Shown here: piece by piece, positions 1 through 36,157 of the stretch
Layout of the letters: every line of letters starts with the position of its first letter
How positions within the stretch are numbered: the stretch's first letter is position 1
NCBI GenBank assembly: GCA_026996295.1
Contig: JALWLL010000082.1
Location: forward strand, 2,815-38,971
DNA from: Sulfurimonas sp.
GTDB taxonomy: Bacteria > Campylobacterota > Campylobacteria > Campylobacterales > Sulfurimonadaceae
Direction of reading: 5' to 3'
Length of the DNA: 36,157 bases
Made by a program: the position numbers and the translations under genes
The notes under the pieces: generated by a model
Databases searched by the model: none
What the model was told of the DNA's origin: nothing
The model's input: the letters and a program-made list of their open reading frames with translations, nothing else

Positions 1-925
1 CCACGACAAAATCCACCTCCTCTTCACTCAGTCCTCTGTCTCTAAAAAACGGTGATCGTATGGTGACGGGTCTTCTTCCTCCGTTTCCACAAAGACTCAC
101 TGCTTCTTTGAGTGTTGCTACTGAGCCGTCATGGAAGTAGGGTGCTGTTTTTTCTATATCAAGAAGCGTAGGTGTTTTAAATGTTCCATACCAAAGTTTT
201 TGTTTGTTGAGCTCATATACTCCGAGGTCTTTGGTGTCATTGAGCCCGACATTGTTAAAGCTCTCGTTGGTAAAATTAAAACCGTTGTGGCATGAGTTGC
301 ATCGTCCCTCATTGAGAAATATGTCAAAACCTATCTGCTCAACTTGGCTAAGAGCCTGTTCATCACCTGTTATGTAGCGGTAAAACCGTGTGTCGGCACT
401 GACTATGGTTCGCTCAAAAGATGCTATTGCTTTTACAATGTTTTCCTTCGTGATCTCCTCCTGCCCAAAGGCTTTGGCAAAGAGTTTTTTATATCCGGCA
501 ATGTTGTTAAGTTTTTTTACTAGCTTCTCTATGGGCATATTCATCTCTACTTCAGCTTCTATGGGCCCGAGTGCCTGCTCCTCCAAGGAGTCGGCTCGTC
601 CATCATGAAAGTATTTCTCCAAATAAGCCGTGTTTAAAAGGGTAGGTGAGTTGCGTCTTCCAACTTTGTTTTGATCCCCCACAGCCTTTGGAAGTCCGTC
701 ACTCCAGCCTTTTTTAGGATCATGACACGAAGCACAGGAGATATCATCATTTGCCGAGAGCCTTGTATCAAAAAACAAAAGTTTACCGAGTTCTATTTTT
801 TCTTTTGTTGGTGGATTGTCTTGGGGAAAGGGTATATTTTTTGGTTGCAGCCAGCCGTTGATTATGAGAGCCTGCACAGAGCTTATAAAGATGATTTGTG
901 AGAGTATAAACAGATATTTTTTCAT
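1..925 (-). CDS. Di-haem cytochrome c peroxidase (MauG/CcpA family), C-terminus cut by window edge
   Basis: Reading the minus strand from ATG at 925 gives 308 residues open to the window edge. A hydrophobic N-terminus (residues 1-20) looks like a Sec signal peptide. Two c-type haem sites are visible: CASCH at 64-68 and CNSCH at 209-213, with the family signature HDPKKGWSDG just after the first. This is the layout of bacterial di-haem peroxidases, which reduce H2O2 in the periplasm with electrons from cytochrome c; MauG-like enzymes share the fold, so the substrate is not certain. The end of the protein lies outside the window. A TATAAT box on this strand (932-937) ends only about 6 nt before the ATG, so the transcript may be nearly leaderless. 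It diverges from pyrH. Confidence 0.93.
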   Translation of the reverse strand, partial: MKKYLFILSQIIFISSVQALIINGWLQPKNIPFPQDNPPTKEKIELGKLLFFDTRLSANDDISCASCHDPKKGWSDGLPKAVGDQNKVGRRNSPTLLNTAYLEKYFHDGRADSLEEQALGPIEAEVEMNMPIEKLVKKLNNIAGYKKLFAKAFGQEEITKENIVKAIASFERTIVSADTRFYRYITGDEQALSQVEQIGFDIFLNEGRCNSCHNGFNFTNESFNNVGLNDTKDLGVYELNKQKLWYGTFKTPTLLDIEKTAPYFHDGSVATLKEAVSLCGNGGRRPVTIRSPFFRDRGLSEEEVDFVV

Positions 926-931
926 CTGATA

Positions 932-937
932 ATTATA
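932..937 (-). promoter_or_regulatory. -10 box of the cytochrome c peroxidase gene
   Basis: The plus strand reads ATTATA, so the minus strand reads TATAAT, preceded by GC as is common in Campylobacterota promoters. The usual start point would fall at or within a few bases of the ATG at 925, and no Shine-Dalgarno sequence is visible between box and start. No clear -35 element is seen, which is normal for this phylum. Confidence 0.5.
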
Positions 938-987
938 GCAAATTAATGCTAGAAAATTCTCAAAGCATTTTTAAAGACATATTTAAG

Positions 988-993
988 TATAAT
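988..993 (+). promoter_or_regulatory. -10 box of the pyrH operon
   Basis: TATAAT preceded by AAG lies 28 nt before the pyrH start, followed by an AAGGTG ribosome binding site at 1011-1016. It is the only good sigma-70 type -10 on this strand in the divergent gap between the peroxidase gene and pyrH. Confidence 0.6.
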
Positions 994-1012
994 TCGCGGA
1001 TTTTATATATAA

Positions 1013-1732
<720 letters not shown>

Positions 1733-1747
1733 ATTAAAGGAAATAGA

Positions 1748-1969
1748 ATGAAAGTTGAAGAATTAACAGCAAAAGTTTTGCAAAATAACCCAAATATGGA
1801 TCGTTATCAGTTAGCACTTGCTGTAGCAAAAAGATGTGATGAACTTCTAAACGGTGCAAAAAGCAAGTTAAATATTGATCCAAAAAGTATAAAAGCTGCT
1901 GATCTTGCTTTGATGGAAATCGCTGAGGGCCTTATAGTTGTTAAGGGCTTTGTGAACAACGAGGCATAA
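1748..1969 (+). CDS. rpoZ: DNA-directed RNA polymerase omega subunit
   Basis: A 73-residue protein matching the short omega subunits of Campylobacterota. It binds beta-prime, helps RNA polymerase assemble, and in some bacteria forms part of a ppGpp site. The region NMDRYQLALAVAKRCDELL with the following KSIKAADLALMEIAEG is the conserved omega core. It lies 15 nt after pyrH with AAAGGAA as ribosome binding site, directly before the (p)ppGpp synthetase gene, a pairing seen across many bacteria. Confidence 0.96.
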   Translation: MKVEELTAKVLQNNPNMDRYQLALAVAKRCDELLNGAKSKLNIDPKSIKAADLALMEIAEGLIVVKGFVNNEA

Positions 1970-1972
1970 GTT

Positions 1973-4126
1973 TTGCCACTGAGTCAGGTAGATATTGAAA
2001 AAGTTAAACATCTACATGATGTTGACTCAGCATCCGCATACCTTTTTACCCAGATAACACCTACAGAGCAGCTTGAAAAAGCGCTCGCATACGCCAAAGA
2101 GGCTCATAAGACACAGTTTAGAAAAAGTGGTGAGCCTTATATCATACACCCCATATTGGTTGCCAGTATTGTCGCATCGATCACAAATGATGAGGTGATG
2201 TGTATTGCCGCACTTTTACATGATGTTGTTGAAGATACACAAACAACCATAGAAGATGTAACAAAGATGTTTGGAGCGGATGTGGCTCATTTGGTTGAGG
2301 GGCTTACAAAGATCGATAAGATTAGAGATGTAGAACTTATCCCATCTACTTCCAACGAGCGTCTTGTTGTGTCGGCACTTTCATTTAGAAAAATGCTTTT
2401 AGCGAGTATTAAAGATGTCAAAGTGCTTGTTGTCAAACTGTGTGACAGACTTCACAACATGCTTACACTTGATGCACTTCCAGAACATAAACAACAACGC
2501 ATAGCAGAAGAAACTTTGGTTGTTTACGCCCCTATCTCACATCGTTTGGGTATCTCTTTTTTAAAAAATATACTTGAAGATTTAAGTTTTGGGTATCTTT
2601 TTGCAGAAGAGAAACACCATATAGACAATTATCTTGATACAAACTATCATGCTATTGAGATGAAGTTAAATGATTTTAAGCAAACGATCAACAGACTTCT
2701 CATAACCAATGGTTTTTGTGAAGATGATTTTGAGATACTCTCCCGTGTGAAACACCGCTACTCTATCTATTTGAAAATGCAGAGAAAAGGGATAGGGATC
2801 GATGAGGTACTTGACCTTTTAGCCGTGAGAATACTGACAAAAGATCCTGTAAAGTGCTACAACATTTTAGGTTTGATTCACTTACATTTTCAGCCGCTCT
2901 CTTCTAGATTTAAAGATTATATAGCAGTTGCAAAAGATAACGGTTACCAAACACTGCATACGAGTGTCTTTTATAATACGGCTATCTTTGAAGTACAAAT
3001 AAGAACATACGATATGCATAAAACCGCAGAACTTGGTGTTGCTGCTCACTGGAAGTATAAAAACGGCGGTAATAACATCAAGCTTGACTGGCTCAATAAC
3101 CTGCAGTATCAAAATGAATCTGTGGAAGATTTTTACGAGCTCATCAAAAATGATCTTTACAGTGAAGATATCGTTGTATTTTCACCGACAGGGGATCCCT
3201 TTACCCTTCCTCGTGGTGCGGTGGCACTTGATTTTGCATATGCTGTTCACACAGAAGTTGGCAACAAAGCCGAGTCTTGTTTGATTAACAAAACCAAAAG
3301 TTCCCTGCTTGGTGAGCTTCACAATGGTGATATTGTCAAAATCAAGCTTGCTGATGCAGTCATAACCCGATGTTCGTGGCTTGATGCAGTGAAGACTTCC
3401 AAGGCTCAAAGCAATATGCGTTTTAACTGCAATGCACGCATACGAGAGATAGATACAAAATCGAGTATAAACATAGTCGCAACGGCAATGAGTTTAAAAC
3501 ATTCGCGTGTTGAAGAGTGGTTTGAATCAAACAATTTTGAAGGGCGTGCAAGCATACCGACTGATATAGAGCAGCTTCGTGCGGTTATTAAAAAGTACAC
3601 GCAAGATATCAGTAAAAACAACCGCTTTAAGGGTTTTCTCTCTCGACATAGATTTAAACTCAAATCTACAGTTATCAGTGGCATAGAGATCTTTAGTGTC
3701 GGTGGTGTGAGTGATGTGGTGTTTGATTATTGTTGTCATCCAAAATCGGGTGATGGGATCATGGGCTTTTTGGAAAAAGGAAAGGTACATGTTCATCACA
3801 AAATGTGTAAAAAAGCGGCTAAGAAACTGGAAGATCATGAAAAAATGGTATTTGTTCGCTGGGAAAGACAAAACACTTACCACTACAGCCTTATAGCGTC
3901 ACTTCACAATGAAAAAGGAGCGTTGGCTGACTTTTTAACATTTTTAGTGAAGTTAAATGTTGATATAACATTGATTGAACTAGGGAAAGAGACAAATGAC
4001 TATGTGCAGTATTGTGAACTTGGTTTTGAATCAAAAGAGGCAAATATACATCTGTTGCGTACGAAGCTGGAGCAAAAAATCAAAGTGATACAGCTTATCC
4101 GTACAGATGATGCATATAAAAATTAA
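1973..4126 (+). CDS. spoT: Bifunctional (p)ppGpp synthetase/hydrolase (Rsh/SpoT type)
   Basis: A 717-residue long-form Rsh protein that makes and degrades the stringent-response alarmone. Order of domains: HD hydrolase at about 40-190 (SGEPYIIHP at 52-60, H83-D84 in LLHDVVEDT), synthetase at about 240-350 with RFKDYIA and NGYQTLHTSVF, TGS at about 395-460, and a C-terminal ACT domain from about 640. Both active sites look intact, so both activities are expected; this phylum usually has one such enzyme. The start is TTG at 1973, 3 nt after the rpoZ stop, with GAGG inside the rpoZ end as ribosome binding site. No upstream ATG fits. Confidence 0.96.
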   Translation: MPLSQVDIEKVKHLHDVDSASAYLFTQITPTEQLEKALAYAKEAHKTQFRKSGEPYIIHPILVASIVASITNDEVMCIAALLHDVVEDTQTTIEDVTKMFGADVAHLVEGLTKIDKIRDVELIPSTSNERLVVSALSFRKMLLASIKDVKVLVVKLCDRLHNMLTLDALPEHKQQRIAEETLVVYAPISHRLGISFLKNILEDLSFGYLFAEEKHHIDNYLDTNYHAIEMKLNDFKQTINRLLITNGFCEDDFEILSRVKHRYSIYLKMQRKGIGIDEVLDLLAVRILTKDPVKCYNILGLIHLHFQPLSSRFKDYIAVAKDNGYQTLHTSVFYNTAIFEVQIRTYDMHKTAELGVAAHWKYKNGGNNIKLDWLNNLQYQNESVEDFYELIKNDLYSEDIVVFSPTGDPFTLPRGAVALDFAYAVHTEVGNKAESCLINKTKSSLLGELHNGDIVKIKLADAVITRCSWLDAVKTSKAQSNMRFNCNARIREIDTKSSINIVATAMSLKHSRVEEWFESNNFEGRASIPTDIEQLRAVIKKYTQDISKNNRFKGFLSRHRFKLKSTVISGIEIFSVGGVSDVVFDYCCHPKSGDGIMGFLEKGKVHVHHKMCKKAAKKLEDHEKMVFVRWERQNTYHYSLIASLHNEKGALADFLTFLVKLNVDITLIELGKETNDYVQYCELGFESKEANIHLLRTKLEQKIKVIQLIRTDDAYKN

Positions 4127-4142
4127 ATATAAAGAGAAGATA

Positions 4143-5342
4143 ATGATAGAAGAAGCTTTAAAAGAGATACATAGAGGGTGTGCAGAGATTATAGACTCTG
4201 AGAGAATTGAAAAACTTTTAAAAACTTACTATGAAGAGGGCACAACCTATACGGTAAAAGCAGGCTTTGATCCAACTGCACCGGATCTGCATTTAGGGCA
4301 CACGGTACTTCTTCAAAAATTGGCTACTTTTCAAAAGTATGGCGGACGTGTTCAGTTTCTTATAGGAAGTTTTACCGCAATGATTGGTGATCCAACCGGA
4401 AAAAGTGCAACGCGAAAAGTACTGACCCAAGAGGAGATCGTTCAAAATATAAACAGTTATACAACACAGGCATTCAAGGTGCTTGATGAGAGTAAAACGC
4501 AAATCGTTTACAATGATGAATGGCTGGAAAAATTGGGAGCAGCGGGCATGTTACAACTTGCTTCTAACTTGACAGTGGCGCGTATGCTCGAGCGTGATGA
4601 CTTCTCAAAACGTTACAGTTCAAACACACCTATAGCTGTAAGTGAGTTTATGTATCCCCTTTTACAGGGTTATGACAGTGTTCATCTGCGTTCAGACATT
4701 GAGATAGGCGGGACAGATCAGAAGTTCAACCTCCTCATGGGACGTCAGCTCCAAAAAGCATATGAGATCAAAAAACAGCAGGCCGTTTTGATGATGCCTA
4801 TTTTAGAAGGGCTTGACGGTGTGCAAAAAATGAGCAAATCACTCGGTAATTACATAGGTGTTTCAGATGAGCCTAATGATATGTTTGGTAAAGTTCTAAG
4901 TATTTCAGATGATCTGATGTGGCGCTATTATGAGCTTTTAAGTACAAAATCCTTAGAAACAATAGCTACGCTTAAAAGTGGTGTGGAAGATGGATCATTA
5001 CATCCTAAAAAAGTGAAAGAGGAACTTGCTTTAGAGATAACTGCCCGTTATCATGATGAAGCAGCAGCAAACAATGCAAAAGCAGAATTTGATAAAGTAC
5101 ACTCAAAAAGCCAGATCCCTACAGATATAGCTGAATTTAGTGTCGATGGGGATATCTGGATCGCAAAAGCTTTGGTAGAATGTAACATAGAGCCATCAAC
5201 TTCTCAAGCTAGAAGAGATATTAAGCAAGGTGCTGTTAAAATAAACCAAGAAAAAGTCTCTGATGAGCAATTGCAACTTACAGCCGGTGAATACATTTTA
5301 CAGGTTGGAAAAAGAAAGTTTGCAAAGATAAAGGTAAACTAA
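4143..5342 (+). CDS. tyrS: Tyrosyl-tRNA synthetase
   Basis: A 399-residue class I aminoacyl-tRNA synthetase that charges tRNA-Tyr. The HIGH motif appears as HLGH (50-53) in DPTAPDLHLGHTVLLQ, the KMSKS loop near residue 229-233, and an RNA-binding S4 domain occupies about the last 65 residues (STSQARRDIKQGAVKIN). An in-frame ATG at 4107 would overlap the end of spoT and adds a Lys-rich tail without a binding site; ATG 4143 is preceded by AGAGAAGA and gives the usual N-terminus. Its stop overlaps the next start by 1 nt (TAATG). Confidence 0.96.
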   Translation: MIEEALKEIHRGCAEIIDSERIEKLLKTYYEEGTTYTVKAGFDPTAPDLHLGHTVLLQKLATFQKYGGRVQFLIGSFTAMIGDPTGKSATRKVLTQEEIVQNINSYTTQAFKVLDESKTQIVYNDEWLEKLGAAGMLQLASNLTVARMLERDDFSKRYSSNTPIAVSEFMYPLLQGYDSVHLRSDIEIGGTDQKFNLLMGRQLQKAYEIKKQQAVLMMPILEGLDGVQKMSKSLGNYIGVSDEPNDMFGKVLSISDDLMWRYYELLSTKSLETIATLKSGVEDGSLHPKKVKEELALEITARYHDEAAANNAKAEFDKVHSKSQIPTDIAEFSVDGDIWIAKALVECNIEPSTSQARRDIKQGAVKINQEKVSDEQLQLTAGEYILQVGKRKFAKIKVN

Positions 5343-6433
5343 TGAGCTTTAAGTCTTTAAAAATAGGAAAATATGTTATAGAAAAACCTATAGTTCAAGG
5401 TGGTATGGGTGTAGGTATCAGTTGGGATCAACTTGCGGGTACTGTTTCAAAAGAGGGAGCTCTTGGGGTTATCAGTTCGGTTGGTACCGGATATTATCAA
5501 GATAAAACATATGCAAAAAAACTTGTATCAGACAGACCTTTAAGTGAAACAAACTTCTACTCTCAAGAGGGTTTTGACGCTATCATACAAAATGCAAGAA
5601 AAATATGTGCAGATAAACCGCTTGCCGCAAATATTCTCTATGCTATCAATGATTATGGTCGCGTTGTAACAGATGCCTGTGCATCAGGGATCGACATCAT
5701 TATTACGGGTGCGGGACTTCCGACAAATATGCCTGAGTTTACGGCCGATTATCCCGATGTAGCGCTCGTGCCTATTGTATCTTCTGCGAAAGCTTTGAAG
5801 ATCATTTGTAAGAGATGGCAGAAGCGTTACAACAGACTTCCCGATGCAGTAGTGTTAGAGGGACCAAAAAGTGGAGGGCATCAAGGCTTTACCTATGAGC
5901 AGTGTAAACTTCCGGAAAACCAGCTTGAGAACCTTGTAGAACCTGTTGTTGCAGAAGCTGCATTGTGGGGTGATATTCCGGTGATTGCAGCGGGTGGTGT
6001 CTGGGATAAAAGTGATATAGAGGAGATGATCTCTCTTGGTGCAAGCGGTGTACAGATGGGAACACGTTTTATAGGTACGCATGAGTGTGATGCACATGAA
6101 AATCTCAAAAACGTTCTTTTAAATGCCAAAAAAGAGGATATCCAACTTATGAAGTCACCTGTGGGTTATCCTGCACAGGGTGTAAGAACAAACCTGACCG
6201 AACTTGTTGAAAAAAGAGAGGGTCCTGCGATTAAATGTATCTCCAACTGTGTTGCTCCATGTAATCGCGGAGAAGAAGCAAAAGAGGTGGGTTTTTGTAT
6301 AGCAGACAGACTCAGTGATGCATACCTTGGCAATGTTGATACGGGCTTGTTCTTTTCAGGAACGAACGGTTATAGACTCAATGAAATTATTTCAGTAAAA
6401 GAGTTGCTTGACAAACTTACCGAAGGTGAATAA
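5342..6433 (+). CDS. Nitronate monooxygenase / FabK-like FMN flavoprotein
   Basis: A 363-residue TIM-barrel flavoprotein. Family features: PIVQGGMGVGISW near the N-terminus, ITGAGLPTNMPEF near residue 125, GPKSGGHQGF near 175, and the phosphate-binding segment VIAAGGVWDKSDI then LGASGVQMGTRFI near 215-245. These are typical of 2-nitropropane dioxygenase/nitronate monooxygenase proteins, which detoxify alkyl nitronates; FabK-type enoyl-ACP reductases share the fold, and I cannot separate the two by motif. A cysteine cluster near the end (CISNCVAPCNRG) suggests metal or disulfide bonding and is not part of the classic enzyme. Translationally coupled to tyrS, as in the same gene order in H. pylori. 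Confidence 0.85.
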   Translation: MSFKSLKIGKYVIEKPIVQGGMGVGISWDQLAGTVSKEGALGVISSVGTGYYQDKTYAKKLVSDRPLSETNFYSQEGFDAIIQNARKICADKPLAANILYAINDYGRVVTDACASGIDIIITGAGLPTNMPEFTADYPDVALVPIVSSAKALKIICKRWQKRYNRLPDAVVLEGPKSGGHQGFTYEQCKLPENQLENLVEPVVAEAALWGDIPVIAAGGVWDKSDIEEMISLGASGVQMGTRFIGTHECDAHENLKNVLLNAKKEDIQLMKSPVGYPAQGVRTNLTELVEKREGPAIKCISNCVAPCNRGEEAKEVGFCIADRLSDAYLGNVDTGLFFSGTNGYRLNEIISVKELLDKLTEGE

Positions 6434-6440
6434 GTAGCTG

Positions 6441-7814
6441 ATGCTCCGGTACCTCTTTATATTGCTTATTTTTGCTATCACCGTGCATGGGCTGAGTGAT
6501 AGTGAAATCCTCAAGCGTGCTGACTCTTTGGTGAAAAAAGAGAGTAAAAGTGATCAGTTTCGTGCCTATAATGACTATAAAAATCTTTATCTCCGTGCCT
6601 TAATGTCTAATGATGAGAGACTCAAAAAACAATCACTTATAGGGATAGTCAAAACAGGTGACAAACTTCGTATCGATGTTTCAGAATACTCAAAAAAACT
6701 CTCAAAACTCAAAACACTAAAAAAACATAAACCACAAAAAAACGAGATAAAAAAAGACAAAAAAATTAAGGTCATCTCATCTCATAAGCTTACATCTGCT
6801 ACTTGGGAAAATGGCAAGCTTGTTTTAAAATTCAATAAAAAACTCTCACCAAAACAGATAAACTACTTTACACTATACGATAAAAAGAGATCAAAATATA
6901 AATATATATTTGACATACACGCTTCTATGAATAGTGCTAGTAAAACACTGAAAAAAAAGGGTGTAAGCAGAATACAACTTGCACAGCATAACTCAAAGAC
7001 GATCCGTTTGGTTATTGAAAACTCATCAAAGCTAAAAGTAAATTTTAAAAAAGATATAACAGAGTTGATCATAAAGATTGTACCCCCATCAAAAAATGCA
7101 ACAAAAAAGAGTACGCCCTCAAGTGTGCTGAAAAAGAACAAGGTTATTGTGATAGATGCCGGTCACGGGGGAAAAGACCCCGGAGCAGTAGGCTATCGAA
7201 AATACAGAGAAAAGATCGTTGTATTTCAAATCGCAACAAAATTAAAAACTATTTTACAAGACCGTGGTTACAAGGTGTATATGACGAGAGCAAATGACAA
7301 GTTTGTCAAACTCAGTAACAGAACAAAGTATGCCAATAAAAAAAATGCGGATATATTTATCAGTATTCACGCCAATGCTATCAGTGGAAAACATGCAAAG
7401 AATGTCCATGGCATAGAGTCTTATTTTTTATCACCCTCACGATCTAAAAAGGCGGAGCGTGTCGCTGCACTGGAGAACTCTGCAGACATGAGCGATATGA
7501 ACAAGTATGGTAAAAATACCTTTTTAAACTTTCTAAACCACCATAAGATTTTAGCTTCTAACAAACTGGCGATCGATCTGCAAAGAGGGATGCTTGGAGC
7601 ACTTCGTAAAAAATATAAAGATGTGAATGACGGTGGAGTAAGAGAAGCCCCTTTTTGGGTGCTTGTGGGAGCCCAAATGCCTGCTGTTCTTGTAGAGGTC
7701 GGTTTTATCACCCACCCAAGAGAAGCGAGACGTTTAGTGAATAAGGATTATCAAAAAAGACTTGCAACAGGCTTGGCTTTTGGCATTGAGAGGTATTTTG
7801 CCAACAACCATTAA
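6441..7814 (+). CDS. N-acetylmuramoyl-L-alanine amidase (Amidase_3, AmiC type)
   Basis: A 457-residue exported cell-wall hydrolase that cleaves the amide bond between MurNAc and the stem peptide, needed for daughter-cell separation. Residues 1-18 form a signal peptide. A Lys-rich region follows, then an AMIN-like beta domain at about 110-210 and the zinc amidase from about 233. Zinc and catalytic residues are visible: AGHGG (H near 241), the Glu of REKIV near 256, SIHANA (H near 308) and the Glu of VEVGFI near 418. The gene lies 7 nt after the flavoprotein gene. Its TAA overlaps the end of the convergent DHH gene by 4 nt. Confidence 0.93.
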   Translation: MLRYLFILLIFAITVHGLSDSEILKRADSLVKKESKSDQFRAYNDYKNLYLRALMSNDERLKKQSLIGIVKTGDKLRIDVSEYSKKLSKLKTLKKHKPQKNEIKKDKKIKVISSHKLTSATWENGKLVLKFNKKLSPKQINYFTLYDKKRSKYKYIFDIHASMNSASKTLKKKGVSRIQLAQHNSKTIRLVIENSSKLKVNFKKDITELIIKIVPPSKNATKKSTPSSVLKKNKVIVIDAGHGGKDPGAVGYRKYREKIVVFQIATKLKTILQDRGYKVYMTRANDKFVKLSNRTKYANKKNADIFISIHANAISGKHAKNVHGIESYFLSPSRSKKAERVAALENSADMSDMNKYGKNTFLNFLNHHKILASNKLAIDLQRGMLGALRKKYKDVNDGGVREAPFWVLVGAQMPAVLVEVGFITHPREARRLVNKDYQKRLATGLAFGIERYFANNH

Positions 7815-8890
7815 TCCTCTTTTTTATACTCCAAATCACCCGCAACGGCTTCTTTGTTGTTGATGATCTGCTCGATCTGTTTTTTTACCTTGTCATAACG
7901 ATACTGCTCTTTAAATCCGATAATACGTCCACCTGCGGCATTTGGATGTCCACCGCCGTTTGCCCACTCTTTGGATATCTGTGAAACACTCACCTGATTG
8001 TTAGCTCGAAGACTCATTGTCCCTCTATAGCTCACATCGACAATAAAATCGTACTCAGGATAGGCAAGTAAAAACCCGTTGCCAATGATGGAAGTGTTGC
8101 CTACGCCATAGCTCAAAAAGCCTCTATAGCCTTTATAGTAGATGGTCATCTGATCACGTTTTTTACCAAGCAGATTGACTATGTATGATGTTGCCAGGTT
8201 ATCGAGTGTATCATTTTTTTCTTTTTTAAAAAACTCTTTTTTGAGAAGATGGATCTTTTCATCAAGTATGATAGGGGCGTCTTTCTCATCGATATATTTT
8301 GTGGCTTGCAAAAGGAGTGAGATTTTGTATTCTGTATCTTCATTTGCAAACATAACACGGTTGAGCTCACGACTTTCAGTGATAAGACGCATACAAACTT
8401 TACCGTATTCAAAATTTTCATGCTCCTCTTGCTTCCACAGATCAACTGCATTGACAACATCAACATACTTCTTCATCCAGGAAGGCTCATCAAGATCAAA
8501 GCACTCTTTTGCATAATCATAAGTGATCTTTGTGGCACATCTGGATGTATCAAGGTAGTACCACTCATATTTTTTAGCACTCTCTTCACCACTTCCGTGG
8601 TGATCAAGTAAGGTGATCTTCACATCTTTTTTTGCTTCGTTGAGCTTGGCAACTTCACCATGGAGCCATTTAGACTCATCAGCTGTAAGGTTTAAGTCTG
8701 TGATCAATATCAAAGCGGCATCTTTTGAATTTTTGATATTTTCTAAAACCTGCTCTAGCCTTTGTCTTACCTCTGCACCATAGTTAGCATTGTAATTTAC
8801 TATATTATAGGGTGTGTATCTCATAACTAACTGGCAGCTGTAACCATCTAAGTCTATGTGAGATAAATGGTGTATCGTTTTGTTTTGCAT
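7811..8890 (-). CDS. DHH/DHHA1-family phosphoesterase
   Basis: A 359-residue cytoplasmic phosphoesterase of the RecJ/NrnA/GdpP superfamily. Metal-binding motifs: HIDLDG at 11-16, the Asp of ITDLN near 65, DHH at 96-98 and the DHHA1 substrate motif GGGHPNAAGG from 312. No membrane segment, PAS or CBS domain is present, so it resembles stand-alone nanoRNase or oligonucleotide/pAp phosphatases rather than GdpP; the substrate is not settled by sequence. The start is backed by AAGGAAA, which overlaps the flhA stop; the gap to flhA is 8 nt. Confidence 0.88.
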   Translation of the reverse strand: MQNKTIHHLSHIDLDGYSCQLVMRYTPYNIVNYNANYGAEVRQRLEQVLENIKNSKDAALILITDLNLTADESKWLHGEVAKLNEAKKDVKITLLDHHGSGEESAKKYEWYYLDTSRCATKITYDYAKECFDLDEPSWMKKYVDVVNAVDLWKQEEHENFEYGKVCMRLITESRELNRVMFANEDTEYKISLLLQATKYIDEKDAPIILDEKIHLLKKEFFKKEKNDTLDNLATSYIVNLLGKKRDQMTIYYKGYRGFLSYGVGNTSIIGNGFLLAYPEYDFIVDVSYRGTMSLRANNQVSVSQISKEWANGGGHPNAAGGRIIGFKEQYRYDKVKKQIEQIINNKEAVAGDLEYKKED

Positions 8891-8898
8891 CTGTTTCC

Positions 8899-11082
8899 TT
8901 ATTGATTTGTATTGTTTTGTATAGATATAGAGCCCATAACTTCAAAAGTGGCACTTGAGTCTATCTCAGCGTGTGAAAGCGTTACCACATCCAAAGAGAA
9001 TCTTTCATAGATCTCTGCGACACTACGTCGTAACTGCGGATCGACGATGATAATGACCGGAGAGACACCTTTTTGTAAAAGTTCTGCGGCTTTTTGGCTT
9101 GTCGCCTGAATGAGCTGATTGATCTCATTGACATTGAGCATCAGATTTCTTGTTCCATCTTGCTCTTGTGATTTTTCGAGCATCAGTTGTTCAGAAGCCG
9201 TGTCAAATGTAAGAAGTCGTATAACGCCATCTTCACCGGCATACATCTGAGTGATAACACGTGCGAGCTTTGCTCTTACCTGCTCTGTTATAATATCAAC
9301 ATTTTTTGTAAACTCGGCAATATCTGCAATGGTTTCCAGGATACTCAGCATATCTTTGAGAGGGATTTTTTCATGTAAAAGTGCTTTGAGCACACGTTGG
9401 ATCAGTCCTACGCTTGCAACTTTTAAAACATCATCTACTATAACAGGGAAGTCATTTTTGATCTTGTCAATGAGGGATTGTACCTCTTGACGAGTGAGAA
9501 GATCTTCTGCATTGCGTTTAATAAGCTCACTCATGTGCGTTGATATAACTGTAGCAGGGTCAACAACGGTATAGCCGTTAATGATCGCATCTTCTTTTTG
9601 TTCAGGGTCTATCCACAGAGCATCGAGACCAAAAGCAGGCTCCTTTGTAGCCTCTCCTGTGATCTCACCTGTTGCCATACCACTGTCCATTGCCAAAAAT
9701 TTGTCCGGCATGATCTCCCCCTCACCGATAGCGATACCTTTTAAAAGGATCTGATACTGGTTTGGCTGCAGGTGCAGGTTGTCACGAATACGTACCTGCG
9801 GCATCAAAAAACCAAAATCACTGGCTATTTTTCTTCTCATAGAGCGGATACGTTCAAGCAGATCACCACCTTGAGAAGCATCGGCAAGTCGTATGAGTTG
9901 ATAGCCGAGGGTTAGTTCGAGCATCTCTACTTTTAAGATATCCTCAAGTGCGGCTTCTTCCTCTTTAGCTATCTCTTCGTTAGTTTTTTCAGGTTTTGCT
10001 GCAGCTTTTTCTTTTTCAAGTTCCTCTTTGGTTTTGTCCCCTAAAATATGACCAACATCTAAGATCGTAAGCTCACCCTTTTCATATTTGTAGATTGACC
10101 AGCCAAGCACTGTAAAGATAATACCGACAAGACCCATAGAGGCAGTTGGCAGTCCGGGAACCAGAGCAAAGAGTATCATGATAAGTCCTACGATTATCAT
10201 GATTTTTGCATTTCCCATCATTTGGTTAATGGTTCCCTCTGCAAAATTATCACCGTCACTCGAACTTCTTGTAATCATAATACCGGTTGCAGTTGAAACG
10301 ATAAGTGCGGGGATCTGACCCACAAGCCCATCACCGATAGTCAGCAGTGTAAAAGTGGCAGCAGAGTCACTCACACTCATATCATACTGAAATACACCGA
10401 TGAGAAATCCACCGATTATATTGATAAGTGTGATGATAATTCCGGCAACAGCATCACCCTTGACAAACTTGGAAGAACCATCCATCGCTCCATAAAAGTT
10501 TGCATCTTGGAGGATCTCAGCACGTCTTTTTTTAGCTTCAGCATCATCTATGAGACCGGCATTGAGGTCGGCATCAACCGCCATTTGTTTACCGGGCATA
10601 GAATCAAGAACAAACCTTGCAGCAACTTCTGCAACCCTTGTAGAACCTTTGGTGATAACCATAAAGTTAATAAGTACTAAAATAGCAAAGACAATAATAC
10701 CGATAACATAGTTCCCGCCAACGACAAAATTTCCAAAACTACTGATAATATCACTGACCGCTTCAGGCCCTTCGTTACCATGACTCAGTATCATCCTTGT
10801 GGTGGCAACATTTAATGAGAGCCTAAAGAGTGTGATGATGAGTATAAGGGTAGGAAATGTCGTTAGATCGGTCGGTTTTGGAACATAAAGGGAGATAAGC
10901 AATATCAAAACAGACACTGCTATGGAAACAGTGAGCAGTACATCGAGCATCGATGACGGAAGCGGCACGATGATGATGGCAAGAATAGCCATAACAAATA
11001 CAACGACACTAAGGTCACGTTGTCCTAAGAGGAAGTTGAGTGTTGTACCGACTTGTTGTTTGAGTGTAAGTTTCCTTGCCAA
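8899..11082 (-). CDS. flhA: Flagellar type III export gate protein FlhA
   Basis: A 727-residue inner-membrane protein forming the nonameric ring of the flagellar export gate. Several hydrophobic segments fill residues 25-330, and the FHIPEP family signature (RVAEVAARFVLDSMPGKQ, from 149) lies in the first cytoplasmic loop. The C-terminal half is the soluble chaperone/substrate docking domain. The start is TTG at 11082 with GAGG 8 nt upstream. In Campylobacter and Helicobacter FlhA is also needed for transcription of sigma-54 and sigma-28 flagellar genes. It follows rrf2 by 39 nt. Confidence 0.97.
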   Translation of the reverse strand: MARKLTLKQQVGTTLNFLLGQRDLSVVVFVMAILAIIIVPLPSSMLDVLLTVSIAVSVLILLISLYVPKPTDLTTFPTLILIITLFRLSLNVATTRMILSHGNEGPEAVSDIISSFGNFVVGGNYVIGIIVFAILVLINFMVITKGSTRVAEVAARFVLDSMPGKQMAVDADLNAGLIDDAEAKKRRAEILQDANFYGAMDGSSKFVKGDAVAGIIITLINIIGGFLIGVFQYDMSVSDSAATFTLLTIGDGLVGQIPALIVSTATGIMITRSSSDGDNFAEGTINQMMGNAKIMIIVGLIMILFALVPGLPTASMGLVGIIFTVLGWSIYKYEKGELTILDVGHILGDKTKEELEKEKAAAKPEKTNEEIAKEEEAALEDILKVEMLELTLGYQLIRLADASQGGDLLERIRSMRRKIASDFGFLMPQVRIRDNLHLQPNQYQILLKGIAIGEGEIMPDKFLAMDSGMATGEITGEATKEPAFGLDALWIDPEQKEDAIINGYTVVDPATVISTHMSELIKRNAEDLLTRQEVQSLIDKIKNDFPVIVDDVLKVASVGLIQRVLKALLHEKIPLKDMLSILETIADIAEFTKNVDIITEQVRAKLARVITQMYAGEDGVIRLLTFDTASEQLMLEKSQEQDGTRNLMLNVNEINQLIQATSQKAAELLQKGVSPVIIIVDPQLRRSVAEIYERFSLDVVTLSHAEIDSSATFEVMGSISIQNNTNQ

Positions 11083-11121
11083 AGAATCAGCCTCGTAACT
11101 GTTTGTTCTGTAACATCAATG

Positions 11122-11526
11122 TTACTCTTCTAAAATATCTGCTAGTGTTAAAAGCGCCAAAAAGGAGTCTATTTTAAGTTGAAGTTTGTTTAAAAACGGC
11201 CAAATGGAGCAAGCAGTTGCTTTGTCAGATGGACAATCATTAATAGATGGAGCACATTCAAAAACGGCAGGGGCTTTCCCCTCAACAGCCGACATAACAT
11301 CAAGCATACTGATATCTTTAGGGTCTTGAGCCAGCACAAAACCACCGTTGACACCTTTAAAAGATTTTAAAATGGTTTTTTTTGCAAGTGCTTGTAAGAT
11401 CTTGGCTAAAAAACTTTTAGGGATTGACAACTCACGAGAGAGAGTTTCACTGTCCATTGGTGCATCAGCTTTAGATAAAACGATCAGGGATAATATAGCG
11501 TATTCACTAGCTCTTGTTATTAGCAT
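11122..11526 (-). CDS. Rrf2-family Fe-S transcriptional regulator
   Basis: A 134-residue winged-helix repressor. The N-terminus (ITRASEYAILSLIVLSK) and the KSFLAKILQALAKK recognition region are typical of the IscR/NsrR/Rrf2 family. Three cysteines, C91, C98 and C106 (spacing C-x6-C-x7-C), fit an Fe-S ligand set like that of IscR or NsrR, so it probably senses iron-sulphur, NO or redox state. It is transcribed with flhA, an arrangement I recall from C. jejuni (gene order flhA, Rrf2 regulator, rpsO). Target genes cannot be read here; autoregulation is likely from family behaviour. Confidence 0.9.
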   Translation of the reverse strand: MLITRASEYAILSLIVLSKADAPMDSETLSRELSIPKSFLAKILQALAKKTILKSFKGVNGGFVLAQDPKDISMLDVMSAVEGKAPAVFECAPSINDCPSDKATACSIWPFLNKLQLKIDSFLALLTLADILEE

Positions 11527-11560
11527 AATAGATTTCTTTGTGTGTTAAATATTTAGGATT

Positions 11561-11566
11561 ATTATA
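11561..11566 (-). promoter_or_regulatory. -10 box of the rrf2-flhA operon
   Basis: The plus strand ATTATA reads TATAAT on the minus strand, with GC before it, and lies 34 nt before the rrf2 ATG at 11526. It is the best -10 in the 184-nt divergent gap between rrf2 and rpsO. Confidence 0.5.
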
Positions 11567-11640
11567 GCTAAAGAAATTGAAATTTGTATTTATAAAAGAG
11601 ATGATTGTGCCAAATCAATTAACTTAAAGAAAAGTTTAGG

Positions 11641-11646
11641 TAAAAT
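11641..11646 (+). promoter_or_regulatory. Candidate -10 box of rpsO
   Basis: TAAAAT preceded by GG lies 64 nt before the rpsO start. The long leader would leave room for S15 autoregulatory structure, known in other bacteria, but I see no clear pseudoknot motif. Another AT-rich -10-like stretch occurs closer to the gene, so the assignment is tentative. Confidence 0.3.
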
Positions 11647-11710
11647 TCCATTTCAACTTTATACATTTTTTGTATATTTGTTAGATTATTATACCCATCA
11701 GGAGGCTATT

Positions 11711-11986
11711 ATGGCTTTAGATTCGGCTAAAAAACAAGAGATTATTTCAAAATATGGTCGTAGTGAAAACGACACAGGTTCAAGTGAAGTTCAAATTGCA
11801 CTATTAACAGAGAGAATCAGTGAACTAACTGAGCACCTTAAAACATTTAAAAAAGATCATGCTTCAAGACTCGGTCTATTAAAATTAGTTGGTCAGCGTC
11901 GTCGTTTGATGAAATATTTCAAAAGAAAAGATAAAGAAGCTTACTTAAAACTAGTAGAAAATCTAGGAATTCGTGATAACATCTAA
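11711..11986 (+). CDS. rpsO: 30S ribosomal protein S15
   Basis: A 91-residue protein that binds 16S rRNA early in 30S assembly. The sequence [26 protein letters not shown] and the [22 protein letters not shown] region are S15 signatures. An ATG at 11678 extends the frame but has no binding site; ATG 11711 follows AGGAGG at the ideal distance and gives the usual S15 length. Transcribed alone and divergently from rrf2. Confidence 0.97.
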
Positions 11987-12009
11987 TTTAAGTTTTTTTC
12001 GCTTACACA

Positions 12010-12034
12010 GTTAAACCTGCTTGGCAGGTTTAAC
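12010..12034 (+). terminator. Hairpin after rpsO, probable terminator
   Basis: Perfect 11-bp stem, GTTAAACCTGC paired with GCAGGTTTAAC, closed by a 3-nt loop, starting 23 nt after the rpsO stop. The 3' side continues with only TTCC, so a classic U-tract is missing, but Campylobacterota terminators are often weak in this respect. A T-run lies 5' of the stem, so it could also act on minus-strand transcripts. The rest of 11987-12257 is AT-rich with no ORF that I can support. Confidence 0.65.
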
Positions 12035-12257
12035 TTCCTCAATTCGACAACCTTTCTCAAAACCACATACTTACGTACAACTCAAAAATACAAATACCAA
12101 TAGTGATTCTAATGTTACTTTATTATCAAAAAAAGTAACATTATTACAATTTTATTACAATCTATTTAAAATAATATCACTTTGGCTGTTTTTTTTAATT
12201 TACTTTTAGCTTTACATAGTATGCTTGTGTAAGTTTAAATTTTTTGGGAGGTTTACA

Positions 12258-12686
12258 GTGTCAAAGAATAATGATGAAATCAGTACTGAAGGCTTAACAT
12301 TTTTAGAAGATGGTGAAGTTTTGTATAGTGATTTGTACCTGTTGTCAGAAACAGATGAAAAGGGGATAGTTGAGTATGCAAGCGATTCTTTTTTAAAAAT
12401 AGCGAATCTAAAAGCAGAGGAGCTGATAGGGCAACCACATAATGTAGTTCGTCACCCGGATATGCCTCGTGCAGCATTTAAATCTCTTTGGGATGATGTT
12501 CAAAGTAAAGGTTTTTGGACAGGTTATGTAAAAAATGCTCGTAAAGGCGGCGGATACTACTGGGTATATGCAACGGTTTTGCGTTCCATAGATAAAAACG
12601 GAAAAACAAAGTATGTTTCCATAAGAATCAAGCCTTCACGTGAAGATATTAAAAAAGCTGAAGAGCTTTATGCAACACTAGATTAA
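12258..12686 (+). CDS. Stand-alone Aer-type PAS protein
   Basis: A 142-residue soluble protein that is essentially one PAS domain. The segment GQPHNVVRHPDMPRAAFKSL at 58-77, with R65, H66 and D68, is nearly the FAD-binding stretch of the E. coli aerotaxis sensor Aer, and the following WTGYVKNARKGGGYYWV also matches. Unlike Aer it has no HAMP, membrane or signalling domain. The start is GTG at 12258, 6 nt after GGGAGG; the upstream ATG at 12225 has no binding site. It is the first gene of the chemosensory operon, 18 nt before a receptor that lacks a sensor domain, so it probably supplies redox or oxygen input in trans. FAD versus haem cannot be decided by sequence. Confidence 0.88.
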   Translation: MSKNNDEISTEGLTFLEDGEVLYSDLYLLSETDEKGIVEYASDSFLKIANLKAEELIGQPHNVVRHPDMPRAAFKSLWDDVQSKGFWTGYVKNARKGGGYYWVYATVLRSIDKNGKTKYVSIRIKPSREDIKKAEELYATLD

Positions 12687-12704
12687 AAGGGAAAGGATTT
12701 TATA

Positions 12705-14591
12705 ATGGCATTAGTGAAAAAAAACAGTTCTAGTTCATCTCCTGCAATGATGGCTTCGGGAGGAGACAAACGTAAACAAAGAACGCTGGCAAAACAACAG
12801 CAGATCAGTGAAAGCATTGCCGGTGTTTCGATGACAATTCTTGAGAATGCACAAGAGAGTGTCAGTGCTATTGAAGAGTTAAAATCATCGATGGAGCAGA
12901 TCGCTACAGCTGCAGAGGAAAACAGTGGAGCAAGTGAACAGGCCCTTGAAAATGTAAGGGGGATCAATTCTAACGTAAATAGAATGAACTCCACAATAGA
13001 TACCGTGATATCATCTACGCTTACAACGGGTGACAATATCATGGCTTCCGTTGAAAAAATAAACGACTCTGTAGGCAGAATGGCAACGGCGGTAAAGGTA
13101 GCTGAGGAGTCTTCAACAAAAAGTGAAGAGCTCAAAGAAAGTTCACAAAATATTGGTGATGCGGTTGGATTTATTGCGAAAATTGCAGACCAGACAAACC
13201 TTTTGGCGCTCAATGCTGCCATAGAAGCAAGTCGTGCAAAAGAGCATGGAAAAGGTTTTGCAGTTGTAGCAGATGAGACTCGTGCTCTTGCGGGTGAAAG
13301 TGAAAAAAATGCTGAATTTATCTCCGAACTTGTCAACAAAATACAAGAGAGTATTGATAATATCATTAAAAGTATAGGTTCGACTACTACCATTATTGCA
13401 AATAACGGTAAAAAAGGGAACGCACTAAGCCTCAAAATGGAGGAGCTTACAAAGATTGCGGTTTACTCTGTTGAAGCAGCACGCAGCGTGAATACATATA
13501 CACAAAGGCTTGGTGATTTTGCTTCCAAGATCAACAATGGTTCTCAGGATATTGCCGCTGCATCTGCGGAGATCGCACTCTCGGTGGAGAAAACACTTAA
13601 CGGTATTGATGTCCAATCAGATGCACTTGCGCAAACAGAAGATGATATCAAAGAACTTTCATCACTGGCAGATGAGCTTAAATACTCTACAGATACCATA
13701 AAATCCGCTGAAGATATAGCGCTTTCAGCTGATACTATCGGTGCTTCCATGGATGATATCCAAAATGCCCTTGAAGATGTTACCCAAGCACTCAATCAGA
13801 TCGAATCCTCTTCCCATACAACCAACCAAAGAGCATTGACCAACAAGGAGATGATAGAAGCGGGTATTGAAGCTGCAAAAGATATCGATAAGCTTATTGA
13901 GATCGCTCGCAGAAACTTTGACCTGCTAAAGGTTTCGTTTAACAGTGTTAAAAATACAGTAGCGGAGATTCGTGAAGCATTTAGTGGTTCCATAACACAA
14001 GGGAATGAAGCTGCAACGGAACTTAATGTTATTGTCAAAGAGACAAAAAGTGTTGATAAAACCGTTGGAAACATTTCAAACTCGATTGTTCAACTCAATA
14101 TGCTTGCTATCAGTGGTTCCATAGAAGCTGCTCGTGCCGGAGACTTTGGGAAAGGTTTTGCGGTTGTTAGTGCCGATATCAGAAACCTTGCAAAAGACTC
14201 TGAGAGCAATACTGAAAAGATCAATGATATTGTTGAGTCTATGAATTCTGAGATAGACACCGTTAAAACGGACTGGAACAATCTTCTTGATTCTCAGGCA
14301 CAAGAGCAGTCATCGATTGATGGGCTTATAAATGACATAACAAAAATTACAGATATGCTCGTGGATCTGCTTGACAGATATACCGGACTCAAAGTGATCA
14401 ATGATCAAAATCTTGAGGGGATGAATCAGGTGATGATAGGGATCAGTGAGATCCAAAAAGCGGTAGAACTTAGTGCTAGAAATGCGATGGAGTCACGTAA
14501 AGCGAGTGAGCTTATTATTGAGACTGTGTCACATATCGGTGAGGGTGTAGAGGAGTTGGCTGTCATGGCTGATGAACTTCAACAGGGATAA
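12705..14591 (+). CDS. Soluble chemoreceptor with two signalling-hairpin tips (DosM-like)
   Basis: A 628-residue methyl-accepting chemotaxis protein with no membrane segment and no recognisable ligand-binding domain. Two separate hairpin tips are visible: 162-196 (DQTNLLALNAAIEASRAKE, then HGKGFAVVADETRALA) and about 459-496 (QLNMLAISGSIEAARAG, then DFGKGFAVVSADIRNLA). The second is more diverged. Each is flanked by long heptad-rich coiled coil. Two tips in one chain is the layout of V. cholerae DosM, which holds the two layers of a cytoplasmic array together. The N-terminus is Ser-rich and basic (K5, K6, K22, R23, K24, R26, K30). Strong site GGGAAAGGA upstream. Methylation sites are likely in EE/QE pairs but not assigned. 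Confidence 0.92.
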   Translation: MALVKKNSSSSSPAMMASGGDKRKQRTLAKQQQISESIAGVSMTILENAQESVSAIEELKSSMEQIATAAEENSGASEQALENVRGINSNVNRMNSTIDTVISSTLTTGDNIMASVEKINDSVGRMATAVKVAEESSTKSEELKESSQNIGDAVGFIAKIADQTNLLALNAAIEASRAKEHGKGFAVVADETRALAGESEKNAEFISELVNKIQESIDNIIKSIGSTTTIIANNGKKGNALSLKMEELTKIAVYSVEAARSVNTYTQRLGDFASKINNGSQDIAAASAEIALSVEKTLNGIDVQSDALAQTEDDIKELSSLADELKYSTDTIKSAEDIALSADTIGASMDDIQNALEDVTQALNQIESSSHTTNQRALTNKEMIEAGIEAAKDIDKLIEIARRNFDLLKVSFNSVKNTVAEIREAFSGSITQGNEAATELNVIVKETKSVDKTVGNISNSIVQLNMLAISGSIEAARAGDFGKGFAVVSADIRNLAKDSESNTEKINDIVESMNSEIDTVKTDWNNLLDSQAQEQSSIDGLINDITKITDMLVDLLDRYTGLKVINDQNLEGMNQVMIGISEIQKAVELSARNAMESRKASELIIETVSHIGEGVEELAVMADELQQG

Positions 14592-14606
14592 TATAGGGGA
14601 GCATAC

Positions 14607-15971
14607 ATGCAAATAGAAGAGATATTGATCATCAAAAACGGTTCTGAACATTATGGGATATCAACAGAAGATATTAACCAAATATCCAGAGTGCCTTCTT
14701 TGATGCCTCTTCCTCTGAGACCGGCAGGTGTCAGAGGACTTTGTGCTGTTGGCGGGAACATAGTGACTATGGTTGATATGAACCTTTTACTTGATATGAA
14801 CGAGGTTGATATTGAGTCAGATAAAAGCAGGTTACTGAGTTTAAATGCACAATACTCTTCAAACTCTTTGCTCGTAAGCGAGGTGTTTAATACTATTGAA
14901 GTCGATCAAAATAATATAGAATACATAGAGAACGAGAACGATCCTGTTGTTGCGATATATAAGCATGAAGATAAATTGATACAAGTTGTGGATTTAGAGC
15001 CTCTTTTTTCTAAAATCAACAGGGTAAATATTGAAGCCAAAGAGATCAAAAACGGTAAAGTTAAAAATGAGGTTGTCAAAGAGGAAGAATCAAACAGATT
15101 TTTAATATTTTCAATGTCCAATGAAAAGTTTGCCATAAATATAGAGTACTTAAGAGAGATTATTTTATCTGATATAGAGTATACAGAGATTATTGGAAGT
15201 TCAGAAGAGATTTTGGGACTTATCACTCTTCGAGATGAGCTGATCACAGTTTTAGATATGAGAAAATATTATAATTTTGATGCTATCAAAAAAGAGAGCA
15301 ACAGAATTTTGATCATCTCACATGCTAATAAGCAGATCGGTTTGTTGATAGATGAGATAATCGATATTAAAAATTTTCCTATATACAACATAGAGTATAT
15401 GAAAGAAAGATTTGAAGATAACAAAATTTCAGGTGTGATACATAACGGTGATTCTTTAATCTCCTTTTTTGATCATGAGGTTTTAGAGAAGATTTTTGAT
15501 GAGAATGAAACATTTATAGATATAAAAGATCAGCAAGATGATACTCAGGGTTCTGAGGATATAGCTATGGAAGTGATCGTTTTTAAACTTGCAGATAAAG
15601 AGTATGCTTTTGAAGTGGAGAATGTCGCCGAGATCATAGATGCGGTAGATACTACAAAAGTAGCATATACGGATGATTTTGTAGATGGTATTATAAATAT
15701 TAGAGGACAGATTATAACCATAGTTTCCTTGTTTGATAAATTAAATATAGAGACAAAGATAAGTGAAGATTCAAAAATAATTGTTTGTAGTTTACACGAT
15801 ACAAAAATAGGTTTTGTCGTGGACAGTGTAAGTGATATTCTCAATATAAAAAAGAGTGAACTAAGAGAGCAGGAGGATGAATTGTTCTCCAATGTTTTGC
15901 ATTTGAATAATGGAAAAAGATTAGTGTTATCGATGGATATAAACCAGATAATAGCGAGTGAGGAGATATAG
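14607..15971 (+). CDS. Triple-domain CheW scaffold protein
   Basis: A 454-residue protein built of three CheW-like domains in a row: about 1-135, 160-300 and 325-454. Each shows the pattern of a short strand, I..V..I, an RGL/LGLITLR/GIINIRGQ turn followed by ITVLDM or TIVSLF, and a second beta subdomain ending in DEIID or DSVSDIL. Linkers between domains are acidic or lysine-rich. A chain with three CheW units could bridge several CheA P5 domains or receptor tips in an array baseplate. Each domain has diverged, so not all need bind the same partner. It lies 15 nt after the receptor gene and overlaps cheB by 1 nt. Confidence 0.87.
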   Translation: MQIEEILIIKNGSEHYGISTEDINQISRVPSLMPLPLRPAGVRGLCAVGGNIVTMVDMNLLLDMNEVDIESDKSRLLSLNAQYSSNSLLVSEVFNTIEVDQNNIEYIENENDPVVAIYKHEDKLIQVVDLEPLFSKINRVNIEAKEIKNGKVKNEVVKEEESNRFLIFSMSNEKFAINIEYLREIILSDIEYTEIIGSSEEILGLITLRDELITVLDMRKYYNFDAIKKESNRILIISHANKQIGLLIDEIIDIKNFPIYNIEYMKERFEDNKISGVIHNGDSLISFFDHEVLEKIFDENETFIDIKDQQDDTQGSEDIAMEVIVFKLADKEYAFEVENVAEIIDAVDTTKVAYTDDFVDGIINIRGQIITIVSLFDKLNIETKISEDSKIIVCSLHDTKIGFVVDSVSDILNIKKSELREQEDELFSNVLHLNNGKRLVLSMDINQIIASEEI

Positions 15972-17035
15972 TGTCAAAAAAAGTACTTATAGTCGATGAT
16001 TCAGCATTAGTGAGAAAACAGTTAAGTGAGATGATTGCTACGCTTGGATTTGAGATCGATTTTGCAAAAAATGGTCAAGAGGCTGTGGATAAAGCAACAC
16101 AAGAGCAGTATGATGTTATTACCATGGATATCAATATGCCTGTTATGGACGGTATAGAAGCTGTACGCCAGATCATGCAAAAACGTCCAAGTGCCATTCT
16201 GATGATCAGCTCTTTAACAACAGGGGATGCTTCTATAACTATGGATGCTCTTGATCTTGGTGCTATTGACTATATAGCAAAGCCCGGAACAATGAATGTT
16301 GGTAAAAGGGAAAACAGGGATGATATTTTAGAAAAGGTGGAGTCTTTGAGCAAAATACCTCTTAGACGTCTGAAAAGACAAGCTTCAAGACCTGCCATAC
16401 GTGAGAGAAGAACTCCTCGTCCATCACGTGAAAGAAAAGTGCAGAGTGAAAGTTCAAAAGATATAGAAAAAGTGATCCTGATCGGTTCCTCTACAGGTGG
16501 ACCGGGTCTTATTGAGCAGATATGCTCTTCACTACCTGCAAACTATAAATATCCTGTATGTATAGTACAGCATATGCCTGAGCAGTTTACCCAGGCATTT
16601 GCACAGAGACTTGATCGTTCAAGTGCTCTGCCTATACATGAAAGCCAGCATAACATGGAAGTGCTTCCGGGCAATGTATATGTAGCCAGAGGCGGGGTTC
16701 ACATGCATTTTGCCAAAAAGGTATCAGGCAAGATAGTGATACGAGAAGATAAAAATAAAGGTGAAAACTTTTTTCAACCAAGTGTCAACGAGATGATGTT
16801 TTCTGCCTTGGAAGTCTTTAAACCTGCACAACTTGTCGGGGTGATCCTGACAGGAATCGGTGATGACGGTGCTGATGCAATGGTAAAGCTCAAGCAAGCA
16901 GGTGCCTATACTTTGGCTGAAAGTGAAGAAAGTGCTACTGTTTATGGTATGCCAAAAGAGGCATATGACAGAGGCGGTGTTATGGAACAACTTAATTTTA
17001 TGCAAATTTTGAAAAAAATTGCAACATTAAAGTAA
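15971..17035 (+). CDS. cheB: Chemotaxis methylesterase/glutamine deamidase CheB
   Basis: A 354-residue response regulator enzyme that removes receptor methyl groups. The receiver domain has D9/D10, phosphoacceptor D53 in MDINMPVMDG and K104. The methylesterase domain has the catalytic triad: S174 in GSSTGG, H201 in QHMPEQF and D299 in TGIGDDGA. The linker at 131-156 is strikingly basic, with ten Arg and two Lys in 26 residues, unlike most CheB linkers. Start is GTG overlapping the upstream stop, with AGGAG just before. No CheD gene is in the operon, so CheB may be the only deamidase. Confidence 0.95.
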   Translation: MSKKVLIVDDSALVRKQLSEMIATLGFEIDFAKNGQEAVDKATQEQYDVITMDINMPVMDGIEAVRQIMQKRPSAILMISSLTTGDASITMDALDLGAIDYIAKPGTMNVGKRENRDDILEKVESLSKIPLRRLKRQASRPAIRERRTPRPSRERKVQSESSKDIEKVILIGSSTGGPGLIEQICSSLPANYKYPVCIVQHMPEQFTQAFAQRLDRSSALPIHESQHNMEVLPGNVYVARGGVHMHFAKKVSGKIVIREDKNKGENFFQPSVNEMMFSALEVFKPAQLVGVILTGIGDDGADAMVKLKQAGAYTLAESEESATVYGMPKEAYDRGGVMEQLNFMQILKKIATLK

Positions 17036-17045
17036 GGAGACTGAG

Positions 17046-17669
17046 ATGGCTTTAGTTAAAAAGCATGAACAACAAGATGTTGAAGAGTTGCCGCAATTTG
17101 ATACGCTTGAAGATGCGATAGAGTTGTTTGAATCAGATGTAGATAATGAGATGAAAGATTATGTTGTTGAAGAGATTATTAAATTTCATAATGGTGCCAA
17201 ATATCTTATTTCATATATAAACAACGAAGATGCAGATAAAGGTATTTCAACAAAAGTGGCAACAGTTATAGCCAATATGGATCCAGAAGATGCTCCTATA
17301 GAAGAGATCATGGAGTTGTTAAAACTAAATAATGCTTATGTAAGAAACCTCGGTATCTCTATTCTCAGAGATTACGGAGAGGCGATCAAGTACTACATAG
17401 TAAAGTTTTTGATCGGAGATGACAGGGATTTGAGAATATTTGCTATCAATGTACTTGGTGATGTTAATTTTGCAGAATCAAGAGATATGCTATTAGAGCT
17501 TTTAGAAAAAGAGGATGATGTCAATGTCGCAATGACTGCCGTTGATTATCTGGCAGAGATCGGAGAAGAGGAAGATATAGCTCTTCTGGAATCTTTAAAA
17601 GAGCGTTTTAGCAGTGAGTTCTATGTAGAGTTTGCAGTGGATAGCGCAATAAAAATGATAAAGGGTTAA
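17046..17669 (+). CDS. HEAT-repeat protein of the chemosensory operon
   Basis: A 207-residue acidic helical protein. Residues 85-200 show HEAT-like helical pairs with the repeated pattern of a helix, short turn and LG.../A..yL.eiG (for example AYVRNLGISILRDYG, LRIFAINVLGDV, NVAMTAVDYLAEIGEE). The N-terminal 40 residues are separate and start MALVKK, the same six residues that start the soluble receptor of this operon, with different synonymous codons. HEAT proteins are protein-binding scaffolds; here it may link the array to CheB, CheR or ParA. Function is not known to me. The gene sits between cheB and cheR with gaps of 10 and 3 nt. Confidence 0.8.
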   Translation: MALVKKHEQQDVEELPQFDTLEDAIELFESDVDNEMKDYVVEEIIKFHNGAKYLISYINNEDADKGISTKVATVIANMDPEDAPIEEIMELLKLNNAYVRNLGISILRDYGEAIKYYIVKFLIGDDRDLRIFAINVLGDVNFAESRDMLLELLEKEDDVNVAMTAVDYLAEIGEEEDIALLESLKERFSSEFYVEFAVDSAIKMIKG

Positions 17670-17672
17670 GGT

Positions 17673-18503
17673 ATGGCATATCTTTTATCAAAAGAGAATT
17701 TCTCCAAGATTGGTGAGTTTATTTATAGAAAAAGCGGTATCTATCTTGAAGAAGATAAGCACTATGAGAAGTTGGCAAAATATATAGATAAACGCTCGGC
17801 AGAGTTGGGCTTTGATAATTTTAGAAAATACTTTTTTAAACTTCGTTTTGATGATAAAGAGGGTGCAGAGTTTCAAGAGCTTATGAATGCTATTACTGTA
17901 AATGAAACATATTTCTTTAGAGAAAAAGACCAGTTTGAAGTCCTTGTTAACAGAATACTTCCCGAGCTTCACAAAACGATGCCATCTTCAAGGCCACTGA
18001 GGATTTTATCTTCTCCCTGCTCAACAGGGGAGGAACCCTACTCGATCATACTCCATATAGTGGAAGAGGGGAGTGTTGTGGAGCAAAGAGACATAGAGGT
18101 TGTCGGTATCGACATAGATTCAACAGTTATAGAAAAAGCAAAAGCAGCAAAATATACGGAGCGTTCAGTTCATGCGATTCCAAAAAATATTTTAAACAAA
18201 TGGTTTAAAAAGAAAAGTCTCGGGTATGAACTTGGTGAAGAACTACAGGGAACAGTGGACTTTCAGGTAGCAAATGTTTTTGATAAAACACAGATGAGAA
18301 AACTTGGAAAGTTTGATGTGATCTTTTCAAGAAATATGCTTATCTATTTTGATGATGCTTCCCGTAAAGAGGTTGCAATGACATTTTACGATATGTTAAA
18401 CCCGGGAGGGTATGTTCTTTTAGGACATGCAGAGTATATGAGCCGTATCGTTTCTGTATTTAAAGCAAAAAAAATCGACAATACATTGATATACCAAAAA
18501 TAG
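17673..18503 (+). CDS. cheR: Chemotaxis protein methyltransferase CheR
   Basis: A 276-residue SAM-dependent enzyme that methylates receptor glutamates. The small N-terminal helical domain spans about 1-75. The catalytic domain carries ITVNETYFFRE near residue 75, SSPCSTGEEPYSI (SAM motif I region) near 110, the acidic VVGIDIDSTVI near 140, the FDVIFSRNMLIYFD near 215 and LNPGGYVLLGHAE near 240, all typical CheR motifs. The protein is otherwise standard and has no TPR extension or pentapeptide-tether features. Start ATG 3 nt after the HEAT gene, with AAGG before it. Confidence 0.95.
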   Translation: MAYLLSKENFSKIGEFIYRKSGIYLEEDKHYEKLAKYIDKRSAELGFDNFRKYFFKLRFDDKEGAEFQELMNAITVNETYFFREKDQFEVLVNRILPELHKTMPSSRPLRILSSPCSTGEEPYSIILHIVEEGSVVEQRDIEVVGIDIDSTVIEKAKAAKYTERSVHAIPKNILNKWFKKKSLGYELGEELQGTVDFQVANVFDKTQMRKLGKFDVIFSRNMLIYFDDASRKEVAMTFYDMLNPGGYVLLGHAEYMSRIVSVFKAKKIDNTLIYQK

Positions 18504-18512
18504 GAGAGAATT

Positions 18513-18884
18513 ATGCCGTTAGTAATATTTGTAGATGACAGTGAAACAGCTTTAGCCTCAACAAGAATGGTGACAAACTCCATGCCTATAGAGGTAAAAC
18601 AATATACACAGGCACAAGATGCCTTAGCTGAGATCCAAGCAGGTATGACACCGGATCTGATCATAACAGACCTTAACATGCCGGTGATGAACGGTTTTGA
18701 GTTTTTACAGGAGCTTCGCAAAGTGGAGGCAACGAAAAGAACACCGTGTTTGATGCTCACAACAGAAACAAAAGCGGAACTGAAACAACAGGGAAAAGCA
18801 CTAGGACTGACCGGATGGATCGTAAAACCATTTAATCCGGCTCAGTTAAAGCAGGCAATAGCAAGAGTTTTGAGACTCTCATAA
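18513..18884 (+). CDS. Single-domain response regulator, CheY-like (first of two)
   Basis: A 123-residue receiver with D8/D9, phosphoacceptor D53 in TDLNMPVMNG, the Thr of MLTTE and Lys of VKPF, so it should be phosphorylatable by the CheA of this operon. No output domain is present. The gene follows cheR by 9 nt with AGGAGA as ribosome binding site. Because two receivers are encoded, one may act as output and the other as a phosphate sink; sequence does not say which. Confidence 0.9.
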   Translation: MPLVIFVDDSETALASTRMVTNSMPIEVKQYTQAQDALAEIQAGMTPDLIITDLNMPVMNGFEFLQELRKVEATKRTPCLMLTTETKAELKQQGKALGLTGWIVKPFNPAQLKQAIARVLRLS

Positions 18885-18898
18885 AATAAGGTGTAATT

Positions 18899-19282
18899 AT
18901 GTTTTCTTCAATGAGCCATCTTTTAGAACATATACAAGAGATCGAAAAAGAGATTATTGAACTCTCTGAAAAATCCACATTGGTTTTTGGTGAACTTATA
19001 GAAAAAAATTCTATTGAGGTTGATGAACAGGTTACTCAAGTACTACAGCGTCAAGATATGATATCTCAGCAGCTCAATGCGACTGTAGATGCTATTGAAG
19101 AGGCAAAAAGAAGTATACAAAAGTGCCAAGTGGGTATACAAAACGATGCTCAGTCTGTGCAGAGGGAGCTTGAAGAGCTTGATCGGGCACTGCAAAATAT
19201 TCTTGTTAATGCCAAAGAGAAAAAAGAAGCGTATTCTGGATATTTTCATTCTCAAAATGATAATGAAATAGAATTTTTTTAG
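18899..19282 (+). CDS. Small coiled-coil protein, candidate CheZ-like phosphatase
   Basis: A 127-residue protein, almost entirely helical with heptad patterning in 1-110. The helix around residues 48-62 reads VLQRQDMISQQL: D53 and Q57 form a D-x3-Q pair preceded by Gln, the spacing of the CheZ active site (D143 and Q147 in E. coli, in QDLTGQ). The last residues, DNEIEFF, are acidic and aromatic, like the CheY-binding tail of CheZ. It lies between two CheY-like genes, the natural place for a CheY phosphatase. It is shorter than CheZ (about 200 residues), and the assignment rests on one motif, a tail and context. Otherwise it would be a structural coiled-coil protein of unknown role. Confidence 0.6.
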   Translation: MFSSMSHLLEHIQEIEKEIIELSEKSTLVFGELIEKNSIEVDEQVTQVLQRQDMISQQLNATVDAIEEAKRSIQKCQVGIQNDAQSVQRELEELDRALQNILVNAKEKKEAYSGYFHSQNDNEIEFF

Positions 19283-19290
19283 GAGTAATT

Positions 19291-19656
19291 ATGTCAACAA
19301 TAATGGTAGTAGATGATTCAAAAACAGTAAGAAATTATCATGGTTCAATACTCAAATCGATGGGTCTTGATGTTTTAGAAGCTGAAAACGGTATGGAAGC
19401 ATTGGAAAAAAGTCTCAACGAAGAGGTGGACATGTATTTGGTTGATGTTAATATGCCTATTATGGACGGTTACTCTTTTGTGCAGGATCTTAGAAAGCAA
19501 GATGCTCATAAATTTGTGCCTGTCATTATGATAACAACACAGGCCAAAGAGGAAGACAAATTAAATGCTTACAAGGTTGGTGCAAATCTTTTTGAAACAA
19601 AGCCTATAAAGCCAAATCAGCTACAAGCATATATAGACATTTTAGTAAAGAGCTAG
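19291..19656 (+). CDS. Single-domain response regulator, CheY-like (second of two)
   Basis: A 121-residue receiver with D8/D9, phosphoacceptor D52 in VDVNMPIMDG, Thr of MITTQ and Lys of TKPI. It is complete and should accept phosphate from CheA, whose gene starts 9 nt downstream. Its alpha4-beta5 face differs from that of the first CheY-like protein, suggesting a different partner. The nature of the output (motor or other) cannot be read here. Confidence 0.9.
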   Translation: MSTIMVVDDSKTVRNYHGSILKSMGLDVLEAENGMEALEKSLNEEVDMYLVDVNMPIMDGYSFVQDLRKQDAHKFVPVIMITTQAKEEDKLNAYKVGANLFETKPIKPNQLQAYIDILVKS

Positions 19657-19665
19657 GGGGATAGT

Positions 19666-22380
19666 ATGGATCCGTTATTAGAACAGTTTTTAAGTGAAGC
19701 AAGAGAAAATTTAGCATTTATAGATCAGAACATAGAGGAGATCGGCGGTGATGACCCTGAACTTCTCAACTCCGTATTTCGTGCCGCACATACACTCAAA
19801 GGTGGGAGTGGTATTGTCGGGTTTGATTCTGTAAAAGATATTACACACCATGCAGAAGATCTTCTGGATATGCTTAGAGCCGGAAAAATTGACTTTGCCG
19901 ATAGTATGACAGAAGCACTTTACAACGCTTTTGATGAGGTTATGAACCTTGTGGAGGCTGCCGAAGAGAGTGGTGATATCGTTGAAGCTGATGAAGATAC
20001 GGTTGCGATGATTATTGAAGATCTTAATACTCAGATGGGAAAAACAGCAAAGGTTGAGACAAGCTGGGAAGTTCCTTTTTTACAGGTGGATAATGTTGAG
20101 GATGTTGTCAATATCCCACTTACAACGCTTAGAGGTGTTGATTCACCAAAGTTGGCGTTTGTAAATCCGCAGCTTGATGAGGAGTTTTGTGCGAAGGATA
20201 ATTTCTATGCTGTTGTTTTTGATATAGATGAATCATGTATGGTATATGGGAATGATCCGGTGTATACACTCTCACTTCTTGGTGATAAAGTTCGTGGTGT
20301 TTACTCTTGTATGAGTGATGAAAATGCAAAGTCTGTTTTAAGTGGCATAGATGATGAAGATGGTCTGCTTCTGAAGTCAAAACTCGTGGCTTACATATAT
20401 GCAACATATGAAGATATAGAAGATTCTCTTTTTAACTTTATAGATGAATTACAGCTTTTACCTTTAGATATTGTAACACTCTTAGGTGTAAGCACCGGAG
20501 AGAGCGGACATCAAATAGATCTGCTGAAAGAACTTGCAAATGTGAGTGACAATGATAAGGCAAGCATAGTTGAAAAAGTGGAAAAGTCGATGGAACTTGT
20601 TGGTGTAGAAACACTTCAGTACGCGCAACTTCAACGCTTCTTAGATATAGCCGGACTGATTAAAGATGAGGGTATTGTAAAACTTCATAGTTTCTTTGCA
20701 AATCTTTACAAGGGAGAGGTCTATAAGGGCTCACAAGATATACAAAGCGAGACTCCAACTACTATAGAAGAAAAAGCTACACAAGAACAAGTACAAGAGA
20801 GTACTACAGAAGATCTGCAGACGCTAGAGGTAAGTGCAGATGTTCAAGATGTACTTGATGGTATGATGGAGCAACAATACAAAGCTCTTGATATGATAGA
20901 AAATGAGGATGATCTGCAAAGGGTGATCGTTATTATGGATAAAATGAGAAAGTATCTACCTCAAATACCGGCATCATTTAGTTCTAAAGAGGAGATACAA
21001 AGCTTTTTATCAGAGCAACTTGGTATTTCACAAGAGGAGAAAGAGCCTCAAGAATCTCAAGAAGCTCAAGAGGTTTCAGCTCCCCCTGCAGAGCAAAAAG
21101 TTGTTGAGCAGATTGAAAAAACACCACAGGTAAAAGTTCCCAAAAAAACTGCTCCAAAAGAGGAGAGTAAAAAAGCTGTTGTTGGAAAAACTGTGAAGAT
21201 AGACCAGGAGTCGATCGACTCGCTTATGAATGTTGTAGGGGAGCTGCTTGTTGCTAAAAACTCTTTGCCGTATCTTGCCGATAATGTTTCAGAAATGAGT
21301 CACGACATGATAAAACGTGAGATCATGGAGAAGTATATTTTTATCAACCGTTTGTCTGAACAGCTCCAAGATCTTATCATGGGTATGAGAATGTTACCTA
21401 TCTCATATGTGTTTGACAGATATCCTAAACTTGTTCGTGATATTGCCAAAAAACTTGGTAAAAAAGTGAAACTAGAGATGGACGGCGGTGAAACAAAACT
21501 CGATAAGAACATGATCGAGATGTTGGCTGATCCAATGATTCATATTATGAGAAACTCCCTTGATCACGGTATCGAAACACCCGAAGTAAGAGAGCAAAAA
21601 GGTAAAAACCCTACAGGAAAAGTTACCTTGAGTGCTTATGCCCAGTCTGACAGGATAGTTATAGAGATAGTAGATGACGGTGCGGGGATTAATGTTGAAA
21701 GAGTTGCAAACAAGGTTCTTGAAAAAGGGCTGATGACACATGAGCAGATCGATGCGTTGAGTGAAGATGAGATGGCAGAACTTGTGCTTCTTCCAGGACT
21801 CTCTACAGCAGATGAGATCAGTGAGTACAGTGGTCGCGGTGTTGGTATGGATGTTGTAAAAAAATCTATTGAGAGCTTTGGCGGCAGTATCAAGATAAAG
21901 ACAAAAGCAAACCAAGGTACTACGATCACCTTGGCGATACCTGTTTCTTTGGCTGTAACATCACTTCTGCACATTCAAATGAACGATATTCACTATGGTA
22001 TCCCTATGGACAGTGTCAGCGAGACTGTGAAGCTTGAGCGTGATGAGATCGAGTATTTACATAATGAACCTTTTGTTTATATTCGCGGTGAGGTTATTCC
22101 GCTGCTCTTTATCAAGTCGATGCTTAATGAAGAAGCTATGGAGAATGAACCACTTTCTATTGTAGTGCTCAACATAAAAGATAACCTTTTAGCTGTTGTT
22201 GTCAACAAATTTTTGGGTCAGTTGGATGTTGTGCAAAAACCGCTTGTGGGTATTATGGAGAACCATCCACTTTTTAGCGGTACTGCACTTCTTGGAAATG
22301 GAAAGATCATCATGGCAATCGATCCTATAGGACTTTTGGGAATTTCGCAGAAATTAAAAGAAGATATACAAGTAGCTTAA
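19666..22380 (+). CDS. cheA: Chemotaxis histidine kinase CheA, long form
   Basis: A 904-residue kinase, about 250 longer than E. coli CheA. P1 (HPt) holds H42 in RAAHTLKGGSG. Residues 145-280 form an extra domain of the type found in other long CheAs (FYAVVFDIDESCMVYG, then DPVYTLSLLG). A low-complexity acidic and Gln-rich linker spans about 360-500. P3 dimerisation starts near 507 (DQESIDSLMNVVGELLVAKN), P4 kinase has the N box MIHIMRNSLDHG near 625, DDGAGI near 670 and GRGVGMDVV near 725, and the P5 CheW-like domain fills 760-904. There is no C-terminal receiver. It would phosphorylate both CheYs, CheB and possibly the downstream regulators. Confidence 0.95.
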   Translation: MDPLLEQFLSEARENLAFIDQNIEEIGGDDPELLNSVFRAAHTLKGGSGIVGFDSVKDITHHAEDLLDMLRAGKIDFADSMTEALYNAFDEVMNLVEAAEESGDIVEADEDTVAMIIEDLNTQMGKTAKVETSWEVPFLQVDNVEDVVNIPLTTLRGVDSPKLAFVNPQLDEEFCAKDNFYAVVFDIDESCMVYGNDPVYTLSLLGDKVRGVYSCMSDENAKSVLSGIDDEDGLLLKSKLVAYIYATYEDIEDSLFNFIDELQLLPLDIVTLLGVSTGESGHQIDLLKELANVSDNDKASIVEKVEKSMELVGVETLQYAQLQRFLDIAGLIKDEGIVKLHSFFANLYKGEVYKGSQDIQSETPTTIEEKATQEQVQESTTEDLQTLEVSADVQDVLDGMMEQQYKALDMIENEDDLQRVIVIMDKMRKYLPQIPASFSSKEEIQSFLSEQLGISQEEKEPQESQEAQEVSAPPAEQKVVEQIEKTPQVKVPKKTAPKEESKKAVVGKTVKIDQESIDSLMNVVGELLVAKNSLPYLADNVSEMSHDMIKREIMEKYIFINRLSEQLQDLIMGMRMLPISYVFDRYPKLVRDIAKKLGKKVKLEMDGGETKLDKNMIEMLADPMIHIMRNSLDHGIETPEVREQKGKNPTGKVTLSAYAQSDRIVIEIVDDGAGINVERVANKVLEKGLMTHEQIDALSEDEMAELVLLPGLSTADEISEYSGRGVGMDVVKKSIESFGGSIKIKTKANQGTTITLAIPVSLAVTSLLHIQMNDIHYGIPMDSVSETVKLERDEIEYLHNEPFVYIRGEVIPLLFIKSMLNEEAMENEPLSIVVLNIKDNLLAVVVNKFLGQLDVVQKPLVGIMENHPLFSGTALLGNGKIIMAIDPIGLLGISQKLKEDIQVA

Positions 22381-22393
22381 GAAAGGTTGTACT

Positions 22394-23158
22394 ATGACAG
22401 ATTTGATCGTCTTTGGTATCGGAAATAATCGATATGCTCTTAAAATTGACAATATTCAAAGGATTATTCAGTCCGTTGAGTTGACGGATATTCCAAATGC
22501 ACATGAACTTATCGATGGGATGATGTCCTATGAAGGCAAGGTCATAAAAGTTTTAAATTTTCGTAAGTTGATTGCTTTGCCGATGTATGAAGATGAATTA
22601 CGAAAAAAGTTTGCAGAGTTAAAGGTTGCTCATCAAAACTGGGTGGATGAACTTAGAGATTCCATCTATAAGGGAGTACCTTTTACAAAAACAACAAACC
22701 CCCATAAATGTGAACTTGGCATTTGGTTAGATGGTTTTAAATCTGTTGATGAGGTGATAACAGCCATACTCAATGAACTTGTAAATAATCATAAACAGTT
22801 GCATATGCTTGGTGCTGAAGCTTTAGAAGTATATAATAGCGATATTGAAAAAGCCAAAGAGATTGTAGATCAAGAAGTGGAGTTAAAATTTCATCAGACT
22901 ATGGCAGCAATCGATACGTTTATAGCCAAGTTGAGCAGTGTTGCAAACTCTTTGCAAAAACTGATACTCTATGAAAAAAATGAAAAATATTTTGCCATAA
23001 AAGTGGATACGATTGAGGATATTGCACATATTGAAGAAGATGCTGTTATGCGTTCAGAGGAATCACACGACTTTGGTGAACTTCTGGAACTTGAGGGTGT
23101 TTTAGATATGGGCGGTGTTTTGATAAATGTTATAAAAAATATAGATATTCCAAATTAA
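22394..23158 (+). CDS. CheW domain split by an inserted CZB zinc-binding domain
   Basis: A 254-residue protein. Residues 1-65 are the first half of a CheW domain (LIVFGIGNNRYALKIDNI, then MSYEGKVIKVLNFRKL). Residues 70-185 are a helical CZB domain with its 3-His/1-Cys zinc set visible: H80 in HQNW, C106 in HKCELGIWL, H133 and H137 in HKQLH. Residues 188-254 resume with the second CheW subdomain (LILYEKNEKYFAIKVDTIED). CZB domains bind zinc and sense zinc or hypochlorous acid in chemoreceptors and diguanylate cyclases. Here the sensor sits inside the coupling protein, so it could change array assembly or kinase coupling directly. Gene lies 13 nt after cheA. Confidence 0.85.
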   Translation: MTDLIVFGIGNNRYALKIDNIQRIIQSVELTDIPNAHELIDGMMSYEGKVIKVLNFRKLIALPMYEDELRKKFAELKVAHQNWVDELRDSIYKGVPFTKTTNPHKCELGIWLDGFKSVDEVITAILNELVNNHKQLHMLGAEALEVYNSDIEKAKEIVDQEVELKFHQTMAAIDTFIAKLSSVANSLQKLILYEKNEKYFAIKVDTIEDIAHIEEDAVMRSEESHDFGELLELEGVLDMGGVLINVIKNIDIPN

Positions 23159-23167
23159 GGAGATATA

Positions 23168-23437
23168 ATGGCAATTACATATGAAGCGAATGAAGCAATC
23201 TTTTCATCAGTGATATATGAAGATGAGATTCCTAAGTTCAGGGATTTTTTACAAGAAAAAGCACCGGATGAAGTTCTTTTGAACTTTGAAGAGTGTGAAG
23301 ATGTTCATTTGGCTGTGTTGCAGCATATTATGGCATATAAAAAAAATTATACCTGTACATATAAGTTTGGTAATGAAAAAAAGCTCTTTGAGACAGTTCT
23401 AAAAGGATTTGATACGAGTGAAAACCATTGTAATTAG
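23168..23437 (+). CDS. Small protein overlapping parA, possibly STAS-like
   Basis: An 89-residue soluble protein. The alternation of predicted strands and helices (IFSSVIYEDEIPKFRDFL, DEVLLNFEECEDVHLAVL) resembles a compact alpha/beta fold of STAS type, and the stretch NFEECEDVHLAVLQHI looks like a conserved core, but I do not recognise a named family. It has a good AGGAGAT ribosome binding site and its last 20 nt overlap the parA coding region, so the two are translationally coupled. Context makes a regulator or adaptor for the ParA ATPase, or for the array, the best guess. Confidence 0.65.
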   Translation: MAITYEANEAIFSSVIYEDEIPKFRDFLQEKAPDEVLLNFEECEDVHLAVLQHIMAYKKNYTCTYKFGNEKKLFETVLKGFDTSENHCN

Positions 23438-24158
23438 TAATCGTAAAGGTGGTTCTGCAAAAACAACGACAGCTGTTAATATTGCAAGTGGTTTGGCAAA
23501 ACAGGGTTCTGTGTTACTTTTAGATTTTGACACACAGGGACATGCTTCCATCGGTGTCGGTTGTGAACCAAATGAGCAACTGGGTGTTCATTCTATTTTT
23601 ACGGGAACAACGCTTAGTGAGACCTTTATCCCTACAGTTCATGAAAACCTGACACTCTCTCCCGCACTCGCTTTTTTTGATGTATATGAATACTCTGATC
23701 TAAGAGGAGTACTGAAAAGTCGTTTTAAAAGGGAAAAAATAGCAGAGTTTTTTGACTATTGTGTGATCGATACTCCCCCAACCTTTGATGCACTTTTAAA
23801 AAATTCCTTGGAAGTTGCCGACAGTGTTGTAATCCCTTTTGTTCCACACCATTTAGGTGTAGTTGCAGTGGGACAGATGCTACGTGCCGTGTATCAAAGT
23901 GCTTCTCATTTTGAGCGTGAAATCGCGGATGTGTCTATTTTGCCGGTAATGTATAACCCTCATATCAATGAGCATAAAGACTCAATCGCCAAAGTGAAAA
24001 CATCTTTTGGTGAAGAAAAACTGCTCTCACCCATAGGTGTAGATATTAAACTCGCACAACAGTTTGAATCAGGCTCCCCCATCATTTTGGATACAAAACG
24101 ATCTAAAGGGCTCAAAGATTATCAACGATGTGTTGCAGAATTACTTAAAAGACTGTAG
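23418..24158 (+). CDS. ParA/MinD-type ATPase of the chemosensory operon
   Basis: A 246-residue deviant-Walker ATPase. The A motif is NRKGGSAKTTTAVN, with signature K10 and K15; the usual GKTT glycine is Ala here. Walker A' is LLLDFDTQG and Walker B lies in YCVIDTPPTFDA. There is no N-terminal DNA-binding domain and no ParB or parS nearby, so it is an orphan of the type that positions cargo (R. sphaeroides PpfA for cytoplasmic chemoreceptor clusters, Vibrio ParC for polar ones). The start chosen is GTG 23418, 10 nt after AAAAGGA and giving MKTIVISNRKGG; the TTG at 23409 is too close to that site. Likely cargo is the soluble array. Confidence 0.88.
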   Translation: MKTIVISNRKGGSAKTTTAVNIASGLAKQGSVLLLDFDTQGHASIGVGCEPNEQLGVHSIFTGTTLSETFIPTVHENLTLSPALAFFDVYEYSDLRGVLKSRFKREKIAEFFDYCVIDTPPTFDALLKNSLEVADSVVIPFVPHHLGVVAVGQMLRAVYQSASHFEREIADVSILPVMYNPHINEHKDSIAKVKTSFGEEKLLSPIGVDIKLAQQFESGSPIILDTKRSKGLKDYQRCVAELLKRL

Positions 24159-24160
24159 CG

Positions 24161-25687
24161 ATGAATAGTTCCCATTCTATAGATTCTCAATTAAAAATTT
24201 TAATTTGTGAAGAGGATCATAGAGTGCTTAGAAGGCTCGGAACTTGGGTTAAAGCGATGGGCGATGAAGTATATACGAGTGATGACGGTATCCATGCACA
24301 AGAGCTTTTTAATGATGTCAAGCCCGATATCGTCCTTGTTTCTCCGGGACTAAAAAGTATGGGTGGCATTGAGTTTATAGAAAAAGTAAAACAATCACAC
24401 CCTTCTCAGGCCATTGTTTTGATGCTAAGCAGTGATGTGGATGCCAATGTTTTCAAACTCTCTATCGATCTGCAGGTGGATAAGTACCTGAACAAACCTG
24501 TGGATGCAACACTTTTGTTTAATACTATCGAAGCTCTTTCAAAAGAGAAACTGTGGCATGAAGATTATAAGGTGCAAAAGCAGCTTTTACAGGACTATAA
24601 AGATGCGATAGATCTCTCTTTTAGCGTTACCAAGCATGACAAGAAGGGAAAAATATTTTATGTCAATGATTCTTTTTGTAAGAAAACACATCTCTCACAT
24701 AAAGAGGCTATGCAGGGGGTGATCAACCCCCTTGACAATAAAAATGCAGATATGGAACATGTGTGGCGTGAGCTACGTGAGAACCATATCTATAGAGACA
24801 GACAAATATTTAAGCTGGATGATAAACAGGATCATATTATCGATATAACTGCGGTGGCTATTTTAGATATGAACAATGAGATATCTGAATTTCTTGTTTT
24901 TAGTAATGATGTCTCAGAAGTTGTATATGCTGCAAGAAAAATAAAACAGCAAGAGATTGATCAGAAGTTACAAAAGCTTGAACATGCAAAAGAGGTCAAT
25001 AAGATCAAAGACTCTTTTTTAACGGTCTTTACCCATGAGCTTAAAACTCCGCTCAACGCAATTATAAACTTTTCAGAGTATGTCAATAAACATCTTGCAA
25101 AAGAGGAGTTTAAAAAACGCGACACACTTATAGATCAGGTATCACAGATCAATGCCAGTGGATGGACAATGCTTGATATGATCACGAACCTGATCGATGC
25201 TATGAAACTCAAAGACGGTATGTTAGAGCTGCATAGAACAGAAGTTACTCTTAACAATGTTGTTGAGATGATCCTTAAAAAACATGCGGTGGAACTTGAG
25301 GGGATCAAGGTTATCAAAGCATATAAGAAAAACTATACCATCTATTCTGATGAGCTTCGGATGAAACAGATACTAAACAATCTAATCACAAATGCGATAA
25401 AATACTCTCAAAGCACTATAGTTATCGTTATAAAAGCCAACCAAGAAGAGTTTAGTATCGAGGTTCTTGATGATGGAGAAGGTTTCAGCGATAAACAGAG
25501 TGCTATCAAGCTTTTTGAGCAATCAGGTGAAGATGATATGACAAGAACGGCAAAAGGTGCCGGTGTCGGACTGTATATTGTAAAAGAGCTATGCAGTCGG
25601 CTTGGTTATAAGGTTGTTATAACAGACTCCAAAGAACTAGGTGGTGCAAGAGTGCTTATAAGAGGAAAGAAGGATATAGAGTTGTGA
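24161..25687 (+). CDS. Hybrid sensor kinase: degenerate receiver, PAS, histidine kinase
   Basis: A 508-residue soluble protein. Residues 12-130 form a receiver fold, but the phosphoacceptor position is Ser (S61, in VLVSPGLKSMGG), so it cannot be phosphorylated in the usual way, although E17/E18/D19 and the Lys of NKPV remain. A PAS-like domain follows (about 150-260), then a helix, a HisKA domain with H292 in FTHELKTPLNAI, and an HATPase domain with NNLITNAIKYS, DDGEGFSD and GAGVGLYIVKEL. No membrane segment is present. It starts 2 nt after parA and overlaps the next regulator gene by 4 nt (GTGA), its probable phosphorylation partner. Confidence 0.9.
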   Translation: MNSSHSIDSQLKILICEEDHRVLRRLGTWVKAMGDEVYTSDDGIHAQELFNDVKPDIVLVSPGLKSMGGIEFIEKVKQSHPSQAIVLMLSSDVDANVFKLSIDLQVDKYLNKPVDATLLFNTIEALSKEKLWHEDYKVQKQLLQDYKDAIDLSFSVTKHDKKGKIFYVNDSFCKKTHLSHKEAMQGVINPLDNKNADMEHVWRELRENHIYRDRQIFKLDDKQDHIIDITAVAILDMNNEISEFLVFSNDVSEVVYAARKIKQQEIDQKLQKLEHAKEVNKIKDSFLTVFTHELKTPLNAIINFSEYVNKHLAKEEFKKRDTLIDQVSQINASGWTMLDMITNLIDAMKLKDGMLELHRTEVTLNNVVEMILKKHAVELEGIKVIKAYKKNYTIYSDELRMKQILNNLITNAIKYSQSTIVIVIKANQEEFSIEVLDDGEGFSDKQSAIKLFEQSGEDDMTRTAKGAGVGLYIVKELCSRLGYKVVITDSKELGGARVLIRGKKDIEL

Positions 25688-27006
25688 ATATATTAATAGT
25701 TGATGATAACAGAAATAACAGAATGATACTTAGACTTCTTTTGGAAGATTATGAGGAAGAAAATGAAAATGTCAGCTTTGAGATAGAGGAAGCTGAAGAT
25801 GGTTTGATCGCAGTTGAAAAATGTAGAGAAAACAGTTTCGATATCGTGCTGATGGATATCATGATGCCAAATATGGATGGTATTGAGGCGACGAAGATTA
25901 TTAGAGAAGAGAATCAAAAGATTATGATCATTGCGGTCTCGGCGGTAGATGACAGCGAAAGAAAAAAGCTTATATTAAACAATGGTGCAGAAGATTATAT
26001 TTCCAAACCGGTTAATTCTGATATATTTATCAGTAGAATTGCGAACTACATCACACTCATAGAAGCAAGAAGCCATAAGAGAAGCAATCTGCAGGGTGTC
26101 AATCTTTTTACACAAGAGATCTTTTGCTGGCAAACGAAGTTTTTTATCACTTCTGAAGATGCACTTTCAGAGTTTTGGGAGTACTTTTTACTTGGTTCAG
26201 AACAAAAATATGATGATTTGAGCGATGTGGTGCGTACTGTTTTTGCTATAGCGGATATACAGGTTCGTCTTGGTAGTGAGAGTGAAATCATTATAGAAGA
26301 TTCGGAAGAGTCAAAGTTTTTTACATTAACTATGATTGATGCATTGCCTCCAAAGGTTTTAGAGTTGACACTGAAGAAAAACCAGATTGAGTGTGCGCAT
26401 ACAATCGCTGATGGCAAGATATCTTTTGAGTTGAAAAAAATCATCTCCGTGGAGGAGACAGCACTTCAAGAGGAGGTTGTTGTTGCTCCTGTAATCGCAC
26501 AAGAGGAGGAGACGGTTGCTTCCCCTGTAGAGTTTACCCATTCGGAGCAAAATCTGCAAGTGTTTGATTATTTGGATGCCGATGATCTGGACGAGCTTGA
26601 AGAGTTTACAGCAAAACTAAACTCACTGATGTTAGTTGTCGGAAGTGGCGGGATTACAGAAGAGGAAGTGACTGAAATCTATACATATCTGGAAAAACTT
26701 GGTTCTATTCTTGCAACGTACAGCGAGGTGTATCCGATCTCAAAAGCATTGAGTGAACTTTCAAACGATATGGCAACTCATGTGGAAGAGTTTGTGCAAA
26801 ACTCAGAAGCACTTGGACCGATGTGTAAAGCTTTTAGCAATGACCTCTCAAACTGGATAGAGATGAGTTTTCATACCGGAGCGCCAAGTAGTGACTTTAT
26901 GAACGACACTATTGTCGTGAACTGTCAGACTATCGGAGGGATGTTGAAAATGGATGAAGCTCCGGCTGATGGTGGCGATGACTTTGATGATATATTTGAT
27001 TTTTAA
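25684..27006 (+). CDS. Response regulator with long unknown C-terminal region
   Basis: A 440-residue protein. Residues 1-120 are an intact receiver with D7/D8, phosphoacceptor D58 in MDIMMPNMDG and Lys of SKPV. Residues 140-265 form an alpha/beta domain that I do not recognise (EIFCWQTKFFITSEDALSEF). An acidic, low-complexity linker follows and residues 315-420 are helical. The protein ends in a very acidic, aromatic tail, DDFDDIFDF. No DNA-binding, GGDEF or HD-GYP output is visible. GTG start overlaps the upstream kinase gene by 4 nt, so the two should form a phosphorelay. The output is unknown and may act by protein binding. Confidence 0.82.
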   Translation: MNILIVDDNRNNRMILRLLLEDYEEENENVSFEIEEAEDGLIAVEKCRENSFDIVLMDIMMPNMDGIEATKIIREENQKIMIIAVSAVDDSERKKLILNNGAEDYISKPVNSDIFISRIANYITLIEARSHKRSNLQGVNLFTQEIFCWQTKFFITSEDALSEFWEYFLLGSEQKYDDLSDVVRTVFAIADIQVRLGSESEIIIEDSEESKFFTLTMIDALPPKVLELTLKKNQIECAHTIADGKISFELKKIISVEETALQEEVVVAPVIAQEEETVASPVEFTHSEQNLQVFDYLDADDLDELEEFTAKLNSLMLVVGSGGITEEEVTEIYTYLEKLGSILATYSEVYPISKALSELSNDMATHVEEFVQNSEALGPMCKAFSNDLSNWIEMSFHTGAPSSDFMNDTIVVNCQTIGGMLKMDEAPADGGDDFDDIFDF

Positions 27007-27020
27007 AAGAGGTGTGCCAG

Positions 27021-27227
27021 ATGTATAAGGTAAAGGTTGAGAACACATGTCGATGTTTTATCAAAGGTGGCTTTGCAGAGGTGCAGGAGTTTGCAAGCAA
27101 GGAAGAAGCCCAAAAAGAAGCCAAGCATCTTATCGGTGTGATGCGAAATACATTTTGTCAAAAACATGAGTTTGCTCTAAGTGAGCAGTTTGGTGATTTT
27201 ACGATCTACATCAAGCCACGGGGATAA
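27021..27227 (+). CDS. Small conserved-looking protein, unknown function
   Basis: A 68-residue protein with cysteines at about 10, 12 and 46 (TCRCF and TFCQKH). The start ATG 27021 follows AAGAGGTG by 6 nt; a GTG at 27012 would add three residues and overlap the binding site. It lies 14 nt after the response regulator and is the last plus-strand gene before kdsB, so it is probably part of the same transcript. The two-Cys segment might bind metal, but I recognise no family. Confidence 0.65.
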   Translation: MYKVKVENTCRCFIKGGFAEVQEFASKEEAQKEAKHLIGVMRNTFCQKHEFALSEQFGDFTIYIKPRG

Positions 27228-27240
27228 AGAGTGTTTTTAT

Positions 27241-27957
27241 CTATAAAAAAATCTCTATCGCCCTTGCTAAATCCTCTTTCGTGTCTATTCCAAAGCCGGT
27301 ACTTGCAACTTTGACCATTGTTATCTTTTTTTGATGAAAAACGGCACGGAGTTGTTCTAGTTTTTCCACATCTTCTATGGGTGCATCACTGAGGTTACAG
27401 AACTCTTTGAGACTTTTTTTGGAAAAACCGTAGATACCTATGTGACCGAAGTATGTTGCTCCGCCGCCGCTGTTGTAGGGGATGCAGGCACGAGAAAAAT
27501 ATATGGCATTGTTAGCATCGTCAAGTACGACTTTTACAAGGTTTGGATCTTGTGCAGCTTCTGCATTGATCGTGTTAAAGCAACTCCCCATAATAAAAGG
27601 CTCGTTGTTGTTTTGCAACTCTTTGAGTTTATGCAGGAGTGACTCTACCACCTCCGGTTCAATAAAGGGCTCATCCGCCTGCACATTGATGATAAGCTCA
27701 TCATCGGCAAGGTTTAAAATAGTGGCACATTCGTTGATCCTGTCCGTACCACTTTTGTGTGTCGTAGATGTGAGCATCGCTTCTATGCCATGCTTTTTAC
27801 AGACTTCTATGATCTTTTCATCATCAGCCGCTACAACAACCTTGTCCAAATGCTCCACACGTTTTGCAGTACGTACGACCATCGGTAAACCGCCAATGTC
27901 TGCTAGAACCTTTTGTGGAAACCTTGTAGAAGCTAATCTTGCAGGAATAATTATCAT
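27241..27957 (-). CDS. kdsB: 3-deoxy-manno-octulosonate cytidylyltransferase (CMP-KDO synthetase)
   Basis: A 238-residue nucleotidyltransferase that activates KDO as CMP-KDO for lipopolysaccharide core synthesis. The N-terminal IIPARLASTRFPQKVLADIG is the CTP-binding signature, TSTTHKSGTDRINECA and INVQADEPFI are the conserved catalytic segments, and IGIYGFSKKSL plus EKLEQLRA lie where expected. Length and motifs are normal. It converges on the chemosensory operon and diverges from the methyltransferase gene, sharing a symmetric promoter region at 27971-27992. Confidence 0.96.
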   Translation of the reverse strand: MIIIPARLASTRFPQKVLADIGGLPMVVRTAKRVEHLDKVVVAADDEKIIEVCKKHGIEAMLTSTTHKSGTDRINECATILNLADDELIINVQADEPFIEPEVVESLLHKLKELQNNNEPFIMGSCFNTINAEAAQDPNLVKVVLDDANNAIYFSRACIPYNSGGGATYFGHIGIYGFSKKSLKEFCNLSDAPIEDVEKLEQLRAVFHQKKITMVKVASTGFGIDTKEDLARAIEIFL

Positions 27958-27970
27958 TTAATGCCTTTGC

Positions 27971-27992
27971 GATATAATTACGAAATTATATC
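27971..27992. promoter_or_regulatory. Symmetric divergent promoter between kdsB and the methyltransferase gene
   Basis: A perfect inverted repeat, arms GATATAATT and AATTATATC with ACGA between, gives a TATAAT box on each strand: 27973-27978 for the plus-strand gene and 27985-27990 (read on the minus strand) for kdsB. Each box sits near the expected start point of the other transcript, so the two promoters overlap. The palindrome could also be an operator. Confidence 0.6.
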
Positions 27993-28018
27993 TAAAATGC
28001 ACTTTAGGAACGAAAGTA

Positions 28019-28714
28019 ATGCTTTTATATCAACCCGAATCGGGCTACTGCTACAACAGTGACTCTGTATTTTTATACGATTTTATCAGCTCCTTGCATC
28101 CAAAGGGTAGGGTGCTTGATGTTGGTGCGGGGTGTGGTGTTGTCGGGCTTTTGGTCGCTCGTGACAACCCTAAAGTACAACTCGAAGCGGTAGAGAAACA
28201 AGAAGCGTTTATCTTTTATGCCACAACAAACGCAAGGGTGAACCAGATAGAGTACACAATGCATGAGGGTGATTTTTTAGATCTTGATGAAAGTGAAAAG
28301 TACGACTATATTATCTCAAATCCTCCCTTTTATCACGATGGAGCTTCCAGAAGTGATAACGAAATGTTGTTCAACGCCCGATATAATATCAACTTACCGT
28401 TAAAAGATTTTTTTAAAAAGGTATCACGAGTTTTAAAGCCGCAAAGTCATTTCGTTTTTTGTTATGATGCTGCTCAGTTTGGACTGATTTGTGCTGAACT
28501 TGAGAAGGTGAAATTGAGAGTGACAGATGTGCGTTTTGTACATCCCAAAATAGATAAAAAGGCTTCACTGGTTATGCTTCATGTGAGAAACGGTTCTAAA
28601 GCATTGATGAAAATCTGGCCGCCATTGGTGAGTTTTGAGGGTGGCGAGTTTTCACAAGAGGTTCAAGATATTTATAAAAAAGCTTCAACGCAGAGTATTA
28701 AATGCAAAATCTAA
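28019..28714 (+). CDS. TrmN6/YfiC-like SAM-dependent N6-adenine methyltransferase
   Basis: A 231-residue methyltransferase. SAM motif I is LDVGAGCGVVGLL near residue 33 and the catalytic NPPF motif is at about 101-104 (YIISNPPFYHDG), the layout of enzymes that methylate the exocyclic amine of adenine. The N-terminus (LYQPESGYCYNSDSVFLYDF) is typical of the tRNA1(Val) A37 N6-methyltransferase family, which is the best call; the exact RNA target is inferred. Start ATG follows AGGAA by 8 nt. Its stop overlaps a start codon of the next gene (TAATG), so it heads the four-gene operon ending with trpC. Confidence 0.87.
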   Translation: MLLYQPESGYCYNSDSVFLYDFISSLHPKGRVLDVGAGCGVVGLLVARDNPKVQLEAVEKQEAFIFYATTNARVNQIEYTMHEGDFLDLDESEKYDYIISNPPFYHDGASRSDNEMLFNARYNINLPLKDFFKKVSRVLKPQSHFVFCYDAAQFGLICAELEKVKLRVTDVRFVHPKIDKKASLVMLHVRNGSKALMKIWPPLVSFEGGEFSQEVQDIYKKASTQSIKCKI

Positions 28715-29082
28715 TGAAGCAAGAAACATATCCGTATGCATTTGATCCGTCTGCCTGTGCTAGCTGTGAGGGCAGGTGTTGCACGGGTGAGAGCGGCTAT
28801 ATCTATGTCAGTAAAAATGAGATCGAAAATATTGCTGATCTTTTAGGTATGCAGGCGAATGATTTTGCAAAAGAGTATCTTTATAAAAAGGGGTATAAAT
28901 ACTCCATAAAAGAGATGAAGTTCAATGGATCGTATGAGTGTGTTTTTTATAACAGAGAAACTAACGGATGTGGTATCTATGATGCACGTCCTACACAGTG
29001 TCGAACATTTCCTTTTTGGGAGTATTATAAAACACGGGTGGAAGAGTTAAAACTAGAGTGTCCAGGGATTATAGATGTTTAA
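28702..29082 (+). CDS. YkgJ-family cysteine cluster protein (putative zinc/iron chelator)
   Basis: A 126-residue protein with the CxxCxxxCC signature (C19, C22, C26, C27 in SACASCEGRCCTG) and later cysteines in CVFYNRETNGCGIYDARP and TQCRTFPFW, the standard YkgJ/UPF0153 pattern thought to bind zinc or iron. Role in the cell is unclear; family members are associated with Fe-S or metal handling. ATG 28702 is listed, but ATG 28714, which overlaps the previous stop, is an equally good start and loses only four residues. Its end overlaps the lipoprotein gene by 8 nt. Confidence 0.85.
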   Translation: MQNLMKQETYPYAFDPSACASCEGRCCTGESGYIYVSKNEIENIADLLGMQANDFAKEYLYKKGYKYSIKEMKFNGSYECVFYNRETNGCGIYDARPTQCRTFPFWEYYKTRVEELKLECPGIIDV

Positions 29083-30385
29083 AATAATCGTATTTACAGC
29101 GAGTCTGTTTCTGTTAAGTGGGTGTTTGGGGCTTACTCCTGATAAGCCGGCACCGGTAATCAAGTCAAGCAAGAAAATTTTTGATCATGAAGATACCTAT
29201 ATCTTGTTCGCGCTTAGAGCTGAGCAGGTACATGAGTATGCAGCGGCAGCGAGTATGTTCAACACTTTATATGAGAAAACAAATAAAAAAGAGTATCTGT
29301 ATCGCTCTTTAGAAAATGATATCCACGCCGAAAAGTATGCCGAGGTTGTTACAAAAGTGGATGAAGTACTGAATGGTACCTCAGTGGATGACTATACTCT
29401 GCTTAGAATGAAGATCATAGCACTGATACAACTTCATAAACTAGAAGAGGCAAAGGAGTTGGCTCTAGGTTTGGTTGAGAAGAGTAAAATGGCAGACGAC
29501 TATATACTTTTGAGTGATATCTACGTAAAACAAAAAAAATTCAATATGGCCATAAAGTACCTCGAGAGTGCATATACACAAAACTATAATGAAAAAATTC
29601 TTGATAGAATGGCGATTATTTTGTATGTGAATCTGCAAAGAAAAAAAGATGCCATAGCACAACTCGAAACCCATTCGAGGGTTCACGGGTGTTCACAGCT
29701 TATCTGCAGCAGACTTGCGGGATTTTACAGTAATGATAACAACATAGACGGTCTTTTATCAGTGTATTTAAGGCTGTATGCATTAGATAAAAATGATGAT
29801 ATCGCACAAAAAATCATACAAATTTATGCCTATAAAAAAGAGTATGTAAAACTTATGGATTTTTTGGAAGAAAACACGTATGACGATACCTTGCTGTTAC
29901 AACTCTACATAAAAGCAAAAAAATACAAAGAGGCTTCTTTACTTGCAGAGAAGATATACAAAGAGAGCGGTGAGATCGATTATTTGGGTCAAAGTGCCAT
30001 TTTTGAGTATGAGGCTGCTTCTGACAAAGAAAATAAAGAGCTTCAAAACAGTGTTCTTGAGAAGCTAAAAAAGGTCGTGAAGGTTGATGATGCAACGCCT
30101 CTTTATTTTAACTATCTGGGTTATCTGCTGATCGATCATGAGATAGATATCAAAGGGGGGATGAAGTATATACGAAAGGCATTACAGATAGAGCCTAATT
30201 CGGCATACTATCTTGACTCACTGGCATGGGGTTACTACAAACTTGGTGATTGTACAAAAGCAGATGAGATACTTAAAAAAGTGGTAACACTCAAAGGTGG
30301 AAGTGATGATGAAGTTGTCGCACACATAAAAGAGGTAGCAAAATGTTTACACACTAAAACAAAAAAAGGCAAAGAAAAAAAATGA
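29075..30385 (+). CDS. TPR-repeat lipoprotein
   Basis: A 436-residue exported protein. The signal peptide ends with the lipobox LSGC (C17), so it should be lipid-anchored in the inner or outer membrane. The rest is helical with tetratricopeptide-like pairs, clearest at about 145-200 ([20 protein letters not shown]) and near the C-terminus ([29 protein letters not shown]). The C-terminus is Lys-rich. TPR lipoproteins serve as assembly platforms; the partner is unknown. It overlaps both neighbours (8 nt and 4 nt), so it is translated together with the YkgJ-like protein and TrpC, with no obvious functional link to tryptophan synthesis. Confidence 0.87.
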
Positions 30386-31179
30386 TTTTAGATGATATTA
30401 TTAAAAAAACAAAAGAAGATTTGAAACAAAGAGAAAAAGAGTTTTCTCTTGATTGGCTAGGTCGTTCACTCGCATTTAACGCACGAGTGCCAAGAGATGT
30501 TTTTCCATATCTCAAAGCAACACAGGAGAACCCTTACAGGATTATCTCGGAAGTGAAAAAAGCGTCCCCTTCCAAGGGCGTGATCCGTGAAGATTTTGAC
30601 CCGATAGCCATAGCTCAGGCATATGAAAGAGGTGGTGCAAGTGCGATCTCTATTTTAACAGAACCACACTTTTTTCAGGGAAGTTTGGATTATTTGGGGC
30701 AAATAAGAAGATATGTGGGTATCCCTCTGTTAAGAAAAGACTTCATAGTCTCAAAATACCAAATACTCGAAGCGATGGTACACGGGGCGGATTTCATACT
30801 TCTCATCGCTGCGGCATTATCAAAAAAAGAGCTCAAAGAGCTTTTAGCATATACTAGACACCTTGGTATGGAGGCTTTGGTTGAGGTGCATGACAAACCT
30901 GATCTTGTCAAAGCGATCTACGCCGGAAGTGATATCATAGGGATCAATCATAGAAATTTGAAAACTTTTGAGATGAATATGAACCTGTGTTATGAGCTTA
31001 TACCGCTTATACCAAACGGCAAGATCATAGTTGCCGAGAGCGGCATATATGAGCATGGACAGCTTGAAGATCTCTCAGAAGCCGGTGTGGATGCATTTTT
31101 AGTTGGTGAGTCTTTAATGCGCCAGGATAACGAAGAAGAAGCGCTTAAAAAGCTTAAGTTTGGTGAGGCAGTGAGATAA
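30382..31179 (+). CDS. trpC: Indole-3-glycerol-phosphate synthase
   Basis: A 265-residue TIM-barrel enzyme that closes the indole ring of CdRP in tryptophan synthesis. Conserved active-site segments are all present: [12 protein letters not shown] near residue 55, [20 protein letters not shown] near 92, PLLRKDFI near 115, [10 protein letters not shown] near 191, and VAESGI near 217. Length is normal and no TrpF fusion is present. It is separated from other trp genes and starts with ATGA overlapping the lipoprotein stop. Confidence 0.96.
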
Positions 31180-31190
31180 AGGGTTTTTCC

Positions 31191-31242
31191 CTCACTCCCT
31201 TGCTCCTGTATGCGTTCCTATCGGGGACGATGGGAACGAGGA
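31191..31242. repeat. Two-hairpin repeat, copy 1 (internally deleted)
   Basis: Shares both ends with the 84-nt copies but lacks their middle. The join falls between two CTG triplets, as expected of slippage or microhomology deletion. The second hairpin (arms TTCCTATCG and CGATGGGAA, one mismatch) is kept, the first is destroyed. It sits 11 nt after the trpC stop and could act as a terminator between trpC and the opposing toxin/immunity array. Confidence 0.8.
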
Positions 31243-31262
31243 AACTAATACAAAAATTCTAG

Positions 31263-31523
31263 TTATGAACTAAATAAATAATATATTATCACACTTATTG
31301 TAATAACTAAAATAATAAAAATTGAACGTATCCTTAAGCCTATTAAATCCATAGACAATATAAAATCATCTTTTTTTCTCTCTCTATTTTCTTCTTTTTG
31401 CGTATCATCATACTTATTATATTTATCAAAAAAATAAAAAAAAGCAGATATCATAACTATAAAACTTAAAATAAAAAACCAATTTTCAAAGAAAAATATA
31501 AATATGTCAGCTTTAGAAGTCAT
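31263..31523 (-). CDS. Membrane immunity-like protein of cassette 1
   Basis: An 86-residue protein with two hydrophobic helices (about 10-30 and 62-84) separated by a charged, Lys/Glu-rich loop. The start chosen is ATG 31523, 1 nt after the toxin stop; an upstream ATG at 31568 would overlap the toxin gene and lacks support. Position directly after a polymorphic-toxin C-terminus marks it as the probable cognate immunity protein. It differs from the other immunity-like proteins here in having a long polar loop. Confidence 0.6.
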   Translation of the reverse strand: MTSKADIFIFFFENWFFILSFIVMISAFFYFFDKYNKYDDTQKEENRERKKDDFILSMDLIGLRIRSIFIILVITISVIIYYLFSS

Positions 31524-31524
31524 T

Positions 31525-31881
31525 TTATTTAATCCAGCCTTTAACATCATTATAATTTTCAACACCATCTATTACATTGATAGACTCAGTAACATTCATA
31601 TTTGTATTTACATTTATTTTCAATAAGTTAAACATAGCCTCTCCTTTTTGTGAAAACTCACTGCTATTTACATTATCTAATCTGTTCATTCCACGACCAA
31701 GCCCATTAAATCCATCTACAGCATTATTACCTATTTCAGCTTTTTTGCTCCAAAGAGCTTCTAAACCTTTACCTAAAGTGTCAAACTCCGCATTAAACAT
31801 ATGCACAAACGCACCAGTCATAGCACCATTAGCAAACTTACCACCTGTTGCTTCACTTACTGTTCCTGATACTGTTGCCAT
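31525..31881 (-). CDS. Orphan polymorphic-toxin C-terminus, cassette 1
   Basis: From the ATG this is 118 residues: the shared pre-toxin block MATVSGTVSEATGGKFANG to HMFNAE, then an unshared toxin part (FDTLGKGLEALWSKK, then NVTESINVIDG) of about 85 residues. Homology to the block continues upstream of the ATG in frame to about 31984 (GESARAGSWSGFAASGFSVG) without a start codon, and a TAG at 32002-32004 closes the frame. It is therefore the tail of a larger toxin gene left without its 5' part. The toxin family is not recognised. Expression as a separate protein from the internal ATG (weak GGGGAGA site) is possible but unproven. Confidence 0.65.
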   Translation of the reverse strand: MATVSGTVSEATGGKFANGAMTGAFVHMFNAEFDTLGKGLEALWSKKAEIGNNAVDGFNGLGRGMNRLDNVNSSEFSQKGEAMFNLLKINVNTNMNVTESINVIDGVENYNDVKGWIK

Positions 31882-31984
31882 TATAAGTGTTCTCCCCGCA
31901 AATCCACCATAGCCATTTGTTCCTACACTAAATCCACTAGCTGCAAACCCCGACCAAGAACCTGCTCTTGCACTTTCTCCTTGA
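31789..31984 (-). repeat. Pre-toxin coding repeat, copy in cassette 1
   Basis: About 196 nt encoding GESARAGSWSGFAASGFSVG through HMFNAE. It is nearly identical in protein to the copies in cassettes 2, 3 and 5, with mostly synonymous differences and a few substitutions (SWSG for FWSG, TNGYGG for TKGYGG). It is the most diverged copy. Such blocks act as recombination anchors for swapping toxin tails. Confidence 0.85.
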
Positions 31985-32005
31985 TCTTTAAGTTTTATCG
32001 GCTAT

Positions 32006-32224
32006 TTAACTTTGAAACTTTTGTTTTATTTTTTTCAAAAGTTCTTTAAATTCCATTGGTTTGTATTTGTGATATATAAAAACAAATGGTAAAGCAATAA
32101 ATGCCAACATACTAGCATCTCTAATGTAAATTAAATTCAATAAATTTAATATTATAATTACAAATATTAACCAACCGACTAAACAACTTAAATAAGCAAT
32201 GAAATATAAAAATATTTTTAACAT
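32006..32224 (-). CDS. Membrane immunity-like protein of cassette 2
   Basis: A 72-residue protein with hydrophobic segments at about 3-30 and 38-52, and a basic tail (KELLKKIKQKFQS). It starts 2 nt after the stop of the cassette 2 toxin C-terminus, so it is probably its immunity partner. No sequence likeness to the other immunity-like proteins is visible beyond small size, two membrane segments and basic end. Confidence 0.6.
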   Translation of the reverse strand: MLKIFLYFIAYLSCLVGWLIFVIIILNLLNLIYIRDASMLAFIALPFVFIYHKYKPMEFKELLKKIKQKFQS

Positions 32225-32226
32225 AA

Positions 32227-32754
32227 TTATTTTAAATCTGTAGATTGATATTGAACTGGTAAATAACTATTCATAATTTCCTGTGAAGTATGATTATCTG
32301 GACTAAATATATATTTCGCTGTAGTTGCAGTAATATCAATGACTTCTGCCACTATAGTTAGTGGTGCATTTTTAGTATAAGCTCCATATACAACAACTGC
32401 TCCTGCTACATCAGCTACTTTTTCAGCCCCATTTGACAACATTCTCATATTACCTTCCCTCACTTTTGGATCTCCAAATGCCACTCTACTAGCCATCCTA
32501 TCCTGAAACTCCGCATTAAACATATGCACAAACGCCCCTGTCATAGCACCATTAGCAAACTTACCACCTGTTGCTTCACTTACTGTTCCTGATACTGTTG
32601 CCATTATAAGAGTTCTCCCTGCAAATCCACCATATCCTTTTGTTCCTACACTAAACCCACTAGCTGCAAACCCTGACCAGAAACCTGCTCTTGCACTTTC
32701 TCCTTGAGCTTGTGCTATGGCTGCTCTGCTTGTTCCATGTGCTAGTGCTTTCAT
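32227..32754 (-). CDS. Orphan polymorphic-toxin C-terminus, cassette 2 (longest copy)
   Basis: A 175-residue ORF whose first 80 residues are the shared pre-toxin region (ALAHGTSRAAIAQAQGESAR onward) and whose last 95 form an unshared toxin part containing VADVAGAVVVYGAYTKNAP and TIVAEVIDITATTAKYIF, rich in small and hydrophobic residues. In-frame homology extends upstream of the ATG (FNQGEGGYINAGMKALAHG) to the stop of the preceding immunity gene, so even this copy lacks a real 5' end. Toxin activity is unknown; hydrophobic helices and a membrane immunity partner suggest a membrane-acting toxin. Confidence 0.65.
   Translation of the reverse strand: MKALAHGTSRAAIAQAQGESARAGFWSGFAASGFSVGTKGYGGFAGRTLIMATVSGTVSEATGGKFANGAMTGAFVHMFNAEFQDRMASRVAFGDPKVREGNMRMLSNGAEKVADVAGAVVVYGAYTKNAPLTIVAEVIDITATTAKYIFSPDNHTSQEIMNSYLPVQYQSTDLK
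32509..32707 (-). repeat. Pre-toxin coding repeat, copy in cassette 2
   Basis: About 200 nt matching the copies at 31789-31984, 33281-33425 and 34944-35170, with the homology running further upstream here and in cassette 5 (HGTSRAAIAQAQ). It ends in codons for HMFNAE, after which the cassettes diverge completely. Confidence 0.85.
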
Positions 32755-32798
32755 ACCAGCATTAATATATCCACCTTCTCCTTGATTGAAAAAAATTT

Positions 32799-32993
32799 TT
32801 ATTTTTTATATCTATTTACATATATGAAAATAGATATTCCTATTAAAGTATTAATCATACTTTGTTTAAAATCCATTTGTATCCAACCAGTATTTCTAAT
32901 ATATACTTCAAGTCCAAATAAAGGTAATATCCCATAATATACACCAATAATAAAGCTTACTAAATAAAACGCACCCTTATTCAAAGTTGACAT
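32799..32993 (-). CDS. Membrane immunity-like protein of cassette 3
   Basis: A 64-residue protein with two hydrophobic helices (about 7-26 and 46-59), a 20-residue loop and a basic C-terminus (NRYKK). By the positive-inside rule both ends would be cytoplasmic and the loop periplasmic. It starts 1 nt after the cassette 3 toxin stop. Its layout matches the proteins at 34446-34640 and 35209-35421 although the sequences differ. Confidence 0.65.
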   Translation of the reverse strand: MSTLNKGAFYLVSFIIGVYYGILPLFGLEVYIRNTGWIQMDFKQSMINTLIGISIFIYVNRYKK

Positions 32994-32994
32994 A

Positions 32995-33372
32995 CTACTC
33001 TAAGCCTTTTATTAATACATTAGCCCCGATTCCATGTGGCGTTATGGGTGGCATACTCTCATTAAATATATCATTAATAACCTCTGCCCAATAAATACTT
33101 TCCGGATTCCTAACAACATATCCATATCCAAACTTAGCCGCTGAACCAGCTGCACCGCCTCCAGCAAAAAACAAGAGTGCTTTTCCAAAAAAACTATCAA
33201 CTTTATTTTGATTTAATTGTACGTTTGCCTTGATAAAATCATTTTTATTGTAACTTCTATTAGTAAATGCATGGGCTTCTGCATTAAACATATGCACAAA
33301 CGCCCCTGTCATAGCACCATTAGCAAACTTACCGCCTGTTGCTTCACTTACTGTTCCTGATACTGTTGCCAT
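32995..33372 (-). CDS. Orphan polymorphic-toxin C-terminus, cassette 3
   Basis: From the ATG, 125 residues: shared pre-toxin block to HMFNAE, then a toxin part starting AHAFTNRSYNKNDFIKANVQ. That part is almost identical to cassette 5 up to RNPE and includes a Gly/Ala-rich hydrophobic stretch (ALLFFAGGGAAGSAAKFGYG). The last 34 residues (SIYWAEVINDIFNESMPP onward) are unlike cassette 5. Upstream, a 13-nt deletion relative to other copies creates an in-frame TAA (33415-33417), and the 84-nt repeat copy 2 starts within about 10 nt. The gene is thus clearly 5'-truncated. Confidence 0.65.
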   Translation of the reverse strand: MATVSGTVSEATGGKFANGAMTGAFVHMFNAEAHAFTNRSYNKNDFIKANVQLNQNKVDSFFGKALLFFAGGGAAGSAAKFGYGYVVRNPESIYWAEVINDIFNESMPPITPHGIGANVLIKGLE

Positions 33373-33425
33373 TATAAGAGTTCTCCCTGCAAATCCACCA
33401 TATCCTTTTGTTCCTTAGCTGCAAA
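33100..33425 (-). repeat. Long coding repeat shared by cassettes 3 and 5 (copy A)
   Basis: Covers the pre-toxin block plus the first half of the toxin, ending at codons for RNPE. It matches 34762-35090 with few differences (S/N, L/I, G/A, F/V and similar), mostly conservative. After RNPE the two cassettes have no visible similarity. Confidence 0.85.
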
Positions 33426-33431
33426 GCCTCT

Positions 33432-33515
33432 CTCGCTCCAATGCTGCTGCGTGGGAGTGTGTGTTTGCAGTTGTTACTTCTGTGTGCGTTCCCATCGGGG
33501 ACGATGGGAACGAGG
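33432..33515. repeat. Two-hairpin repeat, copy 2 (84 nt)
   Basis: Full-length copy starting CTCGCTCC and ending GGGAACGAGG. The first hairpin is imperfect (CTCCAATGC against GCGTGGGAG) and the second is perfect (TTCCCATCG and CGATGGGAA, loop GGGA). It directly abuts the truncated 5' end of the cassette 3 toxin region. Between it and the next ORF (33516-33563) I see only AT-rich sequence. Confidence 0.9.
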
Positions 33516-33563
33516 ATTTATTTTTTATTGGCATCTTTTTTCCTTTTTTTTGTATATCACTTC

Positions 33564-33722
33564 TTACTTAGGTTTTTTTCTATTTTTTAAACTTTTATTC
33601 ACCAAATAACCTATGCAGGTTATTATTATGGCATAAACTACAAACTCAAGTATTGTTAAATTATTAAAAAAATCAGCTACCGAACCATATTGTGAATGGT
33701 TGTAATGTACTATTTTATACAC
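33564..33722 (-). CDS. Small single-helix membrane protein, immunity-like remnant
   Basis: A 52-residue ORF from GTG 33722, directly after the TAA of a 12-codon toxin tail remnant. One hydrophobic helix (about 24-41, TILEFVVYAIIITCIGYL) is followed by a basic end (NKSLKNRKKPK), like the other immunity-like proteins of the array. The first helix of a two-helix protein may be missing. The GTG start has no strong binding site, so the call depends on position and composition. Confidence 0.4.
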   Translation of the reverse strand: MYKIVHYNHSQYGSVADFFNNLTILEFVVYAIIITCIGYLVNKSLKNRKKPK

Positions 33723-33761
33723 TTATATTACTTCATATTTATCTAGTTTCCATGTTTTACT
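33723..33761 (-). pseudogene. Twelve-codon toxin tail remnant
   Basis: The frame directly upstream of the 52-residue membrane ORF reads SKTWKLDKYEVI and a TAA that touches the GTG start. It resembles the end of a toxin C-terminus whose remaining part has been lost; upstream lies a damaged piece of the two-hairpin repeat at 33762-33776. Confidence 0.35.
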
Positions 33762-33776
33762 TGGGGACGAGGGAAC
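33762..33776. repeat. Damaged fragment of the two-hairpin repeat
   Basis: TGGGGACGAGGGAAC resembles the second hairpin's loop and right arm (GGGGACGATGGGAAC) with one base missing. The flanking GTTTTACTTGG also occurs just after copy 3 (near 34431-34441), suggesting that both places share an ancestral junction. Confidence 0.5.
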
Positions 33777-33780
33777 TCAT

Positions 33781-34044
33781 TCATCTATAGACTTCGTCAT
33801 GAGAGCCAATATTCATAAGTACCAGTTCATCATCCACTATTTTAATAATTAAAACTATTCTGTACTCATAGGTAAGTGAGCAAGCGTAATATTCCGCTAA
33901 ATTTCCTTTGAGTTTATGAGTTTTAAGTGATGATTCAAATGGATCTTGCTGTAACTGTTTTAAAACTACTACATATTTTTGCAGCAAATCTTTATGTTTT
34001 TTAAAAAACTTCTTTTCAACTTTCGTATTAATGAAAAATCTTAC
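33781..34044 (-). CDS. RelE/YafQ-like toxin ORF with lost start codon
   Basis: The frame from 34044 encodes 87 residues in RelE/ParE order: RFFINTKVEKKFFKKHKDLL, then THKLKGNLAEYYACSLTYEY, then RIVLIIKIVDDELVLMNIGS and HDEV. These mRNA interferases cut ribosome-bound mRNA. The homologous N-terminus has no ATG, GTG or TTG: it begins at GTA (34042-34044), overlapping the antitoxin TAA. A GTG there would give the usual GTGA overlap, so one G-to-A change could have removed the start. The first usable start is TTG 33987, giving 68 residues without strand 1 and helix 1. The toxin may be silent or made weakly. Confidence 0.7.
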   Translation of the reverse strand, partial: VRFFINTKVEKKFFKKHKDLLQKYVVVLKQLQQDPFESSLKTHKLKGNLAEYYACSLTYEYRIVLIIKIVDDELVLMNIGSHDEVYR

Positions 34045-34250
34045 TTAATTTCATCGGTAAGCTCATTAATGTAACTATCTACATCTGTTATCTTTTCAAT
34101 ATTCCCATCTTCTAAATCTTTTTTAGATAACATCATGTTACCTTCAAAACTGCTCTCTTGTTTAATAACCTTTACGTCATCTTGAAAATGGTTTAAAAAG
34201 TAGAGTATCTTATCGGCAACACTATCTTTTACATCTATTGTTAAGGTCAT
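34041..34250 (-). CDS. Antitoxin of a RelE-type pair
   Basis: A 69-residue acidic protein (MTLTIDVKDSVADKILYFLN at the start, NELTDEIK at the end) directly upstream of the RelE/YafQ-like frame. Size, charge and order (antitoxin first) fit type II antitoxins. The short N-terminal strand TLTIDV and following helix resemble small antitoxins of the Phd/RelB-like class, but no clear DNA-binding motif is seen. Ribosome binding site AAAGGAGGAAAG is strong. Its ATG overlaps the TGA of the upstream fragment. Confidence 0.75.
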   Translation of the reverse strand: MTLTIDVKDSVADKILYFLNHFQDDVKVIKQESSFEGNMMLSKKDLEDGNIEKITDVDSYINELTDEIK

Positions 34251-34350
34251 CTTTCCTCCTTTAGAGTCTTTTCTATTTCACTCATTATATCATCTATCTC
34301 TTTAGTATTTTGTTTAATATTTTTTACTAACTCTAATGGTGATATAGCTC
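34247..34350 (-). pseudogene. C-terminal fragment of a lost gene, probably a toxin tail
   Basis: An open stretch of 34 codons reads GAISPLELVKNIKQNTKEID, then an acidic and basic helix ending in EKTLKEER and a TGA that overlaps the antitoxin ATG (ATGA). Its upstream end runs into repeat copy 3. By position it is the tail of a cassette whose 5' part is gone; the downstream RelE-type pair may have replaced or followed its immunity gene. A small complete protein starting at the internal ATG is unlikely. Confidence 0.4.
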
Positions 34351-34352
34351 CT

Positions 34353-34427
34353 TCGCTCCTGCGTGGGAGTGTGTATTTGCAGTTGTTGCTTCTGTATGCA
34401 TTCCCATCGGGGACGATGGGAACGAGG
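34353..34427. repeat. Two-hairpin repeat, copy 3 (about 75 nt)
   Basis: Same as the 84-nt copies except for a short deletion in the first hairpin, between two GCTCC words. The second hairpin is perfect: TTCCCATCG at 34401-34409, loop GGGA, CGATGGGAA at 34414-34422. It separates the cassette 5 immunity gene from the gene fragment at 34247-34350. Confidence 0.9.
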
Positions 34428-34445
34428 AATGTTTTACTTGGGAAC

Positions 34446-34640
34446 TTATACTTTGTTTTTATATATGGTATACAACCATAAAACGCCTAGTATAATTAAT
34501 CCAGTCCCCATAAATACATAGATATAATTATCAGACATATCAACAGACATACCTTTCCAGCTAAACTCTTTTTTATATAATATTATTATCCCAGCTAAAA
34601 ATAAAACAATTGAAAAAAATAAATCAAAAAACATTTTCAT
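34446..34640 (-). CDS. Membrane immunity-like protein of cassette 5
   Basis: A 64-residue protein with two hydrophobic helices (about 4-22 and 40-58), a short loop between them (EFSWKGMSVDMSDNYI) and a basic end (YKNKV). It lies 5 nt after the toxin stop and pairs by position with the cassette 5 tail. Same topology as the cassette 3 partner, yet no shared sequence, as expected if each is specific to its own tail. Confidence 0.65.
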   Translation of the reverse strand: MKMFFDLFFSIVLFLAGIIILYKKEFSWKGMSVDMSDNYIYVFMGTGLIILGVLWLYTIYKNKV

Positions 34641-34645
34641 TCATC

Positions 34646-35035
34646 CTATTGTGAAGCTGATTGATAAACTTCGTTAGCAATTGCCGCACCATATCCATAC
34701 TTTGATGCAGGTGGGATACCTGGCAATATACCATCAATTGTATCTACAACTTTAAAACCTATTTCAGGATTCCTAGCAATATAACTATATCCTACCTTAG
34801 CCGCTGAAGCAGCTGCACCACCACCAGCAAAAAATATAAGTGCTTTTCCAAAAAAATTATCAACTTTATTTTGATTTAACTGTACGTTTGCCTTGATAAA
34901 ATCATTTTTATTGTAACTTCTATTAGTAAATGCATGGGCTTCTGCATTAAACATATGCACAAATGCCCCAGTCATAGCCCCATTAGCAAACTTCCCACCT
35001 GTTGCTTCACTTACTGTTCCTGATACTGTTGCCAT
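34646..35035 (-). CDS. Orphan polymorphic-toxin C-terminus, cassette 5
   Basis: From the ATG, 129 residues: pre-toxin block, then the same toxin first half as cassette 3 (AHAFTNRSYNKNDFIKANVQ to RNPE, including ALIFFAGGGAAASAAK), then its own 38-residue tail (IGFKVVDTIDGILPGIPP onward, ending YQSASQ). In-frame homology continues upstream without a start codon to about 35185 (VFGHGTSRAAIAQAQGESAR) until a TAA at 35189-35191. It is an intact toxin tip lacking the N-terminal delivery part. Confidence 0.65.
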   Translation of the reverse strand: MATVSGTVSEATGGKFANGAMTGAFVHMFNAEAHAFTNRSYNKNDFIKANVQLNQNKVDNFFGKALIFFAGGGAAASAAKVGYSYIARNPEIGFKVVDTIDGILPGIPPASKYGYGAAIANEVYQSASQ

Positions 35036-35170
35036 TATAAGAGTTCTCCCTGCAAATCCACCATATCCTTTTGTTCCTACACTAAACCCACTAGCTGCAA
35101 ACCCTGACCAGAAACCTGCTCTTGCACTTTCTCCTTGGGCTTGTGCTATTGCTGCTCTACTTGTTCCATG
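34762..35170 (-). repeat. Long coding repeat shared by cassettes 3 and 5 (copy B), with full pre-toxin block
   Basis: The 34762-34944 part matches cassette 3 only; the 34944-35170 part matches all four pre-toxin copies. Two levels of sharing mark two different recombination borders: after HMFNAE and after RNPE. Confidence 0.85.
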
Positions 35171-35208
35171 TCCAAATACTTCACTAATTTATATTTATCA
35201 CTGGACAC

Positions 35209-35421
35209 CTAACTTTTAATTCGTTTATATTCACTCCATAAAAAAATGGCACCAAATAACATAAAGCCTAATCCTAATGGTATATTAAACCCTGAAACAT
35301 CTATTTGATGCATATATTTTGTAGAGTACCAAATTGGTTCAATAATTATATTTACACCAAAATAAAATGCAACTATTGAAACTAACACTACTAATAAATT
35401 AATTTCTTTATACTTTTTCAT
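35209..35421 (-). CDS. Membrane immunity-like protein of cassette 6
   Basis: A 70-residue protein with hydrophobic helices at about 8-27 and 46-63, a 20-residue loop (EPIWYSTKYMHQIDVSG) and a basic end (SEYKRIKS). It follows the cassette 6 tail remnant by 5 nt. Topology agrees with the cassette 3 and 5 partners. Confidence 0.65.
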   Translation of the reverse strand: MKKYKEINLLVVLVSIVAFYFGVNIIIEPIWYSTKYMHQIDVSGFNIPLGLGFMLFGAIFLWSEYKRIKS

Positions 35422-35426
35422 TTATA

Positions 35427-35543
35427 TTATTCTACCATCCTATATATTCCAGCACCAACTGCTTGTGTTGGCGTTGTAGGTAGTTCTGGAGAAAGACCAC
35501 CATAAATCATATCTACCACTGTTTCTGCAAAAACTACTACTCT
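35427..35543 (-). pseudogene. Toxin tail remnant, cassette 6
   Basis: About 37 codons reading VVVFAETVVDMIYGGLSPEL, then PTTPTQAVGAGIYRMVE and a stop. Its composition resembles the variable tails of cassettes 2 and 3 (IVAEVIDI, YWAEVINDI against VFAETVVDM). The 5' side is cut exactly where repeat copy 4 begins. The whole pre-toxin block and first toxin half are missing. Confidence 0.55.
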
Positions 35544-35627
35544 CTCGCTCCAATGCTCCTGCGTGGGAGTGTGTACTTGCAGTTGTTGCTTCTGTATACG
35601 TTCCTATCGGGGACGATGGGAACGAGG
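35544..35627. repeat. Two-hairpin repeat, copy 4 (84 nt)
   Basis: Full-length copy, with TTCCTATCG as left arm of hairpin 2 (one mismatch to CGATGGGAA). It abuts the cassette 6 tail remnant. Confidence 0.9.
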
Positions 35628-35641
35628 AATGATTTGGTTTT

Positions 35642-35932
35642 TTATTTGCATTTTTTTGGTTGGTTAGTTTTCTTTATCTCAACATCCAGATACTCTGGGC
35701 TCTTAAATGAAGAAAATCCTAAAGCAGCTAAAACATAATTTTTGATTTCCTTATTAGCAAAGTGTCTATAGATGACTACAATTAATAAAAGACACCAAAG
35801 ATTAAAAATAAGGTCAAATATATTAAATGCTTTTGAACCATCAATATATGAAATAATATCTTTATAATCAAGAATTAATACTAGTATTAAAAAACATATA
35901 TCTATATATTTAAATAAATATTTAATAAACAT
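35642..35932 (-). CDS. Orphan membrane protein between two repeats, immunity-like
   Basis: A 96-residue protein with two hydrophobic helices (about 9-28 and 38-58) and a basic C-terminus (KKTNQPKKCK). Repeat copies 4 and 5 flank it within about 15 nt on each side and no toxin tail precedes it, so it may be an immunity gene that outlived its toxin. Such genes can protect against siblings that still carry the toxin. I do not recognise a family. Confidence 0.55.
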   Translation of the reverse strand: MFIKYLFKYIDICFLILVLILDYKDIISYIDGSKAFNIFDLIFNLWCLLLIVVIYRHFANKEIKNYVLAALGFSSFKSPEYLDVEIKKTNQPKKCK

Positions 35933-35948
35933 TTCACTTTACCTATCC

Positions 35949-36032
35949 CTCGCTCCCATGCTCCTGCGTGGGAGTGTGTATTTGCAGTTGTTGCTTCTGT
36001 ATGTATTCCCATCGGGGATGATGGGAACGGGG
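35949..36032. repeat. Two-hairpin repeat, copy 5 (84 nt)
   Basis: Full-length copy with the best first hairpin (CTCCCATGC against GCGTGGGAG, one T-G pair). The second has ATGATGGGAA, which changes one stem base. It lies 11 nt after the stop of the GatB/YqeY gene on the minus strand and marks the border of the array. Confidence 0.9.
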
Positions 36033-36043
36033 TAACACTCCCT

Positions 36044-36157
36044 TTAACCCAGAAGTTTTTTAACACATTCGTTTATTCTTTTTCCATCAGCGCGACCTGC
36101 TAACTCTTTAGAAGCCATACCCATAACTTTTCCCATATCTTTCATGGAAGATGCGCC
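36044..36157 (-). CDS. GatB/YqeY-domain protein, C-terminal 37 residues
   Basis: The minus strand from the window edge reads GASSMKDMGKVMGMASKELA, then GRADGKRINECVKKLLG and a stop at 36044-36046. The M(K/G)DMGKVMG and KELAGRADGKRI segments are the usual end of YqeY-type proteins, which resemble the tRNA-binding tail domain of GatB. The N-terminal part is outside the window. Function of stand-alone YqeY proteins is not settled. Confidence 0.88.
   Translation of the reverse strand, partial: GASSMKDMGKVMGMASKELAGRADGKRINECVKKLLG

Follow-up and report, generated by a model that had tools for sequence, protein, structure and literature searches.

A conserved Sulfurimonas operon with the gene set of an F9-class, probably membrane-free chemosensory array and its own ParA-type ATPase

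A 16-gene operon in Sulfurimonas sp. (GenBank assembly GCA_026996295.1, contig JALWLL010000082.1) raises two questions: does it encode a chemosensory array that forms in the cytoplasm, and is its combination of genes new, as a preliminary description of this DNA had suggested? In the window (the whole 36,157-nucleotide stretch that we analyzed), the operon occupies positions 12258 to 27227, and all 16 previously described open reading frames are present on the plus strand with gaps of 18 nt or less. The 15 intergenic distances are 18, 15, -1, 10, 3, 9, 14, 8, 9, 13, 9, -29, 2, -4, and 5 nt; the -29-nt overlap before ParA becomes -20 nt with the ParA GTG start at 23418. Start codons are uncertain for ParA and for the last small protein. 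Pfam searches bore out the listed domains gene by gene: PAS, MCPsignal, three CheW domains, CheB plus receiver, HEAT_2, CheR, and two receivers, followed by CheA (Hpt/H-kinase_dim/HATPase/CheW), CheW plus CZB, a ParA-type ATPase, receiver-PAS-HisKA-HATPase, and a response regulator. They returned no convincing family for the D-x3-Q protein, the 89-aa protein, or the last small protein. The genes are listed below with their positions in the window, strand, and supporting evidence.

12258..12686, +, stand-alone Aer-type PAS protein, 142 aa (Pfam PAS_3; GTG start, GGGAGG upstream)
12705..14591, +, DosM, soluble double-tip chemoreceptor, N terminus MALVKK (two MCPsignal matches, no transmembrane segment)
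14607..15971, +, CheW3, triple CheW adaptor (three CheW stretches; aligned relatives)
15971..17035, +, CheB with receiver (Pfam; whole-genome search)
17046..17669, +, HEAT-repeat protein, N terminus MALVKK (HEAT_2, 2e-14)
17673..18503, +, CheR (Pfam; whole-genome search)
18513..18884, +, CheY1 (Response_reg)
18899..19282, +, helical D-x3-Q protein (17-sequence alignment; AlphaFold)
19291..19656, +, CheY2 (Response_reg)
19666..22380, +, CheA, 904 aa: Hpt, long linker, dimerization, HATPase, and CheW, without receiver (Pfam)
22394..23158, +, CheW-CZB protein: CheW half domain, zinc-binding CZB, second CheW-like stretch (CheW and CZB matches)
23168..23437, +, small 89-aa protein, STAS-like (hhalign, 97.9% to ~80-aa F9 kin)
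23418..24158, +, F9-type ParA ATPase (Pfam AAA_31; Soj structures)
24161..25687, +, hybrid kinase, receiver-PAS-HisKA-HATPase, optional insert (Pfam)
25684..27006, +, response regulator: receiver, alpha/beta domain, helical domain, C-terminal tail DDIFDF (Pfam; alignment; AlphaFold)
27021..27227, +, 68-aa protein with conserved Cys, 71 aa from GTG 27012 (kept before kdsB in relatives)

Class and conservation of the operon

The F9 class of chemosensory systems is defined by DosM together with a triple CheW protein (PMC9321776, PMC7534058). The receptor in the operon carries two signaling domains in tandem (two MCPsignal stretches and two tips), three CheW stretches are evident in CheW3 and its alignments, and cheA, cheB, cheR, and cheY lie in the same cluster, as in a full F9 system. 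In a tree of 29 CheAs, drawn from F9 loci plus one F3 CheA rather than from an F1-F17 reference set, the operon's CheA falls with Sulfurimonadaceae F9 CheAs, and the genome's own F3 CheA lies outside. By these sequence features, the operon core is an F9-class chemosensory system, a class that is already known.

The F9 operon occurs in 52 of 135 Sulfurimonas species with conserved gene order. Some 30 further loci of Sulfurimonas, as well as Sulfuricurvum, repeat this order, which makes a chance assembly of these genes most unlikely. Comparison of gene neighborhoods showed the genes kept together as a unit in both genera; at the flhA-rpsO-kdsB site of F9-less species, the whole operon is absent as a unit. 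Among relatives in which the operon is readable that far, only three have the hybrid kinase (24161 to 25687), which by this comparison is an optional insert outside the operon core. The position of the 68-aa protein before kdsB is conserved among relatives.

Alpha-, Beta-, and Gammaproteobacteria repeatedly have, in their F9 clusters, a HEAT protein between cheB and cheR, an ~80-aa protein after cheA, and an F9-type ParA; the clusters of Desulfobacterota and Atribacterota repeatedly contain HEAT and ParA. The 89-aa protein is kin to the ~80-aa protein (hhalign, 97.9%), a relationship judged by hhalign after an iterated profile that drifted into CheA was set aside. STAS_2 matches are weak and below the cutoff (E of 0.05 at best in 2 of 16 kin of the 89-aa protein, and 0.001 in one distant relative), and a PDB search with this protein returned nothing informative. 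Since other phyla also have F9 clusters with HEAT, the STAS-like 80- to 90-aa protein, and ParA, this gene set is not unique, and we rejected the idea that HEAT with ParA is a peculiarity of this genome. The comparison indicates that ParA and the HEAT-repeat protein are usual but little-described components of the F9 class; we found no account of HEAT proteins in che operons in the literature searched. The preliminary description holds in that the chemosensory set is complete, soluble, and of DosM type, includes a dedicated ParA, and is conserved as one block; the novelty of the set is not supported, and the hybrid kinase falls outside its core.

Proposed array, inputs, and outputs

DosM has no transmembrane segment. 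Its tips lie at about residues 183 and 483, and their spacing is exactly 300 residues in 85 of the 86 DosMs compared; this fixed spacing is a new observation. The arms are ~150 residues each, which fits a 44H receptor as judged by length alone. CheW3 and CheA are, by sequence, F9 baseplate proteins. As in known F9 arrays, DosM would bridge two CheA/CheW3 baseplates, and we consider it quite probable that the operon encodes a complete F9 system whose array forms in two layers without a membrane, with a thickness predictable from the fixed 300-residue strut. Drawn as a single straight helix, 300 residues would span an estimated ~44 nm; set against the height of 35 nm reported for the V. cholerae F9 array (PMC7534058), this counts against the proposed array.

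DosM lacks a sensor domain, and our search of the other receptors in the genome found none with DosM-type tips, leaving DosM as the only F9-type receptor found; input therefore most likely arrives via separate proteins. PAS and CZB do lie in separate proteins, as previously described. The lone PAS protein matches the PAS domain of Escherichia coli Aer (8dik) with an E value of 1.1e-28, including the conserved motifs QPHNxVRHPDMP and WxGxVKN expected of an Aer/CetB-type protein, and we propose from this similarity that it is an FAD redox sensor. It would feed a redox signal to the DosM array, as CetB does with CetA. The CheW-CZB protein, of an architecture already known (PMC8262984), would be built into the baseplate and bring zinc or oxidant input.

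On the output side, CheA would phosphorylate CheY1 and CheY2. The D-x3-Q protein is encoded between them; the motif QxQDxxxQQL and the C-terminal tail IEFF are invariant in a 17-sequence alignment, and AlphaFold predicts three helices and a disordered tail. Profile and fold searches gave no CheZ match for it. We propose that it is a minimal CheZ-like phosphatase, probably acting on the two CheYs. For the response regulator, fold comparison beyond the receiver gave, among the matches listed, receiver matches only. Taken together, the most likely reading is a double-layer cytoplasmic array that reads redox state (Aer-type PAS) and zinc or oxidants (CZB) and is placed on the nucleoid by ParA.

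Positioning, a shared N-terminal tag, and adaptation

The ParA has a deviant Walker A motif, KGGSAKTT, in alignment and matches Soj structures with an E value of ~1e-22. None of the operon's 16 genes encodes a ParB, so that, as with PpfA, a ParA ATPase stands in a che operon without one. ParA genes in che operons are common (77 of 206 species in 2010; PMC2829493). By analogy with PpfA, we infer ParA-type positioning, in which the dedicated ParA would place or divide the array on the nucleoid. The F9 class can do without ParA: about one-quarter of the other F9 genomes that we examined have no F9-type ParA.

Across phyla, DosM and the HEAT protein have a common N-terminal tag of the MAL[VIM]KK type that is found on almost no other proteins. 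This shared tag is a new observation and offers a concrete handle on an F9 component without earlier description. The motif is short, basic, and fixed at residues 1 to 6, and in DosM it precedes a Ser/Gly-rich stretch. Two further candidates for tagged proteins were rejected: a third match to the pattern in the genome is a 7-codon frame inside another open reading frame, and single-tip receptors beside F9 clusters lack the tag. Because DosM's tag is also on the HEAT protein, the latter probably binds the same partner as DosM, and we infer that it is an adaptor.

It is possible, if doubtful, that the tag acts as a ParB-like peptide, docking on ParA and stimulating it, which would make DosM and HEAT two cargo adaptors of one ParA. 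The tag's extreme N-terminal, basic character would suit this role, which the TlpT N terminus has for PpfA (PMC3964821). Every Sulfurimonas locus that is sufficiently complete contains ParA, and two loci with the clearest tag pair but seemingly without ParA do have an F9-type ParA, which lies farther down the same contig in G737 and on a different one in G621. However, four genomes (G754, G984, G894, and G704) retain a tagged DosM and/or HEAT without an F9-type ParA, their best ParA matches scoring 100 to 214 bits versus 314 to 354, and F9 loci with long HEAT proteins are often ParA positive with HEAT untagged. We rejected the tag as a mere mark of F9-type ParA clients, as it is kept where no F9-type ParA was found. 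A joint reading, also tentative and rather unlikely, is that a common address tag on the DosM strut and the unrelated HEAT protein, recognized by a single partner that may be ParA, couples assembly and positioning via two adaptors, while the F9 operon here also supplies adaptation enzymes to the F3 system.

We think it improbable that the basic N termini contact nucleoid DNA directly, with ParA secondary. Lys and Arg are abundant in the first 30 residues of DosM, and the basic N-terminal tail of FrzCD binds DNA (PMC5716589), but the tag is a fixed motif rather than a diffuse basic tail, and the HEAT N terminus is acidic past it.

In whole-genome searches, the operon's CheB was the only CheB found, and its CheR was the only CheR match over the cutoff; that no other CheB and no other convincing CheR turned up in the genome is a new observation. 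They would adapt DosM and, because no other such enzymes were found in the genome, probably serve F3 receptors too. A relative that lost the rest of the operon (G403) retains an intact receiver-less cheB' and cheR at the operon site; we rejected a relocated F3 pair because this cheR shows 64% to F9 CheR versus ~34% to other CheRs. With just this one CheB/CheR pair found, cross-talk of the cytoplasmic array with the flagellar array is open to experiment. The retained pair and the lone enzymes would also fit an operon whose proteins join the F3 array as a modulator of the flagellar system, without a separate lattice, but this is very unlikely, as the full CheA, CheW3, and DosM with conserved spacing and distinct tips point to a lattice of their own, and contig C31 carries CheW-domain genes of its own, a second CheA among them.

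Comparison with known systems

V. cholerae cluster I (DosM VC1403, CheW3 VC1402, and CheA VC1397) shares the double-tip soluble receptor, triple CheW, and CheA of a full F9 set (PMC7534058). Relative to its published description, the Sulfurimonas operon has in addition the stand-alone Aer-type PAS, CheW-CZB, the D-x3-Q protein, and the response regulator; the V. cholerae array holds at least one other receptor, whereas no F9-type receptor besides DosM was found in this genome. Other F9 clusters (Methylosinus, Methylobacterium, Sphaerotilus, Azospirillum, and Desulfamplus; L076 and L100-L104) share DosM-CheW3-CheB-HEAT-CheR-CheY-CheA, usually the ~80-aa protein after CheA, and often ParA, all present in Sulfurimonas. 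Unlike Sulfurimonas, no lone PAS or CheW-CZB was seen beside these clusters; some lack ParA, and many have an added single-tip receptor and another CheY.

R. sphaeroides CheOp3 (PpfA/TlpT) similarly places an orphan ParA beside a soluble receptor, whose N terminus acts on PpfA (PMC3964821); its description does not mention the double-tip receptor or triple CheW of Sulfurimonas. There the ParA-receptor contact is demonstrated, whereas in Sulfurimonas such a contact is hypothetical. The C. jejuni CetA/CetB pair also has a PAS protein apart from the receptor and Aer-like sensing (PMC2628428), but the Sulfurimonas DosM has no membrane anchor, and its pairing with PAS is suggested by gene order. 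The Campylobacterota F3 system (cheVAW) is represented in the same genome by the second CheA and its CheW-domain neighbors on C31; it differs from the F9 operon in its separate CheA and its receptors with canonical tips, encoded outside the operon.

Even in V. cholerae, little is understood of what F9 arrays do. In Sulfurimonas, nearly 4 in 10 species have F9, with just one F9-type receptor, sensors on proteins of their own, and a dedicated ParA; the clean presence or absence of the operon at one chromosomal site provides natural controls.

Class assignment of the operon

The sixteen plus-strand genes at window positions 12258-27227 are real and follow one another almost without gaps, as the preliminary description had claimed, and the domains it named were recovered by Pfam. 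The genome is a 2.1-Mb draft rated 100% complete, with the window on contig C82; its named relatives assign it to Sulfurimonas in the Campylobacterota. The operon is flanked by flhA and rpsO on the left and by a convergent kdsB on the right, the names flhA and kdsB being presumed from family knowledge. Four minus-strand ORFs elsewhere in the window (31525-35035) have MATVSGTVSEATGGKFANGAMTGAFVHMFNAE in common, one of them extended at its start, and diverge after it in their C-terminal parts; they resemble a series of displaced polymorphic-toxin tails.

The F9 chemosensory class is recognized by a receptor with two signaling domains (DosM) together with a triple CheW (CheW3). It has been reported as complete in 64 of 2781 species and as partial in Nitratiruptor and one Nautilia (PMC9321776). 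The studied example is V. cholerae cluster I, a two-layer cytoplasmic array (PMC7534058). The window DosM has its tips at residues 183 and 483, and neither a transmembrane segment nor a recognized sensor domain was found in it. Classing of CheA, proposed earlier as a check, placed the window protein among Sulfurimonadaceae F9 CheAs, with the CheA of the genome's flagellar F3 system outside this group. Judged by the sequences of both markers and the CheA grouping, the operon is a full F9 system and not a new class; the earlier interpretation was right in kind and overstated the novelty.

In particular, the suggestion of a new combination was not supported, as HEAT, small protein, and ParA recur in F9 clusters elsewhere. 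Plasmid clusters in Methylosinus, Methylobacterium, Sphaerotilus, Eleftheria, and Azospirillum read DosM-CheW3-CheB-HEAT-CheR-CheY-CheA-small protein, with ParA directly following in the first two, and gammaproteobacterial and desulfobacterial genomes follow the same theme. An F9-type ParA (314 to 354 bits where present; next ParA at most 215 bits) occurs in about 13 of 18 judgeable non-Campylobacterota F9 genomes. As early as 2010, ParA genes were described as frequent in che operons (77 of 206 species; PMC2829493). We found no literature on HEAT proteins in F9 clusters in a search of mainly open-access papers. Stand-alone proteins resembling, by eye, the C-terminal helical domain of the operon's response regulator were seen in other F9 loci (L039/L069, 134-811; L106, 8171-8620) and end in acidic-aromatic tails similar to that of the regulator (EDLELF and EDDFMF).

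Conservation, rearrangement, and loss in Campylobacterota

CheW3 was detected in 52 of 135 Sulfurimonas species. The phylum draw yielded one genome from a different genus of the family, with a CheW3 at 44% identity, and a genome-contig scan added about a dozen loci from Sulfuricurvum and relatives. Nearly all loci of readable length have the same gene order, so that the neighborhood survey bore out the expectation that the genes are kept together. The exceptions are as follows: no more than 3 relatives carry the hybrid kinase, CheW-CZB and the 89-aa protein stand in reverse order in 4, and the response regulator or the last small protein (p71) is absent from a few loci. ParA precedes PAS-DosM-CheW3(-CheB) in three species; the sequence upstream was read in two of them and shows a permuted operon that starts with HEAT to ParA. 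These permuted loci (L049 and L050, with L025 and L030) read HEAT-CheR-CheY-CheY-CheA-CheW/CZB-89-aa protein-ParA ahead of PAS-DosM-CheW3-CheB; D-x3-Q, response regulator, and p71 were not found there. Seven Sulfuricurvum loci (L058, L059, L061, L064, L065, L067, and L071) have the 89-aa protein between two CheW-CZB genes. Another Campylobacterota genome holds a partial F9 set of DosM, CheW3, CheB, and CheR (L047, 7588-13179), with an unrecognized 180-aa protein between cheB and cheR, HEAT's place elsewhere.

Among twelve F9-less species inspected at the flhA-rpsO-kdsB site, nine had flhA-rpsO-kdsB with no trace of the operon between the last two genes, and two had unrelated genes there. The twelfth, G403, retains an intact receiver-less cheB and a cheR there (L144, 1216-2646); no other CheB or CheR was found in its genome. 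These two are a remnant of the operon, because they are closer to F9 proteins (58% and 64% identity, respectively) than to other CheB and CheR proteins (about 35%).

Signaling parts and a shared N-terminal tag

By analogy with known F9 systems, DosM would span two CheA/CheW3 baseplates. No other F9-type receptor was found in the genome, and partner proteins should therefore supply input, which would enter through the lone PAS protein and CheW-CZB. The former closely matches the E. coli Aer PAS and is comparable with CetB of C. jejuni (PMC2628428); the latter is a known, rare CZB architecture (PMC8262984). The 89-aa protein is weakly STAS-like and related to an ~80-aa protein that follows cheA elsewhere (hhalign, 97.9%). 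Positioning of the array is probably the role of ParA, as it is of PpfA.

The D-x3-Q protein, encoded between two cheY genes, has an invariant QxQDxxxQQL and, beyond a disordered linker, an invariant C-terminal EFF. This layout of motif and tail resembles the build of CheZ; kinship with CheZ was looked for and not detected. Acidic-aromatic tails end both the D-x3-Q proteins (EFF) and the response regulators (DDIFDF in 40 of 41), and are perhaps CheY-docking peptides. In the window, the two otherwise unrelated proteins with such conserved tails are the following.

18899-19282, plus strand, protein ending in IEFF
25684-27006, plus strand, protein ending in DDIFDF

The window DosM and HEAT proteins begin with the identical peptide MALVKK. 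With a few loci coming from the same genome, the strict tag pattern was present in Sulfurimonas loci on 36/41 DosM and 39/39 HEAT proteins (2/472 for the loci's other families), in Sulfuricurvum and kin on 12/12 and 13/13, and in distant phyla on 11/24 and 10/22; background ORFs gave 3/559. Distant short-HEAT loci with both ends readable carry related forms on both proteins (MSLVRK/MALTKA, MAIVKK/MSIVKK, and MALKKT/MGLKKK; start codons set by eye), and the HEAT proteins of long-HEAT loci L073, L075, L076, L114, L115, L120, and L122 lack the tag. A scan of the window's genome with the DNA pattern encoding MA[LF][VIM]KK matched DosM, HEAT, and one non-gene, and nothing else.

The same N-terminus on two unrelated proteins suggests one common reader. 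This may be a universal F9 partner, or the tag may bind DNA directly, for which FrzCD is a precedent (PMC5716589). ParA would be an attractive reader, analogous to PpfA with TlpT, but we consider this rather unlikely because four tagged genomes (G754, G984, G894, and G704) lack an F9-type ParA.

Adaptation enzymes and the DosM strut

CheB was found nowhere else in the genome than in this operon, and no CheR match outside the operon exceeded the cutoff, while the genome encodes about ten other receptors that have canonical tips; CheB and CheR are possibly shared with the F3 system. This possible sharing, the DosM/HEAT tag, and a fixed DosM strut are what is new here, and all three are testable.

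Among 86 double-tip DosMs from several phyla (some loci from the same genome), the tip-to-tip distance is 300 residues in 85 and 299 in the remaining one, a constancy consistent with a rigid strut. If they formed a single straight helix, 300 residues would measure an estimated 44 nm or so, which exceeds the 35 nm reported for the V. cholerae F9 array.

Follow-up and report, generated by a model that had tools for sequence, protein, structure and literature searches.

The locus

The window (36,157 nucleotides of Sulfurimonas DNA, the whole stretch that was analyzed) carries a group of chemotaxis genes, all on the forward strand. At its head lies dosM (12705..14591), an ATG-initiated open reading frame for a 628-residue chemoreceptor of the DosM type, that is, one with a double signaling domain. 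It is preceded by a gene for a PAS protein (12225..12686) and followed by genes for: a triple CheW (CheW3; 14607..15971), which is the hallmark of the F9 class and matches in three CheW stretches (E 5.4e-66); CheB (15971..17035); a HEAT-repeat protein (PF13646; 17046..17669) that is kept in F9 clusters including those of Proteobacteria; CheR (17673..18503); a first CheY-like receiver (18513..18884); a 127-residue protein (18899..19282); a second CheY-like receiver (19291..19656); a CheA of the F9 class with Hpt, dimerization, ATPase and CheW domains (19666..22380); and a fusion of CheW to the zinc-binding CZB domain (22394..23158). CheB, CheR and both receivers were assigned with Pfam. The full F9 set (DosM, triple CheW, CheA, CheB, CheR and two CheY-like proteins) is present here, in an order that is conserved across loci. 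Other contigs of the same genome encode a second CheA and additional CheW-type proteins, so that the F9 array is an extra chemosensory system of this organism.

Three of the neighbors call for separate remarks. Almost every F9 cluster of the Campylobacterota has the CheW-CZB gene; a separate gene of this kind was not seen in the Proteobacteria and Aquificota F9 clusters examined. The 127-residue protein between the two CheY genes has no reliable family match (sub-cut-off matches only in Pfam, none in NCBIfam); it is weakly conserved, at about 32-46% in most relatives, yet is encoded in most Campylobacterota F9 clusters. A ParA/MinD-like ATPase is encoded behind the F9 genes (23409..24158), and near F9 genes in Alteromonas also; its role may be to place the cytoplasmic array in the cell or to partition it.

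A sensorless receptor with two signaling domains

Pfam matches the MCP signaling domain (PF00015) in two separate stretches of DosM (E 1.3e-50 for the entire protein; 2.9e-29 and 9.6e-19 for the stretches scored singly in a genome search). The motif GKGFAVV is found twice, at residue 182 and at residue 482, placing the two tips exactly 300 residues apart. The halves of the protein (21-326 and 327-628) align colinearly, with 27% identity over 182 residues (BLASTP, E 5e-14), as a tandem duplication. No other Pfam domain rises above cut-off (a WXG100 match falls below it), and neither a HAMP nor a sensor domain was found by Pfam over the whole protein; the highest 19-residue hydropathy is 0.94, which signifies the absence of a membrane segment. 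Orthologues are 59-89% identical within Campylobacterota and about 30% (27-34%) identical in Proteobacteria and Aquificota. The genome is Sulfurimonas-like, the nearest relatives in the search coming with few exceptions from Sulfurimonas or Sulfuricurvum assemblies, and only three DosM proteins were found across 247 genomes of the Alteromonas order.

That 12705-14591 encodes a DosM orthologue in an F9-class cluster can be regarded as practically settled. The preliminary description, made from the letters of the sequence, had already noted two separated tips about 300 residues apart, each with its GKGFAVV, and the absence of sensor and membrane domains, and had likened the protein to DosM of V. 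cholerae. These observations stand: the domain search, of which a single MCP signaling domain had been named as a refuting outcome, finds two, and the comparison with DosM goes beyond resemblance, to orthology inside a full F9 cluster. In PMC9321776, a paper on this phylum, the combination of a DosM with double signaling domains and a triple CheW is described as unique to F9; 98% of DosM proteins are stated there to be without sensor domains and to need additional sensory input.

The PAS gene upstream of dosM

If DosM does not itself sense, what does? The gene directly upstream suggests a candidate. It encodes a PAS protein of the Aer/CetB type (about 153 residues from a TTG start that is uncertain), and its stop codon lies 18 nt before dosM. 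The protein matches the PAS structure of Aer (8DIK) with an E value of 1.3e-28, 50 of 120 aligned residues being identical. The residues of Aer that contact FAD are H53, R57, W70, N85 and R115 (PMC9668731); each is conserved in 68 or 69 of 69 PAS sequences, including the one in the window.

Among the 69 Campylobacterota loci that have enough upstream sequence, a PAS gene directly precedes dosM in 68, with a gap of 9-19 nt in 63 of those 68; in the remaining locus (L068) the PAS gene is in place and the DosM reading frame is interrupted. Since these loci share ancestry, the 68 adjacencies represent far fewer independent events: the linkage is an inherited trait of Campylobacterota. A PAS gene beside dosM is mostly absent from the Proteobacteria and Aquificota F9 clusters examined, and such a protein is therefore not required for F9 arrays generally. 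(Two side observations belong here. Loci L026, L027 and L028, from relatives, encode a second, diverged type of DosM, of 27-30% identity and next to a triple CheW gene in two of the three; no PAS gene lies within the 1.5 kb examined. In the Proteobacterial F9 cluster L156 (1-5300) there are two Aer-type PAS genes, one beside CheR and the other between CheB and the triple CheW.)

A separate PAS protein that serves an MCP has a precedent in CetB/CetA (PMC2628428; PMC12442639). The CetB/CetA layout is seen in the same genome, where two other PAS genes each precede a sensorless membrane MCP; the nearest paralogue of the PAS gene (55% identity) likewise has a membrane MCP gene directly behind it. 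We propose that in Campylobacterota the sensorless DosM is served by its neighbor, a CetB-type PAS protein with FAD as its predicted ligand, which would attach to DosM and signal redox or energy state. The linkage taken together with the conserved FAD contacts makes it probable, though by a modest measure, that DosM is supplied with a redox signal in trans from this source.

The strongest competing explanation is that the PAS protein is a co-transcribed, CetB-like sensor for another receptor, a membrane MCP of the other chemosensory system for example, and is linked to dosM by expression alone. The genome does hold further CetB-like genes and sensorless membrane MCPs. CetB is, moreover, believed to work through a HAMP domain, of which DosM has none, and F9 clusters elsewhere usually do without a PAS gene. 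Against this stand the tight spacing, the linkage in 68 clusters and its persistence in three loci (L038, L041 and L050) where the PAS-dosM pair is intact despite rearrangement of the other F9 genes; the two other PAS-MCP pairs seen in the genome, for their part, possess adjacent PAS genes of their own. We consider service to another receptor to have perhaps one chance in a few, and continue with the PAS protein as the putative input of DosM.

Two unlike halves

The signaling tips were compared in a diverse set of 36 DosM sequences from three phyla, including Alteromonas, other Proteobacteria and Aquificota. Tip 1 (residues 162-188; 13188..13268) is canonical, DQTNLLALNAAIEA...GKGFAVV, and its residues L380, N381, A382, E385 and R388 (Tsr numbering, here and below) are invariant in all 36. 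Tip 2 (residues 462-488; 14088..14168) reads VQLNMLAISGSIEAA...GKGFAVV, and the altered key positions that had been remarked on in this one protein (LNMLAISGSIEAA versus TNLLALNAAIEAS) are real and belong to the family: A382G and L380V/I are found in 36/36, L377M in 31/36, and serine at position 381 in 16 rows, mostly Campylobacterota; E385 is retained in 36/36 and R388 in 35/36.

What might the divergence be for? In E. coli, positions of the hairpin contact CheA and CheW. One suggestion is that tip 2 binds a different coupling protein (one of the three CheW3 domains, or the CZB fusion), in which case the two layers of the array would differ in composition. The conserved differences A382G, L380V/I and N381S do fall at or near the contact positions, and the cluster encodes several CheW-like domains from which a partner might be drawn; the retention of E385 and R388 in tip 2 speaks against a changed partner. 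The suggestion strikes us as improbable, although a preference for a single domain of the triple CheW is conceivable. The version in which tip 2 diverged for CheW-CZB, one of two examples given in the preliminary description, was considered and rejected: the same tip-2 differences occur in Proteobacteria and Aquificota clusters in which no separate CheW-CZB gene is seen, so that the divergence does not indicate CheW-CZB as the partner.

The halves differ also in a putative site of adaptation. A consensus methylation site, ATAAEENSGA (residues 67-76, around E71/E72; 12903..12932), is recognized in half 1 by the pattern [AGST]2xx[EQ]2xx[AGST]2, for which 0.175 chance matches are expected per shuffled DosM. 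The motif is present in 33 of the 36 diverse sequences and in 76 of 81 aligned DosM homologues. Its counterpart in half 2 (residue 343) is kept in most Proteobacteria and Aquificota rows and lost in the Campylobacterota type. The confinement of this predicted methylation site to half 1, in this clade, is new, and it makes half 1 look like the adapting side of the molecule. We envisage a division of labor in which half 1, retaining its canonical tip and methylation site, would adapt, and half 2, whose tip is peculiar to the family and which in this clade has lost the consensus site for methylation, probably serves mainly as a structural anchor.

Spacing, helix break and the proposed arrangement in the array

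The main set comprised 80 loci from GTDB genomes, with 76 full-length DosM proteins and 4 truncated or broken copies. The distance between the tip glutamates is 300 residues in 75 of the 76, and 299 in one (from Hydrogenothermaceae); it is 300 or 299 throughout the diverse set of 36. An inter-tip spacing of 300, rarely 299, residues in all of the full-length homologues measured by sequence, across three phyla, is a new observation. The stretch between tip 2 and the C-terminal end is likewise nearly constant in length. The 300 residues between the tips give about 150 per half, near the 22 heptads expected of a helix in the 44H length class, to which DosM may belong.

The AlphaFold2 monomer (mean pLDDT 88.8, pTM 0.62) consists of helices at residues 22-325 and 331-627 with a break between them, at 326-330 (13680..13694). 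Homologues and heptad phase place a discontinuity at the same point: the break coincides with a conserved ELK-STD motif (ELKYSTD here) in which distant DosM proteins have a glycine, a proline or a one-residue deletion, and the hydrophobic heptad phase slips by about one residue. The break, the variation of the motif and the phase shift together give DosM the look of two half-receptors joined tail to tail. A single unbroken heptad helix running from tip to tip was also considered and is unlikely on account of the register shift at 326-330. The C-terminal half of the model (325-628) aligns with the chemoreceptor structure 2CH7 over 304 residues (3.3 A, Z 13.7); the earlier supposition that the second region folds as an antiparallel tip is borne out by this match, which implies that tip 2 is an antiparallel hairpin.

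How would such a molecule be arranged in an array? DosM of V. cholerae is described as an extended rod with a signaling domain at each end, joining two CheA/CheW layers (PMC7534058). In V. cholerae arrays these layers are 35 nm apart; two E. coli Tar fragments placed end to end hold baseplates 31 nm apart (PMC3964821). A rod spanning the 300 residues between the tips of DosM would be about 45 nm long. We take the Tar construct, by our own estimate, to be about 39 nm long, and with an offset similar to Tar's a 45-nm rod is plausible at the 35-nm spacing.

The proposed architecture is then the following: two tandem MCP hairpins, joined at the conserved helix break, would form an elongated homodimer with one tip in each of two facing layers of CheA and triple CheW, the spacing of the layers fixed by the 300-residue inter-tip length. 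By analogy with V. cholerae, it is highly likely that DosM is a rod bridging two CheA/CheW layers; two-layer bridging by DosM rods as such is already published biology. The least probable of the alternatives, that the chain turns back at 326-330 and packs its hairpins against each other as an intramolecular pseudo-dimer, with both tips in one baseplate and no bridging, can appeal to the interruption of the AlphaFold2 chain there, to structural matches with TTYH, ClyA and PilJ that span residues ~100-562 and 20-628 and suggest adjacent hairpins, and to the register shift at a break that accepts glycine, proline or a deletion, but single-chain prediction lacks a dimer partner and is biased toward collapse, the side-by-side arrangement is itself read from those matches, and both the published extended rod and the fit of a ~45-nm rod to the 35-nm spacing oppose it, so that we regard it as very unlikely. 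The reading as a whole, an F9 DosM rod with unequal halves and FAD-PAS input from the upstream gene, is held with considerable confidence.

A peptide shared by DosM and the HEAT-repeat protein

DosM begins with MALVKK (12705..12722), followed by a disordered Ser-rich linker (pLDDT <50), and the HEAT-repeat protein begins with the same six residues (17046..17063). A loose pattern, M-small-[LIVFM]-x-[KRNQ], fits DosM in each of the 82 loci where its N-terminus is intact, and it fits 76 of 77 HEAT proteins; the one exception, MGLRKR, differs solely in its fourth residue. The pattern was allowed throughout the first 75 residues and is permissive for that reason. Eight of ten other cluster proteins match it in two loci or fewer, against 8 loci of 81 for CheB and 54 of 81 for CheY1 (whose own start is MPLVIFV). 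More telling are a stricter pattern and the joint variation of the two peptides. The stricter pattern, applied to the DNA of the 2.1-Mb genome, has four occurrences, of which only those of dosM and the HEAT gene open genes; the other two run into stop codons within a few codons.

The two peptides vary together in Alteromonas (MALKKS on DosM, MGLKKK on HEAT), and in L133 both have isoleucine at position 3 (MAIVKK and MSIVKK); in the Proteobacterium L156 the peptide is present on DosM and absent from HEAT. Both N-terminal tails are predicted to be disordered (pLDDT 45 for HEAT residues 1-11). We take MALVKK to be a candidate docking peptide by which DosM and the HEAT-repeat protein would engage one common partner. 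Self-inhibition like that of importin-alpha, in which the groove of the HEAT protein would be occupied by the protein's N-terminal peptide, was considered as well and is unsupported, residues 1-11 being predicted to be disordered.

What the locus offers

Under standard conditions the F9 system of V. cholerae, whose DosM is without a sensor, shows no clear phenotype (PMC7534058; PMC9321776). Receptors with two tips are, as a type, well established; the real leads at this locus are the PAS linkage and the shared N-terminal peptide, and the inequality of the DosM halves is also worth following. A literature search conducted largely outside subscription journals found no publication on the PAS-DosM pair or on the shared peptide.

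Three things follow. 1) The FAD-PAS gene that accompanies dosM in a large clade is a concrete and testable candidate for the input of F9 arrays. 2) The constant 300-residue spacing and the unequal halves make array spacing and adaptation accessible to experiments with length variants. 3) The peptide common to DosM and HEAT points to an undescribed interaction of the F9 array. One can go further and tentatively picture the Campylobacterota F9 double-layer array as a redox sensor with an FAD-PAS protein seated on DosM and MALVKK docking to a common partner; the picture has somewhat less than an even chance of being right in its entirety.

Comparison with known systems

The F9 sets of Campylobacterota described in the available text of PMC9321776 are partial ones, from Nitratiruptor and Nautilia. 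Both have DosM and the triple CheW, as does the present cluster, which, in contrast to them, is a full set and encodes a CheA of its own, two CheY-like proteins, CheB and CheR. The DosM of the V. cholerae F9 system (VC1403, cluster I) likewise has two tandem signaling domains, lacks sensor and membrane domains, and adjoins a triple CheW; the Sulfurimonas system differs in its upstream PAS gene, in the serine of tip 2 at Tsr position 381 and in a half 2 without a consensus methylation site, differences for which the comparator, in place of the V. cholerae protein, was Alteromonas DosM (~32% identical).

CetB/CetA of Campylobacter jejuni (and CetBA2 of Magnetospirillum) likewise pairs a single-domain PAS protein of the FAD type with a sensorless chemoreceptor, and the PAS and dosM genes are adjacent and closely spaced (18 nt in the window), as are those for CetA and CetB. 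CetA, however, is membrane-bound and has a HAMP domain and a single signaling domain, whereas DosM is soluble, double and without HAMP. Lacking the transmembrane hairpin and the HAMP domain, the PAS-DosM pair is not to be filed as CetAB, and is only possibly CetAB-like in its action. With Aer of E. coli (PAS structure 8DIK) the upstream protein has its PAS sequence and FAD-contact residues in common; in Aer the PAS domain is fused to the receptor, while here it is separately encoded.

Follow-up and report, generated by a model that had tools for sequence, protein, structure and literature searches.

F9-class chemosensory systems are recognised by a receptor with tandem signalling domains (DosM) and a triple CheW protein (PMC9321776, PMC7534058). 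A purely cytoplasmic, two-layered array is known for V. cholerae (PMC7534058); the system described here is known from its genes alone. Docking peptides on receptor termini are already familiar, the tether of CheR and CheB being a C-terminal pentapeptide that most commonly has W at position 2 and F at position 5 (PMC7390727). N-terminal tails that activate ParA or bind DNA are familiar as well (PMC7993993, PMC12462528, PMC12077210). In the cytoplasmic receptor FrzCD, positive residues within the first 30 positions bind DNA, and changing K9, K13, R15, R17 and K18 to glutamate abolishes the binding (PMC12077210). Among HEAT-repeat proteins, OE2401F, a halobacterial taxis protein of the HEAT_PBS type, has CheD and OE2402F as interaction partners (PMC2666748).

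An F9-class operon with one peptide on two proteins

The DNA analysed, a stretch of 36,157 nucleotides referred to here as the window, comes from a Sulfurimonas-like genome, its nearest named relatives being mostly Sulfurimonas MAGs. It holds an F9-class cytoplasmic chemosensory operon with a DosM-like receptor (Table 1). Both MCPsignal matches and the structure model give this receptor two tandem signalling domains, and CheW3 has three CheW domains. The gene order is PAS, double-tip receptor, triple CheW, CheB, HEAT, CheR, CheY and a coiled-coil-like protein, followed by CheY, CheA, CheW-CZB, a small protein, ParA, a histidine kinase and a response regulator. The HEAT assignment combines a HEAT_2 score of 54 bits, against a cut-off of 27.7, with an all-helical repeat model; for the receptor and the HEAT protein NCBIfam returned nothing but sub-cut-off matches. 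Like the window protein, OE2401F is a HEAT-repeat protein from a chemotaxis gene region, in that case an archaeal one (PMC2666748). The small protein (23168-23437) is without a Pfam match; its proteobacterial counterpart, located after CheA (L201:12818-13057), has a sub-threshold match to STAS_2 (E 0.037).

Table 1. Coordinates of the features discussed. Positions refer to the window unless a locus is named.
Feature	Position	Strand	Basis or remark
N-terminal hexapeptide MALVKK of the DosM-like double-tip receptor	12705..12722	+	start codons; conserved in orthologues
Variable Ser/Gly-rich linker, receptor residues 7-20, from tail to first helix	12723..12764	+	pLDDT about 39 for residues 1-20
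N-terminal hexapeptide MALVKK of the HEAT protein	17046..17063	+	start codons; alignments
DosM-like cytoplasmic receptor with two signalling tips	12705..14591	+	MCPsignal in two stretches; four-helix model
Receptor midplane break, residues 326-330, inside LADELKxSTDxxKSAEDIA	13680..13694	+	alignment and model
CheW3, three CheW domains, F9 signature	14607..15971	+	domain search
CheB	15971..17035	+	domain search
HEAT-repeat protein between cheB and cheR	17046..17669	+	HEAT_2; helical model
CheR	17673..18503	+	domain search
ParA-family ATPase, docking partner put forward in the preliminary description; unsupported	23409..24158	+	homologue comparison
Reduced-cluster middle protein	L230:9695-10235, L231:10389-10929, L233:10626-11166, L237:4218-4776		174-182 residues from the M[AT]LKK start

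Reading of the two start sequences confirms what the preliminary description had reported: receptor and HEAT protein both open with MALVKK and then part immediately. The receptor begins ATG GCA TTA GTG AAA AAA (MALVKKNSSSSS...) and the HEAT protein ATG GCT TTA GTT AAA AAG (MALVKKHEQQDV...). Past the ATG the two genes differ at three of five codons, in each case synonymously, and agree in TTA and the first AAA. These synonymous differences rule out a recent DNA copy as the origin of the shared tail, an origin that the preliminary description had likewise dismissed. The span it had assigned to the HEAT start, 17046-17075, covers ten codons and extends beyond the hexapeptide. In HEAT alignments of 44 and 71 rows K5 is invariant and A2 and L3 are conserved in at least 90% of the sequences, as is H7 in the 44-row alignment; receptor residues 13-24 show low conservation.

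Conservation of the tail within and beyond the phylum

Protein starts were compared in 66 related loci. Six of these provide no usable receptor start (five are without a receptor and one has a fragment), and a start was counted only if it lay within 8 codons of the aligned position. The home genome and G196, where HEAT is in two fragments, stand outside the set; one of the two copies in G042 was used. With motif widths chosen after the sequences were seen, MAL[VILM][KR] begins 57 of 60 DosM-like receptors and 62 of 66 HEAT proteins. The N-termini are thus jointly conserved in both orthologue sets, the point on which the preliminary description had asked for a check. The strict form, MAL[VILM][KR][KR], is present in 51/60 and 48/66, respectively. 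None of the 691 starts of thirteen other operon proteins from the same loci carries MAL[VILM][KR].

A set of named genomes, partly overlapping the 66 loci and with receptor starts allowed up to 12 codons from the aligned position, has the strict motif in 55/68 receptors and 55/78 HEAT proteins. Synonymous codons are in use at positions 2-6, several of them at most positions; since the motif is kept while its codons vary, the constraint acts on the protein. The second residue is always A, G, S, T or P (68/68 receptors, 78/78 HEAT proteins). A small residue at position 2 is also frequent in other proteins of the operon, such as H89 (63/63) and CheY1 (77/78). In the deep relatives L173, L176 and L177 the true HEAT proteins start with MALKK. 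Loci L065 and L091 have the PAS-DosM-CheW3-CheB block downstream of ParA rather than upstream of HEAT; their tails are MALINK/MALIKN and MPLINK/MAILKT.

At the DNA level, the pattern ATGGCNYTNDTNARRARR has four matches in the 2.1-Mb home genome. Two are the receptor/HEAT pair and the other two have no recognisable gene start; the tag is thus almost unique in the genome and its double occurrence more than a coincidence. The degenerate pattern encodes MA[LF][VILMF][KR][KR] with AAR/AGR codons only, and arginines written CGN are missed; in 60 genomes from the genus it has about 1-2 matches each, F9 pairs included. Covariation of the receptor and HEAT tails, measured by a partial Mantel test, yielded a partial r of 0.27 (0/500 permutations). 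HEAT against CheY2 gave the same r, and several other controls were also low in permutations. Because controls correlate too, the test is not decisive and the covariation is only suggestive.

Translated searches of a plasmid collection identified F9 clusters outside the phylum, in Methylobacterium, Methylosinus, Azospirillum, Sphaerotilus and Eleftheria. Eleven were read. Among the matches listed, the DosM proteins are about 28-36% and the HEAT proteins 26-34% identical to those of the window. Receptor tails are MALIKK (five clusters), MALVKK (two), MPLVKK, MALVTK, MSLVRK and MTIVKK; HEAT tails are MALVKA (two), MGLVKK (two), MALVRR, MGLRKS, MALTKA, MPIRKA, MGLVRK, MALVKP and MGLLKK. Pairs such as MALVKK/MALVKA, MALIKK/MGLVKK and MPLVKK/MALVRR result. 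The strict motif is found in 7/11 receptors and 1/11 HEAT proteins, the remainder being variants. In both proteins the tail is followed by a variable linker, which is long in Azospirillum. The annotated start of the Methylobacterium currus HEAT protein (L195:13785-13845) lies 20 codons late, and the upstream frame reads MALVRR.

Within the phylum, a profile of the DosM N-terminal helix retrieved further DosM-like receptors from other Campylobacterota families. The HEAT profile found nothing outside the window's family in 397 phylum genomes and had no match in six genomes carrying DosM; a CheW3 search at 1e-30 produced no further systems in the 397. Four reduced clusters of one family (L230, L231, L233 and L237) consist of DosM, CheW3, CheB and CheR plus a protein between cheB and cheR, with no match to CheA, ParA or CheY beside them. 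Their receptors start with MAFKQH (L230, L231, L233) or MGFIKK and their middle protein with MALKK or MTLKK. Compared with HEAT, the middle protein scores an hhalign probability of 8% and is therefore only position-equivalent to it; its first 114 residues match no HEAT family in Pfam.

The tag is kept in most lineages that have both partners, and in one it fades in both together: in L235 the basic pair is gone from the two proteins (MGFVSL, MFKGFE). The middle protein of L235 is also the only tail read in which position 2 is not a small residue. In L236, whose cluster is incomplete, the start codon is GTG and the tail reads MGFINL. No HEAT gene was found in L228 and L229, whose receptors carry the weakened tails MSFIRE and MAFVKS; HEAT is therefore not the sole reason for the tail. 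L232 and L234 are second DosM-CheW3 pairs, apart from CheB/CheR, and their receptors start with MGFIKKH, nearer the canonical form than the tails of the first DosM copies. Two weak matches to the DosM profile, L238 and L239, resemble ordinary MCPs and were excluded as F9 systems. A CheW3 match in L187 (G099:C1:385734-387095) has a frame that is open except for a single in-frame TAG.

Predicted placement of the tails

Both tails are disordered in AlphaFold2 models. That of the HEAT protein (mean pLDDT 90) has helices from residue 21 onwards, and its first ten residues average 50; the monomer model does not place the tail with confidence. In fold it most resembles alphaRep and designed armadillo proteins; several of the armadillo structures contain (KR)n or (RR)n peptides. 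HEAT bodies have net charges of -8 to -32 in 71 relatives. The receptor model (mean pLDDT 85) predicts helices at residues 21-181, 184-325, 331-477 and 482-627. By their lengths these helices would form two back-to-back hairpins, bringing the N-terminal tail and the C-terminus together with the 326-330 break near the middle of the rod. Such an arrangement agrees with V. cholerae DosM, which is described as a rod bearing signalling domains at both ends (PMC7534058). The receptor tail may then leave the rod at the midplane of a two-layered array. At 20 residues it is probably too short for a baseplate many nanometres away, which favours a site at the midplane. The segment at the joint, LADELKxSTDxxKSAE, is conserved across phyla and eroded in the reduced clusters.

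Readings of the shared peptide

The preliminary description had proposed that the tails bind or stimulate the ParA of the operon, the array and the HEAT protein riding on the nucleoid. ParA belongs to the window operon and was detected in 59/66 loci, the seven others being short or incomplete stretches. Moreover, short positively charged N-terminal extensions are known to activate ParA and MinD; those of ParB, MinE, ParG, PomX, TlpT and McdB resemble the tag as short positive stretches on proteins of large complexes. However, the activating residues named for these extensions lie at positions 13, 15 and 21, not 5-6 (PMC7993993, PMC12462528), whereas the tag is basic at 5-6, has a short hydrophobic-basic core and persists without F9-type ParA. 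Of the eleven proteobacterial clusters, all with a form of the tag on both proteins, nine have no ParA annotated in their stretch, although the stretches end near the cluster and the plasmid gene table is incomplete; the two with ParA are from Methylobacterium and Methylosinus. In L176, within Campylobacterota, the histidine kinase comes immediately after a small STAS-like gene, without an intervening ParA, and the tail is kept. The reduced clusters keep their tails in genomes without F9-type ParA. Six DosM genomes from four other Campylobacterota families have best ParA homologues of about 31-33% identity, the level of the home genome's second ParA, compared with 88-89% in three close relatives; most DosM proteins of these families keep a variant of the tail. 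As the six genomes do carry other ParA homologues, only F9-type ParA is excluded by this comparison. A cognate ParA is thus not encoded everywhere the peptide is conserved. The tag does not need the operon ParA, and a general chromosomal ParA is a possible substitute. On the evidence of the proteobacterial stretches, L176 and the six DosM genomes, docking to ParA was set aside as the main reading, and we now hold it to be improbable.

A tether for CheR and/or CheB, of the NWETF kind but N-terminal, with the HEAT copy bringing or sequestering the enzymes, fits the gene order: the HEAT gene is flanked by cheB and cheR in the window, in almost every family locus and in 11/11 proteobacterial clusters, a tagged protein takes this place in the four reduced clusters, and CheB and CheR are also present in L228 and L229. 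The C-terminal pentapeptides are an established precedent, and NWETF of Tar and Tsr is, like the tag, a short conserved peptide joined by a linker to a flexible receptor end. Yet the pentapeptide is mostly acidic and its site on CheR positively charged (PMC7390727), which makes a basic tail unlikely to use that site. The tag also differs in being N-terminal and in occurring on a second, non-receptor protein, whose need for it a tether leaves unexplained. In most clusters tested CheB and CheR carry little net charge, and the DosM C-terminus (ADELQQG in the window, similar or unrelated elsewhere) lacks W and F at the pentapeptide positions. We consider such a tether unlikely. Anchoring to the nucleoid by direct DNA binding has a precedent in FrzCD, also a cytoplasmic receptor with a basic N-terminus (PMC12077210), and the receptor has a basic stretch, DKRRQRTLAK, past its linker. 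But the tag is much shorter than the FrzCD tail and keeps just 1-2 basic residues, while hydrophobic residues at positions 3-4, needless for binding by charge alone, are conserved. It is carried, too, by an acidic partner: in the window the HEAT tail runs into acidic sequence and the HEAT body is net negative. Some tails, those of L235 and the MAFKQH receptors, are not clearly basic, and DNA anchoring seems to us hardly probable. The two N-termini might, lastly, have no function in common, each being favoured independently by translation initiation or Met removal and alike by chance. The small position-2 residues elsewhere in the operon would suit this idea; the absence of the motif from the other operon proteins, the varying synonymous codons and the retention of the tail by both proteins in three bacterial classes with very different DNA make it a poor prospect.

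Joint conservation, disorder, a following linker and a small second residue are traits of docking peptides. We think it probable that MALVKK is one, N-terminal and shared by the DosM-like receptor and the HEAT protein of F9 arrays, with a putative partner. The suggestion of a shared docking tag has accordingly held up, the tail being conserved jointly within the family and across phyla; as to its partner, another array protein is now the better half of the original proposal, the operon ParA having found no support. Position 2 suggests that Met is removed and that the working end would be a free [A/G/S/P/T]-[L/I/F]-hydrophobic-basic N-terminus. The corresponding Met-less tails are ALVKKHEQQDVE and ALVKKNSSSSS. 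The HEAT protein would copy the receptor tail and, by imitating it, would use the same docking site at the midplane. It would thereby be held in the array, or would compete with the receptor tail for that site. Counting against this reading are the weakened tails of L228 and L229, the low-confidence placement of the tail in the HEAT monomer model and the reduced clusters, whose middle protein cannot be recognised as HEAT.

The docking site most likely belongs to a core F9 protein near the midplane. Our tentative first candidate is the groove of the HEAT protein. Its acidic body resembles armadillo and alphaRep scaffolds, some of them solved with basic peptides. Importin-alpha has a basic N-terminal tail that fits its own armadillo groove and gates the protein. 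Like the HEAT protein it is a helical-repeat protein whose own basic tail resembles that of its ligand; homology is not claimed, and groove binding is putative here. Next we would place the DosM midplane joint, possible but uncertain, and then CheR or CheB, which is more doubtful. CheW3 or CheA is an unlikely site, some other protein is equally so, and ParA a very improbable one. A bolder version, which we put forward as speculation by analogy, is that the Met-processed [A/G/S]-L-V-K-K end serves as an N-terminal zip code for the array midplane. The HEAT protein would be an adaptor whose tail fills the pocket until displaced by the receptor tail, and this exchange might gate assembly or adaptation.

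The open-licence literature searched yielded no report of a single peptide common to receptor and HEAT protein in F9 systems. No paper listed there brings DosM together with 'HEAT repeat', a search with the tail letters gave nothing relevant among the matches listed, and a word search of the F9 papers PMC9321776 and PMC7534058 turned up no HEAT protein. F9 arrays have no established signal input, no known function and no membrane support (PMC7534058, PMC9321776). A tag carried by both the scaffold receptor and a HEAT protein brings a new component of these arrays into view, and may offer a peptide-sized handle on the occupants of the midplane and on the assembly or adaptation of arrays that are not membrane-bound.
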